From assembly GCA_014898415.1 (NCBI GenBank), contig RCTD01000002.1:1984001-2048000 (forward strand): a stretch of 64,000 nucleotides of DNA, read 5' to 3'. This document shows, piece after piece, positions 1-64,000 of this stretch. Position 1 is the first letter of the stretch, and every line of letters starts with the position of its first letter. This DNA is from Stromatinia cepivora (taxonomy: Eukaryota; Ascomycota; Leotiomycetes; Helotiales; Sclerotiniaceae). The position numbers were made by a program, and so were the translations under genes. A model generated the notes under the pieces. The model searched no databases. It was not told the origin of the DNA and saw only the letters and a program-made list of their open reading frames with translations.

Positions 1-3000
1 GGAGAGCCTCAACCCATTCATCGCGCTCCTTGTCGCTCTCAGCGCACAAAACGTGTCGCACAAGGCTAGAAGAATCCTTCCTCTTCGGCTCCAAAATTAG
101 AAAGGCATGGCGATATTGATTGTCAACGTCATCAGAGTCTGCTCGGGAAGAGGGCGATGGTTCACTTTGTTGGGATTGCTTCCCGATTTGAGCACTTTGA
201 AGTTTGATACTCCCTAGATGTGGTCCGCCAGGCGACTCGTAATATTTGAACACTGGGCCGTCCAACACAAAGAATCGCGCCTTCCATCCTCCAAAGTTTT
301 TACCTTTCTTGGTCAAGTAGCCATTCTTGAGAGGCCTGCCACCTGGTCCAGCCTTCACAGGACTTTCGGAACCTGTATCACTACTTGGGGCCAGGTCATC
401 GGCGTGTGGCTCCATTGTATTTGAAGATAGATATCGACATATTTCTAATGCAGATTCCGTATCTAGCTCTGTGTTGAGAACTTCGTCAAGATAATTATCT
501 AATGCGGTGCGCCTTGCATCTATCTTAGCTGGGGAGTGACCGCTAAAAAGGTATTTGTCCGGTGTCCTGGCTGTAAACGTGGGGCATTGTTTCAAAATTT
601 GGTCCAAATGTACTAAAGATGCCGAATCTTTCTCCACACGCCATAGCTCTCTGCCATCTGATCTGGCAAACACTGCAAGAGTGAAAACAGGATCAGTCTC
701 AAGGTTCGCTGGGCACATGAGACTAGCTCTTGATGGCTTCAAACGTGACGATGCCACCTTCACGTCTATTGAAGGCAAAGCATTCGGTGGAAGAAGGAGG
801 TCTGGGTATTCTTCAGTGACAAGGCCTTTGTAAACCACATTTCCAGAGTGACTGAAGTGTGGAGAATCGCTTGGACGTCTCTCATAAACACTGCCATTGA
901 CGAGGGTTTCTTCAGATCTGAGAGTGTTGAGAGTTTCCTCGGATCTCTTAGTAATCACCAATGGCTGTGGGGAGACTAGAACTAAAGGCTCCGCTCGGGG
1001 TGCACGAGGAGAAGCTATTGACATTGGAGTACCAGGAGGGAGAGGAATCGGCTGTCGTGGGGCTCGTGGCGATAATGGTATAGCACCTGGGAGAGCGTTC
1101 ATTCCTCGAGGAGACAATGGGGGTGAAGCCAGGGATGGATGAGCTGAATTGGTCCTCGAAGACATACCCATTGGTCTTGGACTCTGTGGTAGTCCAGGAC
1201 TCATCAATGGAGGTGACATCATCCCGATCTTTGGGGGAGGCGAGCTTGATGCACTCAACATTCCTGCCAAGGAGCCGGTACTCTCATCTGGTGGGGAAAG
1301 AGCCCGCAAATGAGCGTCCGGTGGTGAGATCGGAACAGTTGGTCGGGGACTCAGAGGCATTGCTGGTACTGTTTCCTTTGGCGTGGTCGATATCGATTTC
1401 GGTGTTCCTTTCACGCTGCCTTTCGAACTTTTCTTCGATAGGCTCCTTGCCTCCGCATCTTTCGCCGCTGCAATCTCCCGCACTCGATCGTCCTCTTCCC
1501 TGGTCTTTCGTCGACCTCTCTCAGGAAACGCTGGGATCTCATCAACTTCCAATATATCGTCATAGTCTGAATCAGACTCTTCTTTCGTCTCTGAAGCCCG
1601 ACGTAGATGATTACTCGGTCCAGTCCTTTTGCCAAGATTAAGTGGTGCCGGCGGGGCTTTCCTCGGCGGTGGAAATTTTGAGGATCCATGATCAACCTTT
1701 GGCGATGATTCCACGACCGCCAACGAAGGGCCTTGTGACGATATAGGCGGAGGCGGTGGTGCAGTCGGAGGTGGTCCCCGTGGGAAATCAGATGGAAGAT
1801 TCCTTGAAGGTGGAACGGTTACATCATATGGCATATTAGCGGCCGCCGTTTGGTTCTTCCGCTGAAGTTGAGATGCCTCAAATCCAAGAGGTGGAGAGTC
1901 AGGATTATATTGCTGAAATGCATGTTTAGTCGGCGAAGGCATCTTGTGCTCCGCTATTACCATGTTAGGCAGTGCAGTCGTTGCTAATGCTGGAGGGGTG
2001 ATTGGATAAGGCGCCAACGCACAATCTATGGGCGAGTGTTGCGCGTGGGAACCATCCTTTGATCCATCAGACTTCAGATGTCCGTCAATACTCTTTTGGG
2101 CTGAGATCTCGGCAACCCTGGATTCCGAAGTCATCGATCCTGATTCCGACGTTGGACCTTGCGTCGAATCTACGGGTGAAGGAGCCGCATGTTGTGTGAG
2201 ATTCTCCTTCAGCTTTTTCCTATATCGTTCCTTATCTTTGAGAGCGCGCTCAAGATCCTTATTTAAGCCCAAAATCATAGCTCTTTGTTTATCGACCAGA
2301 CGCCATAATTGTGAATTCTGCGCGGTTTGTGATTGCTTTTCCTTGATCAAATATTGTATAGCGGCTTCTGATGATCCCGCCGCTTGAATGAGTTGTGCGA
2401 CGTCAAATTGTGCACTCGAGCCTTTAGAGTCCTGCGAGTTCTTGTATGAATGTCCACCGCTCGATATCGAGGAAATAGCGGAATCAATTGAGGAGGTGCG
2501 GGGAGGTGGTCGACCCATTTCTACACGATGGGCAGGTGTGGTAGACGCCATCGTGGGTGGTTTACCGGCAGGTGAGGTCGAACCTACGTCTGCCAGGATA
2601 GGATCAGAGACACTTCGTATCGGGGCATTCGAATTCGCTTCTTGTAATGGTCTGCCGTATCTGTTGGGAAATGAGTAAACTGATCATACACATGAAATTA
2701 ATAAATACCTCGTATTGCCCGGTGTCTGTGGTGGCCTGACGCTTTGTTCAGAAGTATAGAAGTTCTTCTCGGTCGCTAGTAAATCATCAAGGCGTTCTTT
2801 TGGCGATCGAGGCTCCTCCAGAGGGCTCTGACTTGTTTTCGTACTTATGAGTGGGTGTCGATCGTCAGAACCTTTCATAGGGAATGTGGTTCTTGTCGGA
2901 GTGACACTGCTTGAAGGTGATGTAGGAGTAGTACTTGTTTGTAGAGGACTAGGAGCAGCCTTGTGCAGGGACCTTAGGACAAGCATGTAAGTGCCCGTAA

Positions 3001-3176
3001 CGAGAAGCGGCTCAATCTTGGAGGGAAGTAGCTTACCTATTGCGCGTTTCCAAGACAGGCGAAGAGTTGTTTGCTGACTGAAGAAGCTGAGTGCGACCAG
3101 CTGTGGGGCTTTCCTGTGGCAGGTAATGGAGCTGCGTATCAAAAGGTCTTTCGGCCTGTTGCGAAAGTTGTGACAT
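1..3176 (-). CDS. Bem3-like Rho GTPase-activating protein (PX-PH-RhoGAP), 5' part only
   Basis: Predicted RhoGAP of the yeast Bem3 family, which binds phosphoinositides through PX and PH domains and switches off Cdc42/Rho GTPases at polarised growth sites. The start is placed at 3176 (MSQLSQQ...). Two short introns are inferred at 2973-3036 and 2661-2708, both with GT...AG ends and keeping frame; the rest of the visible coding sequence is one open frame to base 1. About 1,021 residues are visible. The first ~700 are Ser/Pro-rich and probably disordered. A PX domain spans about residues 730-880 (includes RRTALDNYLDEVLNT and ALEICRYLSS). A PH domain starts near residue 900 (KNGYLTKKGKNFGGWKARFF, then the conserved W in RDEWVEAL). 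The catalytic RhoGAP domain must lie beyond the left edge, so the assignment rests on the PX-PH order and sequence. Confidence 0.87.
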
Positions 3177-4851
3177 GGCTAGGTACGCTCGTCGGCTGCT
3201 GACACTCCCTCAGGCTCGCTATGTATTCATATGCCGAGATGTTTTGGACTCTAGATCGAGCACCAATTGGTTGTGGGGTTAAATACAAGGAAGGAGGGTC
3301 GTCGGTCCTCTGCAATTTTTGGTGGCGCCTGTCGCTGCTACTAGGTTCAGAGTTTCGAAATGATTTGAGCGAGTCGATCGATGTCGCACGTTTACAAGAA
3401 TTCGTTCAAGCAATGATGTTCCAACACGGAATAGTGTACAAATGAGAAACTCAAGACCAGGATGATAATGTATCGAGTTACGTCCGGGCGCGCGGGAAAT
3501 ATTATTAGAAGATTAGATATTTTAGTTGTTGCGAATTGGGTGAGCCGTGAGTCGTGAGTCGTGAGTTGTGACTGGTAGATAATGTAATGTATTTGGCACA
3601 ACAGTGAATCTGCTTGTACGAATACTTAGGTCTGGTGCCACTCCCGAGGTCCCCTTTGTATCTTATAGTCCGGGGGATCATTTGCTATGTGAGCAAGTAT
3701 GGGTAGGTAGGGTATGGACAGAAAGATGTAGGAATACGGTATTAGAAATTAATACATAGACGTTGGTTGCATTTCGTCGTAGATTCATGGGACCTCACAT
3801 CAGCGAGCTCCACACCAATGAGTAGAAAAAGGGTAATTGATGGCTTGGATGAGATAGAAATAGTTTGTATGAATAGATACAAGTGTAAGTAAGGTATGAA
3901 ATAGATGAATGATCGAGGGAAGTAAAGAAAGTTAGTTTTTTTTCTTCTTCTCCATGGATAACCTTTCTTTTTTTCTCATGGTTGGCAATGAAATCATTGA
4001 TCAACTCGAGCCCTGTGTCTACGATGCTATGCTACCATCCCTGCTTTTCTTTAGAGAGATGCAAGTGATTAGCACACACATTCAGGAAAATAATATTGAA
4101 TGATGTATACCAGTCAGTCAGGTTAATCAGCAGTCTACATTGAGTATATAAACCGAATTGCATATAACTTCAATTATATCAAGCAAGCTAATACTAATAA
4201 ATTTGATCTAAAGGATTCTGCGCCTGCTCCCCAAGCTTTTTCACCAGGGCCGGTTATCGTATGTGGCGTGGGATTTTGAATTGCCGTGATTGATAACAAC
4301 CTTGGACTTCATTGTTGCTATTGGATACATGTTTTTTGATCTGGAGTTGATTATCGATGGAATAGTATTGAGTGCGACACAACTCTAAATATCACAACCA
4401 ATCAAAGTCATCAACACTGTATGATGTACTCTTGGCTTCTTTTAGAGTGTCTTCGACTCCTTAACCTCACAGATTAGAAGTGACTCCTAATTCCCAAAAT
4501 AATATCTTCAATACTTATGCAATGCAGGAGGAGTTCGTTCGTTCTACTTGACCACCATAGAATGTTCTCAACACTACTCCGTATTATCAACTTTTATATG
4601 TTTGATCGAATTCGGAATAAAAGATAGCAAATTTGTTTATAATGTTTTTAAATCCCATCATTTAATTTGTAAATGATTAAAGATTTCAATTAGCGTGGTC
4701 AATTCCCGCAAGGCAGGATTCCACTCTCTCAGAATTGAATCTATCGAAGCCTTACTTTCCTTTTCCATATCACCCTTCATGGTGATATATATATATTGGT
4801 ATATTGTAAGATTAGATTCACCGACAAATAACACTTCATTACATCCTCCCA

Positions 4852-4871
4852 TCTCTCTCTCTCTCTCTCTC
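4852..4871. repeat. (TC)10 microsatellite
   Basis: Ten uninterrupted TC dinucleotides followed by a C-rich tract. Confidence 0.95.
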
Positions 4872-7540
4872 CTCCCCCCAGCTCACTCCCTCCATAATAC
4901 CCCTCAGATCTTATTCAAATCTATTCCCCAAGCCTCATGTTCACGGCATCTTCTGCAACCCGTGTCACTTACCCAAATGCACAGACTTCCGAAAAGCTTG
5001 GGGTAAATTTGAAAACTCATCCATACTTCCCATTTGCCAAAAAGGATATTAAAACAAAATACTTTCACCCATTTGAGTCATGATGGTATATATACGGAGT
5101 ATTTCATTTCCGGAAAAAGGGACAGTGCTTCGGTACTTTAGATAACCCCCATTACATTATTTATTAGGTACATATAAATGTCTCAGTCTCTTAGAAGATG
5201 TTGGCTCAAAGGAGAGGAGGATGTGTTGTCAGCTGGCCATAATAGAAAGAAGGTTTCCGCGGACAAATTCATGCGAAAGGTATGCGCAGTGTGCATCATC
5301 AGTACTTACTACCACCAGTACCAAATCTGTATATAGTATTCGGAGCGTTTGTAGAAACATGGCCGAAACATTAGGAACGAACCCCCAAGCCCATTGACAT
5401 TCTAATCTCATACCAATGCAGTACAAAATGGAATGGATGCTTGCTTAGCACGTTATTGCGAATGTAGCTCGACCGGCTCAAGTGTTTAGCGTGTCTAGCA
5501 TGTCTAGCATGAATCCAATTGGTTTTTAGAGTATTAGAATCCCATTAGCCCTTTATCGCAAATTGATGGGGGCGGCTTTGTCACTATCGGACCTCCAAGG
5601 CTTAGGTTTTAGTTACAATGCAACCTAGTTATTCTGCACGCCATTAATCCACAACCCTAAGCATGACAGCAGGCCCCGCATATCTCCACCAAAGAGGTGC
5701 TGGAGGCTGGAGCAGTCTGAGCAAAAAATAATACAGTAGCCGGTGTGATTTGATTTACAAACCACTGATGATTCAATGAGAGGGGGACCATCTACTAAGT
5801 GAAATACTAGGTAATCTTCTTACCACACCAGCACTGTGCACCTCCCTTCATACACGAAGAACCGGCATTTTCCCTGGATTGGGATTTGAAACAAGTATGG
5901 AGAGTCAGGTTCGGAAAATATACCATAGTGATGCTGCCCGCGGATGCAAAAGGAAGGTACCGTTTGAGGCACAGGAGATTAATGCTTTGGAGGATATATA
6001 TTTATATATCAAGATGCTACTTAAGATACATAGACGGAGTACATATGACAGTACATATAACAGTGCAGTCAGAGAATCACAGTAGAGCTGCGTCCTGGTC
6101 TTTCATTGGTGGACGGCAATTGAAAATCTAGGGCTGTGCCAATCTTCAAAGAGAAGCCAAAACCACTTGCCTCATTAAATTACGCACATATCGCCATACT
6201 CTAAATTTCACGGCGGTTATCACCCATCCTCAACCAATTAAATATCGAAGTTTAAACCTTTCATCATAACGGACCTTTTCAGCTCAACCTTAAGTGAGGC
6301 TCTAAACAAGGTCTCATGATGAAGAATACTAGGATTACACCTAGAATGCACATGCTCCAATCAATTGAATGTATTCAATGGAGCAATCAGAACTTCCTCG
6401 CTGCCATGAATGAAATGTTAGATCCACCCATATGCATGCAACGTTATTCTTAGTTACCTACACAATCTTCAACCATGAAAATGTCCTCGAGATATCTGTG
6501 CTGCAATAATTTCTCCAGCCTTGTCCTTCACAACCAATCAGTCTTGCTATCATTATTTATTCCATCATGATTCTATGTGTCTCGTGTTCATACTTCTTGC
6601 TATACATAGAAAGACGCATCTCTGTATAACCTCAAAAAAGTCATGCATTCCCATTTCCATTTAAACCAATACGAATCCCCCCCCCCCTATATTCTCGTCA
6701 TACCCATTCAACGCCCACCAACCCAAAATCCATCGTAGCACCGCCACAACATCTTTACATCATGCAATGAATCCCCATTCCCTACACATCCATCACCACC
6801 CCATAACCACCCTAATCCCACCCCACAACTACCGATTCGCCAACCCAGACCCAACCCCCCCCCAAATCAGCCCGCTCAAACGTACCACAAACCACCATTC
6901 CACAAACCCCATAACCCCGAAAAGAGACATGCAACAAAACCTCTCCCATTGAATCCATTGAATCCATTCATTCCTTCCCACAACACGAATCGAGGATACA
7001 ACATAAGAAACAAACATAATTTACTCACAATACACGGCATCCTGAATCCTAATCTCGAATCCCATCTCACAAAGTTCGTTGCACGGCAGTAGCTTGTATT
7101 CCCTACCCCTTTTTCAGGTGCTCTGGTTATCGACGTACAGATAGATGCGGGAAATTCGTTTGTTCGTACGGATATCCACATCCACATCCCATATCCATAC
7201 CTCATAAATACATGCAGCCAGAATTCCGGAACTGCCAGCACGATATCCGATTTATTGGGACGCGTCAACGTTGCGCATACCAATTGAAATATCAAGACAG
7301 TCGATTCTTTAATGATTCAACTAATTAAAAGCCAAATTATCTATTATTCAAATCCATAAAATATATAGAATAATCTCCTATATCTCCTACATCTCTTCAT
7401 TCTAAATACTAAATACCATAGAGTATCATTGCACACAACGCCTAATCATTCCTCAAACCATTCCTCACACCGATATATAGCTAACTTCAACATATATTCT
7501 CCCCTCGTCATATCATCTTAACAATCGCCATCACATCAAG

Positions 7541-7618
7541 ATCAAGACTCAAGATCAAGACTCAAAATCAAGACTCAAAATCAAGACTCAAAATCAAGAC
7601 TCAAAATCAAGACTCAAA
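7541..7618. repeat. 13-bp tandem repeat, six copies
   Basis: Six head-to-tail copies of ATCAAGACTCAAA. The first copy ends in G, and the others are identical. There are no unique spacers, so this is a minisatellite and not a CRISPR-like array. Confidence 0.95.
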
Positions 7619-7792
7619 AGTTCAAAAGCCCAAAACACACTAACCACGCAACCCCCCCTCACCCCCCCGCCCCCCCCAAAAAACCAAAATATCCTCCCCA
7701 TCCTCTCCATCCCCCCAGCCTCCCAATCTCCACCCACTCCATAAACCATCCACCGCACAAACACCTCTCGCTAAAATTGATTTCAATTTCAA

Positions 7793-7862
7793 TCTCCATC
7801 TCCATCTCCATCTCCATCTCCATCTCCATCTCCATCTCCATCTCCATCTCCATCTCCATCTC
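7793..7862. repeat. (CTCCAT)n hexanucleotide repeat
   Basis: About 11.5 perfect copies of CTCCAT. On the minus strand it reads as an alternating Met-Glu frame, which is a product of the repeat and not a gene. Confidence 0.95.
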
Positions 7863-8379
7863 GATTCATTCATGTACATACCCGTAATCTCAATATCTCA
7901 CGCGTATATCCACAATCCACAATCCACAACCCTCTACCCATCCACCTATGCTATCCCATTCTATCCATGCTATCCCATCCCATCCACGCCATCCTACACC
8001 ACATCCCTACTCAGCCGTGACCCTGACCTAGTCTGTTGAACCTATACCCACTCCTCTCGGTATATACCGACGGAGTCTCGCATCAGATATCGGATGCGTA
8101 CCGGCAGTGGTTGGTGATTTTATGTAAGATTACCTCGTATAAATTCTCATAGTACGAATGTAATTATCATTCATGCAAATATTTCCCTTGTGCAAGTAAC
8201 GTGTAAATCACGCAATGAAAACTGTACTGGCGGAATCAATCAGTGTTCAAGTGAGTAGGAGAATTTCATGTATACTTAAATTCATGTCTGTCTCATGGTG
8301 CATTCCATAGGTATACATAGGTAGAGCATGTACAGACCATTCGACTAATATCTTCTACTCAATCAGAAGAGCCTATCCA

Positions 8380-11300
8380 TTAATCCTCCCTCGCACTGAC
8401 TTCATCAAAAACAGCTTCTGCCTCCTCCCTCATCCTAACTCCATGATCTCCTGCCACCAATCCCAAAGCTCTATCTCTAGATGGTTTCTCCGCACTACTA
8501 TTGTTCTTGCGCCTCTCTCCAGACTGGCTTCGTGGCAATTTTCCCCGTCCCTTTTCTCTCATCTTAGCTACCTCTTCCAGGCTACTTTTCCATGACCCGT
8601 CACCACCATCACCATCACCAAATCCAAATCCCCTTTCAAAATTTCCTTCCTTGCCTTCATCTTTACTTATCTTGGTCATTTGTAACCTTCTAATATCTCC
8701 CCTCCTCTTCTGAGCAGTCTGCCTTGCAACATGCGCCAAGCTGTTTACACCAAGTCCATCCAATGCACTGAGATCCGTGAGTAGTTTTCTGACCTTGTAC
8801 CCTGTGATTTCTTCAATGAATTTGTCAAGTCCCTCTTCACAAGCTGCTGCAGTAGCGACCCTCAACCCCCTGAACATCTTCTTTGTATCTCTTTCTTGTC
8901 GGGTCTGTTTTTCCAACGATTTAAGTTGATTTTGTAAATCGTCGACTGATTCAGAAACTGATAGTTTAGGATTGATATCCAATAAGATAGGGATATCAGG
9001 TAGCTTTGCATAAGAAAGAACTTGGCCTTGAACGTAGCCAGGTCTTGTTGATTGACTTGACTGAGTAGCTTGGATGGGCATTGGTATGGAGGTAGCATTT
9101 GATTGTGGTGGCGGTACTCGATCCGCTATCGACCTTCTTTTGACCGGATCAGGAAGCGGTGCTGATAGTTGTTCTGATGTTGATATTCCTCCACTTTTAC
9201 GAACATCAGATTGACGAGTAAAACATTCTTCATCGGCTGATACATCCGGTTCTTTTTCTTTCTCCTTCAAACCAATGCCCGTTCTCCTCATTTCGTCATG
9301 TTCATGCAACGGAACATCCCTTTCCATGTGGTGCTTGGGAGATTGACTTGTCATGGTCTTTGTACTCTTGTCTAAATTAGTCATAGGTAGATTACACCCC
9401 TCACAATGTACTGCTTCAGGAATCTCACACATTCGCATATTTTTCTTCTTCGAAGTTGGTCTAAATCCAATGGACGGACTCGGCATCGATGCCATATTTG
9501 CACGGACTTTTGACTCCGGGATGGTATTTAACTCTACGTTACACTGGGTACAACGAAGTGGGGATTGAGGAATGCAGGACGACGCCATAGTGGAAGCAGC
9601 GCGTGAAATTTGATGTGGAGGTGCAGGCTCGGAGATACTGACTGTCTTTGCTTCTTGGGGTAGTTGTCGTCTTCGAGTGTCGCCGATTAAAGAAGATTTA
9701 AGAACAAGACCTCGACGTTGTTGACTTTGAACAGTAACGGGAATTTGAGTAGTGAAATGTGGAGCTCGGGTAATGAATGATGGGGCAGCACTTGTCTGAG
9801 TGGCATGATTTTTGAGCAGACGTGTATCTTTTTGTGCTATAGCGTCCTCAATGGTAAGCACAGCACGAGTTTGGTTGGGAAGTGGCTCTAGGCTGGCGAA
9901 ATCTGCCACCCCAATATTATCACCTTCTTCGGGACCAACGAATGAATGTGAATAAATAGTTGTAGCTGATGGTATGGGAATGTCAGACGACGTGGTACTA
10001 GTAGGAGTTCGAGGAATCTGATCTGGGATAGAACGGGTGTGCTCCGGTGGAGTATCGAGATGCAATACTATAGAAGAAGACTGTGAGTTTGGCTGACTCG
10101 TGAATTCTGAGTACGGAGGTGATGCAGCAGCGTCTCCAGCCAACTTGCTCAATCTAGCGTGTTTTATAGCAGTGCCAGACTCAGGAGCAGGCTCGGCTGT
10201 GGTTGGTGGCTTACGAAGCCAAGGTAAGGATTTTTTGGCAGGAGACCTCGTACGTTCAGGTGAGACAACGGAGTCCGAACGATATACCTTTCCAGGCGAC
10301 GGTGCCCGCGGATGTGCCAGATCGCAACACGGTGGAGACTCAAGACCACTGGTTGGATCGCCCCGCTCATATGCTGGTGTCCACTCAATGACAGTTTCTT
10401 CTGACGCAATACTCATTGCCGAGATTTCTCTTTCCGGTTTTGCACGGTCAGATACTGATTTCTTGAGCAGAACATTTGAGCCCTTGATCCCCATTTCGTC
10501 GTCTGGTAGAGTAGCTTGTGTTGGCTCTTCAATATCAGAGAGAGACCTTCTTCGGTCAATTTCAGATTCTGCTAGCAGCCCGGCACTGCTGTGCTCGTAT
10601 GGCACTGGCTGAACTTCCGGAACGGTACTTCTACGCTCGTATGGCTGGACGCCCAAAACCGATCGGTTCCGTTGTTCTGCCGATGTCACCGCTAATCCAA
10701 CAGCTTGAAACTCGGCGTGATAAGGTTTGAACTCTTTTATAGTCTCTATCGTTTGCGTGGAAAAACTTGTTGAGGGTGCAGATGAGATAGGCGTTTGCTT
10801 TGGGGCCTGCTTCGCGGTTTGAAGATATAACTCAAGTTCCCTAGTGAAACGTTTCAAAGCTCTTCTTTGACTAGGACTACGAGAAGGACTCGAAGCAATA
10901 CTTTGCACAATAGAATGAACAGAAGGAGAGAATGATTTCCCCTGAGCAAGACTTGCAAGTCTCGATGCTCCAATAAATGCTGTATTACCTGTTGAGATCT
11001 CTTTTTTAGAAGGATCGCGTGATATAGATATCTCTGCCTGGGCAACGTTGTGACGAGTGGAATTCTGCTCTTCATAAAGACTTGCAAGTGTAGATGCGGC
11101 CAAGAAAGCTTTACTTCTAGCTGGAGAGGCAAAACCAGTACGTGTGGATGGATTATACTTCCTATACAAGCTCTTGGAATAAACACGATTGTCTTGTGGT
11201 GCAGTCGTTTCAGGATTCGCTTGATAGCGACGGACTTGATCTGGGGCTGCTCCGGTCAATTTTCTCGAATTAATGGAGTTGGTTCGACTTCCAGCTTGAG

Positions 11301-11772
11301 GTTTTATATTCTGTTTTGCAACGCTACCCTTGATTCTATTGAAGGTCGAACATCCAGCGCCGTCTACAGAATGAATACGACTTTCGTCGATGGTTTTGTA
11401 AGAATGGGGTAGTTCCAATTCGACGACACTTTTGGCAGATGGAAAACAACTATCACTCTCCTGATCCTGCCTAGTAATATTCGAGCGAGGTGATTCCCAC
11501 CCAAAAACTTCTTGTCTAGCTTGCCTCGAAGCACGGTTTTGCAAGCGAGTAACAGTAAAGCTCTTCGAGGTTCTGGATCTTCGACTACGAGCCTTAGTCC
11601 TTTCTTTCCTTCGAGCCTGTTCTAGCGCTCCGCAATTGTGTATTTCGCAAGTGCCTCTATTGGCGTGAGAGGTACAACGTATGAAATTGGTTTGAGGACG
11701 ATTCGAAGTAATATCTATGCGTGGAAACGTTCGATGAGGACAGCCCTTCCAATGTATATTGAAATTGACCAT
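8380..11772 (-). CDS. Large conserved-looking hypothetical protein, mostly disordered
   Basis: A single uninterrupted frame of 1,130 residues starting MVNFNIHWKG. I do not recognise the family. Most of the protein is rich in Ser, Thr, Pro, Gln and Arg and is probably disordered, with a basic Arg/Lys-rich stretch near residues 52-70. Two CxxC pairs lie about 50 residues apart (CTQC near 738, CEGC near 788) and could bind a metal together. The best-ordered part is near residues 945-1005, where LKSLEKQTRQERDTKKMF runs into CEEGLDKFIEEITGYKVRKL and looks helical. The C terminus is charged (Lys/Arg/Glu). There is no signal peptide or membrane segment. The length of the open frame over a low-complexity sequence supports a real gene; function unknown. 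Confidence 0.75.
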   Translation of the reverse strand: MVNFNIHWKGCPHRTFPRIDITSNRPQTNFIRCTSHANRGTCEIHNCGALEQARRKERTKARSRRSRTSKSFTVTRLQNRASRQARQEVFGWESPRSNITRQDQESDSCFPSAKSVVELELPHSYKTIDESRIHSVDGAGCSTFNRIKGSVAKQNIKPQAGSRTNSINSRKLTGAAPDQVRRYQANPETTAPQDNRVYSKSLYRKYNPSTRTGFASPARSKAFLAASTLASLYEEQNSTRHNVAQAEISISRDPSKKEISTGNTAFIGASRLASLAQGKSFSPSVHSIVQSIASSPSRSPSQRRALKRFTRELELYLQTAKQAPKQTPISSAPSTSFSTQTIETIKEFKPYHAEFQAVGLAVTSAEQRNRSVLGVQPYERRSTVPEVQPVPYEHSSAGLLAESEIDRRRSLSDIEEPTQATLPDDEMGIKGSNVLLKKSVSDRAKPEREISAMSIASEETVIEWTPAYERGDPTSGLESPPCCDLAHPRAPSPGKVYRSDSVVSPERTRSPAKKSLPWLRKPPTTAEPAPESGTAIKHARLSKLAGDAAASPPYSEFTSQPNSQSSSIVLHLDTPPEHTRSIPDQIPRTPTSTTSSDIPIPSATTIYSHSFVGPEEGDNIGVADFASLEPLPNQTRAVLTIEDAIAQKDTRLLKNHATQTSAAPSFITRAPHFTTQIPVTVQSQQRRGLVLKSSLIGDTRRRQLPQEAKTVSISEPAPPHQISRAASTMASSCIPQSPLRCTQCNVELNTIPESKVRANMASMPSPSIGFRPTSKKKNMRMCEIPEAVHCEGCNLPMTNLDKSTKTMTSQSPKHHMERDVPLHEHDEMRRTGIGLKEKEKEPDVSADEECFTRQSDVRKSGGISTSEQLSAPLPDPVKRRSIADRVPPPQSNATSIPMPIQATQSSQSTRPGYVQGQVLSYAKLPDIPILLDINPKLSVSESVDDLQNQLKSLEKQTRQERDTKKMFRGLRVATAAACEEGLDKFIEEITGYKVRKLLTDLSALDGLGVNSLAHVARQTAQKRRGDIRRLQMTKISKDEGKEGNFERGFGFGDGDGGDGSWKSSLEEVAKMREKGRGKLPRSQSGERRKNNSSAEKPSRDRALGLVAGDHGVRMREEAEAVFDEVSARED

Positions 11773-11959
11773 TATTAACTATAAGAATAGAACTTTGAAG
11801 AATGCATATTTTAGGAAATGTGAGGTCTTCGAGATTGAAGGGACTGAGAAATTAAGGGAGCTTCTCGATGTGCACCGCTCCTGCCCTCTCAAATTAAGGC
11901 TTCGCACATGATCCACCAATCTGGAAGATAAAACGCTCCCATCACCCATATGGGTCCCC

Positions 11960-12321
11960 TCACCGAATATCTTTGATACCGGGTGAAGAATACATATCGA
12001 CCTGCCGCTGACCTTTTCGCAGAAGGTACTCAATCGCACTGAAATCTTTCTTATCTAGATTCATACTCTTATCGAATTCGAGTCTGGAAGTACCAAGAAT
12101 GTTAGCAAGGTTTGCACAAGGAAGCAGGAAATGGTAATTGTTCAATACTCGACGTACCTCGCAAATGCTTCAAAATGCTTCCTCGACTCCTTCATCTAGT
12201 TAATAGCTTACTTTGAATCCTCATAGGAAACACCACTCACAGCCGGTTTTTTTCTACTTTCTCTCAAACATTTTCTATAAAGAGCGAGGACCTCCCTCTG
12301 AAGTCCCGATAATTTCGCCAT
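11960..12321 (-). CDS. sdh6: Succinate dehydrogenase assembly factor 1 (LYR-motif protein)
   Basis: Small mitochondrial LYR protein of the SDHAF1/Sdh6 family, which helps insert iron-sulfur clusters into the Sdh2 subunit of respiratory complex II. Three exons are inferred: 12241-12321, 12158-12189 and 11960-12083, giving 78 residues. The N terminus MAKLSGLQREVLALYRKCLR carries the LYR-type motif (here ALYRKCLR). The conserved blocks KHFEAFAR, KKDFSAIEYLLRKGQRQ and the C-terminal MYSSPGIKDIR all match the fungal family in order. The first 3' splice site has close alternatives (AG at 12198 or 12190). I chose the one that restores the family spacing between RKKP and HFEAFAR. Length is normal for the family. 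Confidence 0.9.
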
Positions 12322-12836
12322 TTTTCCTTCGTTATTTATTGACTGTTGGTGAGTGAGGATGTACAAACAGAAACAAGAGAAAATAATCGATGATGCAGTG
12401 AGATTTGGTGATGCAGGGGTGAGCTCCGAGGTGGGGGATTATATAAGCTGTCTCGGGCATCTTAAACCACCTCAAGCCTTTCCGGGGATTGAGGATATAA
12501 ATCTAGATTATTATTATTGATGATTCGTTGTGCAGAATAAATGGGAATAGTGATGATTCAACCACTAAATTGTATGGGAATGCTATATATTCACTCACAA
12601 TTATAAGATCATTCTCTCTCTATTTTTGCCAGTGTAGAGCCTCTGTAGCAGTGTAGCTCTATGGTACACAACACGGAATACTACACTTCAGGACTAATAA
12701 TCAACAATAACTGCGCTGCCTCCATCTCGTCCTCGAACTCCATACACCAAGGAAGAACTTCAGAAACCCCGTCAGGCTTTGGTCTTCGTTCAGTGGCAGC
12801 CAAGGACAACGAACCAGATACAGTAAAGCTACCTTC
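12322..12836 (+). other. Promoter side of SDHAF1 and unassigned sequence
   Basis: The left part must hold the promoter of the SDHAF1 gene. From about 12660 there is a short open frame whose translation has no family resemblance. It may be degenerate upstream sequence of the acid phosphatase fragment, but I could not align it. Confidence 0.4.
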
Positions 12837-13106
12837 ATGGCTCGCCAAAACATAGATACCTCACCACTTTCAGAACGGTCCAAACTGGACGCATACTATG
12901 TACGCATTCGATATGACGGCATGCCGGTCACAATTCCCGGCTGTAAAGCCTGCGGTAAACATCTTAGGGGCGGTGAAAGCTTCTGTACATTGGAGGCATT
13001 CAAAGAAATCGTCGAAAAGTTGACCCCTGCGGACTGGAAGAAGAATTGCTGGAGCAACTTGAATGGTCCTAAATTTCCAAGCATGCCTGAACCGACTGGG
13101 TATTGA
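12837..13106 (+). pseudogene. 3' fragment of a histidine acid phosphatase gene
   Basis: The frame of 89 codons reads like the extreme C terminus of a fungal histidine acid phosphatase (phytase/acid phosphatase clan, normally about 450-550 residues, usually secreted). It has YYVRIRYDGMPVTIPGC, then a Cys-containing segment GESFCTLEAFKEIV, then ending FPSMPEPTGY. The catalytic RHGxRxP and HD motifs would lie well upstream and are absent from the adjacent sequence in all plus frames I read. This is therefore a truncated relic, probably a duplication or recombination remnant, and not a functional enzyme. An undetected intron plus very divergent 5' exons would be the alternative, but no matching exon is visible. 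Confidence 0.65.
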
Positions 13107-13693
13107 TTTCGATATGTATTGTGTCAGCGGCCTAGTACCACACACGATGAGCTGTACATGAACAGACTCAATACACATCAAATAATTTTAAGAATCATGG
13201 TTTCTACGTGATATAAAAGCATGATGGTGAGCTTGAATGTCGAATCTGGGTTCACATTCAGTGGTCTTTGTATTCCTGGTCTGGGCCCATGAAGCGAGTA
13301 TGGAAAATGGTGGATCGGGAGGGATTTTTGATTGCAGAACTAAGTTTTTATTTGTTCGAGATTTTGGTATTGATGGATAAGTGATGTGTTGCTAACTTTC
13401 GAGTGCCTTGCTGGGCGAATGAAGATACCAGGGGAGGGACGTAGAAAAAAGGAGGTGAGAGAGAAAGTTCACAGAAGTCTAAAGCAAACGAATACCAGTA
13501 TGGTTATCCCGAACTAAGTCAATATGCTCCAGTGTTTACAAGTTTCAATCTCGGATAATCCAAATTCGGCAGAAATCCTTCCGCCCATCATATGGTGGAC
13601 ACTGGTAAAATTTTCGGAGGCTATTCGCAAGTGGATTTTGGAGAGGCAAACAACAAGAGGCAATTGAAGCAAAGCAGAAATACTAACTAAGCT
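13107..13693. other. Spacer between acid phosphatase relic and gasdermin gene
   Basis: About 590 bp with no open frame of note and no recognisable repeat. It holds the 3' ends of two converging genes. Confidence 0.6.
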
Positions 13694-14391
13694 TTAGAAA
13701 AACGTCTTCTCCGTCCTCATTGACTCCGGACAAAACCTGATCTCCACCACACGATAGACAAACACATAATCAGAGCCGCTGTCAAACTTCACTTCTCTAT
13801 TTTTTGTATTGCTAATTTCAATCTGTGGCCCACCAGACACCGGTACACCCGTTAACACTGCCGCATCTAAGCCAAAATTTAACATTCCCCCATACCCATT
13901 GACCGCTTCAGTCGTGACTGACGCACTTCGCCCTATCTTGACGCCCGTGACCATGTAAATGGGCTTTTTGAATCCGGTTGCCGATATATAAGCCATGACA
14001 CCCTCTGCTTTCAGACTTTCCCAATATATTCCACATCGGGCTGAAAGTACTTTTCCTCCAGTCGATGAAACGTGTAGATAGGTATCATCTCTTGGTTGTG
14101 ATGCGATCCCGTGCTGACATCGGCTCCAATTCCAAGGACCATCTGAAGGAAGCTCGCCCACAATGTGATTTTTTTGTGTTTTGCAGACCTGACAAATTTT
14201 TCCCCATTTTCCTTGAACGATTCTTGCAGGTCCGCTACGGATACCGGCACAAATTGGTTGTTTCGGTGGTTAAGAGACTTCTGAGGAGCATCCGGATGGA
14301 CGATGATGCTCCTCAAAGCAATGAGTCCATCAGATGGGAAATCACAGTTAAATGCTAGGAAACATGTAGGCTTGAAAGGTATAGAAGCCAT
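13694..14391 (-). pseudogene. Fungal gasdermin-like cell-death protein (RCD-1/HET-Q1 family), frameshifted
   Basis: The conceptual product resembles fungal gasdermins, which are pore-forming executors of heterokaryon-incompatibility cell death, activated in known cases by proteolysis or allelic co-expression. The N-terminal frame starts MASIPFKPTCFLAFNCDFPS and contains the typical DGLIALRSIIVHP block. The downstream frame contains KKPIYMVTGVKIGR, a Gly-rich stretch, and YVFVYRVVEIRF, all in family order. The two parts are in different frames. The first ends at a stop at 14011-14013, and the change of frame falls in or near a run of three G (14020-14022 on this strand), fitting loss of one base. 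Combined length is about 230 codons against roughly 250 in the family. No plausible intron rescues it without removing conserved residues. A sequencing error is possible. The family call is from pattern memory, not a search. Confidence 0.72.
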
Positions 14392-14717
14392 GGTGCCCGA
14401 TGTAGCTAGGCTGGTGATTTCTTTCGTGTAAACCCACTTGTGAATACTAAACTCGATCTATACAATCTCAGTTATCAAACCCATCTAAATTCACTTGCAT
14501 GTAGCTTTTAATAGACCGAAATTATGGTCTATTTATTGAGAAGTGAATGGTAAATTGATATATAAATAGAACTCACTAAACTCAGGAGTGGCACCCACCG
14601 AGATTTAATGCACGTATGACAACGATTTTATATTTCAATCGAACTTCAGTTAAGGTTCGAGCCTCGACAACTATACAATCTTCAACGATCATCATAATTT
14701 CCTACTACTGGGTAAAT
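14392..14717. other. Divergent intergenic region
   Basis: Head-to-head spacer of about 325 bp between the gasdermin start and the kinase-like relic, so both promoters should be here. It is AT-rich with tatataaat near 14560. Nothing else is recognisable. Confidence 0.45.
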
Positions 14718-16075
14718 ATGGTTCACCCAGACTTGGAATGGCAAACTGCTCAGAAAGTAGTCGAGGTTGCTCTCCAAGATACAAACTATGGCTGTGATGA
14801 CCCTAAGAGACTTCCTGGCAGTTTTATCAACTTTGCCTTTCGAAACACACTTTCAATTCTAATTGAGGGACAACAAACGGTTATAGTAAAAATAACGGAA
14901 GGAAAGCTGAAGATAGAGAAAACAACGGGAGAGGCATTTACTTTGCACAAGACTCGTAGTGTAAGCATGGTTATCAAACGCTCAATTCAATCACTGTTGT
15001 TCTATTTATTGTCATTTTTAGTTATTACTATTTCATCCATCCCTATATTTTTATCTTTTGATTGATGCGGGATTTAATTCATTTAGTACTATGAACATCA
15101 TGTGCTTACACAACCTCCACCATCTTTCTTTACCGAACGAGAGGATAATGTCTCTCCTTTAATTCTAGTCCGAGTTCCAAAAGTATTTGATTACTTCCCT
15201 AACGATTACATCCACATTATGGGAGATCCCCAACACTATGACGCTAAAATCACACCTCCTCCAGAAGGCTTTCACTTCTCTTTGCAGCAGCATGCGGAAG
15301 GGCTGTAGGTGCATGTATCGCAAAGTTCCATACTTGGGGTAGCCACTCAGATCAAGGAGGCCCGCGAGAAGTGCTCAGTGAGTACAAGAAAGCGGGTTTA
15401 TTCAAGTATCGGCTATCTTGTGGACGACTGGATGCGACGATAGACAAATTTCCTGGGATGCTTGGGGACAATAGACTTCTATTCAAGAGTGTGAACGATC
15501 GTATCATGACTTTCGCGCAAGAAGGAAGTGGTATCATTCACGGAGACTTCTGGCCCGGAAAATAATCATACCCTAGAACTAACCACTCAGCTTCTTTTCT
15601 AATTTGGCTACTCTAATCTGGTATTTTCGAGTTACAACAAAAGCCTACGATTCAGCTGATGAACATCGATGTTCAAGGGGACAACAAGCGAGTGATCTTT
15701 GTTCTTGATTGGGAACTTTGTCATCTTTCATCTATTGTGGTTGATCTAGGTACTATACTTGCTGAATTATATTGTATCTATTTCTTCGAAGATTCGCCAT
15801 TAGTCCCAATCATTCTTGATTCCTCCTTGAAAGCATATGGGCCAATTGAGATACGGGATGCTCTAGATACGATGCTATACTGCGGTGTTTATCTCATTAT
15901 CTGGCCATGTCGTACAGAATGGTCTGAGCATCTGAAGTTAAAAGAATGTATTCAATTTGGTTGTAATATCTATACAAATGCCAGTGATGGCAATGTGGAT
16001 TGGTTTAGGAAAGGGTTGTTTTGGGAATTGTTATCCTTGACAAATAATAATAGTGTTAGTGTTAGTGTTGGTTGA
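14718..16075 (+). pseudogene. Aminoglycoside phosphotransferase (APH)-like kinase, decayed
   Basis: Pieces of a fungal APH/choline-kinase-fold protein appear in order. The N terminus starts MVHPDLEWQTAQKVVEVAL and leads to the ATP-lobe segment QQTVIVKITEG. A likely intron follows from GTAAGC near 14960. Next come YEHHVL and VRVPKVFDYF, then ACGRAVGACIAKFHTWGS in a different frame, then the catalytic loop IIHGDFWPG, then VLDWELCHLSS with the metal-binding Asp. At least two breaks are visible: a frame change around 15262-15308, and a stop at 15563-15565 immediately after HGDFWPG where a conserved Asn should follow. The second may be a lost splice donor (ATAATC where GTAATC would work). Such kinases are abundant and poorly characterised in fungi; the substrate is unknown. 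Confidence 0.65.
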
Positions 16076-16899
16076 AAAGTTTGTTAATGAATCATTCAAT
16101 GATCTTGAAAGTAGATGAGGAAGTGTGTCAGGTAGCAAATTCTGTATATCTGTAGTAAATAGAGTTTTGTATTCTGGGTTGGGATATCTGAATTAGTTAA
16201 GGTTATTGAGAGAGACTCGAATTTTCAGCCGAGTAGGAGGACCTTTGACTTCAAATTGGCGGCTGAATGGATTCAAGCCCACAAATACGACTGGAATTGT
16301 TAAAAGTTGGGAATCAGGTTAAACATTGAAGATAATTAATGGCTGAATCCAGGTATTATATTGAAAGAATCTCAAGTCTTTAACTGAGATGGGAGCGGTC
16401 AAATATCTCAACTTGCAGGTTGGTTTGTGAGATGCAGTATTTTATGCTTGATATACTTCAATTGACCCAGTTGTTATATGCAGGGGTGATGTATTGATTG
16501 CTAATGCTAATAGATGTCAATTTTCCTTTTGTTCGGGAGTTTGGGCCGGCGAGGGTGGCTTTCCTTGAAATGATGATTTTGAGGATGGAAATTTTCAAGA
16601 GACTCAGAATAATGTATGCTGAGCACCTAGATAATCAAAGTGAATTTTAATATGTCAGTATGCTAGGTTAAGTGATATGATTGTTTGTAGATAGAATGAC
16701 AAATTACATGAGAGATAAATATGTGCTTTTCAAAAATATCAAAACCCAAGAACTACCCGGCAATCACATGCTCCTCAACTTCTCCAACATTATATCACAC
16801 AGGGTACGCTCATGCCTCCGATCATTCAATAGCGACCAAGGGAGGATGCAATTTTTTCCATCTCGACTCTCTGCCACTTCATGCCCGTCCAGGGTCCAA
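16076..16899. other. Spacer without recognised features
   Basis: About 820 bp of AT-rich sequence with no long open frame and no recognised homology. Part may be the lost 3' end of the protease relic to its right. Confidence 0.5.
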
Positions 16900-18130
16900 G
16901 GTTGAAAAACATATTGTAGGAAGATTGAAGAATAATGCAGGAACAAGAATGATTTTTGAGCTCATGGCAGTTTATGTTGCGCATATCCGAGCGCAAGGGC
17001 TGCTACCCCCGCAACGATAGGAGCGGCACATGATGTACCCGATGTTAAGACCTCAATACCGGCATTGAAGTGAGGTGGCCAGTAATAGGAGGACGGCTCC
17101 ACCTAAAATGCAGTAGTCTTGTGGTCGAGAATTGGGTGTGTGCGATGAATGGTAGCCATCCCCATGTAAAGAATAGATACATATCACTTGCTCTAAGTGT
17201 GCTGGTCACACTATGGAGTGTCGATTTCCAGAATTAGATGCAGCTGCAATGAGGATGACATTGTTCGCCGTGGCATGCGTCAGAGCGTCATCGATGATAG
17301 GGTGGAGTTCAGGGAAACCGAAGGACATGGTGATTATATCCACTTTCCGCACATCCGTAGTATATTCAATGGCGTGCAGTCACTTGCATATCAGTATTTT
17401 ATCTCTCAATGAATAGTCCATCGCGGATCTTCTACCTTGGTGATGATATCGGGATCAAGCTCTCCATTTTGTGTGATCCGCTCAATAAATACCTCTGAAT
17501 TAGGCGCCACTTTGAGCAGCAAGCCTGCCGCATGCGTACAATGTCCACTTGTACCGGCACGACTGGCATTGTCCCCCTTCAAACAGCTTCTATACGTAAA
17601 CAGATTTTCTTAGGCGGGGAGGATTTCGCTAGAAGATCAATTCCAGTGTCGAGGCTTGCTATCTTCACTCTGCACACTGGCCCTCCTTGTCAATGCGAGG
17701 AAAGGTATATGTTTGCAAATCTTGAAACCATCTTTCGGCCGGCACGGAGTCCGAAGCTGCCTTCTGGTCAATAGATGCGGGCTTTGCCGTTACAGAGCTC
17801 GATGCGACAAATTCGTTGAGCCAACATATTAAAGACTCGTATTACTTGAGTTGCGAGTTTTCAGAACAGATCTTGTAGCTGGCACTAATGAGTCTTTCTG
17901 CCCCCTGAGAGCCGAATCTAGATCGTTTGTTTGTATATCGTATGCCACCAAAATTGCCTGTAAAGGACCCACGATGTTAGCATGCAAACTTTGTTGTTTG
18001 GACTTCGTTACTAGAACCTTGATCAAAGATATCCTCAGGCTGGAGACAGGTCTGAATCGCTAGAGCATGTTTGGTAATAGCCTTTTTATAACTTTGCGTC
18101 TCTCCCAACAGCTGGTAGGCATTTAATAAG
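16900..18130 (-). pseudogene. Subtilisin-like (S8) serine protease relic
   Basis: Minus-strand fragments in several frames line up in the order of a fungal S8 protease with an N-terminal helical domain. They are: YKKAITKHALAIQTCLQPED with FDQGSSNEVQTTKF (about 17975-18127); the Asp region VKIASLDTGIDL (about 17640-17680); the His region SGHCTHAAGLLLKVAP (about 17500-17550), where the usual HGTH is HCTH; the core VDIITMSFGFPELHP then AAASNSGNR (about 17219-17340); and the Ser region GTSCAAPIVAGVAALAL (about 16995-17040). Frames are broken by stops between the Asp and His regions and after the oxyanion Asn. One interruption near 17420 resembles an intron lacking a clean frame. It is a relic unless the assembly is wrong. 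Proteases of this type cleave gasdermin in the P. anserina het-Q system, and the neighbouring gasdermin gene fits that pairing. Confidence 0.75.
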
Positions 18131-19290
18131 CATCGGGATTATGCATAGAGGTGAGGCATGACGAGTGGGCTCAGCGGCAGACATTAGCAGCCAGAGAGAA
18201 AATGTTAGGTCCGGAGCACCCAGAAACTCTAACAAGTGTAAACAGCCTTGCACAAGCCCTGTTCTCCCAAGGAAAGTATGAAGAAGCAGAAGAGGTATAT
18301 CGGTATGCATTGGTCGGGAGGGAAAGTACTAGGCTATGGGTACCTCGGTATGATAAAGAGTCTCAATAACTTAGATCAAGCTTTTGTTTGCCTAGGGCAG
18401 TTTAAAGTAGCCGAGGAACCGTTTCGGCGAGCACTGGCAGAGGGAGGGAAGACACTTGAACCTGAGCATCCTTATGTATTACAAAATATTCACAACCTAG
18501 GAGGAGCGCTTTGAAACCAAGGCCAGCATAGGAAAGCAGGGAACTATAACGAAAACTTCGGCAGGGAGGGAAAAGGTTCCAGGCCCAGACCACCCAGACA
18601 CGTTGCGAAGCGTTAATAACCTAGGGGGACATTTGAAGTAATGGGGCAGTACGAAGCAGCAGAGGAGTTATACCGCCAAGCATTAAAAGGATGGGTGCAG
18701 GTGTCGGGAGATGGGCACGCAGACACACTTCAAAGCGCCCACAACATAGGAGGTGCCCTTCGAAATCAAGGACAATATCAAAAGGCAGTGATTTTTGACC
18801 AGGAAGCGCTGATAGGCAGAGAAAAGACATTAGGACGAAACCACCCCAGTACATTGAGAAGTTTGAGCAATTTAGATTCAATGCCCGAAAAACAAGAAAA
18901 ATATATGGAGGCAAAGAATCTATATCAGCAAGCGTTGACTGCAAAAGAACAAATGTTAGGAAAGGAACATCCAGATATGCTTCAAAGCATTAACAACATT
19001 GGTGGTATCCGCTTGAACCAATTAGACTAGATTGGGACAGAGTCTTATTCATCGATAAGGATTAGAAGAAAGGAAAGGATTCTGGGACTAGATCACCATG
19101 ACACGCTGCAAAGTATAAGCAATTGGGAGAAGGCTCGAAAATTTGGACCGGCTTGAGGAAGCAGAGCCACTCTTCCGACAGGCCGTAGAAAGCAAGGAGA
19201 CGCTGTTGGGGCATGAACATTCCCATTCTCTGCGGGGTGTTGAGGATCTCGCCGGACTTGTTAGAAAGATCGACTGGAAGTGAGAATCAA
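18131..19290 (+). pseudogene. Decayed kinesin-light-chain-type TPR repeat array (NLR-like C terminus)
   Basis: About nine TPR units of roughly 42 residues recur at about 126-bp spacing, with the pattern RExxLGxEHPxTLxSxxNL...QGxYxEAExLYRxAL. Examples are REKMLGPEHPETLTSVNSLA, REKTLGRNHPSTLRSLSNL and KEQMLGKEHPDMLQSINNIG. Repeat frames start near 18191, 18317, 18443, 18565, 18691, 18816, 18939, 19070 and 19190. Reading is broken by frameshifts and stops (for example around 18510-18640 and after 19027). In fungi such arrays are mostly the C-terminal recognition part of STAND/NLR proteins. No nucleotide-binding domain lies upstream; the protease relic on the opposite strand occupies that place. 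It is therefore a truncated, dead fragment. The parent protein could also have been another TPR protein. Confidence 0.75.
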
Positions 19291-19797
19291 TCATTGCCAA
19301 TTGGGATGGACAAAGGAGTATGTAGATGATGATGGATTCGTGACGATACTATTTCATTCCAAAGTCTGAATAGAATTAATTCAAATTGAAATGTTATTGA
19401 TTGACACGAAGTCGCATAGAGGTGAAGAGCAGCTCTCTTATGGTGAGAGCTCTAATTTCGAATAAGTTTTAGCTTTCCTTGGCTATCGTAGTGCCAAAGG
19501 ACCGTTAAGAACTTCACGATGTTCTAATTCAATTTTGGTAATTCCAAATATTCTAAGAAAGACAGTATCTTTATATCCTCGTCAAATTAGATATACCAAT
19601 TCCTGCCACATCCTCTGTTGTCGTGTAGAGAGAAGGAAGGTATTTAGTAAGCAGGAGCTCCAGAAAGATGTGGCTGAAGGTGGGGAAATTGTTTACCTCG
19701 GAATTAATCTCGTCGGATATCCATCTTATCGCGAGAGTGAACTCCCATCTAGAATACCCTCATTCATTCAATTTACTTCGTTATCAATTGCTACACA
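19291..19797. other. Promoter side of the FAH-family gene
   Basis: About 500 bp with no supported gene. Short open frames on the plus strand near 19535-19800 overlap the true start region and show no family resemblance. Confidence 0.5.
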
Positions 19798-20951
19798 ATG
19801 TCGTCGCCTTCATTCTCCGTAAGTCCAATTCAATCAATACCACCACATTCGCGGGTACAGGGTCATTAGTTATGCAATGCTAATGCTCCTCTAGCGACTT
19901 GTCCGCTTCCTGGCCAAAAACGGGCGCACATACTACGGCGATGCCATTCTACCCAAAGGAGTATCAGATATCGCGAAAGCTACACAAGCCAAAGTGATTA
20001 CAGGTGAAATATTTGGAAAACATGAGGTTACAGATCAAATACAAGATATCCGACTCTTACTTGCTCCATTAGCAACAGAGGATGTCAAGACTGTGAGATG
20101 TTTGGGGTTGAACTATGAACAGCACGCGAAGGAGGTAAGCATTTATGAATATGAATATTGGATGAAATGAAACAAAGATGGAAAATTGATTTCAAGCTGG
20201 GTACTTTCTAGTCAAATATGCCGATTCCAAAATTCCCAATTCTGTTTGTAAGTCCATGTTTTCCGTATCCCCGAAATTTCAATAATAATTAACATCCCAA
20301 AGTACAAACCCATCACATCACTCTCTGGTCCCACCGATCCCATTCCCATCCCCCTGATGGCTCAAGAAGGTACCGGTCTTGACTACGAATGCGAGCTTGT
20401 AGTGGTGATCGGGAAATCCTGCACCAATGTCCCCGAATCCAAAGCTTTAGATTATGTTCTTGGTTATGCCGTGGGCGACGATGTATCGCATCGAGAATGG
20501 CAGATTCAACGAGGAGGCGGTCAATGGGCTCTCGGAAAGGGATTTGATGGATGGGCTCCGTATGGCCCGGGAATTGTCTCTAGTCAATTGATTGATCCGC
20601 AAAATCTTAAGATCTTTACGAAATTGAATGGGAAGACGGTTCAGGAGAGTAGTACGAAGGATATGATTTTTGGTGTAGCAAAAACTATTGCCTTCTTGAG
20701 TCAGGGAACTACATTATTACCAGGAGATTTAATTTTTACAGGAACGTGAGTTTTTGTGGATCATTTCCCCGTTATGATTATTGGATTTGAAAAGATGCTA
20801 ATATATGAATAGTCCACAAGGTGTAGGAATGGGGAGAAAGCCACAGGTATGGTTGAAGGATGGTGATGTGGTTGAAGTTGGGCTAGAAGGGGTAGGAAGT
20901 TGTATTAATAAGGTTGAGTTTACTCAGACAAAGGAGAAGGCGAAGCTATAA
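19798..20951 (+). CDS. Fumarylacetoacetate hydrolase (FAH) family protein
   Basis: Predicted metal-dependent enzyme of the FAH/FAHD superfamily, whose members hydrolyse or isomerise or decarboxylate small 2-oxo and acylpyruvate-type acids. Five exons are inferred: 19798-19818, 19895-20134, 20212-20247, 20303-20745 and 20813-20951, giving 292 residues. The short first exon encodes MSSPSFS. Conserved blocks are VRCLGLNYEQHAKE, the metal-site segment GLDYECELVVVIGK, then GYAVGDDVSHREWQ, GFDGWAPYGPGIV, and PGDLIFTGTPQGVGMGRKP near the C terminus. Length and order match FAHD2-type proteins of about 290-310 residues. All introns have GT and AG ends. The exact substrate cannot be told from sequence, and no pathway partner lies next to it. 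Confidence 0.92.
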
Positions 20952-22548
20952 AGTTTCTAGACGCTGAAATATATGGGATATGGATATCTATTGCAATAAT
21001 TTCAAACATACAACAAATTTCATCCCATAGTCATGCCCTTGGCACAGCATAATGTTCAGGCTGGGTTCATAGTGAGTTTAAGCAGTTGGAGTGTGAGGGT
21101 AGGAGATGATTTATGGAGAGGATTGATGGGGGTGGTGATTTGAATAGGGTCGATTTTGAGTTGTATGTTCATAGGAGTATTCATTGGGCATCCATATCTT
21201 TCTCTATCTCGATCTATTGACGCACATATTGCGGTTCCATCAATTAAATAATGCAGTACAAAAAGCCATTTTAAGCAGTCAATAGTAATCCCCAATATCG
21301 ATCTTATATCAGCTTTCCAAAAGGTAATTGAGGATGAGAGAAGTTCTGTTTCTTACAGCATCAGTGATGCCGCAGATCACCCATCAAGAATACTTAGATA
21401 TAAGTACTGAGTCTTAACAGCAATATCAGACAAAATTATTCCAAATCTTAACTTACTCTGCATCCTTCCATAGTGCAGGACTTATGATATGTGCAAGGCG
21501 AATACTCCAATCCCTAATGATCTATTGACAACTCTGTCTGATATTAACTTTACAATATATAGCATTTCAGCTGCAATATGGAAAGTCCTCGTCCAATCTA
21601 TCCAGTAAGTTTCATTACCTTGACTTCTTTGAATATATTCTATACTATTCCATTTCTACTCATGATATAGATATATAGAGTAAGGCTTTGTATAAATAAA
21701 CTTAAGACATTCAGACCTAATTAGATATTATATATAAATCCTGATAAATTCGACCATCCATCCCAATCACATCCCAATCACATCACATTTCATCTCATCT
21801 CATCTCAATCCATCTATCACATCCATCCATAAAAATTATTTTCCGACTCGGAGAAATCGCTATATGATCATATCCCCTGCACATCTAACATCTAACATCT
21901 TCAGCTAACATCTTCAGCTAACTCGCTTCAGGCATACATAAAGATATTAATCACATCACGTCTCACCTCACCAACGAAATAATCCGCAACACCCCCACGC
22001 AAATCCAAATCCCACTAGGTATCCAACCCTACCGCCCCTCCAAATCCTAGATAATCTCCTACTTATCTAGATCCTACAAAAAAGCAATCCTCCCAAATCC
22101 CAAATCGCAAATCGCGTCCCAGCACAATGGGTACGTGCAGATAGCCGTTCCAATTTCCAACTTACAGAGTAAAACAAAAAAAAGCAAACATATCGAGAAA
22201 CCTCGGCGATCAAGATTATCAATTCTCCATCTCACATGCATGAATCGCTCTCAAATCTCAAGAGTGATGAAAAAGATAGATTGGAAAAATCGGCTCGTTT
22301 GCTTAATATATATATACATATGTATGATGATGGTATACCTAGATATGTACGGAGTACATACCATGCATGATATGATTTTTTTTATCTGGACTCTGGACTC
22401 ACGAAACGCCCATAAAAAAAGCAAAATGAATAGAAGAAATCTAACTTTACCCAGATCAAGGGTACGGGCCGAACCCCTGATTCTGACCTTCCTTCAGCGT
22501 GCCTCATTCCTGGGATTTCATTCCTGGGACCTGGTACTGGATGAGATT

Positions 22549-22629
<81 letters not shown>

Positions 22630-23371
22630 TTCTTCTTCTTCTTCTTTTCTTTTCCTTCTCTTCTCTTTTCTTTTCTTTTCCTTTTCTTGATAATTATCCC
22701 GTAAATCCGATCCGATCTCATCTCATCTCATCTCATCAGATCAGATCAGATCTAATCGAAACGGTGTGGAGAGATCTTGCATAGATCTATCTTACTTATC
22801 TACCCTACTTAGCAATACTACTGTATGTACTACTGCATATAAGATGGGAAGCTACGTAATCTTACTCCATATAGTGCCTAGCTGGAGACAATCTTCCATA
22901 ATTCCATAATTGATATAAAAATCAACAAATCAAATTCCTTTCCTCATTACCAGGATCTTCAACGAGGGGCCATTTTTATTTTTAAATTTTGTAATACATC
23001 ATCATAGATTAATTTCAGCAACCGGAGATATCTAATATCTCCGTACTCCGTACCTAGGTAGTTTATGGGGGTGGGTACTCGTAGTTAAAACCCGCGTGTG
23101 TATATATTGTATATTCTACATATATTGCATATTTTAGATGGTGTATGGATAGATGTAATCAGAGTAAGAATAATATGCTTTTGGATGTGGGAAGTGCATG
23201 GGAGGGAATCCTATGCACAATCTTTTGGTGGTATTGTTGCTCGACCCTAGTACTCCATGAATTCACGTTCTCTTTTCACGGCAACGCATCACCGGCTTGC
23301 AATCTGAATCTGGGATTTGTATACATTCTGCTATCCATAATTCGTAAAAGCCATGGGCAATATCATAATCA
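20952..23371. other. Spacer with microsatellites
   Basis: About 2.4 kb between converging genes (FAH gene and lipase gene). It holds CATCTCATC-type tracts (21770-21830 and 22706-22745), the long TTTC repeat listed separately, two exact TACGGAGTA motifs (22348-22356 and, as the complement, 23044-23052) and the palindrome TACCTAGGTA (23051-23060). An open frame across 22135-22704 is driven by the repeat and is not supported. Confidence 0.6.
22547..22645. repeat. (TTTC)n / (TTC)n microsatellite
   Basis: About 20 copies of TTTC grade into TTC repeats and then irregular pyrimidine sequence to about 22690. It is strand-asymmetric, all-pyrimidine on the plus strand. Confidence 0.95.
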
Positions 23372-24859
23372 TCAAAGCTCCTCCCTTCCTATCACATCCT
23401 CCATTTCGGTAAGATTGTAATGCGGTCTCCTCCAATCCAACGGATCTCCTCCTGGCAAGCAAACCCCCAACCTCCAAAAGTAATCTCTATGTGCGAAGAA
23501 TAGCTGCCAAAGTTTGTATCTTGTTGGAATGGGAAGCTTCGGCCATCTTTTTTGGATTCTCTCTATTTCCTTATCCTTTTCTGCCTTAGCTTCTGCCTCT
23601 CCAACACCCCATTTTGCATTCTGTATCTCGTCCAGAAAGTCCACTAGGATTATAGAAGATATATCCTCCCCTTGAAACCAAAAATTGTCCCCGTCACTCC
23701 CCGTAATACAGTCCTTATCCTCATCACCGTAACAAAGATGGATGTCTTGAGCTTCAGGTTGCAAATCTTCCTTCCCTATGTATATCTCTCCTGCATGGCT
23801 TCTATATCCCCATTCTTTCAGAGGAAGTAGTGGTACCGGATCTCCTACATGTGTTACCCTTCTATATCTTCTACTCATGCCGCCAGGATCTCTCTCATCC
23901 AGCTCAAAAACTCCATCAATAAATTCCATCAACCCATGATTTCCAATCATTGGCTCCCCAAAAGTTGTAACTGTCGTCCTCCATCCATTCCCTTCGAGTT
24001 CCAGTCCTGCAAGAGCGGCAACCGCTCCACCAAGTGAATGTCCTACAAGATGCAACTGATACTCTGGATATTTCCGTTTCAAGACGTTAAGATGCGGTAG
24101 GATATACGGACGGGTGTTAAGCCATGAAGTGTAGAAACCTGTGTGAACCGTGCAATTTGTACACTTTCTCTCCGGTTTTCTCAAATTTTGTTCTGCTGTA
24201 GCCGAATCTAATGCGTGTTGCCACCTAAAGTGCCAAGGTCGAGGAATTCGATTGAAGAACCGCTGTACAATACTTGTTTCAGAGGTATCACTAGCAGCAT
24301 CTGGGTCATCAGGATTGTCGGGATCTTCAGGATATGGTATATATTCTTGCGGCACCGTACTCAAATCGGCAATTGTATTTGCGATAGAATAAGTACCCCT
24401 GAAGGCCACAATTATTCTGCCTTCTCTCCGATTCTTTCCACTCTGCAATCCATGATCTAGTACTATATATCCAGAACTATCGCTTTTCACCACCCCTGTA
24501 TTAAATGTATCTACCAACTCGTATCCTGGAAACTCATCGCAACGACTGGCGCATTGAAAAGGTTTTGAAATGCCGCTTGTGCCAACACAGTAGGATATGT
24601 CGACTAGGCGGGCTAGTTCTTCCAGAGAATGGAAGAGGGCTAAAGATATTATAGGTTGGTCGTGCGCCGATTGAAGTTGCGCAGAGACGGAGGAGGAAGG
24701 TCGAGTACGAGAGGCAGAAACAGATTGGTCGATGGATTGGGACACGGGAAATGCAACATGGTGCAATGGCGTGTTTGCAGATGCTGGATGTGCGAGGGCA
24801 GAAGAGGCGATCCTCAGGAAGGTAACAACGAATATGGTATTGATGCTAAGGAAGCGCAT
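23372..24859 (-). CDS. Secreted class 3 lipase (alpha/beta hydrolase)
   Basis: A single-exon frame of 495 residues. The N terminus MRFLSINTIFVVTFLRIASS followed by ALAHP looks like a signal peptide with cleavage near residue 23, so secretion is likely. The fold is that of class 3 lipases (Thermomyces lanuginosus lipase/feruloyl esterase A group). VAFRGTYS near 151-158 forms the oxyanion strand. The nucleophile elbow is LHLVGHSLGGAVAAL with Ser275. HVGDPVPLLP supplies Asp340, and GYRSHAGEIY supplies His355, so the catalytic triad is complete. An extra acidic loop, about 176-195, is rich in Asp and Pro. Length exceeds the usual ~300-350 because of this loop and a C-terminal extension of about 100 residues. 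The substrate (triglyceride or feruloyl ester) is undetermined. It may act on plant or environmental lipids. Confidence 0.92.
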   Translation of the reverse strand: MRFLSINTIFVVTFLRIASSALAHPASANTPLHHVAFPVSQSIDQSVSASRTRPSSSVSAQLQSAHDQPIISLALFHSLEELARLVDISYCVGTSGISKPFQCASRCDEFPGYELVDTFNTGVVKSDSSGYIVLDHGLQSGKNRREGRIIVAFRGTYSIANTIADLSTVPQEYIPYPEDPDNPDDPDAASDTSETSIVQRFFNRIPRPWHFRWQHALDSATAEQNLRKPERKCTNCTVHTGFYTSWLNTRPYILPHLNVLKRKYPEYQLHLVGHSLGGAVAALAGLELEGNGWRTTVTTFGEPMIGNHGLMEFIDGVFELDERDPGGMSRRYRRVTHVGDPVPLLPLKEWGYRSHAGEIYIGKEDLQPEAQDIHLCYGDEDKDCITGSDGDNFWFQGEDISSIILVDFLDEIQNAKWGVGEAEAKAEKDKEIERIQKRWPKLPIPTRYKLWQLFFAHRDYFWRLGVCLPGGDPLDWRRPHYNLTEMEDVIGREEL

Positions 24860-25608
24860 CTTGTGTCGTGTTATCTTACATATTCAGATGCGATAATTTA
24901 TTTGAAGGAAGAATATAAATGTTAGGTAAAAGGGAAGGGCGGTGTTGACATGAAGTTAAATGTCTCTGAATGTTGAAGTTGGTCGCGTGGTAATTTGAAG
25001 TCGGTACTGCAGCATCATTATCCTAAACTAAGCTAACGAAGCGAATCTTGAATTACCCCAGATTTCCTCTTTCAATAGATTACAATCTAGATTTAGCAAA
25101 TAGCCAATCATGGGATGATTAAATCATTGGACTCGTTTTTAAGATGTACTCGTAATTCTCTGATATAACTATTGATAAAACTGCCTTTACAAATTTATGT
25201 AAGTCCAACGAGGAGCGAATACTCACTCAGGAGTAGCTTTTACCTCGACGATATTTCCGCAATTAATAGCACTAGATGTAACCTAAATCCTCCAGATATT
25301 TCCCATACATTAATTCATACACAATTCCCGCCCATACCCGTTCCTATTCCTGTAGTTGATTTCCCCTGTCTCCTTACCAATCTGAACTCCCATCCTGATC
25401 ATAATAATAGTAACTCCAAGATCCATAAGACGTCTGGAAACTCCGTAATGCCACGCTGAATGCTCCTGTACCCACCCAGTCTTCGCTCTTAATATCCTAA
25501 TCTTTTGACATCTACCAAACGCCATGAAACCCTAGCCCGCTAAGTTGTTCAAATCCCAAGATCGCAATGCAAAATATACAAAAGAAGAGAAAATAAAAAG
25601 ACGCCACA
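24860..25608. other. Lipase promoter side and spacer
   Basis: About 750 bp upstream of the lipase start and downstream of the histidine kinase. No supported gene; short open frames here show no family features. Confidence 0.6.
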
Positions 25609-28368
25609 TTATTCCGAACAGCAGAATAGCCCCTGCTGAAAATTCCCGATAATGAGTTTCTCCATATCAATAACCCGATACGGCTTCGCTAAGAAACTTT
25701 GCATGCCTGCTTCCTTTGCCCTCATCGAACAGTCATCTGTGATATCAGCTGTAACCGCCACAATCGTCGCCGTTTGCCCATGAGCCTCCGCCAATTTCAT
25801 GATCTCTCTTGTAGCTTGGTAACCATCCATATTCGGCATCCATATATCCATCAATATAATATCATAGCGACCCGATGACTTTGATAAGGAGGCTTGGTAA
25901 GAACGTACGGCGTCTGCACCATCAAATGCAAGCGTAATGTTATCTGAACCGTAGCCAAGTCGACTGAGAGCTGTAAAAGCGAATTTTCGATTGATTATGT
26001 TATCTTCTGCAACAAGGAAATTGAGGGGGTATTCTTTGGCAAGGTTGGCGTTGGGAGTTGCTCGTCGGCGTGGAGTTTTTATTGGAACCGTTGTGTAAGG
26101 AGATATAACGGCATCCCTAGTAATTCGAGGGTGACTAGGCGATGAGCCCACTAGTGGAGTTACGGACCTTTTCATATCCAGAGCTGATATCGGGAGACGT
26201 ATCAGGAATTCAGACCCTTTAAACGGACCTTCTGTTGCGGATCTTTCCAACGTAACATCGCCACCGAGATTCTTCCTAACATGAGCTTTAGCATTGAATA
26301 AACTAAGTCCTAGTCCATCTTTCGGTCGACTGATCGATGCGTTCTCTTGGAAGTGAGGTTGAAATAGACGTGATTTTGATTCTTCGGTAATGCCGCATCC
26401 TGTATCAACCACCCATATCTCAACCATATGCCCAGTATTATTAAGTTTGACCGTTATTGTGATCCTGCCACCATCCGTAAACTTGATTGCATTATCGATT
26501 ATTTTTGAAATTGAGAATTGCAAATGCTGCTCTTCAGTAAGAATGGCCTCCGGAACATCGGGCTGGATCACCAATTCAATTAAACACTCTTGCATTTCAC
26601 CCCTTGACCCTTGTGTTTTCACTTCAATTATCTCACCAAATTCCGTCATGGTATGGTGCTCGCTAGATGGATAATCGCTTTTGAGAGCATCACTAATAAG
26701 ATTTCGCATGAAATCACGGGTGATGATACGTTGATGTCCTGAGTTCATGGAAGCCGGCGAAGTAAGTGGACTGGGTTTTGAGGCGAAAGGAAAGCCATCT
26801 GACTCCATCTGTACGTCTGAAGTCATTGTGACTGTGGACCGAATAATCGTCTCGGGGCTTGAACTTGGCGTACAAACCATTGTGGAATCGACATCGAATA
26901 AATGATGTGACATTTCTCGCTCGGACAAAGTGAACGTTCGTTTTGGAGGAGATCCTAAATTGAGCTCGAGGTCTTCAGAACGATTTCGCTTGTTTAGAAT
27001 TGGAGATGAAAATGCCTCCCGTAGATGGCCATCAGTAGACGGGCAATAACTTGATGTGAGTGCAAAAGATTTCTTTCCATCATCTTCAGGTGTTAAAGGA
27101 ACATCGGGCATTTGCATATTGAGATCGTATGCATGGACGACATTATCGGCAGCTTCTATCGCCCTTCTAGAGCTTTCTGTGTAAGATCAGCATCAAATAG
27201 GTAACCATAACAATGGGGTTTACTTACCTTGCACAATCTCGATATTGGCCTTAAGATCTGCAAAAACAGATCGAGCCCGCTCATCCTGTTGCTTTGCGAT
27301 AGCATCAAGTACAGTTGAGTACATGATATCTAGCATCCCTACCACCCCTTGCATAGGTGTCCTTAGCTCGTGGGATAGGCTTCGGGCATATGGTTTAAGT
27401 GACTGCGAAGCGGTGATAGCAGAGAGAGGTATGATCTGTGCTGGAAGGGACTCTGAGAAGTTAGCCTCTTTAGCGAAGCCGTGCCCCTCCATTATGCGCT
27501 GGAGGATCATGTCTTCAAGAGAATGCATGAACATTTCTATGAAGCTCCAACTGAGCGTCCTTCTTTGAGCACCCTCTTCGGACCATATCAATGCAAAGTG
27601 AGCAAAAGATTTGTCTCCCACGGATAATGGCACACCAATAAAGGCCTCCGGTTGATTGCATGGCATTATGTTTGGATTATTAGGTGTTACCTCCTTCATT
27701 CTCTCGGGTACAATGACCACTTTGTCATATTTCATATAAGCGCAAGGTGTACCAAAGGCTGTATACTTATAATCTCTTTCAAGTTTAGGTTCCTGATCCC
27801 CACATTTGGTGTAGAAAGCAACACCCATTAAACTTGAGCCTTCTTCCCCAAGTTCTGGAAGTTCACCAGCGGTATCCTGATCATCCACCAACATTCGTTT
27901 AGCAACCAATCCGCATTGAGCTCCTGTTATATCGCACATTTCCTCCATCAATACTCTCCAGAAGTCGTAGGTGTCGGCCTTGCGAAGCTGAGATTTCAAC
28001 TTAACCAGTCGTTCCGAAGCATTGCTTTCCGCGGCAGCAGGAAAGTATCGACCCAATATATTTGTAAAGCCTTCATCACTGCTATGCAGTATGGAATCGT
28101 CTGTGAAGTCTGGCAAGCACAATGTTTGTCTGTCTATAAGATCGTGTGGTGCTTGCATCCCTGATCCCATTACACCTGTCATTTCCTCCCCAGTCCTCTC
28201 AAGGAATTGATCTTTTATCGGAGCCCAAGTAGGTATTCGTCTAATTCTTTGACGGTGGGGTTTGTATATCCTCGAAGCACAAGGCTTTCCCTCAAAGCCC
28301 TCACGACGATATCGTGGCACTTGCATTCCAATTTCTTGTTTAGTTGTGGGTATGAGTGCATTAAGCAT
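25609..28368 (-). CDS. Hybrid histidine kinase (HisKA-HATPase-REC)
   Basis: Fungal hybrid sensor kinase, which autophosphorylates on His and passes phosphate to its own receiver Asp and then to a Ypd1-type phosphotransfer protein. Two exons, 27228-28368 and 25609-27176, with one 51-nt intron, give 902 residues. An N-terminal region of about 330 residues resembles a GAF-like sensor (for example EAFIGVPLSVGDKSFAHFAL) with no membrane segment. The H box is SLSHELRTPMQGVVGML with His333. After an insert of about 150 low-complexity residues come the N box IIDNAIKF (about 606-613), the VVDTGCGI box and DGLGLSLFNAK. The receiver has EDN near 771 and the phospho-acceptor Asp824 in ILMDIWMPNMDGY, with VAVTAD and the Lys in FLAKPY also present. 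It is cytoplasmic. I cannot place the fungal HHK group with certainty. The start codon is the first in frame and could be wrong. Confidence 0.92.
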
Positions 28369-31300
28369 TTAGTCAGGCGTTTCGCACGCTGCCTGCCTTA
28401 GCCAAAACGGACGAAGCAAAGGTCGTCGACAATGTACAATGAAATTGGTAGGAGGGTATGTTTTCGAAAGAGCATTTGAGTGCCAAAGTACCGGTATGAG
28501 ATTGGCACCTCATCCAACAGTGGGGCTTTCTCTATTGATCGACGAGAAAATGATGGATGGGTATGTGATAAGTTAATTGACGGTGTTGACCAGAATGGAA
28601 ACCCGGGTAACTGGAATTATGCGCGAAGTGATTCTAGACTCCTGCCCGATGACAGAATGTTAGAAAATATTCCAACCAAAACCGTGGTGGACCGCGGATG
28701 AGGGGGTGAGCTTGTAATTGGGACGAGTGAGCGGTAGAGGGTCTAAAGGGTCTGGATGCAAAAGTTTAAACAAACATTGAAACTTAAAAGGACCGGGTGC
28801 ATCTGGGTCGGGTTACTGGCAGTTACGGCACTAGGGCCTATAGCAGTGGACACTATTGGTCAAAGAGCAAAGAGCATTGAATTGATTTCCAAAGTGTAGA
28901 ACTCTGACTTTGATTTTGACTTTGGTCTTAATTTTGACTTTGACTTCAATATAACCTTTTGGTAATAAAATTTGAAATAGATGAGGCAGATAGATATACG
29001 ATACTGTTTTGCTGGTAATATGTAAGATGAAATACTTTATAATATAAAAGTCAAATGATATAGAGTAGATCAACGATTGATAGATAACTAGTTAGTTTTG
29101 GCAGTAGTAAAAAAAATAAGGGATAATTCAAAGTAGTGAAATCTGGAGTGAGATTAGTGAGCGGAGAAACAATATGGATAGTGTAAATAGTAATTATTGG
29201 GTAGTGAGGATAGTAAAATCTCAGGGTGGTGCGGGTAGTAGTAAGTTGAAGTTGTGTGTGGGAGTGTTGAAGTTCTAGTTCTTGGTCTAAAGATTCTTTT
29301 GGGAAAGATCTAGCCAGGTCGAATTTAGAATTTTGTGGAGCGGCATGGAGCGGGTAACTGGGTTCGAAGATCTTCTCTTTTCTCCTTGCGTAAGGATTAC
29401 GATGACTAATGCTCATAGAGCTCGGATGGTTTTCGTCTTCTTCTTGAATCATAGTATCTATCATACTAATCATCATGAGTGATGGAACCCCGAGGTCATG
29501 AATGTTTGATGTTCTAGGATACTAGGATTAGAATACTGGGATACTAGGTATACTAAACGGTGCCGATATCCGGACTGTAATACAGTTACCTACCTAGTAT
29601 TTATAGTTCCTAGATTTCTAGGATAGCAACAGTGTCAGGATTTAATTCGTAGTATCCGATATCCCGATTGTTTTCCGCTTGATCAAAACTAGTAGGTAGT
29701 AGGTATTCTGATTCTTTCCCTTCAATAACTCAATAACTCAATAACTCAATAACTCAATAACTCAATAACTCAATAACATACATTCATTCCATATTCAGTA
29801 AACCCCATATTCAGTAAACCATCACCAAACCCCAAATTCAATATGAAACGAAGAACTTAGACTTCCGTAATCTTTAACCACGGATTATTTACCAAGATCA
29901 ACAACGGTCAAAAGAGAAAAGTTGGATGATTTTATATCCGGTATTATTGGCCAATTATTTTTACGAAAGTGCCGCAGATAGAACAGTTCGGTTGTCTGCA
30001 TCATTTTTTTTTTTGGTACGGAGTAATGTTATCCATGTTCATAACCCAGGCTTCCCCCTCCTCTTGGTAAGACATCTAGAACGATCTTTTTTAGAATTGG
30101 CCCTAAGTTATGATTTGCTAAGTTACACCATCGGTGCACCCAAGAAATGAATTCCCCACCTTTTTTTCATACTTTCTTCTATTCTAAATTTAAGGCTTCA
30201 CGTACAGAAATTCTCCGAAAGCATTTTTTCATTTGACAGTGAGTGATTGGTTGGAATTGATAAGAACGGAAATCATTTGAAACGAACATATTCAAAGAGA
30301 TAAAAATGGACTTGCATAAATATATATATATATATATGGGGACTGATCTTCATGATTCCGAATTCCTTCTGTGGTGTGAAAGCAAGCATAATCGTTACTC
30401 AAAGAACAAATTACTTCTGGGTTATAAGGACAAAAATTCTTCGGTACTGGTAAAATACGAGAGCATCACAAAATGAAGGGGGTACAACTTAACGGAGCAG
30501 GCTCCCAAAGAAAATTCCTTGATAACCTCGGGACGGAATCTCCTGCCACTTTTACGAATATAAGGGTATCGCTATTGAGATTCCCTCAATCGATACCTAC
30601 CGGAGTAGACGGATGTATTTACATTTTTTTACGCCATTCAGGGAAACAAATATACGAGAAAACAGCTTCTTTTCAGTAATCTTGGCATCTTCAGGTCTTC
30701 ATCATTTCCAATCCTCCATTCCTTCGTATTAAAGAAAAATGCAGAAAATCCCTAATGCCATCAAAAGGTGATATTGCATTATTAATCTTCACCGACACAG
30801 ATAACATTCCTACGTCGTCAGCAAGTGTCAGCACTGTAGCGGTAGTACCAGCCGTCAAAGCGCCCCTTCCATTCTGTTTCCTGCGATGGAGGATCAAGAA
30901 TTCGATCGTCATACCTATAGTAATGTATACATCCTGTAAACGAATCTCCTTTAGTATAGTTTTTAAATATTGGTTCATTACTACAGCACTATTTTAACAC
31001 CTATTGAATGGCTCGGCTTGAAGGATTCCGAAGAGGTCGTGGCTGGGACTTGTCAATAACCTAAGAAATATCAAATTCAAATCGGATTTCTAACCCACGA
31101 CAACTATACCAACAATGTTGTACCAGCTGTTACAATACGTGAAGTTTCTCCTTTCCGTCTCAACATACTTGTGCTGTGGAATCAATGTTGCTTTCTTCCG
31201 AGCCTCGATACCACTGACATAGAGACTTGAATCCTTGCTTGTGTACATGCACCTTCAGCCACCGTTTTTATATGGTGGCATAGGTCAAGCAGGGACGTTT

Positions 31301-32217
31301 TAATTCCTTTTCCCCAATATGCACCCCCCACGAATTGTTTCAAAGCACAGTCCACAATGATCTCCGAGTGAAATTTTGCCTTGCAGCAGCTCCGTTGTTT
31401 AAAAGAGCGAACAGCAGCGCTGCAGCAGGGGCTAATTCTTCTGCCTTAGGAAAACTACTTGTGGTTTAGTGTGAAAGAGGAGAAGGTGGTTGTAGAGGGC
31501 GCAGTACAGCACAGTGTCATAACTATTGACAGGATGTAGAGTTTGATTTGCTTGGCTCACCAGATGGCTTTAGGGAGTTATTGTCAATGGATCGGTATTA
31601 ACTTCAGCCCAAACACAAGACTCGGTGAATTCCAAACTCTCGGGCATCACAGCTCGTACAGAATTCAAAAAGCCACAGCTTTGTATGCTACACTCATGCA
31701 CGTGGATACAAATTCTATAACATGTCCGTGAGCCATGTAACTCGACTTTTCGAAGTATTCATTTAAGGTAGGTAAGTGGTAGCGAGCAGAAAGCCTTAGG
31801 TCTTAGAGATACATTACTAGAGATACAGTACTACTAGTATCGCAACTTTAAACTGGACAGTATGTCAAAAGATATCTCAATAAAGAAATCTCTCGTTCAT
31901 TTATGAAAAATGTGTTGGACAAACAGATCTCTTAGAACCTTATGGGACCGGCCGAATTGAATTTCCAGCTCCGAGAATGTCATGCCTTGATTCTGAGGCG
32001 GTAGCGTCGGAAGGCGGTGAGAGCCTTGAAGTAGCTGTATTGATTCTGGCAGAATAATATGGCAGTAGCAGCACAACACCAAAGCTTAAGACCTCTGAGA
32101 GGTCCTTCTTGGTGTCATCGTACATTCAAGCAGCAATGATTTCATAACATGACCAGTTTTTAAAATGCTGCTCAGTAGCAATAGTACTTCAATCAATTTC
32201 ATTATCAGTTTTCAGTC
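28369..32217. other. Long spacer, no supported genes
   Basis: About 3.8 kb between divergent genes (histidine kinase and SAC1/5-phosphatase), so both promoters lie at its ends. A minus-strand frame at 29051-29476 (141 codons, start MMISMIDTMIQEEDENHPSS) is the only one worth noting. Its first ~80 codons have ordinary composition, but its end is Tyr/Thr-rich low complexity, and I do not claim it. The region also holds GATACTAGG-like short repeats near 29510-29560, an 8-bp tandem repeat listed separately, (AT)n near 30320-30337 and a TACGGAGTA motif at 30017-30025. Confidence 0.55.
29722..29777. repeat. 8-bp tandem repeat, seven copies
   Basis: Seven perfect copies of TCAATAAC. It has no spacers and no associated genes. 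Confidence 0.95.
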
Positions 32218-35200
32218 ATGTCTATTCGCGTTCTTCTCCGCGAATATCCCTACCGCTCAATTGCACTTGTGACGCCTACCCACACTCTCATCTTTCGCCA
32301 TAGTCCTTCTACGAACGATTCCACAAGCAATGGATTACTCAATCCAATTTATCCAGTATATCCACGTCCGTCTGCCGATGGACTTGCCGCTCCTAAGTGC
32401 ATGGTAGAGTTCGCAGATGTCTCCTCAATTGATCTCAGCGAATACCGGACTTTGAGTCCTATGCCAGTCCATGGTACTCTCGGTCTGATCACTGTCAGCA
32501 ATGATATATTCCTTTGCGTAATAACAGGCACGACAAGAGTGGCACAGGTGAGGCCTGGGGAGACAGTTGAAAAGATATTAGGGGTAGAATTCCACTGCCT
32601 AAACAATGCGGAGTACGACAATACTTTTACGGACAATTTGGATCCCTACAATTACAATGCTGAAGATACATATGGCCAGAACCTGAGTCGACGGGATATA
32701 GTGGAGCATCCATGCACTGAGTTACAGAAACTGCTGGGCAATGGAAGCTTCTATTATAGCATGAATTTTGACCTTACCAATCGATTGCAAGACCGGTAAG
32801 CAAAGTTGATATACCTACGATGCCAGGCTCTTATACATTCTCAGATCTACAGATGCAACAACGAATGATGTTGAGAGTTTCGACGACTCATTCTTATGGA
32901 ACTCATATATGATTGGCCCCTTGGGAAAATTTCGATCTCGTCTTGTGTTACATGAACGAGAGGCCTTGGACAAGTCTGGCATTCTCACATCCGCAATTCG
33001 TGGTTTTGTCCTCACAATTACTATACCTCCCGCCTCTGATCCTTTAAGAACTTCAAGATCAGGCCTCCCATCATCTCTTACTTTAATATCTCGATTGTCT
33101 TGTCGACGAGCTGGAACGAGGTTTAATGCTCGAGGAATCGATGACGATGGAAATGTGGCAAACTTCGTCGAATCAGAAACGATATATTGGAGTCCCTCAG
33201 CCAATGTACCATATTCTTGGGAACAAGGGGGTGAGAAACCAGCTGGTGTCTGTTTTTCGTATGCCCAAATAAGGGGAAGTGTCCCAATATTTTTCGAGCA
33301 GGCACCTGGTTTAATTCCAGGTCAACAAAAGATTAGTATAACGAGATCTCCTGAGGGTACTCAACCCGCTTTTGACAAACACTTTGAAGAATTGGAGCGA
33401 AACTACGGCGCGGTTCATGTGGTCAATCTGCTCAGTGAGACTAAACCAGGTGAAGCTGAAATCACTAGATCTTATCAATACGGAATTCGTCACTCGTCAT
33501 TGAATAAAACAGAAGAGAAAAATTCCAAAGATCATCAACTGTTGAGGGTCACGGAATATGATTTTCACGCAGAGACGAAGGGTCCTCAAGGTTATGAGGC
33601 AGCTAGCATGATTCGAAGAATAATTGAAAATTCAGCAGACGGCTTTGCATATTATCTGTCTGAAGATATTGAAGATGCTGAAGATATTCCGAAGGCACAA
33701 ATGCGAAGAACAGTTGTCGTATTACAACAGGAAGGCGTATTCAGAACTAATTGCCTCGATTGCTTGGACAGGACAAATCTTATTCAAACTATCATATCCC
33801 AAATGGCAATAGAGTCGTTTCTCATGCATAGGGGAGCCAGGGGTACTTCAGATTTTTGGATGCGTCATTCAACCATGTGGGCTGACAATGGCGATGCTCT
33901 TTCACGAATATATGCAGGCACAGGAGCTCTTAAGTCGTCGTTTACGAGACATGGAAAGATGTCGATTGCTGGCGCTATTGCTGATGCACGGAAAAGTGCT
34001 ACCCGACTATATATAAACAATTTTGCGGATAAAGGACGACAAAATACCATAGACGTACTGTTGGGCAGACTTGTGGGACAAGTGCCAGTGCATTTGTTCG
34101 ACCCCATTAATGATTACGTGACGGCTGAGCTCAACAAACGTAGCTCAGAGTTCCAATCTTCCGAGGTGATAAATATGTAAGGCTACTACCCTTTTACCCG
34201 TCACCAAATATGCTGACTTGATGTTTTAGATGGGCTGGAACTTTCAATCTTAATGGACGTACATTTGGCATAGAAGAAGACTTGTCAGTATGGTTATGTC
34301 CTGAGCTAGAGAAGTCACAGCAGCAGCCCGAAATCGTAGCGGTCGGTTTCCAAGAAATAGTGGAACTAAGCCCTCAGCAAATTATGAATAGCAATCCAAC
34401 GATAAAACAAGCATGGGAAAAGGCTGTGCGAAAGACTCTGAACAAATATGCCCGCGCAGATGGTTCTGATCACTATGTGCTTCTACGAAGCGGTCAACTT
34501 GTGGGAGCTGCTTTGTGTGTATTCGTTAAAGCTTCTGTTCTCGAAAATATTAAAAATGTTGAAGGCAGTGTCAAAAAGACCGGGATGTCTGGAATGGCTG
34601 GTAATAAAGGCGCTGTTTCGATCCGCATGGATTATGCAAATACTCAGATTTGCTTTGTAACTGCGCATCTAGCTGCTGGATTCAGTAATTATGAGGAACG
34701 CAATAGGGATTATCACACCATCCACCATGGATTGAGGTTCCAGAGGAACCGTGGCATTGATGATCACGGCAAGTTGGTTCAGATGGCTGTCAGAATCGTC
34801 CACTAATGGTATCACAGATACGGTCATTTGGATGGGAGATTTCAATTATCGTATTGGACTTGGAGCAGAGCGGGTAAGTTAACTTCTATACAAGCCTGAT
34901 ATTAATTTTGACATCCTTCTAGGTCAAACAACTCATAAAAATGGGCGACTTGGAGACTCTATACGAGAACGATCAGGTGCGTTTCACAGCTCAGCAGAAA
35001 CTAAGAAGCCTACTAACAAAAGCATAGTTAAACCTCCAGATGGTAGCTGGTCTAACATTCCAATACTATTCCGAGTCACGGATTACCTTCATGCCAACTT
35101 ATAAATTTGACATTGATAACGATACATACGATACTAGTGAAAAAGCCAGAATTCCGGCCTGGACAGACAGAATCCTCCGGAAAGGCAACAACTTACGCCA

Positions 35201-36230
35201 AATAAACTACAGTTCCGCACCCCTTCGCTTTTCCGACCACAGGCCGGTCTTTGCAACTTTTCAATGCACTGTGAGTATCATCGATGAATCTATCCGTGAC
35301 TCTCTAAGCAGGAGCATCTATGAGAGGAGGAGAGAGGAGATTGGCGGTGCGACGGCTAGTTCAAAATTGGATGGAACGGATGACGAGGATTTGATTGGGT
35401 TCGAGAGCATCGAGCCAGGTTTACCACCTGCAAGCTCCGATCAGAGAAAATGGTGGCTTGACGGAGGGAAACTTGCGAGGAGTCAAGTCCAACCACCAAG
35501 CAATTTAAGAGATGCAGTACCAAACCCAAAGAGGCCGAGTAATCCGTGGACCTTGACCGATGAACCTGATTGGGTTACTGTACCAAGGCCTGGTATGTCT
35601 TCACGACGCAATTCACAGCAAGTTTCTTCACAGAATGCTATGGCAAGGAATGGCACAGCACCACGAAAGCTTCCACCGCCTTTTAATCCTTCATCTCTCC
35701 CCAGCTCTCAAAACCGACTTGGAAATTCAATAACAAACAATTCGTCAACTGCAACCCTGCCAACAAAGGCAGTACTTCCTCCGCCGCAGCTGATAGCGAG
35801 CAATTCTTCGACTCCAACCCCGACCGCAACAACGAAAGCAGTTCTTCCTCCACCACAACTCACACGCCGCGCGTCTACCGAAACAACACGCTCTTCATAT
35901 AAGAAAGCTCCACCTCTTCCGAGAAAGCCTGTACATCTAGCTTCCTCTTCTGTTTCACCTACACTATCAACTTCTTCGTTGGCCTCAAGACCGAAAGAAA
36001 ACCCTGTACCTATACCTGGAGGATATAGAGATTTTTCACCGCCTGCCAGAAGAGCTACTTCTGGTCTGGAAAAAAGTGGTTTGGAACCGCCACCGCCACC
36101 ACAACCTCGGAGGCCTGGAAGAAAGGTGGCTGATGAGGGACCGAAGCCAGAGTTGCCGAAAAGACCGGTAGACTTGTTGGGCGATAGCGATGATATTGGG
36201 GGATGGGAAGCCTTGAAACCTGCTAGATGA
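32218..36230 (+). CDS. Synaptojanin-like SAC1 / inositol 5-phosphatase
   Basis: Polyphosphoinositide phosphatase of the yeast Inp51/Inp52/Inp53 type, acting in endocytosis, actin and trans-Golgi traffic. Six exons are inferred: 32218-32795, 32845-34176, 34230-34768, 34818-34873, 34923-34976 and 35028-36230, giving 1,253 residues. The third intron (34769-34817) starts with GC. The SAC1 domain spans about residues 60-550 with an intact CX5R(T) signature NCLDCLDRTN near 493, so both phosphatase activities look possible, unlike yeast Inp51. The 5-phosphatase domain spans about 605-930 with WAGTFNLNGR, VGFQEIVELSPQQI, MAGNKGAVSIRM, WMGDFNYRI and IPAWTDRIL followed by FSDHRPV. The C-terminal 300 residues are Pro/Ser-rich with several PPP and PxxP stretches suited to SH3 binding. 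Confidence 0.94.
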
Positions 36231-37072
36231 TTGATGTGTACTGGGATTAAAATGGGTGGTATTATAAAGGTACGGAAAGCATGGTAGATAAAAATGGGTT
36301 GCTGCCTTTCATGAAATAAAAAGAGCATTCAGCGAAGCATTTGTCAAGTTTAGCGAGAATACATTACTTTGCAGCGTCAATAGGGTTTAAACTAAGAGTC
36401 CCCCTTCAAGCTAATGTGCCTGATTCTGCCGGAAGACTTTATTCTATCCCAAAGTTGGGACTGTGGAAGCCGGATAGGGACTCATTCATAGTCACTATCC
36501 CACTATGCAAGTCAGTGTTTTTCTCGAAATGATAATCAATAATTAGGACATATCTTTCCTCCTTCTAAATGATGTTTTGCATGAACAATCAGCAGATAAG
36601 TGAAGAAATATCATTGCATTATTCAAATTCTGTTCCAATCCTGTTCCAATCCTTCGGGTGTGGCCGAGCTATCAGGATTCTTATAGGTGGAGCAATTAGT
36701 TGAGATGCATGCATGCTCAGCCTCTTGGTGGTATGGGTATGTTATTGTGTTAATTAATGATTCAATGATTCAATGCCCAGGTGCGTGGGTTCATTTTGGA
36801 TTTTTTGTGAAAGGTAACCTATCTACCTAGGTACACACTTGCTAAGCTGGAGGCTTTTTGTGAGGTGGATTTACTTATTCACTGGTTGTTTGTGGTGTGG
36901 TTTTGAGGGTCTTCGCTAGGGTTCTTGCTGGTGTGGGTGGGTTTTGGTTTTCTTGGGTTGGGGTTTTGGTTTCTATGGTATAACATAACGTTGCAATACA
37001 ACATAACGTTACTATAACACGACAATAGTGGAGTTGAATTGGTTAAATAATATTATTTAAATTTGAGAGGTT
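36231..37072. other. Spacer
   Basis: About 840 bp. Nothing coding is supported. It includes the palindrome TACCTAGGTA (36824-36833) and short G/T-rich repeats near 36900-36975. Confidence 0.6.
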
Positions 37073-38886
37073 GTGGTTATGGATTCTTCTTTGGATCAAC
37101 GGGGTGGGGCGGATCTTGATGATTTGTCTTCTTCAACTGCTTCCGAACCTTCTCTATTAGCTCATACGTCTATCGCTGCAGCTATCTATCCTCTTGCGAA
37201 AGAAAGCATCTCGCTGAGCTTGGCCTCCCTTTGCCGCAAAGTCCCAAAATCGCATCAAATTCAATTCGAAGAATTGATATTTGAACTAGGCGCATTGGAT
37301 CTCTCCTTACACGGCTTGGTGCAAGAGGAGAAATGGCATCCAAGACTGTTCTTGAGCCATTGGTCGGAAAATGCAGAACTGAGTTGGAGAGTGTGAAAGA
37401 TATCCTAATCAGGCTTGACAATATAAAGGAAGGAGAGACTAGAATCTTCAAATGCCAGGAGATGGACTTGCTTAGAGAGAAAATTTGTGTGTCCGCCGAG
37501 CATTGTTGTTATTTGGATATGGGGTTGCGATGGTTCAAAGTTTTTGGGTATGTTTCGTTGTTTGTTCGTGTTTTTGTTTTTTTTTTCTGGGATAAAACGA
37601 AATTATCATCATATCATACTGATTCTCATAGAAACGTTAAGGATATGGGCAAGGAACCTTATCAACCGGATGCGAAAAACTGGAATCTGAATGGGTTGCC
37701 AGGTATAACGACTGGGTTGGAAAAGGCCTACAAAGATCTTGACCCAGTTGGTTACAGACAATATCATATCTTAGTGGATGGTCAAGAAGAGGGACATAAT
37801 TCATCAGTGAATAAATGCGATGAGGAAAATGTTGAGAATTTGGGAGAGACTGCTGATTTATCTATCGCTGTTGAGTCTTCTGAGGTTATAGCTAAGTCTC
37901 AAAGTACATATTCTCTTGCGTCTGCACAAACTGTTGTTGATGAAACGCATTGTATAGACTGGGGAAAAGAAAAGGAAAAGGAAAAGCAAGTTCACTACGA
38001 AACATGGGCTCTTCAGCATGTACCTGCTCACAAAGAGATACATTGGTGGAGATGTATTTTTTTCAACATGAAGTTATGGCGTGGAGTAACTTGCTATTTC
38101 GAGAGCTGGTTACTTCAGCCGTTGGGATCACATCCTACCGAGATTGTGGGAATTAGACAAAGATTCAAGGATGCGACCAGAAGAAAAGAACACGGTTGTG
38201 GCATCGGGATGGAAATTTAAGCGGAGGAGAAAGTGGAGAGGAAAATGCAAGAGGATTATTTGAAGGGCATTGTGAAGATACTGGGAGAACAAGCCCAGGA
38301 GAGAATTTTGTGTCTCTGTAGAACGAGGGAGAGATATACGAGTAATGAGGATTTGAAGACGGAATGGAGGCTAGAAGCGATTGAGGCGAGGGAACCAAGG
38401 GGATTGTTTGATAGAGAGAGATGGATGGGGTTGGAAGATAGTTTGGAGATTAAGAGGGGATTGGAGGTTGGGAGGAGGAAGTGGTGGAGACGGGCGAGGG
38501 ACTTTGCAGGGAGAGAGTGGTGGAGGGAAGGGGAGAAAGTGGAGTGGTGGAGGAAGGCGGAGAAGGTGGAGTGGGTGGTTGTGATTAAGGGGGTGGAAGT
38601 TGATCGTTTGAAAAGGATCACGCCGGTTTTGGTTAATGGTTCTTGGGATGAAGATGAGGGGAAGGAGAGCGTGAGTCAGGAGGTGAAGAAAAATTTGGGA
38701 CGTGAGGAGAACAAGAATATGGATCAAGAGCTGACGAAAGGAACTGCGGATCAGGAAAAGAAAGATACGAAGGGAAAGGTGACTATGGGGAAGAAAGAGG
38801 CACGGAGAGGAATGGAGATCTTGGCGGAAAGATTGTATGTTGGAGGAAATGGTGATGAGAAGAGAGAAAGTTTGGGTGGGACATAG
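37073..38886 (+). pseudogene. Unrecognised protein gene with two interruptions
   Basis: I do not recognise this family. Three coding-like blocks follow one another. 37073-37320 encodes a helical segment after MVMDSSLDQRGG, with AIYPLAKESISLSLASLC and ELIFELGALDLSLHGLV. From about 37333 the pattern of amphipathic helices continues in another frame (LEPLVGKCRTELESVKDILI), so a frameshift near 37320-37345 is likely. A plausible intron of 81 nt (GTATGT near 37548 to TCATAG at 37631) keeps frame. The frame then runs to a single TAA at 38218-38220 and reopens in the same frame to 38886 as a highly charged, Trp/Arg/Glu/Lys-rich segment. The N-terminal half recalls helical fungal N-terminal domains of NLR-like proteins, but that is only an impression. 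An unrecognised intron could remove the TAA. Confidence 0.45.
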
Positions 38887-39611
38887 ATGGGTATTAGGAC
38901 TAGAGTAGGTAATCATGCCTTCTTCCATTTCCACAAAGAGACGTAGATACAATTCACAAGGCGGACATTGAGGAATAGTCACGGTTGTGGAATGGGAGGC
39001 TATGGAGAATGGAGGGATGCTTTCTCTAGTGTTATAATATAATAATAAACGATGATTTTTAAAATATCTTTTCTGGTGAGAAGTTTCAATAGTGTGTCAC
39101 ATACTCTGTCTGGATTGTACTCATGAGGGAGATTTCGAATATTTCATTCTTTTTGAACTGGGAAATTACTAGGTAAGATCTTATATGAACATGGCATCTA
39201 TTTAAAATGATAGGTTTATCGAGACTTTGAAAATATTTTCATGAAATTCAAAGTTCGATAGATTTCAAAATCGGACCGCAGTCTGAGCTATTAGACACAA
39301 TTAGTTTCCCTTCATCATGGCGTATACAATGAATGAATGAATAAATGGAATATATCTAAATGAGAAAGACAGGAATTAAACATCGATAATCTACTTAATG
39401 GTAACTATACAGTACTCAAGTACATCCTCACACCAAAATAAATTAATAGCATCCACCTCTTAATCACAACACGGATATCCTAAACGACCTTAGGGTAACA
39501 TTTCCAATACAAACAACCTAACTTATATATCTGCTCATACAACCTCTAATCTCCAATCTCCACAATCTCTCCTCACCTACCAAAGCATCCACTAAAATCG
39601 ACTTCCACAAT
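38887..39611. other. Spacer between converging genes
   Basis: About 725 bp of AT-rich sequence without open frames of note. Confidence 0.6.
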
Positions 39612-41555
39612 CTACGCGAACCCCTCTTTACTCTCAAAACTATTCGTAACAACAATCCCATTCTTCCCTTTAAATTGCCCATTAAATTGCCCATCAAATT
39701 CCCCCTCAAACCCCTCCCCCATCCCATTCCCCCCCTCTAATTCCCCCTCCCTCTCATACCTCGCCGGTCCCTCCGCATGCGCAGTAATATGCTGCGTCTC
39801 ACTCGCACTCCCATTCCCAATCCCATTCCCCGTGATCCACGATTCCAGCTTGGTTTCTCGATGCATATGCATATGCGCTCCCGCATAATGACCATACATA
39901 TTTCTCTCACCATTGCTCTCTCCATTCCTCTCACCATTCCCATTTCCATTCGCATTCCCGTTCTCCAAACTGGGATGCTGAGAAGTGCTCCTAATAGAAC
40001 GAAGCGAAATAGCAGATTGAACGCTCGCGACGAGGGATTGTACGCCTTTGGTATTGAGGAGACCGTATTGGGCGGGGAGACAGGCGGCGATGATGCCGAG
40101 GCCTGATTCGATCATGGACCAGTATAAGCCGGAGGTGCAGATGACTTTTTTGGCGGGGGTGGTGTTAGTTTGGGGGTTGGGATTTGAGATGATGGGGAAA
40201 GAAAAGGGGGGGAGAAGGGAAGAAGGGAAAGAAACGTACATTCGAAATCGGCGTGCGGGTCGTAGTTCACGGCTGTGGCTTGGATGAATACTATCATTCG
40301 GACGATGGAGGCGGCGATTGTGCTGGTTTGGAGAATGTTAGTGATTTTTCAATTTGTGTGGTGCTGGTGTAAGTGGGTATAACTTACAGGGCTCCGAGGG
40401 AGAAGATGGCTAGAATACCTATTTTACGGGCGACGGTTAGATGGAGACCGAAGATCTGGATAGATGGTTAGAGATGGAGATAGGAGGTTGGTCTTGAGGA
40501 AGTTGGAGAAGAAAGTTGAGTGAATTCGACGGTGGCGCGATAGAATTTGTTGCATTCAATTGGGGAAATCAATTGAGCGAAATTCACGACAATCAATTAT
40601 TTAGACGTGCAACAGAACTTCTGTTTCTCGGAATAATCGGCCGCTTTTGGAGCTCAGAAAAGCGACGAAGTGAAGTGTAAAGCATCCACGCTTCACATTA
40701 CTTCAGGGGGTTCAAACAAAAACCAAGCAAAAAACATACCATCGGCACCGGCAAACAAATAATCACAAAATCCGTCACCACATCACTAACCGCAAACGCA
40801 TTATGCAATTTGTCCGTATCAACACAATGCGCCTTCTCCACAATAGTACTGGTCCAATAAGCGGAAAAATCCGAGCCGCAAATAAAGAGGATGGAGAAGA
40901 AGAAGGAGAGCGTCCAGATGAGGATTATGAGGATCATGAACCAGGTTACGATGTTGAAGCGAGGGGCGGCGTTACGTGTGAAGACGCGTCGGTAGAAGAA
41001 GATGAGGGAGAGTTTGACGAGGCCGAGGGCGGGGATTTGGAGGAGCTCGCCCGGCCAGAATGCCTTGGTTGTGTTAGGGAGGGGGAGGGCGAGGGTGAGG
41101 ATTTGTGGGGGAGGAGGGGGGGCAGGGGAGGGAGGAAAATGTGAAGAGGAGGAACGTACGACGTTTGAATCTGGTTTTCCGATTTGGGTTGACGGGGCTG
41201 GGGCTGGATATCCAAGTTGTTTAAGCCCGACCTCTTTTCCAATACCATATCAGTTTCTATTTTCTCGATTCCAAAAAAGATAATGGATTCTCACCAGCCA
41301 TAATAGCGACGCCCATACCAATCACAAAGACCTATGTATCATCATCAGTTTTTATCCACTTGAATCATCCAGATACGGATTCGAATATCAACGTTAACGT
41401 ACCAATGCAGCCATAATCAAATAATCATCAGCTCCCAAACCAACCTTCTTCAGATGTCGAGCATAGATTCTTAGTCCTACTGTAGCGGAACAAACTGGGA
41501 TGAAAACAGCTGCTGCTGCTATAGCTAAATTTGCATGGATTTGAAGATCTGCCAT
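39612..41555 (-). CDS. PTH11-like / fungal rhodopsin-fold integral membrane protein
   Basis: Seven-helix membrane protein of the fungal rhodopsin-domain (SAT4/PTH11-like) family, thought to act in surface sensing or signalling. Seven exons are inferred: 41403-41555, 41295-41331, 41160-41233, 40740-41063, 40388-40455, 40240-40322 and 39612-40144, giving 423 residues. Typical blocks are ATVGLRIYARHLKKVGLGAD followed by DYLIMAAL, then ALGLVKLSLIFFYRRVF, FSAYWT with C..D after it, VSDVVTDFVIICLPVPM, and SGLYWSMIESGLGIIAACLP. There is no N-terminal CFEM Cys-rich domain, which separates it from classical PTH11. The C-terminal tail of about 120 residues is cytosolic low complexity: Asn/Gly/Glu-rich repeats (NGNGNGERNGESNGER), a His/Met stretch, then Gly/Glu/Phe repeats. 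The third exon's 3' splice site has alternatives; I used the one that keeps family spacing. Confidence 0.87.
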
Positions 41556-44500
41556 TTTGGTATTGAAATTTGAGAGGGATATCGTATCGATGGATTTTAT
41601 TATTCAACCGGACAATTCGATACGATTAGAACCCAGCAATAAGGAAAGGAAAGGAAAGTATGAAAATACCGAATGAAAAGAAAAGATCAAGTCTTGCAAA
41701 GATAGAATACAATACAATAAAAAGGCATCCACTAGCAAAAGAAAAAAAAAACAACGGGACAATAACTTCATATACATATACGCCTCAAGCATCCGTGACC
41801 CCGTGGGGAAATTCCTCGGGACATTTTGAGCACCTCACTATCAGCTCCTTGTAGCAAAAATCCCACATCTCCCTGATCCTTATGAGGATAGGAATTGGGG
41901 TAACATGAACTAATTCCTCGACGCGAACGAGTCATTTCTCGGTGCGAGAGTAGGTATGCATATCGTACGGATGGGAGAGATCCTTACAACAACGTTTTTT
42001 CAATGCAGTGGTGTTTAAGGTTACTGGACTAAGGATTAGACGGAATGATACATTAGTGACCTTGAGGGGGTGATACGTGGGGATCTGGGCGAATCAGATT
42101 GGGAGGGGGGTGGGACGGTGTGGGACGGTAGGTAGGTACTTTTGTAGCAAAGTATTGATTCACGATAATCCTTCGTTTGGAATTTGATACCATTTTTCGG
42201 TGCTCCTGGTGGCAAGAATACCTCTAGGCCCCTAAATAGGACACATGATTTTATGTGGTGGTAGTGTAGTGGTAGTGAAGAAACAATCCGCGATACGAAG
42301 AGAGATATTAGGATGGATGGAAACGCATTCTATCATCAATGCATAAGTAAATTCGCAGTGGAATATTGATATTGAGGTACGGGTTTGCGCGCTGAAAGAA
42401 TGGATGGATGGATGTACATAGTACAATCGGCCGTACTACTTGTAACACCGGAATACACCTCTTGTGACACGACGCTACTTGATAACATTGGGATGGGCTG
42501 ATTTCCATGTCCATGAATGGCAGGTAAGGGCGCACAGAACAATATTTTCGAGCATGGAAAAGGGATACATCTTGCGAAAGGATATGAAATGTTCATATTG
42601 ATCAGTAATAAAGGAAAACTAGAATTATAAGAATGGCAAGCGTAGTGCGGAAGATTTCTTCCTTCCGTCTTACATTCTCACTAGTATTGTACCACAAGGT
42701 TTCGGCGGTCAAGATATCCCGTGATCGTATGCCCGTTCACTAGATATCGAAAGTCATCGATTCCGAGGACAAAGAATCCTTACCGAACACACAGCACATG
42801 TACTTTCCTCCACCCTGCTTACCATGCAATTTCCATGCAAGCGAGCTGCAGATAACGTTCTGGTAATTATGACTGTGTACCTCCTCGGCCATAATTTAAG
42901 TTAGATCTCGATGTCGTACTGGTACGTACAGATGTATTTCCGGGTCTTTTGGTTTCCCCATAAAAAGATATCAGAGCCATGGATCTGAGGATTTGAAGAT
43001 CTGAAACTGTGAGTTGGCACCGAGCGGTTTGTGAAAGGCATGGCAAATGTGTAGGTATCCGTTAAGGAATTGACAGCGGAGCGAGATGTATGGAGGTATC
43101 CATCAGGGTATCAGGAGCACAACTTTCGTTCTAAGAAGTGTAAAGATTATAGCTTTGTGTTTTCTTTCGCCTAGCATACTTCTATTGTTTCTTCTCATAG
43201 TCAAGCTTTTGCGGAAAATTCAAGCCTTGAATCAAACAGGTACAGAGCGTAAAGGGGTTTTTACCGGACCTCTGTGTTCGAACCGTGGTTTACTTTATTA
43301 TCTCTTACCGATATGCTTCAGCTATGATCTTTCATTGGATCCTCCTGATCTTCCTCCCAAACTTGAAAGGATTGTCTTCACGTACCACTCCTATGACAAA
43401 GTTTATGTCACATCTCTCCACGATGCTAATACTAAGTCAGATCAAAGTTTCTCTAGTAAAGCCATTCAGGATTCCAGATTGGCTGAAAATTTGCCGGGGC
43501 AATTTCACGATCAAGTACATACTGGCAAGCTTTTGCTCAGCATCAACAATGGTGATGCACATTGGCATCATTGAGAATCTAATACAGAAAGAAGTATCTC
43601 CAGCATATTCCATGCGAGATCATGCTTGCATAAGCAGGTTCCCTCGAAATGACTGATTTTGTGTACAGGTAGATGGAGTGATGGCTGTAGAGGAGATGTT
43701 CGCGTATGCGGCAATGTGCATGTTTGGTACACACGCAATATGTCGTCTAAAACTCTCTTACCGCCCCAGGACTCAAAGGCGACAAGCCTTAATATATGCG
43801 ACGAAATTTGTCAATACGACTACCTCAGAACTCTTAGGATTGTCTCAAGTAGATTATCTCAGAACTTTTGTGATAATATCAATACATCGAAGTCTGTGCC
43901 ATGCCAAAGTTGACACTGAAGTCAGAACCATAATCCGATCCTGGATACCTACTCAGACATAAATGATTACCGTATTTCGTTCTTCTCTCTGTCAAAATAA
44001 CCGCTTTGATGGGGAGTTTCTGTGCGGGGTATAGAGACACCGATATGGCCAACACGAATTGCGACAGCGACACCTTTTCCTATTGACATACAATTCAGCG
44101 ATTGTCCAGCGATTGATCCGTTAATGGAGAAGCTTAAATCTCGAGAAAGCTGCTTGTTGTTTAATAGCGACTCCGTTTTGACTTCGGGTTCTTGCGAGCG
44201 CAAGAACGTGAAGCTATTCACAGCTTCAATTGACGCGCAGAAAATAAAAAAAATATTGAGCAAAGTTCCTGGCGATGTTGATATTAGTAATCAACTGATC
44301 GACTGAGAGTGGAAAGATTTGATGGGAATTCGCTCTAGTACTTCGTTATTTTCCGCCGCCGACTTCGGCGGAAATGACCTGTCTTGGCGCGGCGCAGATA
44401 TCAACATTGCTGATAAAGATTATCAATTATCAATTCATCACGATGCTGCAGCTGATCCTTTTCTTCCTTACACCAGCAGAACTCCAGAAGGAGTTCGTTC

Positions 44501-45003
44501 CCCTTTCCAGACCCGAATCCGTGTCAGAATCTTGATATCGCGCGGTATGGGTCATCAGGTCCATAGGAATCTCCTGAAGATTTCAAATACGGTGTAACGA
44601 TAGATTACTCCTGAGTCCTGAAGAGTCGAAGAATCATGGTGGACACGAAACTTGACTAGAAATCGCTCACCGTAGATAAGTAAATACGAAGTATATTCTC
44701 AGTGTGGGAAGTATTTTAGTAATGTGAAAAGCGAGAAATCCTCGGCTTAGATATCGGGAAGGGCTGGCCTTATCCAAGCTTCAAAGTTTAATACATATCT
44801 CCAATTCTCAACTCAGACGATGGTCAATAGATCAGAGCTTTCTCAAACCATAGAGAGTCATCCCAGATGTTGTCAGGCCAAGTTTTGGTTGATTGTAGTC
44901 ACTCGGGGAAGCAAACGCCACGCGCATTATGAATAGCTGTTGAATGACTGGGATATTTTGGCTTTTGAAGTTTGTACAACGTATAGTAGAAGTTTGTACA
45001 ACG
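41556..45003. other. Spacer with orphan short open frames
   Basis: About 3.4 kb. Several plus-strand frames follow each other at 43086-43574, 43678-43962, 44022-44306 and 44319-44597 in different phases. Their amino acid composition is protein-like in places (for example KLERIVFTYHSYDKVYVTSL, and AEEL-type helices), but no family is recognisable and no splice model joins them. They may be a decayed gene. The rest is unassigned. An (A)9 tract lies near 41741. Confidence 0.4.
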
Positions 45004-45012
45004 TATAGTAGA
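44969..45012. repeat. 22-bp direct duplication at the MITE edge
   Basis: Two perfect adjacent copies of a 22-bp unit (44969-44990 and 44991-45012), starting AGTTTGTACAACG and ending TATAGTAGA. The second copy runs into the left terminal inverted repeat of the element at 45006. Confidence 0.95.
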
Positions 45013-45320
45013 ACCCCGCTATACCGGACACAAAAAATCAGGCCTATTTAATCCGGTATAAACGGGTTTCTAATAAATTTGTATAATTAGTTTCGATCTT
45101 TAGTTTCGAAATTTCAGCCCTACCCCTTGAAATTTTATAAATTGATCGATAAAGAAGATTTACGAACTTTTTCTCTACAATTTTTATACTGGAACTATGA
45201 AATTCTGTTCGGTATAACTAAAATACCGAAATTTCCGGTATACCTATATAAAAAATGAGATTATTTAGAAATAATCCGGTTTTCCGATATAAAAATGTCC
45301 GGTATAACCGGGTTCTACTG
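45006..45320. mobile_element. MITE with pogo/Fot1-like terminal inverted repeats
   Basis: A 315-bp non-coding element bounded by imperfect inverted repeats of about 26 bp. The left end reads TAGTAGAACCCCGCTATACC and continues GGACA. The right end, in reverse complement, reads CAGTAGAACCCGGTTATACC and continues GGACA. TA dinucleotides flank both sides (45004-45005 and 45321-45322), matching the TA target duplication of Tc1/mariner/pogo elements, and the CAGTAGAACC-type start resembles pogo-family ends. It is AT-rich inside with further subterminal copies of CCGGTATA. It has no transposase, so it would need a related full-length element elsewhere. Confidence 0.85.
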
Positions 45321-46525
45321 TATTACCATCAAAAAAACCCTATTCCTTCTGAGCAGTGAGAAATTAGAATATACAGTATTTTCTATTTCTTTAGTTGACC
45401 CCGGTTGACCTTGTTGACGCAGGGGGTTTCTAATTCCTTGATAAGTGATGGATCCATTGCGGACATTCTAAAGTTTCCTAATTCCGAGAACCGGGTCTTA
45501 ACTCCTTATATTCGAGTCAATTCAAGTTCAGTTGATGAGATATCTGACTAATGGATGTAGTCTCAATTCCTCATCCTGGGTTAAGAAATCAGAAGCTAAA
45601 ACTTAGATAGCCAATCATTGTTCGATAAAGGGAATAAAGCTGCTTTGACTGCCGTAATACCGGGAAAATTAAAGGCTCATGCCGCTTTTACAGAGCTTGA
45701 ATCGAAAATCGACGGACCACCAGAAACCTCTGATGTTTTGTTCTGGAAGCAATAAAAGAAATAAAAGTGGCCCATGTTATCTTCTTTTTACCGTTAGTCT
45801 GCGAACTACGAGCCTTATAAAGCGGGAATAACCTTCATTGATCCAGCGCTACCCCTGCAATTACTCATATTTACTCATATTGAACTCAACAAAGAAGGAA
45901 TGATGTTACGTGTCTCGGCATTACCATTTATCCATACCCTCCAGCTTGGACCTGCCTCACATCAGCCGGCTTGACAATGAATTTGCAGTAAGAAAATAGG
46001 TGAGATTGAGTAAAAATGGCCCAGAGTGAAACAATTTTCTATGCATACTCCAGAGTTCATAGTACATACCCCTCTATGAAATCTATGACTCCACGAGTTT
46101 CTATCATAAACACTCTCCGGAGTACATTATGATACATATCCACCAAGGGGGCGAGTTTGCAGAAGATCTGCAAGGATTGAAGCACCCACCTTCTATGCAA
46201 GATGCAAGAAAGCGCTAACGATACCTCCCTAGTAATTTTCTGATATTTATCTAAGTGGGACTCTCTCTTTTTTTTATTGTAAAAGATTATCTATATGAAA
46301 GGTCCCTGCTAGATTTCAGGAAACTCTTCTTAACCTTATACCTTTTGCTTGTTTTTTTATTGCTTCAAAACATTGTGTTTATTCCTTAATATTGGTAATT
46401 TTGACCTCTTTCTCACACATCGTCCATCCGCGGACACTGGATTCGCTGTACAGCTCAGTGTTTACCACTTAATTACACATCTTCATCATACACAACCCAG
46501 TTAGCCTTACCATATACACATCACC
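45321..46525. other. Upstream region of the ABC transporter gene
   Basis: About 1.2 kb with no open frame of note. It is probably the promoter and 5' leader of the transporter gene, with T-rich tracts at 46267-46277 and 46350-46370 and the PDRE-like site listed separately. Confidence 0.6.
46427..46434. promoter_or_regulatory. PDRE-like palindrome TCCGCGGA upstream of the PDR transporter
   Basis: The perfect palindrome TCCGCGGA lies 92 bp upstream of the transporter start. It matches the pleiotropic drug response element bound by yeast Pdr1/Pdr3 zinc-cluster factors. CGG-N0-CCG-type palindromes are general zinc-cluster sites. Whether the factor is conserved in this fungus is not known. The same 8-mer also occurs once in the spacer near 5255, so chance occurrence is possible. 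Confidence 0.45.
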
Positions 46526-49500
46526 ATGGAGAGAGATTTCCAAGATGCTCCTGCATCCAAGGAGGATACGCAATCCTTAGCCGCAACTACAAACACTGCT
46601 CGCGAATCAATTGAAGACACCGAAACTCAACGAGAAAATGTGCGGAACGCCAATCCATGTGGTTTCGTCAGTACCAGTCAGGGCATCGATATCAAAACTG
46701 CCGAGGCCGAATTTGCGCAACTTCAGCGAGAGTTGTCTGGTATTAGTAATAAGAGCAAGGCATTGTCCAGGAAGCGATCGAAAATCGCCGGCGAGAAGGA
46801 TGTTGAGAAGGCTGGAGAATCTGAAGAGGCCGAGCAATTCGATTTAGAGAATACCCTTCGAGGCAACAGGCAGGCGGAAGAAGATTCTGGCATTCGTTCA
46901 AAACATATTGGAATCATATGGGAAGGGCTTACAGTTCGCGGAACAGGTGGTGTGTCAAATTTTGTTAAGACATTCCCAGATGCATTTACCAGTTTCTTCA
47001 ATGTGTTTGAAACTGCGATGAACATCTTTGGTGTAGGCAAGCAAGGCAGAGAAGTAAAGATTTTGCAGGATTTCAGGGGAGTAGTGAAACCTGGAGAGAT
47101 GGTTCTTGTGCTTGGAAGACCTGGTTCTGGTTGCACAACTTTCTTGAAGGTCATTGCAAATCAAAGATTTGGTTACACAGGTGTGGACGGGTAAGTTTTT
47201 ATTTTCTCCCTTCGAGTTTGCCTGAATCATTCAAATTATTGCCATACTCGCTTTTTCTAAAAGATTGGTCAATTACTCACAATTTTATACAGAGATGTAC
47301 TTTACGGCCCTTTCGACGCTCATGAATTTTCGAAAAAATATAGGGGAGAAGCTGTCTACAATCAGGAGGATGATGTCCATCACCCTACTTTAACCGTAGG
47401 TCAAACCTTGGGTTTTGCTCTTGACACCAAAACTCCGAGAAAGCGTCCCCATGGAATGTCTAAAGCGGAATTTAAGGAGAAAGTAATCGATACACTTCTT
47501 CGAATGTTCAACATTAGTCACACTCGTAATACGATTGTGGGTAATGCTTTCGTCAGAGGTGTGTCTGGAGGAGAGAGAAAGCGTGTGTCCATCGCGGAAA
47601 TGATGATCACAAGTGGTACAGTTTTGGCTTGGGATAACAGTACAAGAGGATTGGACGCTTCAACCGCCCTTGATTATGCGAAATCTCTTCGTGTTATGAC
47701 GAACATTTATAAGACAACAACCTTTGTTTCGTTGTATCAAGCAAGTGAAAATATTTACAAGCAATTCGACAAAGTCTTGGTCATCGATGATGGAAGAGAG
47801 GTCTTCTTTGGACCAACAGCTGACGCGAGAGCCTATTTCGAAGGTCTCGGCTTCAAGGAGAAGCCCCGTCAAACAACTCCTGATTTCTTGACTGGTTGTA
47901 CCGATGAATTTGAGCGCGAGTATGCAACTGGTCGCTCTGCTGCAGACTCACCACACAGCCCTGAAACTTTGGCTCAAGCGTTCTTGGAGTCCAAGTTCAC
48001 AACTCGCTTGAGCGAGGAGATGGATGCCTACAGAAAACAAGTCGCCGCAGACAAGAAAATCCATGATGATTTCGAGGTTGCAATACTTGAAAGCAAACGC
48101 AAGGGAGCATCGAAATCTTCTGTGTACTCTGTTCCTTACCACTTGCAAGTCTGGGCATTGATGCAACGACAATACTTGATCAAGTGGCAAGACAAATTCT
48201 CTCTGGTCGTCAGTTGGATTACTAGTATCACTGTCGCTATCGTTTTGGGTACCGTGTGGCTTGATCTACCCAAAACTTCTGCCGGAGCATTTACTAGAGG
48301 TGGTCTTCTCTTTATTTCGTTATTGTTCAATGCTTTCCAAGCGTTCTCCGAATTGGCGTCTACTATGATGGGCAGACCAATTGTCAATAAGCATAGGTCA
48401 TACACGTTTCATCGTCCGTCCGCACTGTGGATTGCTCAGATCATAGTCGATACTGCCTTCTCTGCCGCCCAAATTTTGCTGTTCTCAATCATCGTATACT
48501 TCATGTGCGGTTTAGTAAGAGATGCTGGGGCATTCTTCACATTTTACTTGATCATTCTTAGTGGTTACTTGGCTATGACTCTCTTTTTCAGAACAGTCGG
48601 ATGTCTTTGCCCTGATTTCGATTACGCGATTAAGTTTGCCGCCACAATCATTACCTTTTTCGTCATCACCTCCGGCTATCTTATTCAATATCAAAGTGAA
48701 AAGGTCTGGATTAGATGGATCTACTGGATTAATGCGCTTGGTCTTGGATTCTCCGCTTTGATGGAGAATGAGTTCAGCCGTCTTGACTTAAATTGTACGG
48801 GCGCATATCTTGTCCCATCCGGTCCAGGTTACGATAACATTGAGCATCAAGTATGTACGCTTGCTGGCAGTGTTGCTGGATCAAACATCGTTTCTGGTAG
48901 CGCATACATCACAGAAGGATTTGACTACAAGCCTTCTGACCTTTGGAGAAACTTTGGTATCATCGTTGTTTTGATTGCCGCCTTCCTATTTACAAATGCA
49001 ACACTCGGCGAATGGGTTTCATTCGGTGCCGGCGGTAATGCTGCCAAAGTGTATCAAAAGCCCAACAAAGAGCGTGAGGAGCTCAACCAAGCATTGGCCG
49101 CCAAACGCGATCAACGTCGTGCCACAAAGAGTGATGAAGAAGGGTCTGAAATCAGCATTAACTCAAAGGCTGTCTTGACCTGGGAAGGATTAAATTATGA
49201 TGTCCCAACTCCTAATGGAGAATTACGACTTTTGAAGAATATTTTCGGTTACGTTCGACCAGGTGAATTGACGGCACTTATGGGAGCCTCAGGTGCTGGA
49301 AAAACAACACTACTTGATGTTTTGGCTTCAAGAAAAAATATCGGTGTTATTTCTGGTGATGTTCTTGTCGATGGTATTAAGCCAGGTAACTCTTTCCAAA
49401 GAGGAACTTCTTATGCTGAACAACTTGATGTCCACGAGGGAACTGCTACCGTCCGAGAAGCACTTCGATTTTCTGCTGACCTTCGTCAACCTTACCATGT

Positions 49501-51133
49501 CCCACAAGCCGAAAAATACGCTTATGTTGAGGAAATTCTCAGTCTCCTTGAAATGGAAGATATGGCCGATGCAATCATTGGAGATCCAGAAAATGGTCTT
49601 GCTGTTGAACAACGAAAACGTGTCACTATCGGAGTTGAATTGGCTGCTAAGCCGGAACTCTTACTTTTCTTGGATGAACCTACTTCTGGTCTTGACTCTC
49701 AAAGTGCTTTTAACATTGTTCGTTTCTTGAAGAAATTGGCAAATGCCGGACAAGCTATTCTCTGTACTATCCATCAACCTAACGCAGCATTATTCGAAAA
49801 CTTCGATCGACTGTTACTTCTTCAACGTGGGGGAAGGTGTGTCTACTTCGGTGACATTGGAAAAGATGCTCATGTACTCCTCGACTACTTCCACAGACAC
49901 GGAGCTGACTGCCCTTCTGATGCTAACCCTGCTGAATGGATGCTTGATGCTATTGGTGCTGGTCAAGCCCCAAGAATTGGTGATCGCGACTGGGCTGATA
50001 TCTTTGCCGATTCACCTGAACTCGCCAACATCAAAGACCGCATTTCTCAAATGAAAACCGAACGTCTGGCTGAAGCTGGCAACAATACTCAAACCGACGA
50101 AAGAGAATTTGCTACGCCATTATTACATCAATTGAGAGTTGTTCAAGCACGTACCAACTTAGCTTTCTGGAGATCTCCCAATTATGGTTTCACTCGTCTT
50201 TTCAATCACGTTATCATCGCCATCATCACCGGTCTTGCCTATTTACATCTCGACGATTCAAAGGCTTCATTACAATATCGTGTATTCGTCGTCTTCCAAG
50301 TTACTGTTCTTCCCGCACTCATTCTCGCTCAAGTCGAACCTAAATACGCATTATCACGTATGATTTACTACCGAGAAGCATCTTCCAAAATGTACAGTCA
50401 ATTCGCCTTTGCATCATCACTAGTCGTAGCCGAGATGCCCTACTCCATTCTCTGCGCCGTCGGTTTCTTCCTCCCACTTTACTACATGCCCGGTTTCCAA
50501 ACGGCATCTAACCGCGCCGGTTACCAATTCTTCATGATCCTCATCACGGAACTCTTCTCCGTAACCCTAGGACAAATGGTCGCAGCACTCACCCCCTCCC
50601 CCTTCATCTCGGCCCTCGTCAACCCCTTCATCATCATAACCTTCTCCCTCTTCTGCGGCGTCACGATCCCCAAACCTCAAATCCCGAAATTCTGGCGCGC
50701 ATGGCTCTACCAACTCGATCCCTTCACCCGCCTCATCGGTGGCATGGTCGTCACCGAACTCCAAGGTCGCGAAGTCAAATGCAAATCTGTCGAACTCAAC
50801 CATTTCAATGCTCCGTCCGGTCAAACCTGCGGTCAGTACATGGAGAATTATTTCTCCAATGGTGGCATCGGGTATATTGTTAATAATGCCACGAGCGCTT
50901 GCGAGTACTGTGCGTATAAAGTTGGAGAACAATTTTACGAGCCCCTGGGCTTGGAATTTGGAAATAGGTGGAGGGATTTGGGTATCTTTTTGGCGTTTAT
51001 TGGTAGTAATTTGATTATTCTGCTTTTGGCTGTGAGTTATATAACCCCCCAGCCCCTTCTTTACTTCCCTCGCGAGAAGAATCTTTTACTGATATTTTAA
51101 TAGTCGAGATATCTTAACTTTAATCGTCGTTAA
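46526..51133 (+). CDS. PDR-type ABC-G multidrug transporter
   Basis: Full-size pleiotropic drug resistance transporter in the (NBD-TMD)2 layout, expected in the plasma membrane exporting toxic or hydrophobic compounds. Three exons (46526-47190, 47293-51031, 51104-51133) give 1,477 residues. NBD1 has the PDR-style degenerate Walker A GRPGSGCTTFLK near 195, signature VSGGERKRVSIAEM and Walker B-like VLAWDNSTRGLDAST. The first membrane domain spans about 490-765. NBD2 has Walker A GASGAGKTTLLD near 885, a divergent signature LAVEQRKRVTIGVELAAKPE and LLLFLDEPTSGLDSQSA. The second membrane domain follows with a Cys-rich extracellular loop (GQTCGQYMENYF, then SACEYC). The last exon encodes only SRYLNFNRR. 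Without it the frame would run on through the intron to a non-conserved tail, which is why I chose this end. Confidence 0.94.
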
Positions 51134-52793
51134 ATATATTGTTGCTTTGCTTTGCATTGTATTGTACAGCGTAGCGTAGCCCAGCATTCATTCTCGTTCA
51201 GATACCACTCCATTTATTCACTCATTCCCTGCATAAAAGTTTTTTCTTTCTGGGGAATACAGTTCAAGCATGTTTTTGGCGGCATATAGATTACGGGTAG
51301 GAGGAGTATGAGTAAAGTTTTTTTCTTTTTTGATACATATAGGAGGATGCTTGATGCTTGGTTTTCTCAGTTAGATGAGAGGAAGAGCAAGAAGGAGAAG
51401 AAAAAGAAGGAGAAGAAAGAGAAGGAGAAGAAAAAGAGAGAGAAGAAGAAGAAAGAGAAGAAAAGATCCATGTATCATGAACGATTTTTAATGTATGATG
51501 TATGTTTTGTATGTATGTGGATATATGGATGAGATGAGGGGATTATATATATATATATATATATTTTATGAGATGAGATGAGATGGGATGGGATGGGAGG
51601 TTGTTAAGTTCCTGATGGATGGATGGATGGATGGATGGATAGAATAGTTAGAATAGTTGGATGAGTTGGAGACGTTTGTGTAGATGATTAGATAATATTT
51701 TAATAAATAGATTTTTTGCTTCTGAGGATCTCTCTTGGACCGGGGCTGGGGGGGTTGAGTTGTTGGGGTTGAGTTGAGTTGAGTTGAGTTGTTTGCTGTG
51801 ATTATGAATGAGATTTTTATTTGTTGTATATTGTAATGAGTCTGTCTATTTGTATTTATATTTATGAGTTATGAGTTATAAATTGAGATATTTATAACGG
51901 AGCTATTTATAACAAAATACTCCTCATCTTTTCGACCAAAATTAATTGAAATAGTCCCTTCAAATCTACAAATCTACAAATCTACATCTCCTTCGGATAT
52001 CAAACAGTATCGGATTCCAAATACATTTCAACTCTCGCTTTATAAAGGACGTCTAGACTAGAGATATTGATATTTTAGGATATAGTAGTAATATAGGTTA
52101 TTTTATAATGGGTGTGAAATTATCAGTAAGACTGTATGAAATGAGAAATGGGAAATGGGAAGTGGGAAATGGGAATTGAGGGATAGGAATTGAGATAACT
52201 GTGTATTATTATATTTGAAAGGGATATGAGTGATATGAGTTAAATTGAGATTTTACGGGGTTCTTGGTGATGTATTTGAGTGGGATAGGTTTGAATGGGA
52301 AGTGAGAGGCTAGGTATGATGAGGGGAGGGAGGATTGAGATAGTGGGTGGAATCATAGTATAAAACTTTTATAATATAAAAAAGAATATATTTTGAAGAA
52401 AAAATAAAGATGGAGATGAAGATGAAGATGAAGATAAGTATATTTCTAGATACAGAATAGAGTTTAAGAATTGTAATAACAAAATATAAAAATATTAATC
52501 TTTGAAATATTATAATATTTAAAGAGGGATAAATAATTTAATATTATATCTTAGTGTGGGATTAGTGAATATTGCTTAAGTATAAAAAAAACATCGATAA
52601 AAAAACATCCAGTATAAAAAGTAAAAAAATTATATTTTATTTCTTAGTATTATAATAAATTCCAAAATTCATAATAAATTATATCCCGCAAACCCCAATA
52701 TTAATTCCCCAATACGAAAATCCCGTAAAAATAATAATTGATATCTCCCTGTCCAAGCAAACTTCTAGATAATTCCCGATGAACCAGCAAGCT
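51134..52793. other. Spacer with many simple repeats
   Basis: About 1.7 kb between converging genes. It contains a GAAGAA-type purine tract (about 51380-51466), (AT)n (51543-51565), GAGAT/GGGAT repeats (51570-51600), (GGAT)6 (about 51615-51640), GAGTT repeats (about 51757-51790), GGGAAAT repeats (52144-52175) and GATGAA repeats (about 52410-52433). A + strand frame over the purine tract (51308-51532) is compositional and not claimed. Confidence 0.7.
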
Positions 52794-54443
52794 TCAATAT
52801 CCCTCCTTAACCTTCTCAAATAAACCTCTCAACTCCTCATCAGGCATATTGACCCTGATAGGATCTTGATTGTCCAATCTCTTCAACGTAAAACGCCAAA
52901 ACTTTCCTCCCTTTCCATTTGTTTCAACGTCGCCCTTGATAACCCGATAAAGTCCATCATATCTTATGCCAGCGGCTGGACCAGAATCCCAAGCACAACC
53001 AGCACTTCTCAAAACGCGAACTGGATTTCTGGTTTCGATTGAGCGTTTCAAGGCTTTGACTCCCCTCTTTTCTGAATCTGGTTCCTTAGCCGTAGAATCT
53101 ATGGCTCCAGGTGCAGAATAACAGATTTTATCTCCAAAATCTAGGTCAAACTCTCCATAGTGTTTCGAGATTATGATACTATAAGCTCCATTCTCCAAGT
53201 CTCCGGATATTCCACCTTGTGGGCAGCCTGATGTAAAAGTTGGTGAATATTCGTCATAATGTAGGATGTCTTGAGGGATAAACTTACCATGTGCGCCATC
53301 TCGGAGTGCTGCCATTTGTCTTGCCCAACAATCTCCAATAGTAAGACCATTGTGGCCAAAACGGTCGAAATTTTTCTTGAAGATACCAATTTTCTCTTGG
53401 TTGAACTTGATATTAGTGCCATCCCATTCAAGCCCACGCATGATACCATTGTCCCCCCAAATAGGATGGTCGGAAGGAGGTGGGACTGCGTTTGAAGAGC
53501 TAGACATTGAATTGTTCCTCGATTTTTTGGCAGATGCAGGTGTTTCGTTCGATGGAGATCTTCTTTTCCTGCTATTCACAGTGGCAGGCTCAGTATTTAT
53601 AGTTAATGTGGGTGATGGTGGTCTTTGAAAGCCGTTTTGACTCTCAATTTTGTCAATCAATGCTTGTGAGATATTGGAGTATTCTCGAGGGAACTTGAAT
53701 ATCGGATTGATGAGGATTTCGAGGAAAGATCTCAGATAAAGAGTGCTACTGCGCGGTAATGAGTTACTGTAGTTATGAAAGGGATGACCTCATACCTGAA
53801 CTCGGGTGTTACTGTGTCAAGGGATGAAAGGATATAAAGGAAGAGGTTCAGTTTCTCCCATTGTTCTGGATCGCGACTTTTGCCATTTTTAGAACGTACG
53901 GCTGCTGTTTTAGCAGTTTCTTTTAGATTGAGGAGTTTCTTAAGGGCAACACTAGGATCAGTGTTGATATCTGAAGGTTTGAATTTGGAATTCTCAACAA
54001 GCTTGGCGATGGCATCTTGAAGATTGAACTGTGGCGTTGTTGATAAGATAACATTTTTGTCACCATCTCCTATGCTGGTTTCATTTTCAATGACGTTTTC
54101 AGTATTTTGAGAAACAGAGGATAATTCAGGATTTGACTGAGGTTCAGACTTAATCCGTAATTGCTTTGAAGTCAAGAGTTAGTTGGAAGTTTAAGACTTC
54201 TTAGGCAGATCTTAAACTTACATTTGCGGGGTCAGCTTCTTCAGCAACTTGAGATATGGAAATGGCGGATAATGAAAGCTCTGACAGAGGTTCAGATTTA
54301 ATTCTCAATTGCTTTAAAGTCAAAAGTTAGCTTCAGATGGAATGTGGTATCTCTTAGGTTGATCTAAGACTTACAAGTGTTGATGGCCCGTCAACTGAAG
54401 TTTGAGAAGCTACCCCTCCATTTCCTCTACCAAGGGAACCCAT
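52794..54443 (-). CDS. SRA-YDG domain protein
   Basis: Predicted nuclear protein with a C-terminal SRA-YDG domain, the fold that flips out and reads 5-methylcytosine in UHRF1 and SUVH proteins. Four exons (54375-54443, 54222-54311, 53796-54163, 52794-53730) give 487 residues. The start MGSLGRGNGG is followed by two small exons that both begin QLRIKSEP. Residues about 100-200 are helical (EFRSFLEILINPIF). A basic Ser-rich linker SRKRRSPSNETPASAKKSR may hold a nuclear localisation signal. The SRA domain, about 266-470, has IWGDNGIMRGLEW, TIGDCWARQMAALRDGAHG, GAYSIIISKHYG, ALKRSIETRNPVRVLRS and AAGIRYDGLYRV (the YDG motif). No RING, PHD or SET domain is present. A role in reading methylated, RIP-affected DNA is inference. 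Confidence 0.9.
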
Positions 54444-56079
54444 AGTAAAGAGAGAAGAAGACTAAAAGTACTTGAAAACTAAGTGAATAAATTGAAGAAA
54501 TCTGATTTTCAAGCAAGAGAAAGGAAGGAAGAACCAGGCCTCTATTGATTTTTCTGTATTTAGTTGTGTTAGAAGAAAAGAATGAAAGCTGAGAAAGTTA
54601 TTCAAGTCTTCAAATCATCACAGTTATTGACGAACGCAATAAATACTTACTCAATAGTAATGATCAGATGAAAACAGAAAACAATAGATGATAATCTTAT
54701 AAGAGATCTTTTTTCAATTAATAAACTACCTAGTAATGTTGCAAAGTATTTTTTAATTGATTGATCAAGTATTTTTTAATTATTCTTTATTACTAATTAT
54801 TCATAAAAGATATCGTTATCATTTGTGAGTAAACGTGGCGCGTGTGAGAAGGTTATATTGCCACTGGTAACGCGAAGCTTTCTTTTTTTTTGTTCTAATC
54901 AACCACCAACTGCAACAGCAAACGGGGAAGGAACATTTTATAAGATACGTACAGGGTAGAGGTGGCAGTGCCTGTCTAGATTTGAAGCATGTGGACGGAT
55001 CATCTTTTCATTTACTCTTTAAAAGCAAAAAGAATAAGAATATTTTTAATTAATATAAAATAAAGGAATTCTAGATTTATAATACTAGTTTATATTTTAA
55101 ATAAATAAATAATTAAAACATCAAATAGTTATTATGAATTTATTTATCATTTTGAATATTTTATTACTTTAAAAAATATAAATATAAAATATTATTATAG
55201 TCTTTTATTTCATTTAAAACTGTGATATCATTCATGATATCCAATTAGAGCTCTGTACTACAAATGTCTCAGGGTCTGGAAGTTTCTAGATTTGTATAGA
55301 ACCTCTTCATTTATTTTATCAAGTTCTTAAAATAAACTTCAGATTCATTTCAAAATCGATTGTGAAACTGTCTTCGTAGTATTAGCCCTGAATATATATT
55401 ATCAGTCTTTTGATAGTGCAAACAAGTTTGACTTAAATAGGACGGTGGTAGAAAAATCATCTCATTGAGGAGTCGGTGATAACTATTTATTATTATAGAG
55501 TATTGTCGGGACAACTGTATACGGGGAAGTGAAGCTTATCAACGAACGTATTCAACTCTTTTGGTTAACACATTTTGATTTGCCTAAAGAGCTAGAATCT
55601 ATGGAAGGTGAAGAGCTATATAATAGTGCGTGCCGAGGCACTAGTGCGAACACTAGTGGACACGTGATCCTTACCATCCTTACCACGCACGTGATTCATA
55701 TTCCGACAAGTATACTTCTAATCTGATAATATAAGAGTTTCGATTATACTCACTATACACCCGATCATTCCGTAATAAAATCCTTTCAAGAATTAAGTTT
55801 TTTTATATATAAATAAAAAAATCGAATAACTTTTATAATATTAATTAGAATATTCCCAAAAAAAATTAATATTTATAAATTACTTTATATTTAATAATAA
55901 AGATAATAAGATTTATTTATTATTATTTTTATTAAAAAAATAAAAAAGTTTAAAATTGAAAATTTATAATGTTTTTTCTTATACAAAATAAACAACTTTT
56001 TTAGAAATTTTTTTTTTAAAATAATATTTAAAATATTATATAATAAAATTATTAAAAATAAAATACTTTAATTTATAAT
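54444..56079. other. AT-rich flank of the retrotransposon
   Basis: The left ~250 bp should be the promoter of the SRA gene. From about 54700 the sequence becomes extremely AT-rich with few CpA/CpG sites, like the retrotransposon itself. A less mutated pocket near 55500-55745 starts TGTCGGGACAACTG and contains ACTAGTG and CACGTGA repeats. It may be a relic of an older LTR but has no partner I could confirm. There is no supported gene. Confidence 0.5.
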
Positions 56080-56361
56080 TGTCACGAATCGTGAACCACA
56101 GGAGGCTAACCACGTGATACTTCTTATCTCCCATGTCCATTGATAAACTGATCGTCTGTGTATATACGTTACGATTCATATGATTTAGTATAGTAAAATA
56201 GTGACCCTAATAATATATATATATAATTCCGCAGCTTACAAATGGGTATTTGTATATATATATCTAATCGCTCCTTATAAATTATAATTCTTCAGTTATA
56301 GATTCTAAAAAATATAATTGATCCTATTTATTCAATTCTATTACGACTTTTGTACGTTATA
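56080..56361 (+). repeat. 5' LTR
   Basis: 282 bp starting TGTCACGAATCG and ending GTACGTTATA. It aligns end to end with the 3' LTR, and the differences I read are almost all C/T or G/A. The terminal CA is mutated to TA. Confidence 0.92.
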
Positions 56362-57049
56362 TTATCTATAATTCATTTATAAGTGTCTAACCATCTGATA
56401 ATCTTTCAAATAATATCTTATTTTAATAATACCTTCTTAAATGAACTTTTACAAATGTTATATCCAAAAAAAGAAGATTTATTCCGATCTAATCAATAAA
56501 GATATAAATACCTTTAGAAGTGTACTATTATTTTTATAATGCAACGAATTCCTTCTTCTGTACGCTCCGAATCTTCGAAAGCATATTCTAAGGAACCCTT
56601 TCCTTCTCCTCAATTATTTCAATAACCCTTCAAAGAAAATATAAATATAGAATTGAATAATATTATTATTAGAAGAAAGAAGATTGGTAAAGAAAAGATT
56701 CCAATATATAAAATTGATATTCCCAACGATTCAATTGCTTTTTCCGAATCATTATTACAATTATAAGATTTCTATATAATAATTATAAATTTGAAAGAGG
56801 AGAATCGATAATTGAAAGTTATAATGACGATAAGTTTTATAATAATGTAACCTCTTTTTGAACCCCAAATAATACTTATATAGGCATCCAGATTAATAAT
56901 AGTACCTGGGACTCCCCTTATTTCTTCAATCGAAATTCAAGGACCTTTATCCAAGCAAACCCGAAGATCCCGAAGTCAAAAGAAGAAAACTTCGATCAGA
57001 CAATCTGATCACTAAAGGCCCTCCGAGAATTCTCCTTCCTTTTCAGGAA

Positions 57050-58086
57050 ATGACGACCTATCTAATAATTAAGGGTCCCTTTACTCAAGAAACCGATCTA
57101 ACCAATCAAAATCGTATTCCCACACCAATCACAACTCGTAGTAAAATGTATATACATCAAAACCCACAAATCTTATTACTAAATTTAGCGATGGTATTGA
57201 ATCTAAAATTAGTTTGTGGCAATTATTGGTTATAGAACGATTTGAACTATATATTATATCATTTAAAAGTGAAATACAACGCCGTGTATATATAATCGAC
57301 CAAACCGAATCGAAAGTACAAGTATATTGTTATACTCTTTATATACAAGTACCCCGATTCATGGTACTCGAATTGATTGAACAACTTGCAGCGATTTATC
57401 GGAACCCAACTGAAATCGATGATATTCGCTCTCAATATAAAATATAGATCATATCTAATATGATTCGATATAGCAATTTCTTAGAATGGTATAGGAAATT
57501 CAGATTATTTATTACTCAAGCGGAGATTACCAACGATAAGATTCTATTTAGGGATTTCGAACAAAAGATTTCCGATTTTCTTTTGCAAACGATAATAATA
57601 ACCATTAAGGATTACAAGATTACAAAAGAACTCGCGAATATATTTACTAAAATAAATCAAAACGAAGTTTCATTATAAGAACAAAACCGATACTATATTG
57701 ATCGAAAAGCCCTTATAACTATTCGCAAACCAACAACTATTACAAACCTCTTGCAACCCTTTCAAAACTCTAATAGCTCCAATTTTGAAATCTTTATGTT
57801 CTCGAAACCATTTCTACCCCGGAATACCCCTCCCGGATACACCGGTCCTACCGCATCCAATAACTATTCGAACTTCAAACGCTCATCGCCTTTTCCCTTT
57901 CCTAAAATAATATATACATCGATGCCTCGTATCGATAATCTCAATAAGATTGAAACGATACAAGAAGAAACAGAAGAATTCGAAGAATATTGGAATGCCG
58001 AAGAAGACTTCAGCCCAGAAGTTACAATTAAAGCTATACAGAATGCCTGTTTAGAAGAAGAAAAGTATTTAAAACCAAACGCTTAG
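57050..58086 (+). pseudogene. Chromovirus gag-like region
   Basis: Broken frames with a gag-like helical segment: SNFLEWYRKFRLFITQAEI and ILFRDFEQKISDFLLQT (57460-57678), followed by a Pro/Asn-rich region (57751-58086). In-frame stops separate the blocks. I did not see a clear CCHC zinc knuckle. Confidence 0.55.
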
Positions 58087-59234
58087 ACTCCATCTCCATT
58101 CTAAACACTATACAGGATATAAGATTTCTTGATCTAACCAAGCTTATAGAAAAAGAAACATTTATATTCCCTTATAACCTTTCGAAAAATGATTATACTT
58201 ATCAATCAAGAATATTTATTAATTCTGAAGCAAATGGATTCGCTTTTATTAATATTATACTCCTTACTTGTTTATTTCCTATATTTAAACTTAAAATTAT
58301 ACTGTTTAAAACTTCAATTGAAATTAAAGAATATAATAATATACAAGACCATATCATTACCCATTTCACATTCCTTAATTTAATAGTCGATAACCATAAA
58401 CAATCTTTTGTCCCTTTCCTTATTACTGAATTAAAAAATTATAATATTATTTTAAATAAACTTTAATTATCAAAGATTCGAGTAAAGCTCGATTACTTCA
58501 ATAAACATTTTGAATAATCTAAAAAGAGACTCTATACCATCTCTTATTCGAATAATCTCTTCATTACCCAATCATTCTTTTGCAAATAGAAGATCAATCG
58601 ATTAATCTAACAAAATACTGATCGATAAGATAACCAGCTCGAAGAATATTGGAATCGAAGAGATTCATAATTAAATAGATCAATCACAATTAATAATATA
58701 CAATAAGAACCTTCAAATATAAACACAATACAAACTCTTGTTGAAAAAAAAGAGATCCCAATTTCTTTTAAATTCAATCCATCTCCTTCTCAATCAATTA
58801 CACCATTATTGCAGATCTACAAATGCCTCCTCTGTATATCGCCTGAAATCCTCGATCTATATATACTCAAACCCAATAAATTCCAATTAGAATACAAAAA
58901 AGATAAATAAACTGAACTCTTTACCATTATTTTGAAAGAATTCAATAATATAATAGACTTCTGATAGAACGAACAATATACAAAAGAAAAAGTACTAATT
59001 GCCCTGACCAAATTCAAGAATACAAAAGTTCGAAAGAAACTCGATCGAGTATTAACCGAAATCGATTCAGAATCTAAAATATTATCTGAATATTAATAAT
59101 ATTATCAAACCTTTTCCAAGTATAAATCAAATATCTTATCTTTTAACCAATTTTATAATTATAAAATCATATTGAAAGGTAAAGAAGAACAAACTTTACA
59201 TTATAACTCACTTTATAAGATATCTTTGGAATAA

Positions 59235-60062
59235 TTGAAAATCATTAAAGAATATATTACGGATAATCTCAGCAAAGGTTTCATTGAACCCAGTCAAGCC
59301 CCTTATATTGTACCCATCCTATTCATCAAGAAACCCAATAATAGTTTAAGGTTCTATATAAACTTCAGATTATTGAATTCCTTGACGCGTAAAGATCGGT
59401 ATCCCCTTTCTTTGATCGACGAAACACTTTCTCGGCTTTCTGATACTAAGGTTTTTACCAAACTTGATATTCGTCAAGTTTTCTATTGTATAAGAATGGA
59501 TCCTGTTTCGGAAAAGTATATTATCTTCCGAACCCGATACAGATTATACAAATACAAGATTATATTATTCGGATTAATAAATGATCTTATAATCTACCAG
59601 CATTATATAAATGATATTCTATTCGATTATCTAAACATCTTCTATATAGTATATTTCAACGATATTCTAATCTATTCCGAGAACAAAGAAGAGTATCAAA
59701 CTTATATTAAACTAATTCTCGAACGATTAGAAATCGTTGATCTACAAATGGATCTCAAGAAATACGAATTCAATGTTATATATACCAAATACTTGGATTT
59801 TATTATCTCTACTAAAGGAATAGAAATGGATCCTGAAAAGATTGAAATAATTGAGAATTGGACTTTTCTGATAACAATGAAAGGAATCCAATTATTCCTC
59901 GATTTTTGCAATTTTTATCGATGGTTTATTAAGGATTATAGTATAATAACGAAACCTTTCAACGAATTTATTAAAGCAAACATTAAATTTGTATTCAACA
60001 AAATATACCAAAACGCATTCAATATCTTAAAGAAAAAGCTTATCTCCGCTCTGCTTCTATAA
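59235..60062 (+). pseudogene. Chromovirus reverse transcriptase region
   Basis: The longest surviving open stretch of the element (275 codons) and clearly a Ty3/Gypsy reverse transcriptase: KGFIEPSQAPYIVPILFIKK, then FYINFRLLNSLTRKDRYPLS, FTKLDIRQVFYCIRM and VYFNDILIYSENKEEY. The catalytic YVDD/YIDD box reads YFND, so one metal-binding Asp has become Asn. LDFIISTKGIEMDPEKIE and FCNFYRWFIKDYS mark the connection to RNase H. Confidence 0.9.
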
Positions 60063-60560
60063 TATTATAATCACCAACTCCCCTATATATTCGAAACAAA
60101 TATATCTAATAAAATAATTGCTAATGTATTATTACAATAATATAACGAAGATTAGTTTCCTGTAACTTATTTCTCCAAAATTATAATTACTGCTGAACTG
60201 AACTATAAAGTTCATAATAAGGAAATACTATCAATTATTCAATCTCTCAATTATTGGAAAATAGAACTCGCCGGTTCATTATATAAAATCAAGGTTTATA
60301 CCGATTATAAGACCCTCAAATATTTCATAATTATTAAGACTTTCAATACCCAACAAATTCGTTAAACAGAAGTTCTAATCGATTATAACTTTATTATTAT
60401 ATATCGCCCTGAAAAAGATAACCCTTTTGCCAATACTTTAATCTATCAGATCAACGAATTGGATTTTCAGAACTATACCAAAAAGAAGAATCACTTCCAA
60501 TAATTTATTAAAGACAATCAAATTGATACCAAAATCATAAGAAAAGCTTTATAAAAGTAT
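60063..60560 (+). pseudogene. Chromovirus RNase H region
   Basis: Several stops, but conserved blocks survive: TYFSKIIITAELNYKVHNKE, the VYTDYKTLKYF box, and YRPEKDNPFANTL (from the usual YRPGKxNxxADALSR). Confidence 0.75.
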
Positions 60561-60593
60561 TATCCAAACGAAACAACAATTATTAGTATCGAT

Positions 60594-61500
60594 TTGAATG
60601 AAATCGCTCCTCGATTCGATCTAGTTAATCATATCATCAAAGCAAATAAAACTACAAATAATTTGCTAATATTCAGAATACAAGCTACCCAAGATTACAA
60701 ATATATATCACTCCAAAATGACCTTTTACTCTACAATGATTGCCTAGTGGTACCTGATATTGATAACCTTCGAATTTATCTGATTTGTGAAATCTATAAT
60801 TCCGTTTCTATTATTTATTTTGGTATAAGCAAAATCTATCTTTTATTATCTTAATAATATTACTGGTTCAGAATATATAATACTGTAATCAGATATATAT
60901 ATAATTGTTATACTTATAAACACAGTTCTGTTTTATATAATCGTATCCCCGGTTTATTGTATCTATTTCCGATTCCTAATCGAATATAATAATATATTAT
61001 TATGGATTACTACAGTTTTAATAAAGATAAATATAGATATGATAACATTTTAGTTATTATTGATCGATTAACGAAGCAAATTATCTCTATACCTTATTAC
61101 AAATCAATCAATACTTAAGTTTAAGTATAATTATATTTTTATTATATATATCGATATTATAATTCTCCTGATATTATAATATCGGATTATGGCCTTCAAT
61201 TTATATTACAGTTTTGAAAGGAATTCAGTCAAATCCTAGGAATCGATTTCAAACTATTCATTATTTATCATCCCCAAACTGATGATCAAATTGAGATTTA
61301 TAATCAATACCTTCAATAACAATTAAAGCTGTTTGTTAGTTATTATCAAGACAATTGATTAGAATTCCTACCTATAATAGATTACATACAATTTATTCTT
61401 CTATACAACTCTTTAGGAGGGCTTATATCTTATGAAACTCTATACAGGTATACACCGAAACGTATATAGAAATAAAAGGAAGACGCTAATAAACCAATAG
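60594..61500 (+). pseudogene. Chromovirus integrase region
   Basis: An integrase zinc-binding region (LLLYNDCLVVPDIDNLRIYL) is followed by core remnants such as DYYSFNKDKYRYDNILVIID with RLTKQI after it. Numerous stops are present. Confidence 0.7.
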
Positions 61501-61890
61501 ACGATATGAATATATATAATATCTGTATATATATAAAACGCAATAGATTAACTCTCATGCGAACAAAAGAAGGCCTATTGTATACCTAAGCCAAGATATC
61601 GAAATCCACAAATACTTATTAACGTAAAATCGATTTCGATATCGGAAATTATATATAGCTCAATATGAAAAATTATCCTACTTAGAAACCATCCAAAAAA
61701 CTGGATTTCCTAATTCAAAGAAGATTCAAAATCATTGATCAATCTGGAAGCTTTTTCAAACTCGAACTCCCGATTACAATGAAAATTCATTCTGTTTTTC
61801 TTTCAGATCGATTATGCAAGGTATATAACGATCCTCTTCTTAATCAGATATTCGAATCACTTCCGTTTATTAATATAACTGATAATTCGG

Positions 61891-62080
61891 AATAAAAAAT
61901 GGAAAAGGTTCTAATAATAAAGAAAGTATGAAAAACTCTATTATACAGAGTTTCATAGTTTAATAATGATACCGATTTTACCTAGTATCCTGCTTCCGAT
62001 CTTAAAATATCACTGCACTTCTTATACAATTTTCATCTATCCAATCCAATATTATCTGATCCTTCTAATCGATTAATCGA
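61891..62080 (+). pseudogene. Chromodomain-like segment
   Basis: Translation across stops gives the pattern of a chromodomain: MEKVLIIKKV, then a KTLLYRVS segment, then YPASDLKISLHFLYNFHLSN. This is the usual WYPASxFKxSPxxLxxFHxxNP motif of fungal chromoviruses. Such domains direct integration to heterochromatin marks. Confidence 0.7.
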
Positions 62081-62835
62081 TTAAATAAAACTTTATAAAA
62101 ACAAAAAAAATAATTATAATCATATAGATAACGATTCACCTATAAAATCAAAGGAAAGAAAAGTGTTCTTTAATATAACAGACTAAATATTATGATTTTA
62201 TAATAATATATACATATACGATCATGAAAGAATCGAAAACCTATACAAATTAGAGAGAATTTGATTGTATATATATATAACCCGAATTCTATATAATAGA
62301 CGAACTACTACCACCAAGACAATACAAAGGCAATATATTTCAAAAACTCATGTCTATAATTATTTCAAAAATCATGCAAAAGAAAACTTGAATATGATAA
62401 AAACGAAATATAACGTCACCCTTATCGATTTCATTTAATTTAATTGATTTGGTCAATTTGATCAATTTGATCGATTAATTTGATCGATTTCGGAATTGAT
62501 CATATTAATTACCCATTATCACTATACTATAATTCAATCTCCTTCCCTTTTCTATTGAAACTTTTTCCTTTCAGAGATTTCCCAAATCAAGAAGAATACG
62601 AATCAATATTAATTTAACTAATTGATGAACAATTTGATCGATTTGATCAATTCATTTATCATTTTGGTTAATTTGATCGATTAATTTGATCAATTTGATC
62701 AATTTCCAGTAAATTGATCAAATCAACCAAAATGACCAATCTAATTGATTTAAAGCTTATAAACCTTCACAAAACCTGGTTTTCGATAAAATAGCAATAG
62801 AACAAAAGAATGAAACGCTCAAAAACAAGCTTTTC

Positions 62836-62846
62836 TGAAGAGGGGG
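62836..62846 (+). other. Polypurine tract
   Basis: GAAGAGGGGGG lies four bases before the 3' LTR. It is the expected primer site for plus-strand DNA synthesis and one of the few unmutated G-runs here. Confidence 0.75.
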
Positions 62847-62849
62847 GTA

Positions 62850-63132
62850 ATATCACGAATCGTAAACTACAGGAGATTAATTATATGATACCTTTTATCT
62901 CCTATATCCATTGATAAACTGATCGTCTGTATATATATATTACGATTCATATGATTTAGTATAATAAAATGATGACCCTAATAATATATACGCATAATCC
63001 CATAGTTTACAAATAGGTATTTGTGTATATATATCTAATCGCTCTTTACGAGCTATAGTTCTTCAATTGTAGATTCTAAAGAACATAATTGACCCTGTTT
63101 ATTCAGCTCTACTACGGCTCTTGTGCGTCACA
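62850..63132 (+). repeat. 3' LTR
   Basis: 283 bp starting TATCACGAATCG (original TG mutated to TA) and ending GTGCGTCACA. It is the partner of 56080-56361. Confidence 0.92.
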
Positions 63133-64000
63133 ATAATTGATTTCAATAATCAACTATTTTGAATTTGGACCTTATAAAATTTAATTCATTCAATAAAAAG
63201 TTATTAAAAGATTGAAAAAATGAAAAAATGATGATTTTTGATATAAAATAACCGGGTGTATATTAGGTGATGATTGTAACTCTTATAAAGATTTTCCTAC
63301 CGCCTGGCACTTATACAAACTGAGTATAGACATTCACCAACTTATCAGGACAACAACTTCTTACTCAGAGTCAACAATCTATCCTTCAATAAACACATCT
63401 TTCAACAATAAGCACTCGATATGGGATCAATACTATGAGTTTTCTCAATAATTAAGTAAGAGCAATGAAACACAGAAAGGACAAATAAATCACCAAATGA
63501 AAGCTGATCGTAATGGGATGATGATTCAATCTGCAAATAAGCTGCAAGGTGAAGGTACAATGGAGAGACTGGACTACGCAGAGAATGATACACAAACAAA
63601 CGAATGTTGCAAGCACCAGGAAACAGAAGCCATTATATCTTGGATCCTGAGAGTATAACAGCTTCTGGAAAAGTTTTCAAGAGCATTTACACAACATCGT
63701 GATGAAACTATGACATGTGGGTCCTTTGAATTAGGTAAAAATGCTTCATCCCAATCAGAGTATGGTTTCATCAGTCAAGGAAATATATTTGACAATGAGT
63801 CGCTGTTCGAGCTCCAGTGAGTGCTGCTTATGAGAACAAGATATCCGGGCGATTTATTTCTTACCTGATAGTTTTCTACAAGTACCGGGAGCTTAAGGAG
63901 ATGGAATCTTGAGCTGGGTGATCTGCGGACTATGTTTGTACATCTGGATATCCAAGAAAAGCTGTGACAGTCACAAAACAGAACCTAAGTATGAGGAGCA
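63133..64000. other. AT-rich flank turning into unassigned sequence
   Basis: The first ~150 bp are AT-rich like the element. From about 63300 the composition is more normal. Short frames on both strands (for example a + stretch reading ILDPESITASGKVFKSIYTT) contain stops and match no family I know. This may be the edge of a decayed gene that continues to the right. Confidence 0.45.

Follow-up and report, generated by a model that had tools for sequence, protein, structure and literature searches.

HET-Q1 and HET-Q2 of Podospora anserina combine a gasdermin of the same family as the one described here with an S8 protease, and they are presented in PMC12881547 as idiomorphs, i.e., different genes at one locus. 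In the window analyzed here (a stretch of 64,000 nucleotides from Stromatinia cepivora), both genes instead lie on one haplotype, both are dead, and the protease is of a DUF7580-S8 type. The short C-terminal tail of HET-Q1 is likewise present in intact relatives of the window gasdermin. RCD-1-1 and RCD-1-2 of Neurospora crassa give the best profile and fold match of these intact relatives (profile search, Foldseek, and VIA-align). RCD-1 activation is described in PMC12881547 as the meeting of two allelic gasdermins without cleavage, whereas the window gasdermin has a linked protease gene, and relatives of the P0002 kind run about 70 residues beyond the pore domain. A review further describes Q2L proteins, protease receptors that are linked to gasdermins and carry TPR, ANK, WD40 or kinase-like domains. 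As in Q2L proteins, the S8 domain of the window protease follows an N-terminal domain and its gene lies near a gasdermin gene; unlike them, it is truncated and broken. According to reviews, bacterial gasdermins with linked protease genes operate on the same principle, pairing a short-tailed gasdermin with a linked protease. Literature searches returned nothing on DUF7580 and, judged by titles, nothing pertinent on gasdermins in Helotiales.

The locus very probably preserves the remains of a pyroptosis-like module of fungi that consisted of two genes, a gasdermin and a DUF7580-S8 protease. It is directly observed that both genes belong to these families, are linked and carry lesions, and that no further match was found in the genome.

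Gasdermin relic

The gasdermin relic is located on the minus strand, where the ORF list contains open frames at 14011-14457 and 13694-14269. Relatives searched against the window (tblastn) match 14391-14023 and 14020-13733 in two frames, with E-values down to 1.5e-78. Together with a profile match to the RCD-1 and HET-Q1 structures, this bears out the fungal gasdermin-like gene proposed in an earlier sequence-only reading. Three pieces are discerned:

14023..14391, minus strand: pore-forming domain part 1, from the start codon region up to the frame change
13733..14020, minus strand: pore-forming domain part 2, in a different frame from part 1
13686..13745, minus strand: final C-terminal tail residues, in a third frame

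The first two pieces share 67% identity with residues 1-121 and 74% identity with residues 123-218 of relative P0002, respectively (tblastn), and a P0002 search of the own genome recovers both (E 3e-46 and 1.9e-38). Among the eight relatives compared (out of 46), seven are 58-71% identical to the window pieces and the remaining one 40%. Acephala macrosclerotiorum and Halenospora varia have named close members of the same subfamily. Pfam-A yielded no family for the two window pieces and nothing above cut-off for six gasdermin relatives scanned; it has no model that detects gasdermins of the present kind. The assignment therefore rests on the profile of relatives, which matches the RCD-1 and HET-Q1 structures over the pore domain (45 sequences; E 7.8e-20 to 9uv9). 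The 45-sequence alignment leaves out P0062 (517 aa, Cudoniella; N-terminal half unrelated) and the fragment P0012. HET-Q1 is not among the Foldseek and VIA-align matches shown, though the profile search finds it. The pore-domain fold is present in a structure model of relative P0002, for which 11 sequences gave an unusable result (pLDDT 30.8) and 45 sequences a usable core.

The gasdermin open reading frame is broken, with the pore domain split into two pieces in two frames. Intact relatives possess a short C-terminal inhibitory tail, which is absent in the window except for the last residues, out of frame; upstream of this remnant, linker and tail have lost about 50 residues. Nine of 11 tail queries match 13686..13745 (tblastn, 1150-base target), with E-values of 2.9e-4 (P0012), 0.006 (P0005), 0.009 (P0002 and P0008) and 0.034 to 0.55 (remaining five), while P0001 and P0003 gave no match there. 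Residues are changed at 15 of the 88 positions invariant among relatives, a count that omits the incomplete P0006 and P0012 and skips gap columns. The excess is partly divergence, since the window pieces reach at most 70.6% identity to any relative, compared to best values of 75.7-92.2% for the intact gasdermins.

Protease relic and its linkage to the gasdermin

The S8 relic is located on the minus strand (18129-16770). Its joined read-through matches DUF7580-S8 and S8 proteins with E-values down to 2.2e-57, in agreement with the claim of a protease relic retaining Asp, His, Asn and Ser regions. It is composed of:

17833..18129, minus strand: end of DUF7580 and linker remnant of a DUF7580-S8 protease, in two frames
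17633..17671, minus strand: S8 catalytic Asp region (13 residues compared), 84.6% identity to P0014, P0020 and P0025
17448..17546, minus strand: S8 catalytic His region, sharing 23 of 33 residues with P0013
17385..17447, minus strand: probable S8 gene intron (putative, read by eye)
17101..17376, minus strand: S8 region with Asn, 40% identity to P0020 residues 141-237, one in-frame stop
16965..17081, minus strand: S8 catalytic Ser region, TSGTSCAAPIVAGVAAL, 53% identity to P0020 residues 244-280
16770..16964, minus strand: weak C-terminal end of the S8 gene (P0021 match reaching 16773, P0022 match 16770)

The Asp, His and Ser motif regions are legible in pieces and in the correct order, and we take the Asn within 17101..17376 to be the oxyanion Asn. 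The His motif reads GHCTH compared to GHGTH in relatives, Cys replacing the second Gly. A Pfam S8 match was obtained for one of the three pieces submitted (PF00082 on 17206-17379, 16.4 bits against a cut-off of 21.8), and the Ser region (16974-17045) scores 17.8 bits, also below cut-off. The identity comparison took in eight of 40 S8 relatives. The DUF7580-type relatives number eight (P0013, P0015, P0016, P0017, P0018, P0019, P0026, and P0027). Their S8 part is below the Pfam cut-off in the six nearest, which end at the presumed intron (seen in the gene calls of P0013, P0015 and P0018), and absent in P0026; both domains are above cut-off only in P0027.

The remnant 17833..18129 aligns to P0013, whose DUF7580 spans residues 2-305, from residue 246 onward (66 of 99 residues identical); this short remnant is not among the matches listed in the PF24476 family search. 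Homology to P0013 starts only at residue 245-246, so the protease lacks about 245 N-terminal residues; by our count, its frame is shifted at least five times and interrupted by two stops. These lesions bear on two other readings. Sequencing or assembly errors in otherwise intact genes might account for the single frame change in the gasdermin pore domain, which lies between two long open pieces. The losses of about 50 and about 245 residues, the in-frame stops and the changes at 15 of 88 invariant positions are not indel noise, however, and the neighboring open frames (1132, 503, 525, and 1279 aa) run without interruption, which makes this explanation barely credible. It is just as improbable that a truncated gasdermin or protease piece still works, with a product in a new role. 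The figure legend of section 8 in PMC10197012 proposes that rearrangement can give a constitutively active sensor, and here the N-terminal half of the sensor is gone while four S8 motif regions are still legible; against this stand the frame changes and stops of the protease and the division of the gasdermin pore domain over two frames.

The protease (16.77-18.13 kb) and the gasdermin (13.69-14.39 kb) are encoded on the same strand, with the end of the S8 relic about 2.4 kb from the gasdermin start and thus within the maximum of 10 kb between protease and gasdermin genes used for Q2L. In addition, DUF7580-type P0018 and gasdermin P0057 stem from contigs of identical size (12,117 bases) and the same source, and on this basis appear to share one contig. 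In a rough simulation, an exact size match arose by chance in 7% of draws, and in 0.35% for a match of at least 10 kb. The other seven DUF7580-type relatives (P0013, P0015, P0016, P0017, P0019, P0026, and P0027) have no size-matched gasdermin contig.

The latter result would suit chance neighbors, i.e., unrelated gasdermin and S8 pseudogenes that, with the kinase and TPR relics, make up a gene graveyard flanked by SDHAF1 and FAH. All four genes are broken, two of them need not belong to a module, and the kinase relic parts the gasdermin from the protease. We nevertheless consider this unlikely: the S8 relic belongs to the DUF7580-S8 type, the very type for which P0018 matches P0057 in contig size and source, and the reviews assign a high prior to gasdermin-protease gene linkage.

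TPR array, kinase-like relic and flanks

Two further broken genes were recognized, making four in 13.69-19.28 kb; that all parts are broken (frame changes, stops, truncations) had been stated correctly from the sequence alone.

18130..18177, no strand: head-to-head junction of the S8 and TPR genes, both 5'-truncated, set by the limits of homology
18178..19283, plus strand: TPR array, frames broken repeatedly
14718..16075, plus strand: kinase-like relic in broken frames, 4-hydroxytryptamine kinase / APH type

The presence of a TPR array holds, with TPR_10 matching 18130-18369 (E 9e-12), 18620-19030 (8.3e-27) and 19119-19283 (8.9e-7); piece 18242-18514 reaches at most 20.3 bits, below cut-off, and TPR_12 homology begins at about 18175. 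The TPR array and the S8 relic occupy opposite strands; we read them as two truncated genes. A single NLR-type receptor with an S8 domain and a TPR array, as implied by the sequence-only reading, disrupted by inversion, is a very doubtful alternative. S8 and TPR adjoin, a TPR-S8 fusion occurs in P0025, and of four TPR frames scanned in the own genome, two look NLR-like (NPHP3_N above cut-off in one, NB-ARC at 35.7 bits in the other, this frame being equated by contig, strand and frame size). Upstream of the S8 relic, however, lies DUF7580 sequence and not TPR, the DUF7580-type relatives scanned contain no TPR, the array is on the opposite strand, and none of the nine listed genome matches to NB-ARC falls in the window (best candidates scored; TPR gene without its 5' part). 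Of the dead gasdermin-S8-TPR module first proposed, the gasdermin and the S8 protease of published fungal kind, both dead, are supported, while the TPR array as its NLR part is not.

Piece 15617-16075 of the kinase-like relic matches PDB 8zic_A and 9eto_A (E ~2e-5), with PF01636 below cut-off (E 0.12). Its left part is joined to this piece by eye only and consists of three pieces without a Pfam match. The relic sits between the gasdermin and the protease; this position counts against the two-gene module, as do the mostly sub-threshold S8 part of the DUF7580-type relatives and the fact that P0018 is alone among them in sharing its contig size with a gasdermin relative.

The names SDHAF1 and FAH for the flanking genes agree with the searches: two LYR-family matches within 11960-12438 (E 2.5e-5 and 8e-5) fall slightly short of the Pfam cut-off, and 20252-20749 matches FAA hydrolase (E 1.6e-48). 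The relic of a histidine acid phosphatase, suspected by eye at 12.86-13.11 kb, was rejected, as searches gave no support.

Decay, proposed mechanism and significance

Repeat-induced point mutation was rejected as the cause of decay: the composite RIP index of the gasdermin (-0.74), S8 (-0.83), TPR (-0.48) and kinase (-0.48) relics compares with -0.61 to -0.81 in four neighboring gene stretches and -0.28 in an AT-rich block. Region 11800-21000 contains no direct repeats of at least 18 bases; a single inverted pair of 18 bases there looks fortuitous. A DNA comparison of 13690-19290 with the own genome (very common words skipped) returned the self-match only. No intact gasdermin or DUF7580-S8 gene was found elsewhere in this genome, whose S8 genes resemble the relic at the motif level only, chiefly in the Ser region. 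The plasmid records, viral contigs and prokaryotic genome contigs searched contained no gasdermin relatives.

In the living ancestor, the DUF7580-S8 protein would have been both sensor and protease, its N-terminal half probably restraining the protease. Upon activation, the S8 domain would have cut the gasdermin linker, thereby freeing the pore domain from the short inhibitory tail, and the freed domain would have assembled in the fungus's own plasma membrane, leading to cell death. In the present genome, the module is dead: a frame change interrupts the pore domain of the gasdermin, whose linker and greater part of the tail have disappeared, and the protease lacks its N-terminal half and contains stops and frame changes. 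The pore domain likely died before or together with the tail loss, because a working gasdermin without a tail should kill its carrier.

The locus may also record, in fossil form, the published proposal that pseudogenization leads to incompatibility, a possibility we hold to be small. A rearrangement would have removed the N-terminal sensor half of the DUF7580-S8 gene, leaving an unrestrained protease. Such a haplotype survives only without gasdermin; the gasdermin would therefore have been lost too, and the protease would have decayed later. If this is true, the SDHAF1-FAH interval of other strains should contain both genes intact, and the incompatible partner would be an intermediate haplotype that lacks the gasdermin but has a truncated protease still at work.

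As the remains of a two-gene module, the locus ties the DUF7580-S8 protease type to one gasdermin subfamily. A genome in which no intact gasdermin or DUF7580-S8 gene was found would, as a natural null, suit the question of strain recognition versus defence. If other strains keep the pair, the interval would be a candidate incompatibility locus, ready for genotyping.

Protease relic and its DUF7580-type relatives

The S8 protease relic lies in pieces at 16.77-18.13 kb, on the same strand as the gasdermin relic. Single pieces have weak Pfam scores (16.4 and 17.8 bits vs a cut-off of 21.8), and a read-through of the relic, for which the 7,998 candidates with most words in common were scored, matches 40 proteins at E <= 0.001. 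The best 18 of these 40 reach E <= 2.5e-24, with fungal names on seven of the 18, and the remaining 22 are S8 proteins with weaker matches, partly from bacteria. The domain listing of the 40 matches gives DUF7580 alone in seven and DUF7580 together with S8 in P0027 only. In the domain scan, the six nearest relatives (P0013, P0015, P0016, P0017, P0018, and P0019) contain DUF7580 above the cut-off followed by an S8 start below the cut-off; P0026 contains DUF7580 only, and P0027 both domains above the cut-off. Over five readable stretches (18129-17448), these eight relatives share 50-68% identity with the window, six of them 60-68%. The homology to P0013 begins only at residue 245-246, DUF7580 spanning residues 2-305 of that protein.

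The S8 motif regions follow in order with changing frames: Asp at ~17.65 kb, His at ~17.53 kb, Asn at 17.2-17.3 kb, and Ser at ~17.03 kb. Counted by hand, two in-frame stops and five frame changes are the minimum for the relic, excluding a probable intron at ~17.39-17.45 kb, the same point at which the predicted genes of P0013, P0015, and P0018 end.

Lesions of the gasdermin relic and search for backup copies

The gasdermin relic has a frame shift at ~14.02 kb, within the pore domain. This domain stops at ~13.73 kb and is directly followed, in a different frame, by the final tail residues (13686-13745). The tail remnant is matched by nine out of 11 tail queries from relatives (best E 2.9e-4, 1150-base target), the relatives P0001 and P0003 giving no match at this place. 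About 50 residues are missing, comprising the linker and the larger part of the tail. A functional pore domain should be released once the tail is gone; here the domain was therefore probably dead before that loss, or died together with it.

The relic is altered at 15 of 88 positions that are invariant in 10 relatives; when each of these relatives was compared with the other nine, 0 to 10 of 88-98 positions were altered. Judged by identity, this excess is partly divergence (best identity to any relative 70.6% for the window vs 75.7-92.2% for the 10 relatives). Because the relic is 71% identical to its relative P0002, close to the 68-75% between P0057 and three other relatives, the death of the gasdermin appears young compared with the gasdermin family.

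The host genome comprises 55.67 Mb in 48 contigs, with the window on contig C2. A DNA search of this genome with the whole block returned the self-match only, and no second gasdermin locus was found with the window piece, P0002, P0063, or P0087 as queries. Elsewhere in the genome, DUF7580 has six matches, one below the cut-off (the short window remnant is absent from that listing), and S8 has 14 matched stretches; among the matches listed, no DUF7580 and S8 places overlap by coordinates. Neither an intact gasdermin nor an intact DUF7580-S8 gene was found in the genome, with the best candidates scored and introns ignored.

Neighboring genes and genome setting

Two further features accompany the gasdermin and protease relics:

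14718-16075, plus strand: broken kinase-like gene between gasdermin and protease; its piece 15617-16075 resembles 4-hydroxytryptamine kinase (E 2.3e-5; structures 8zic_A and 9eto_A, both at about 2e-5)
18.18-19.28 kb, plus strand: TPR array

The TPR array starts at most ~50 bases from the end of the DUF7580-S8 homology. The TPR gene and the DUF7580-S8 gene, both without their 5' part, thus seem to meet head to head, an arrangement that a single deletion through their common upstream region would produce. None of the nine NB-ARC matches listed for the genome falls within the window. Four TPR frames from the same genome were scanned, with 25-30% identity to the window array. One contains an NPHP3_N and a winged-helix match above the cut-off; the second has NACHT-associated matches below the cut-off, with NB-ARC (35.7 bits) in apparently the same frame, as contig, strand, and frame extent agree; the third contains SH3 and Myb matches, and the fourth TPR alone. 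The four frames thus point to no single parent type for the array.

The sequence-only reading had placed the cluster between SDHAF1 and FAH. This naming is consistent with LYR-family pieces in 11960-12438 (slightly below the Pfam cut-off) at one flank, which place the SDHAF1 side at the LYR-family level, and an FAA hydrolase piece (20252-20749) at the other. A histidine acid phosphatase C terminus, suspected by eye at 12856-13106 (plus strand), was unsupported in Pfam and PDB sequence searches. Elsewhere in the window, two adjacent open frames at 25609-28368 (minus strand) with HisKA (below cut-off), HATPase, and response regulator domains probably represent a hybrid histidine kinase. An AT-rich block (55001-63000; GC 0.25-0.34 per kb) contains a reverse transcriptase domain (59235-60062; PF00078, E 5.6e-19), and a SAD/SRA domain (E 2.4e-29) lies nearby in the open frame 52794-53789 (minus strand). 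Local GC skew is strong at 6001-9000 (-0.27 to -0.59) and 38001-39000 (+0.57).

Possible gasdermin-protease pairing in relatives

Named relatives of the gasdermin and protease genes come from Acephala, Halenospora, Phialocephala, Mollisia, and Hyaloscypha, all Helotiales, with more distant ones in other fungi. The gasdermin P0057 (288 aa) and the DUF7580-S8 protein P0018 (492 aa) have one source in common, and the single contig given for either of them measures exactly 12,117 bases, the sole exact agreement in contig size between the 46 gasdermin and 40 S8 entries. These two genes may form an intact pair in a different fungus. Their divergence is parallel (74.5% for P0057 from P0002, 77.0% for P0018 from P0013), as expected if both genes share one genome. 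The remaining seven DUF7580-type relatives have no matching gasdermin contig size. In a rough simulation, any exact agreement arose in 7% of draws, and agreement at 10 kb or more in 0.35%. With this chance rate taken into account, the reading as a dead module loses slightly and that of the two relics as chance neighbors gains slightly, the latter remaining improbable. A conserved gasdermin/DUF7580-S8 pair is favored on this circumstantial evidence.

About 80% of fungal gasdermin genes cluster with a protease gene and about 63% with an S8 gene, according to the review PMC10197012. Fusions of gasdermin-linked proteases to kinase-like or repeat domains are described in section 20 of the review PMC12881547, as is the removal of a ~5 kDa tail from HET-Q1 by HET-Q2. 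The locus is very probably a dead copy of the already described gasdermin/S8 protease module. Among the published roles of such modules is allorecognition, a candidate role for this locus. A pseudogenization route to incompatibility genes is proposed in section 8 of PMC10197012. Less probably, the lost presumed sensor half of the protease is a record of this route, which is hard to separate from plain loss because the protease decayed further afterwards.
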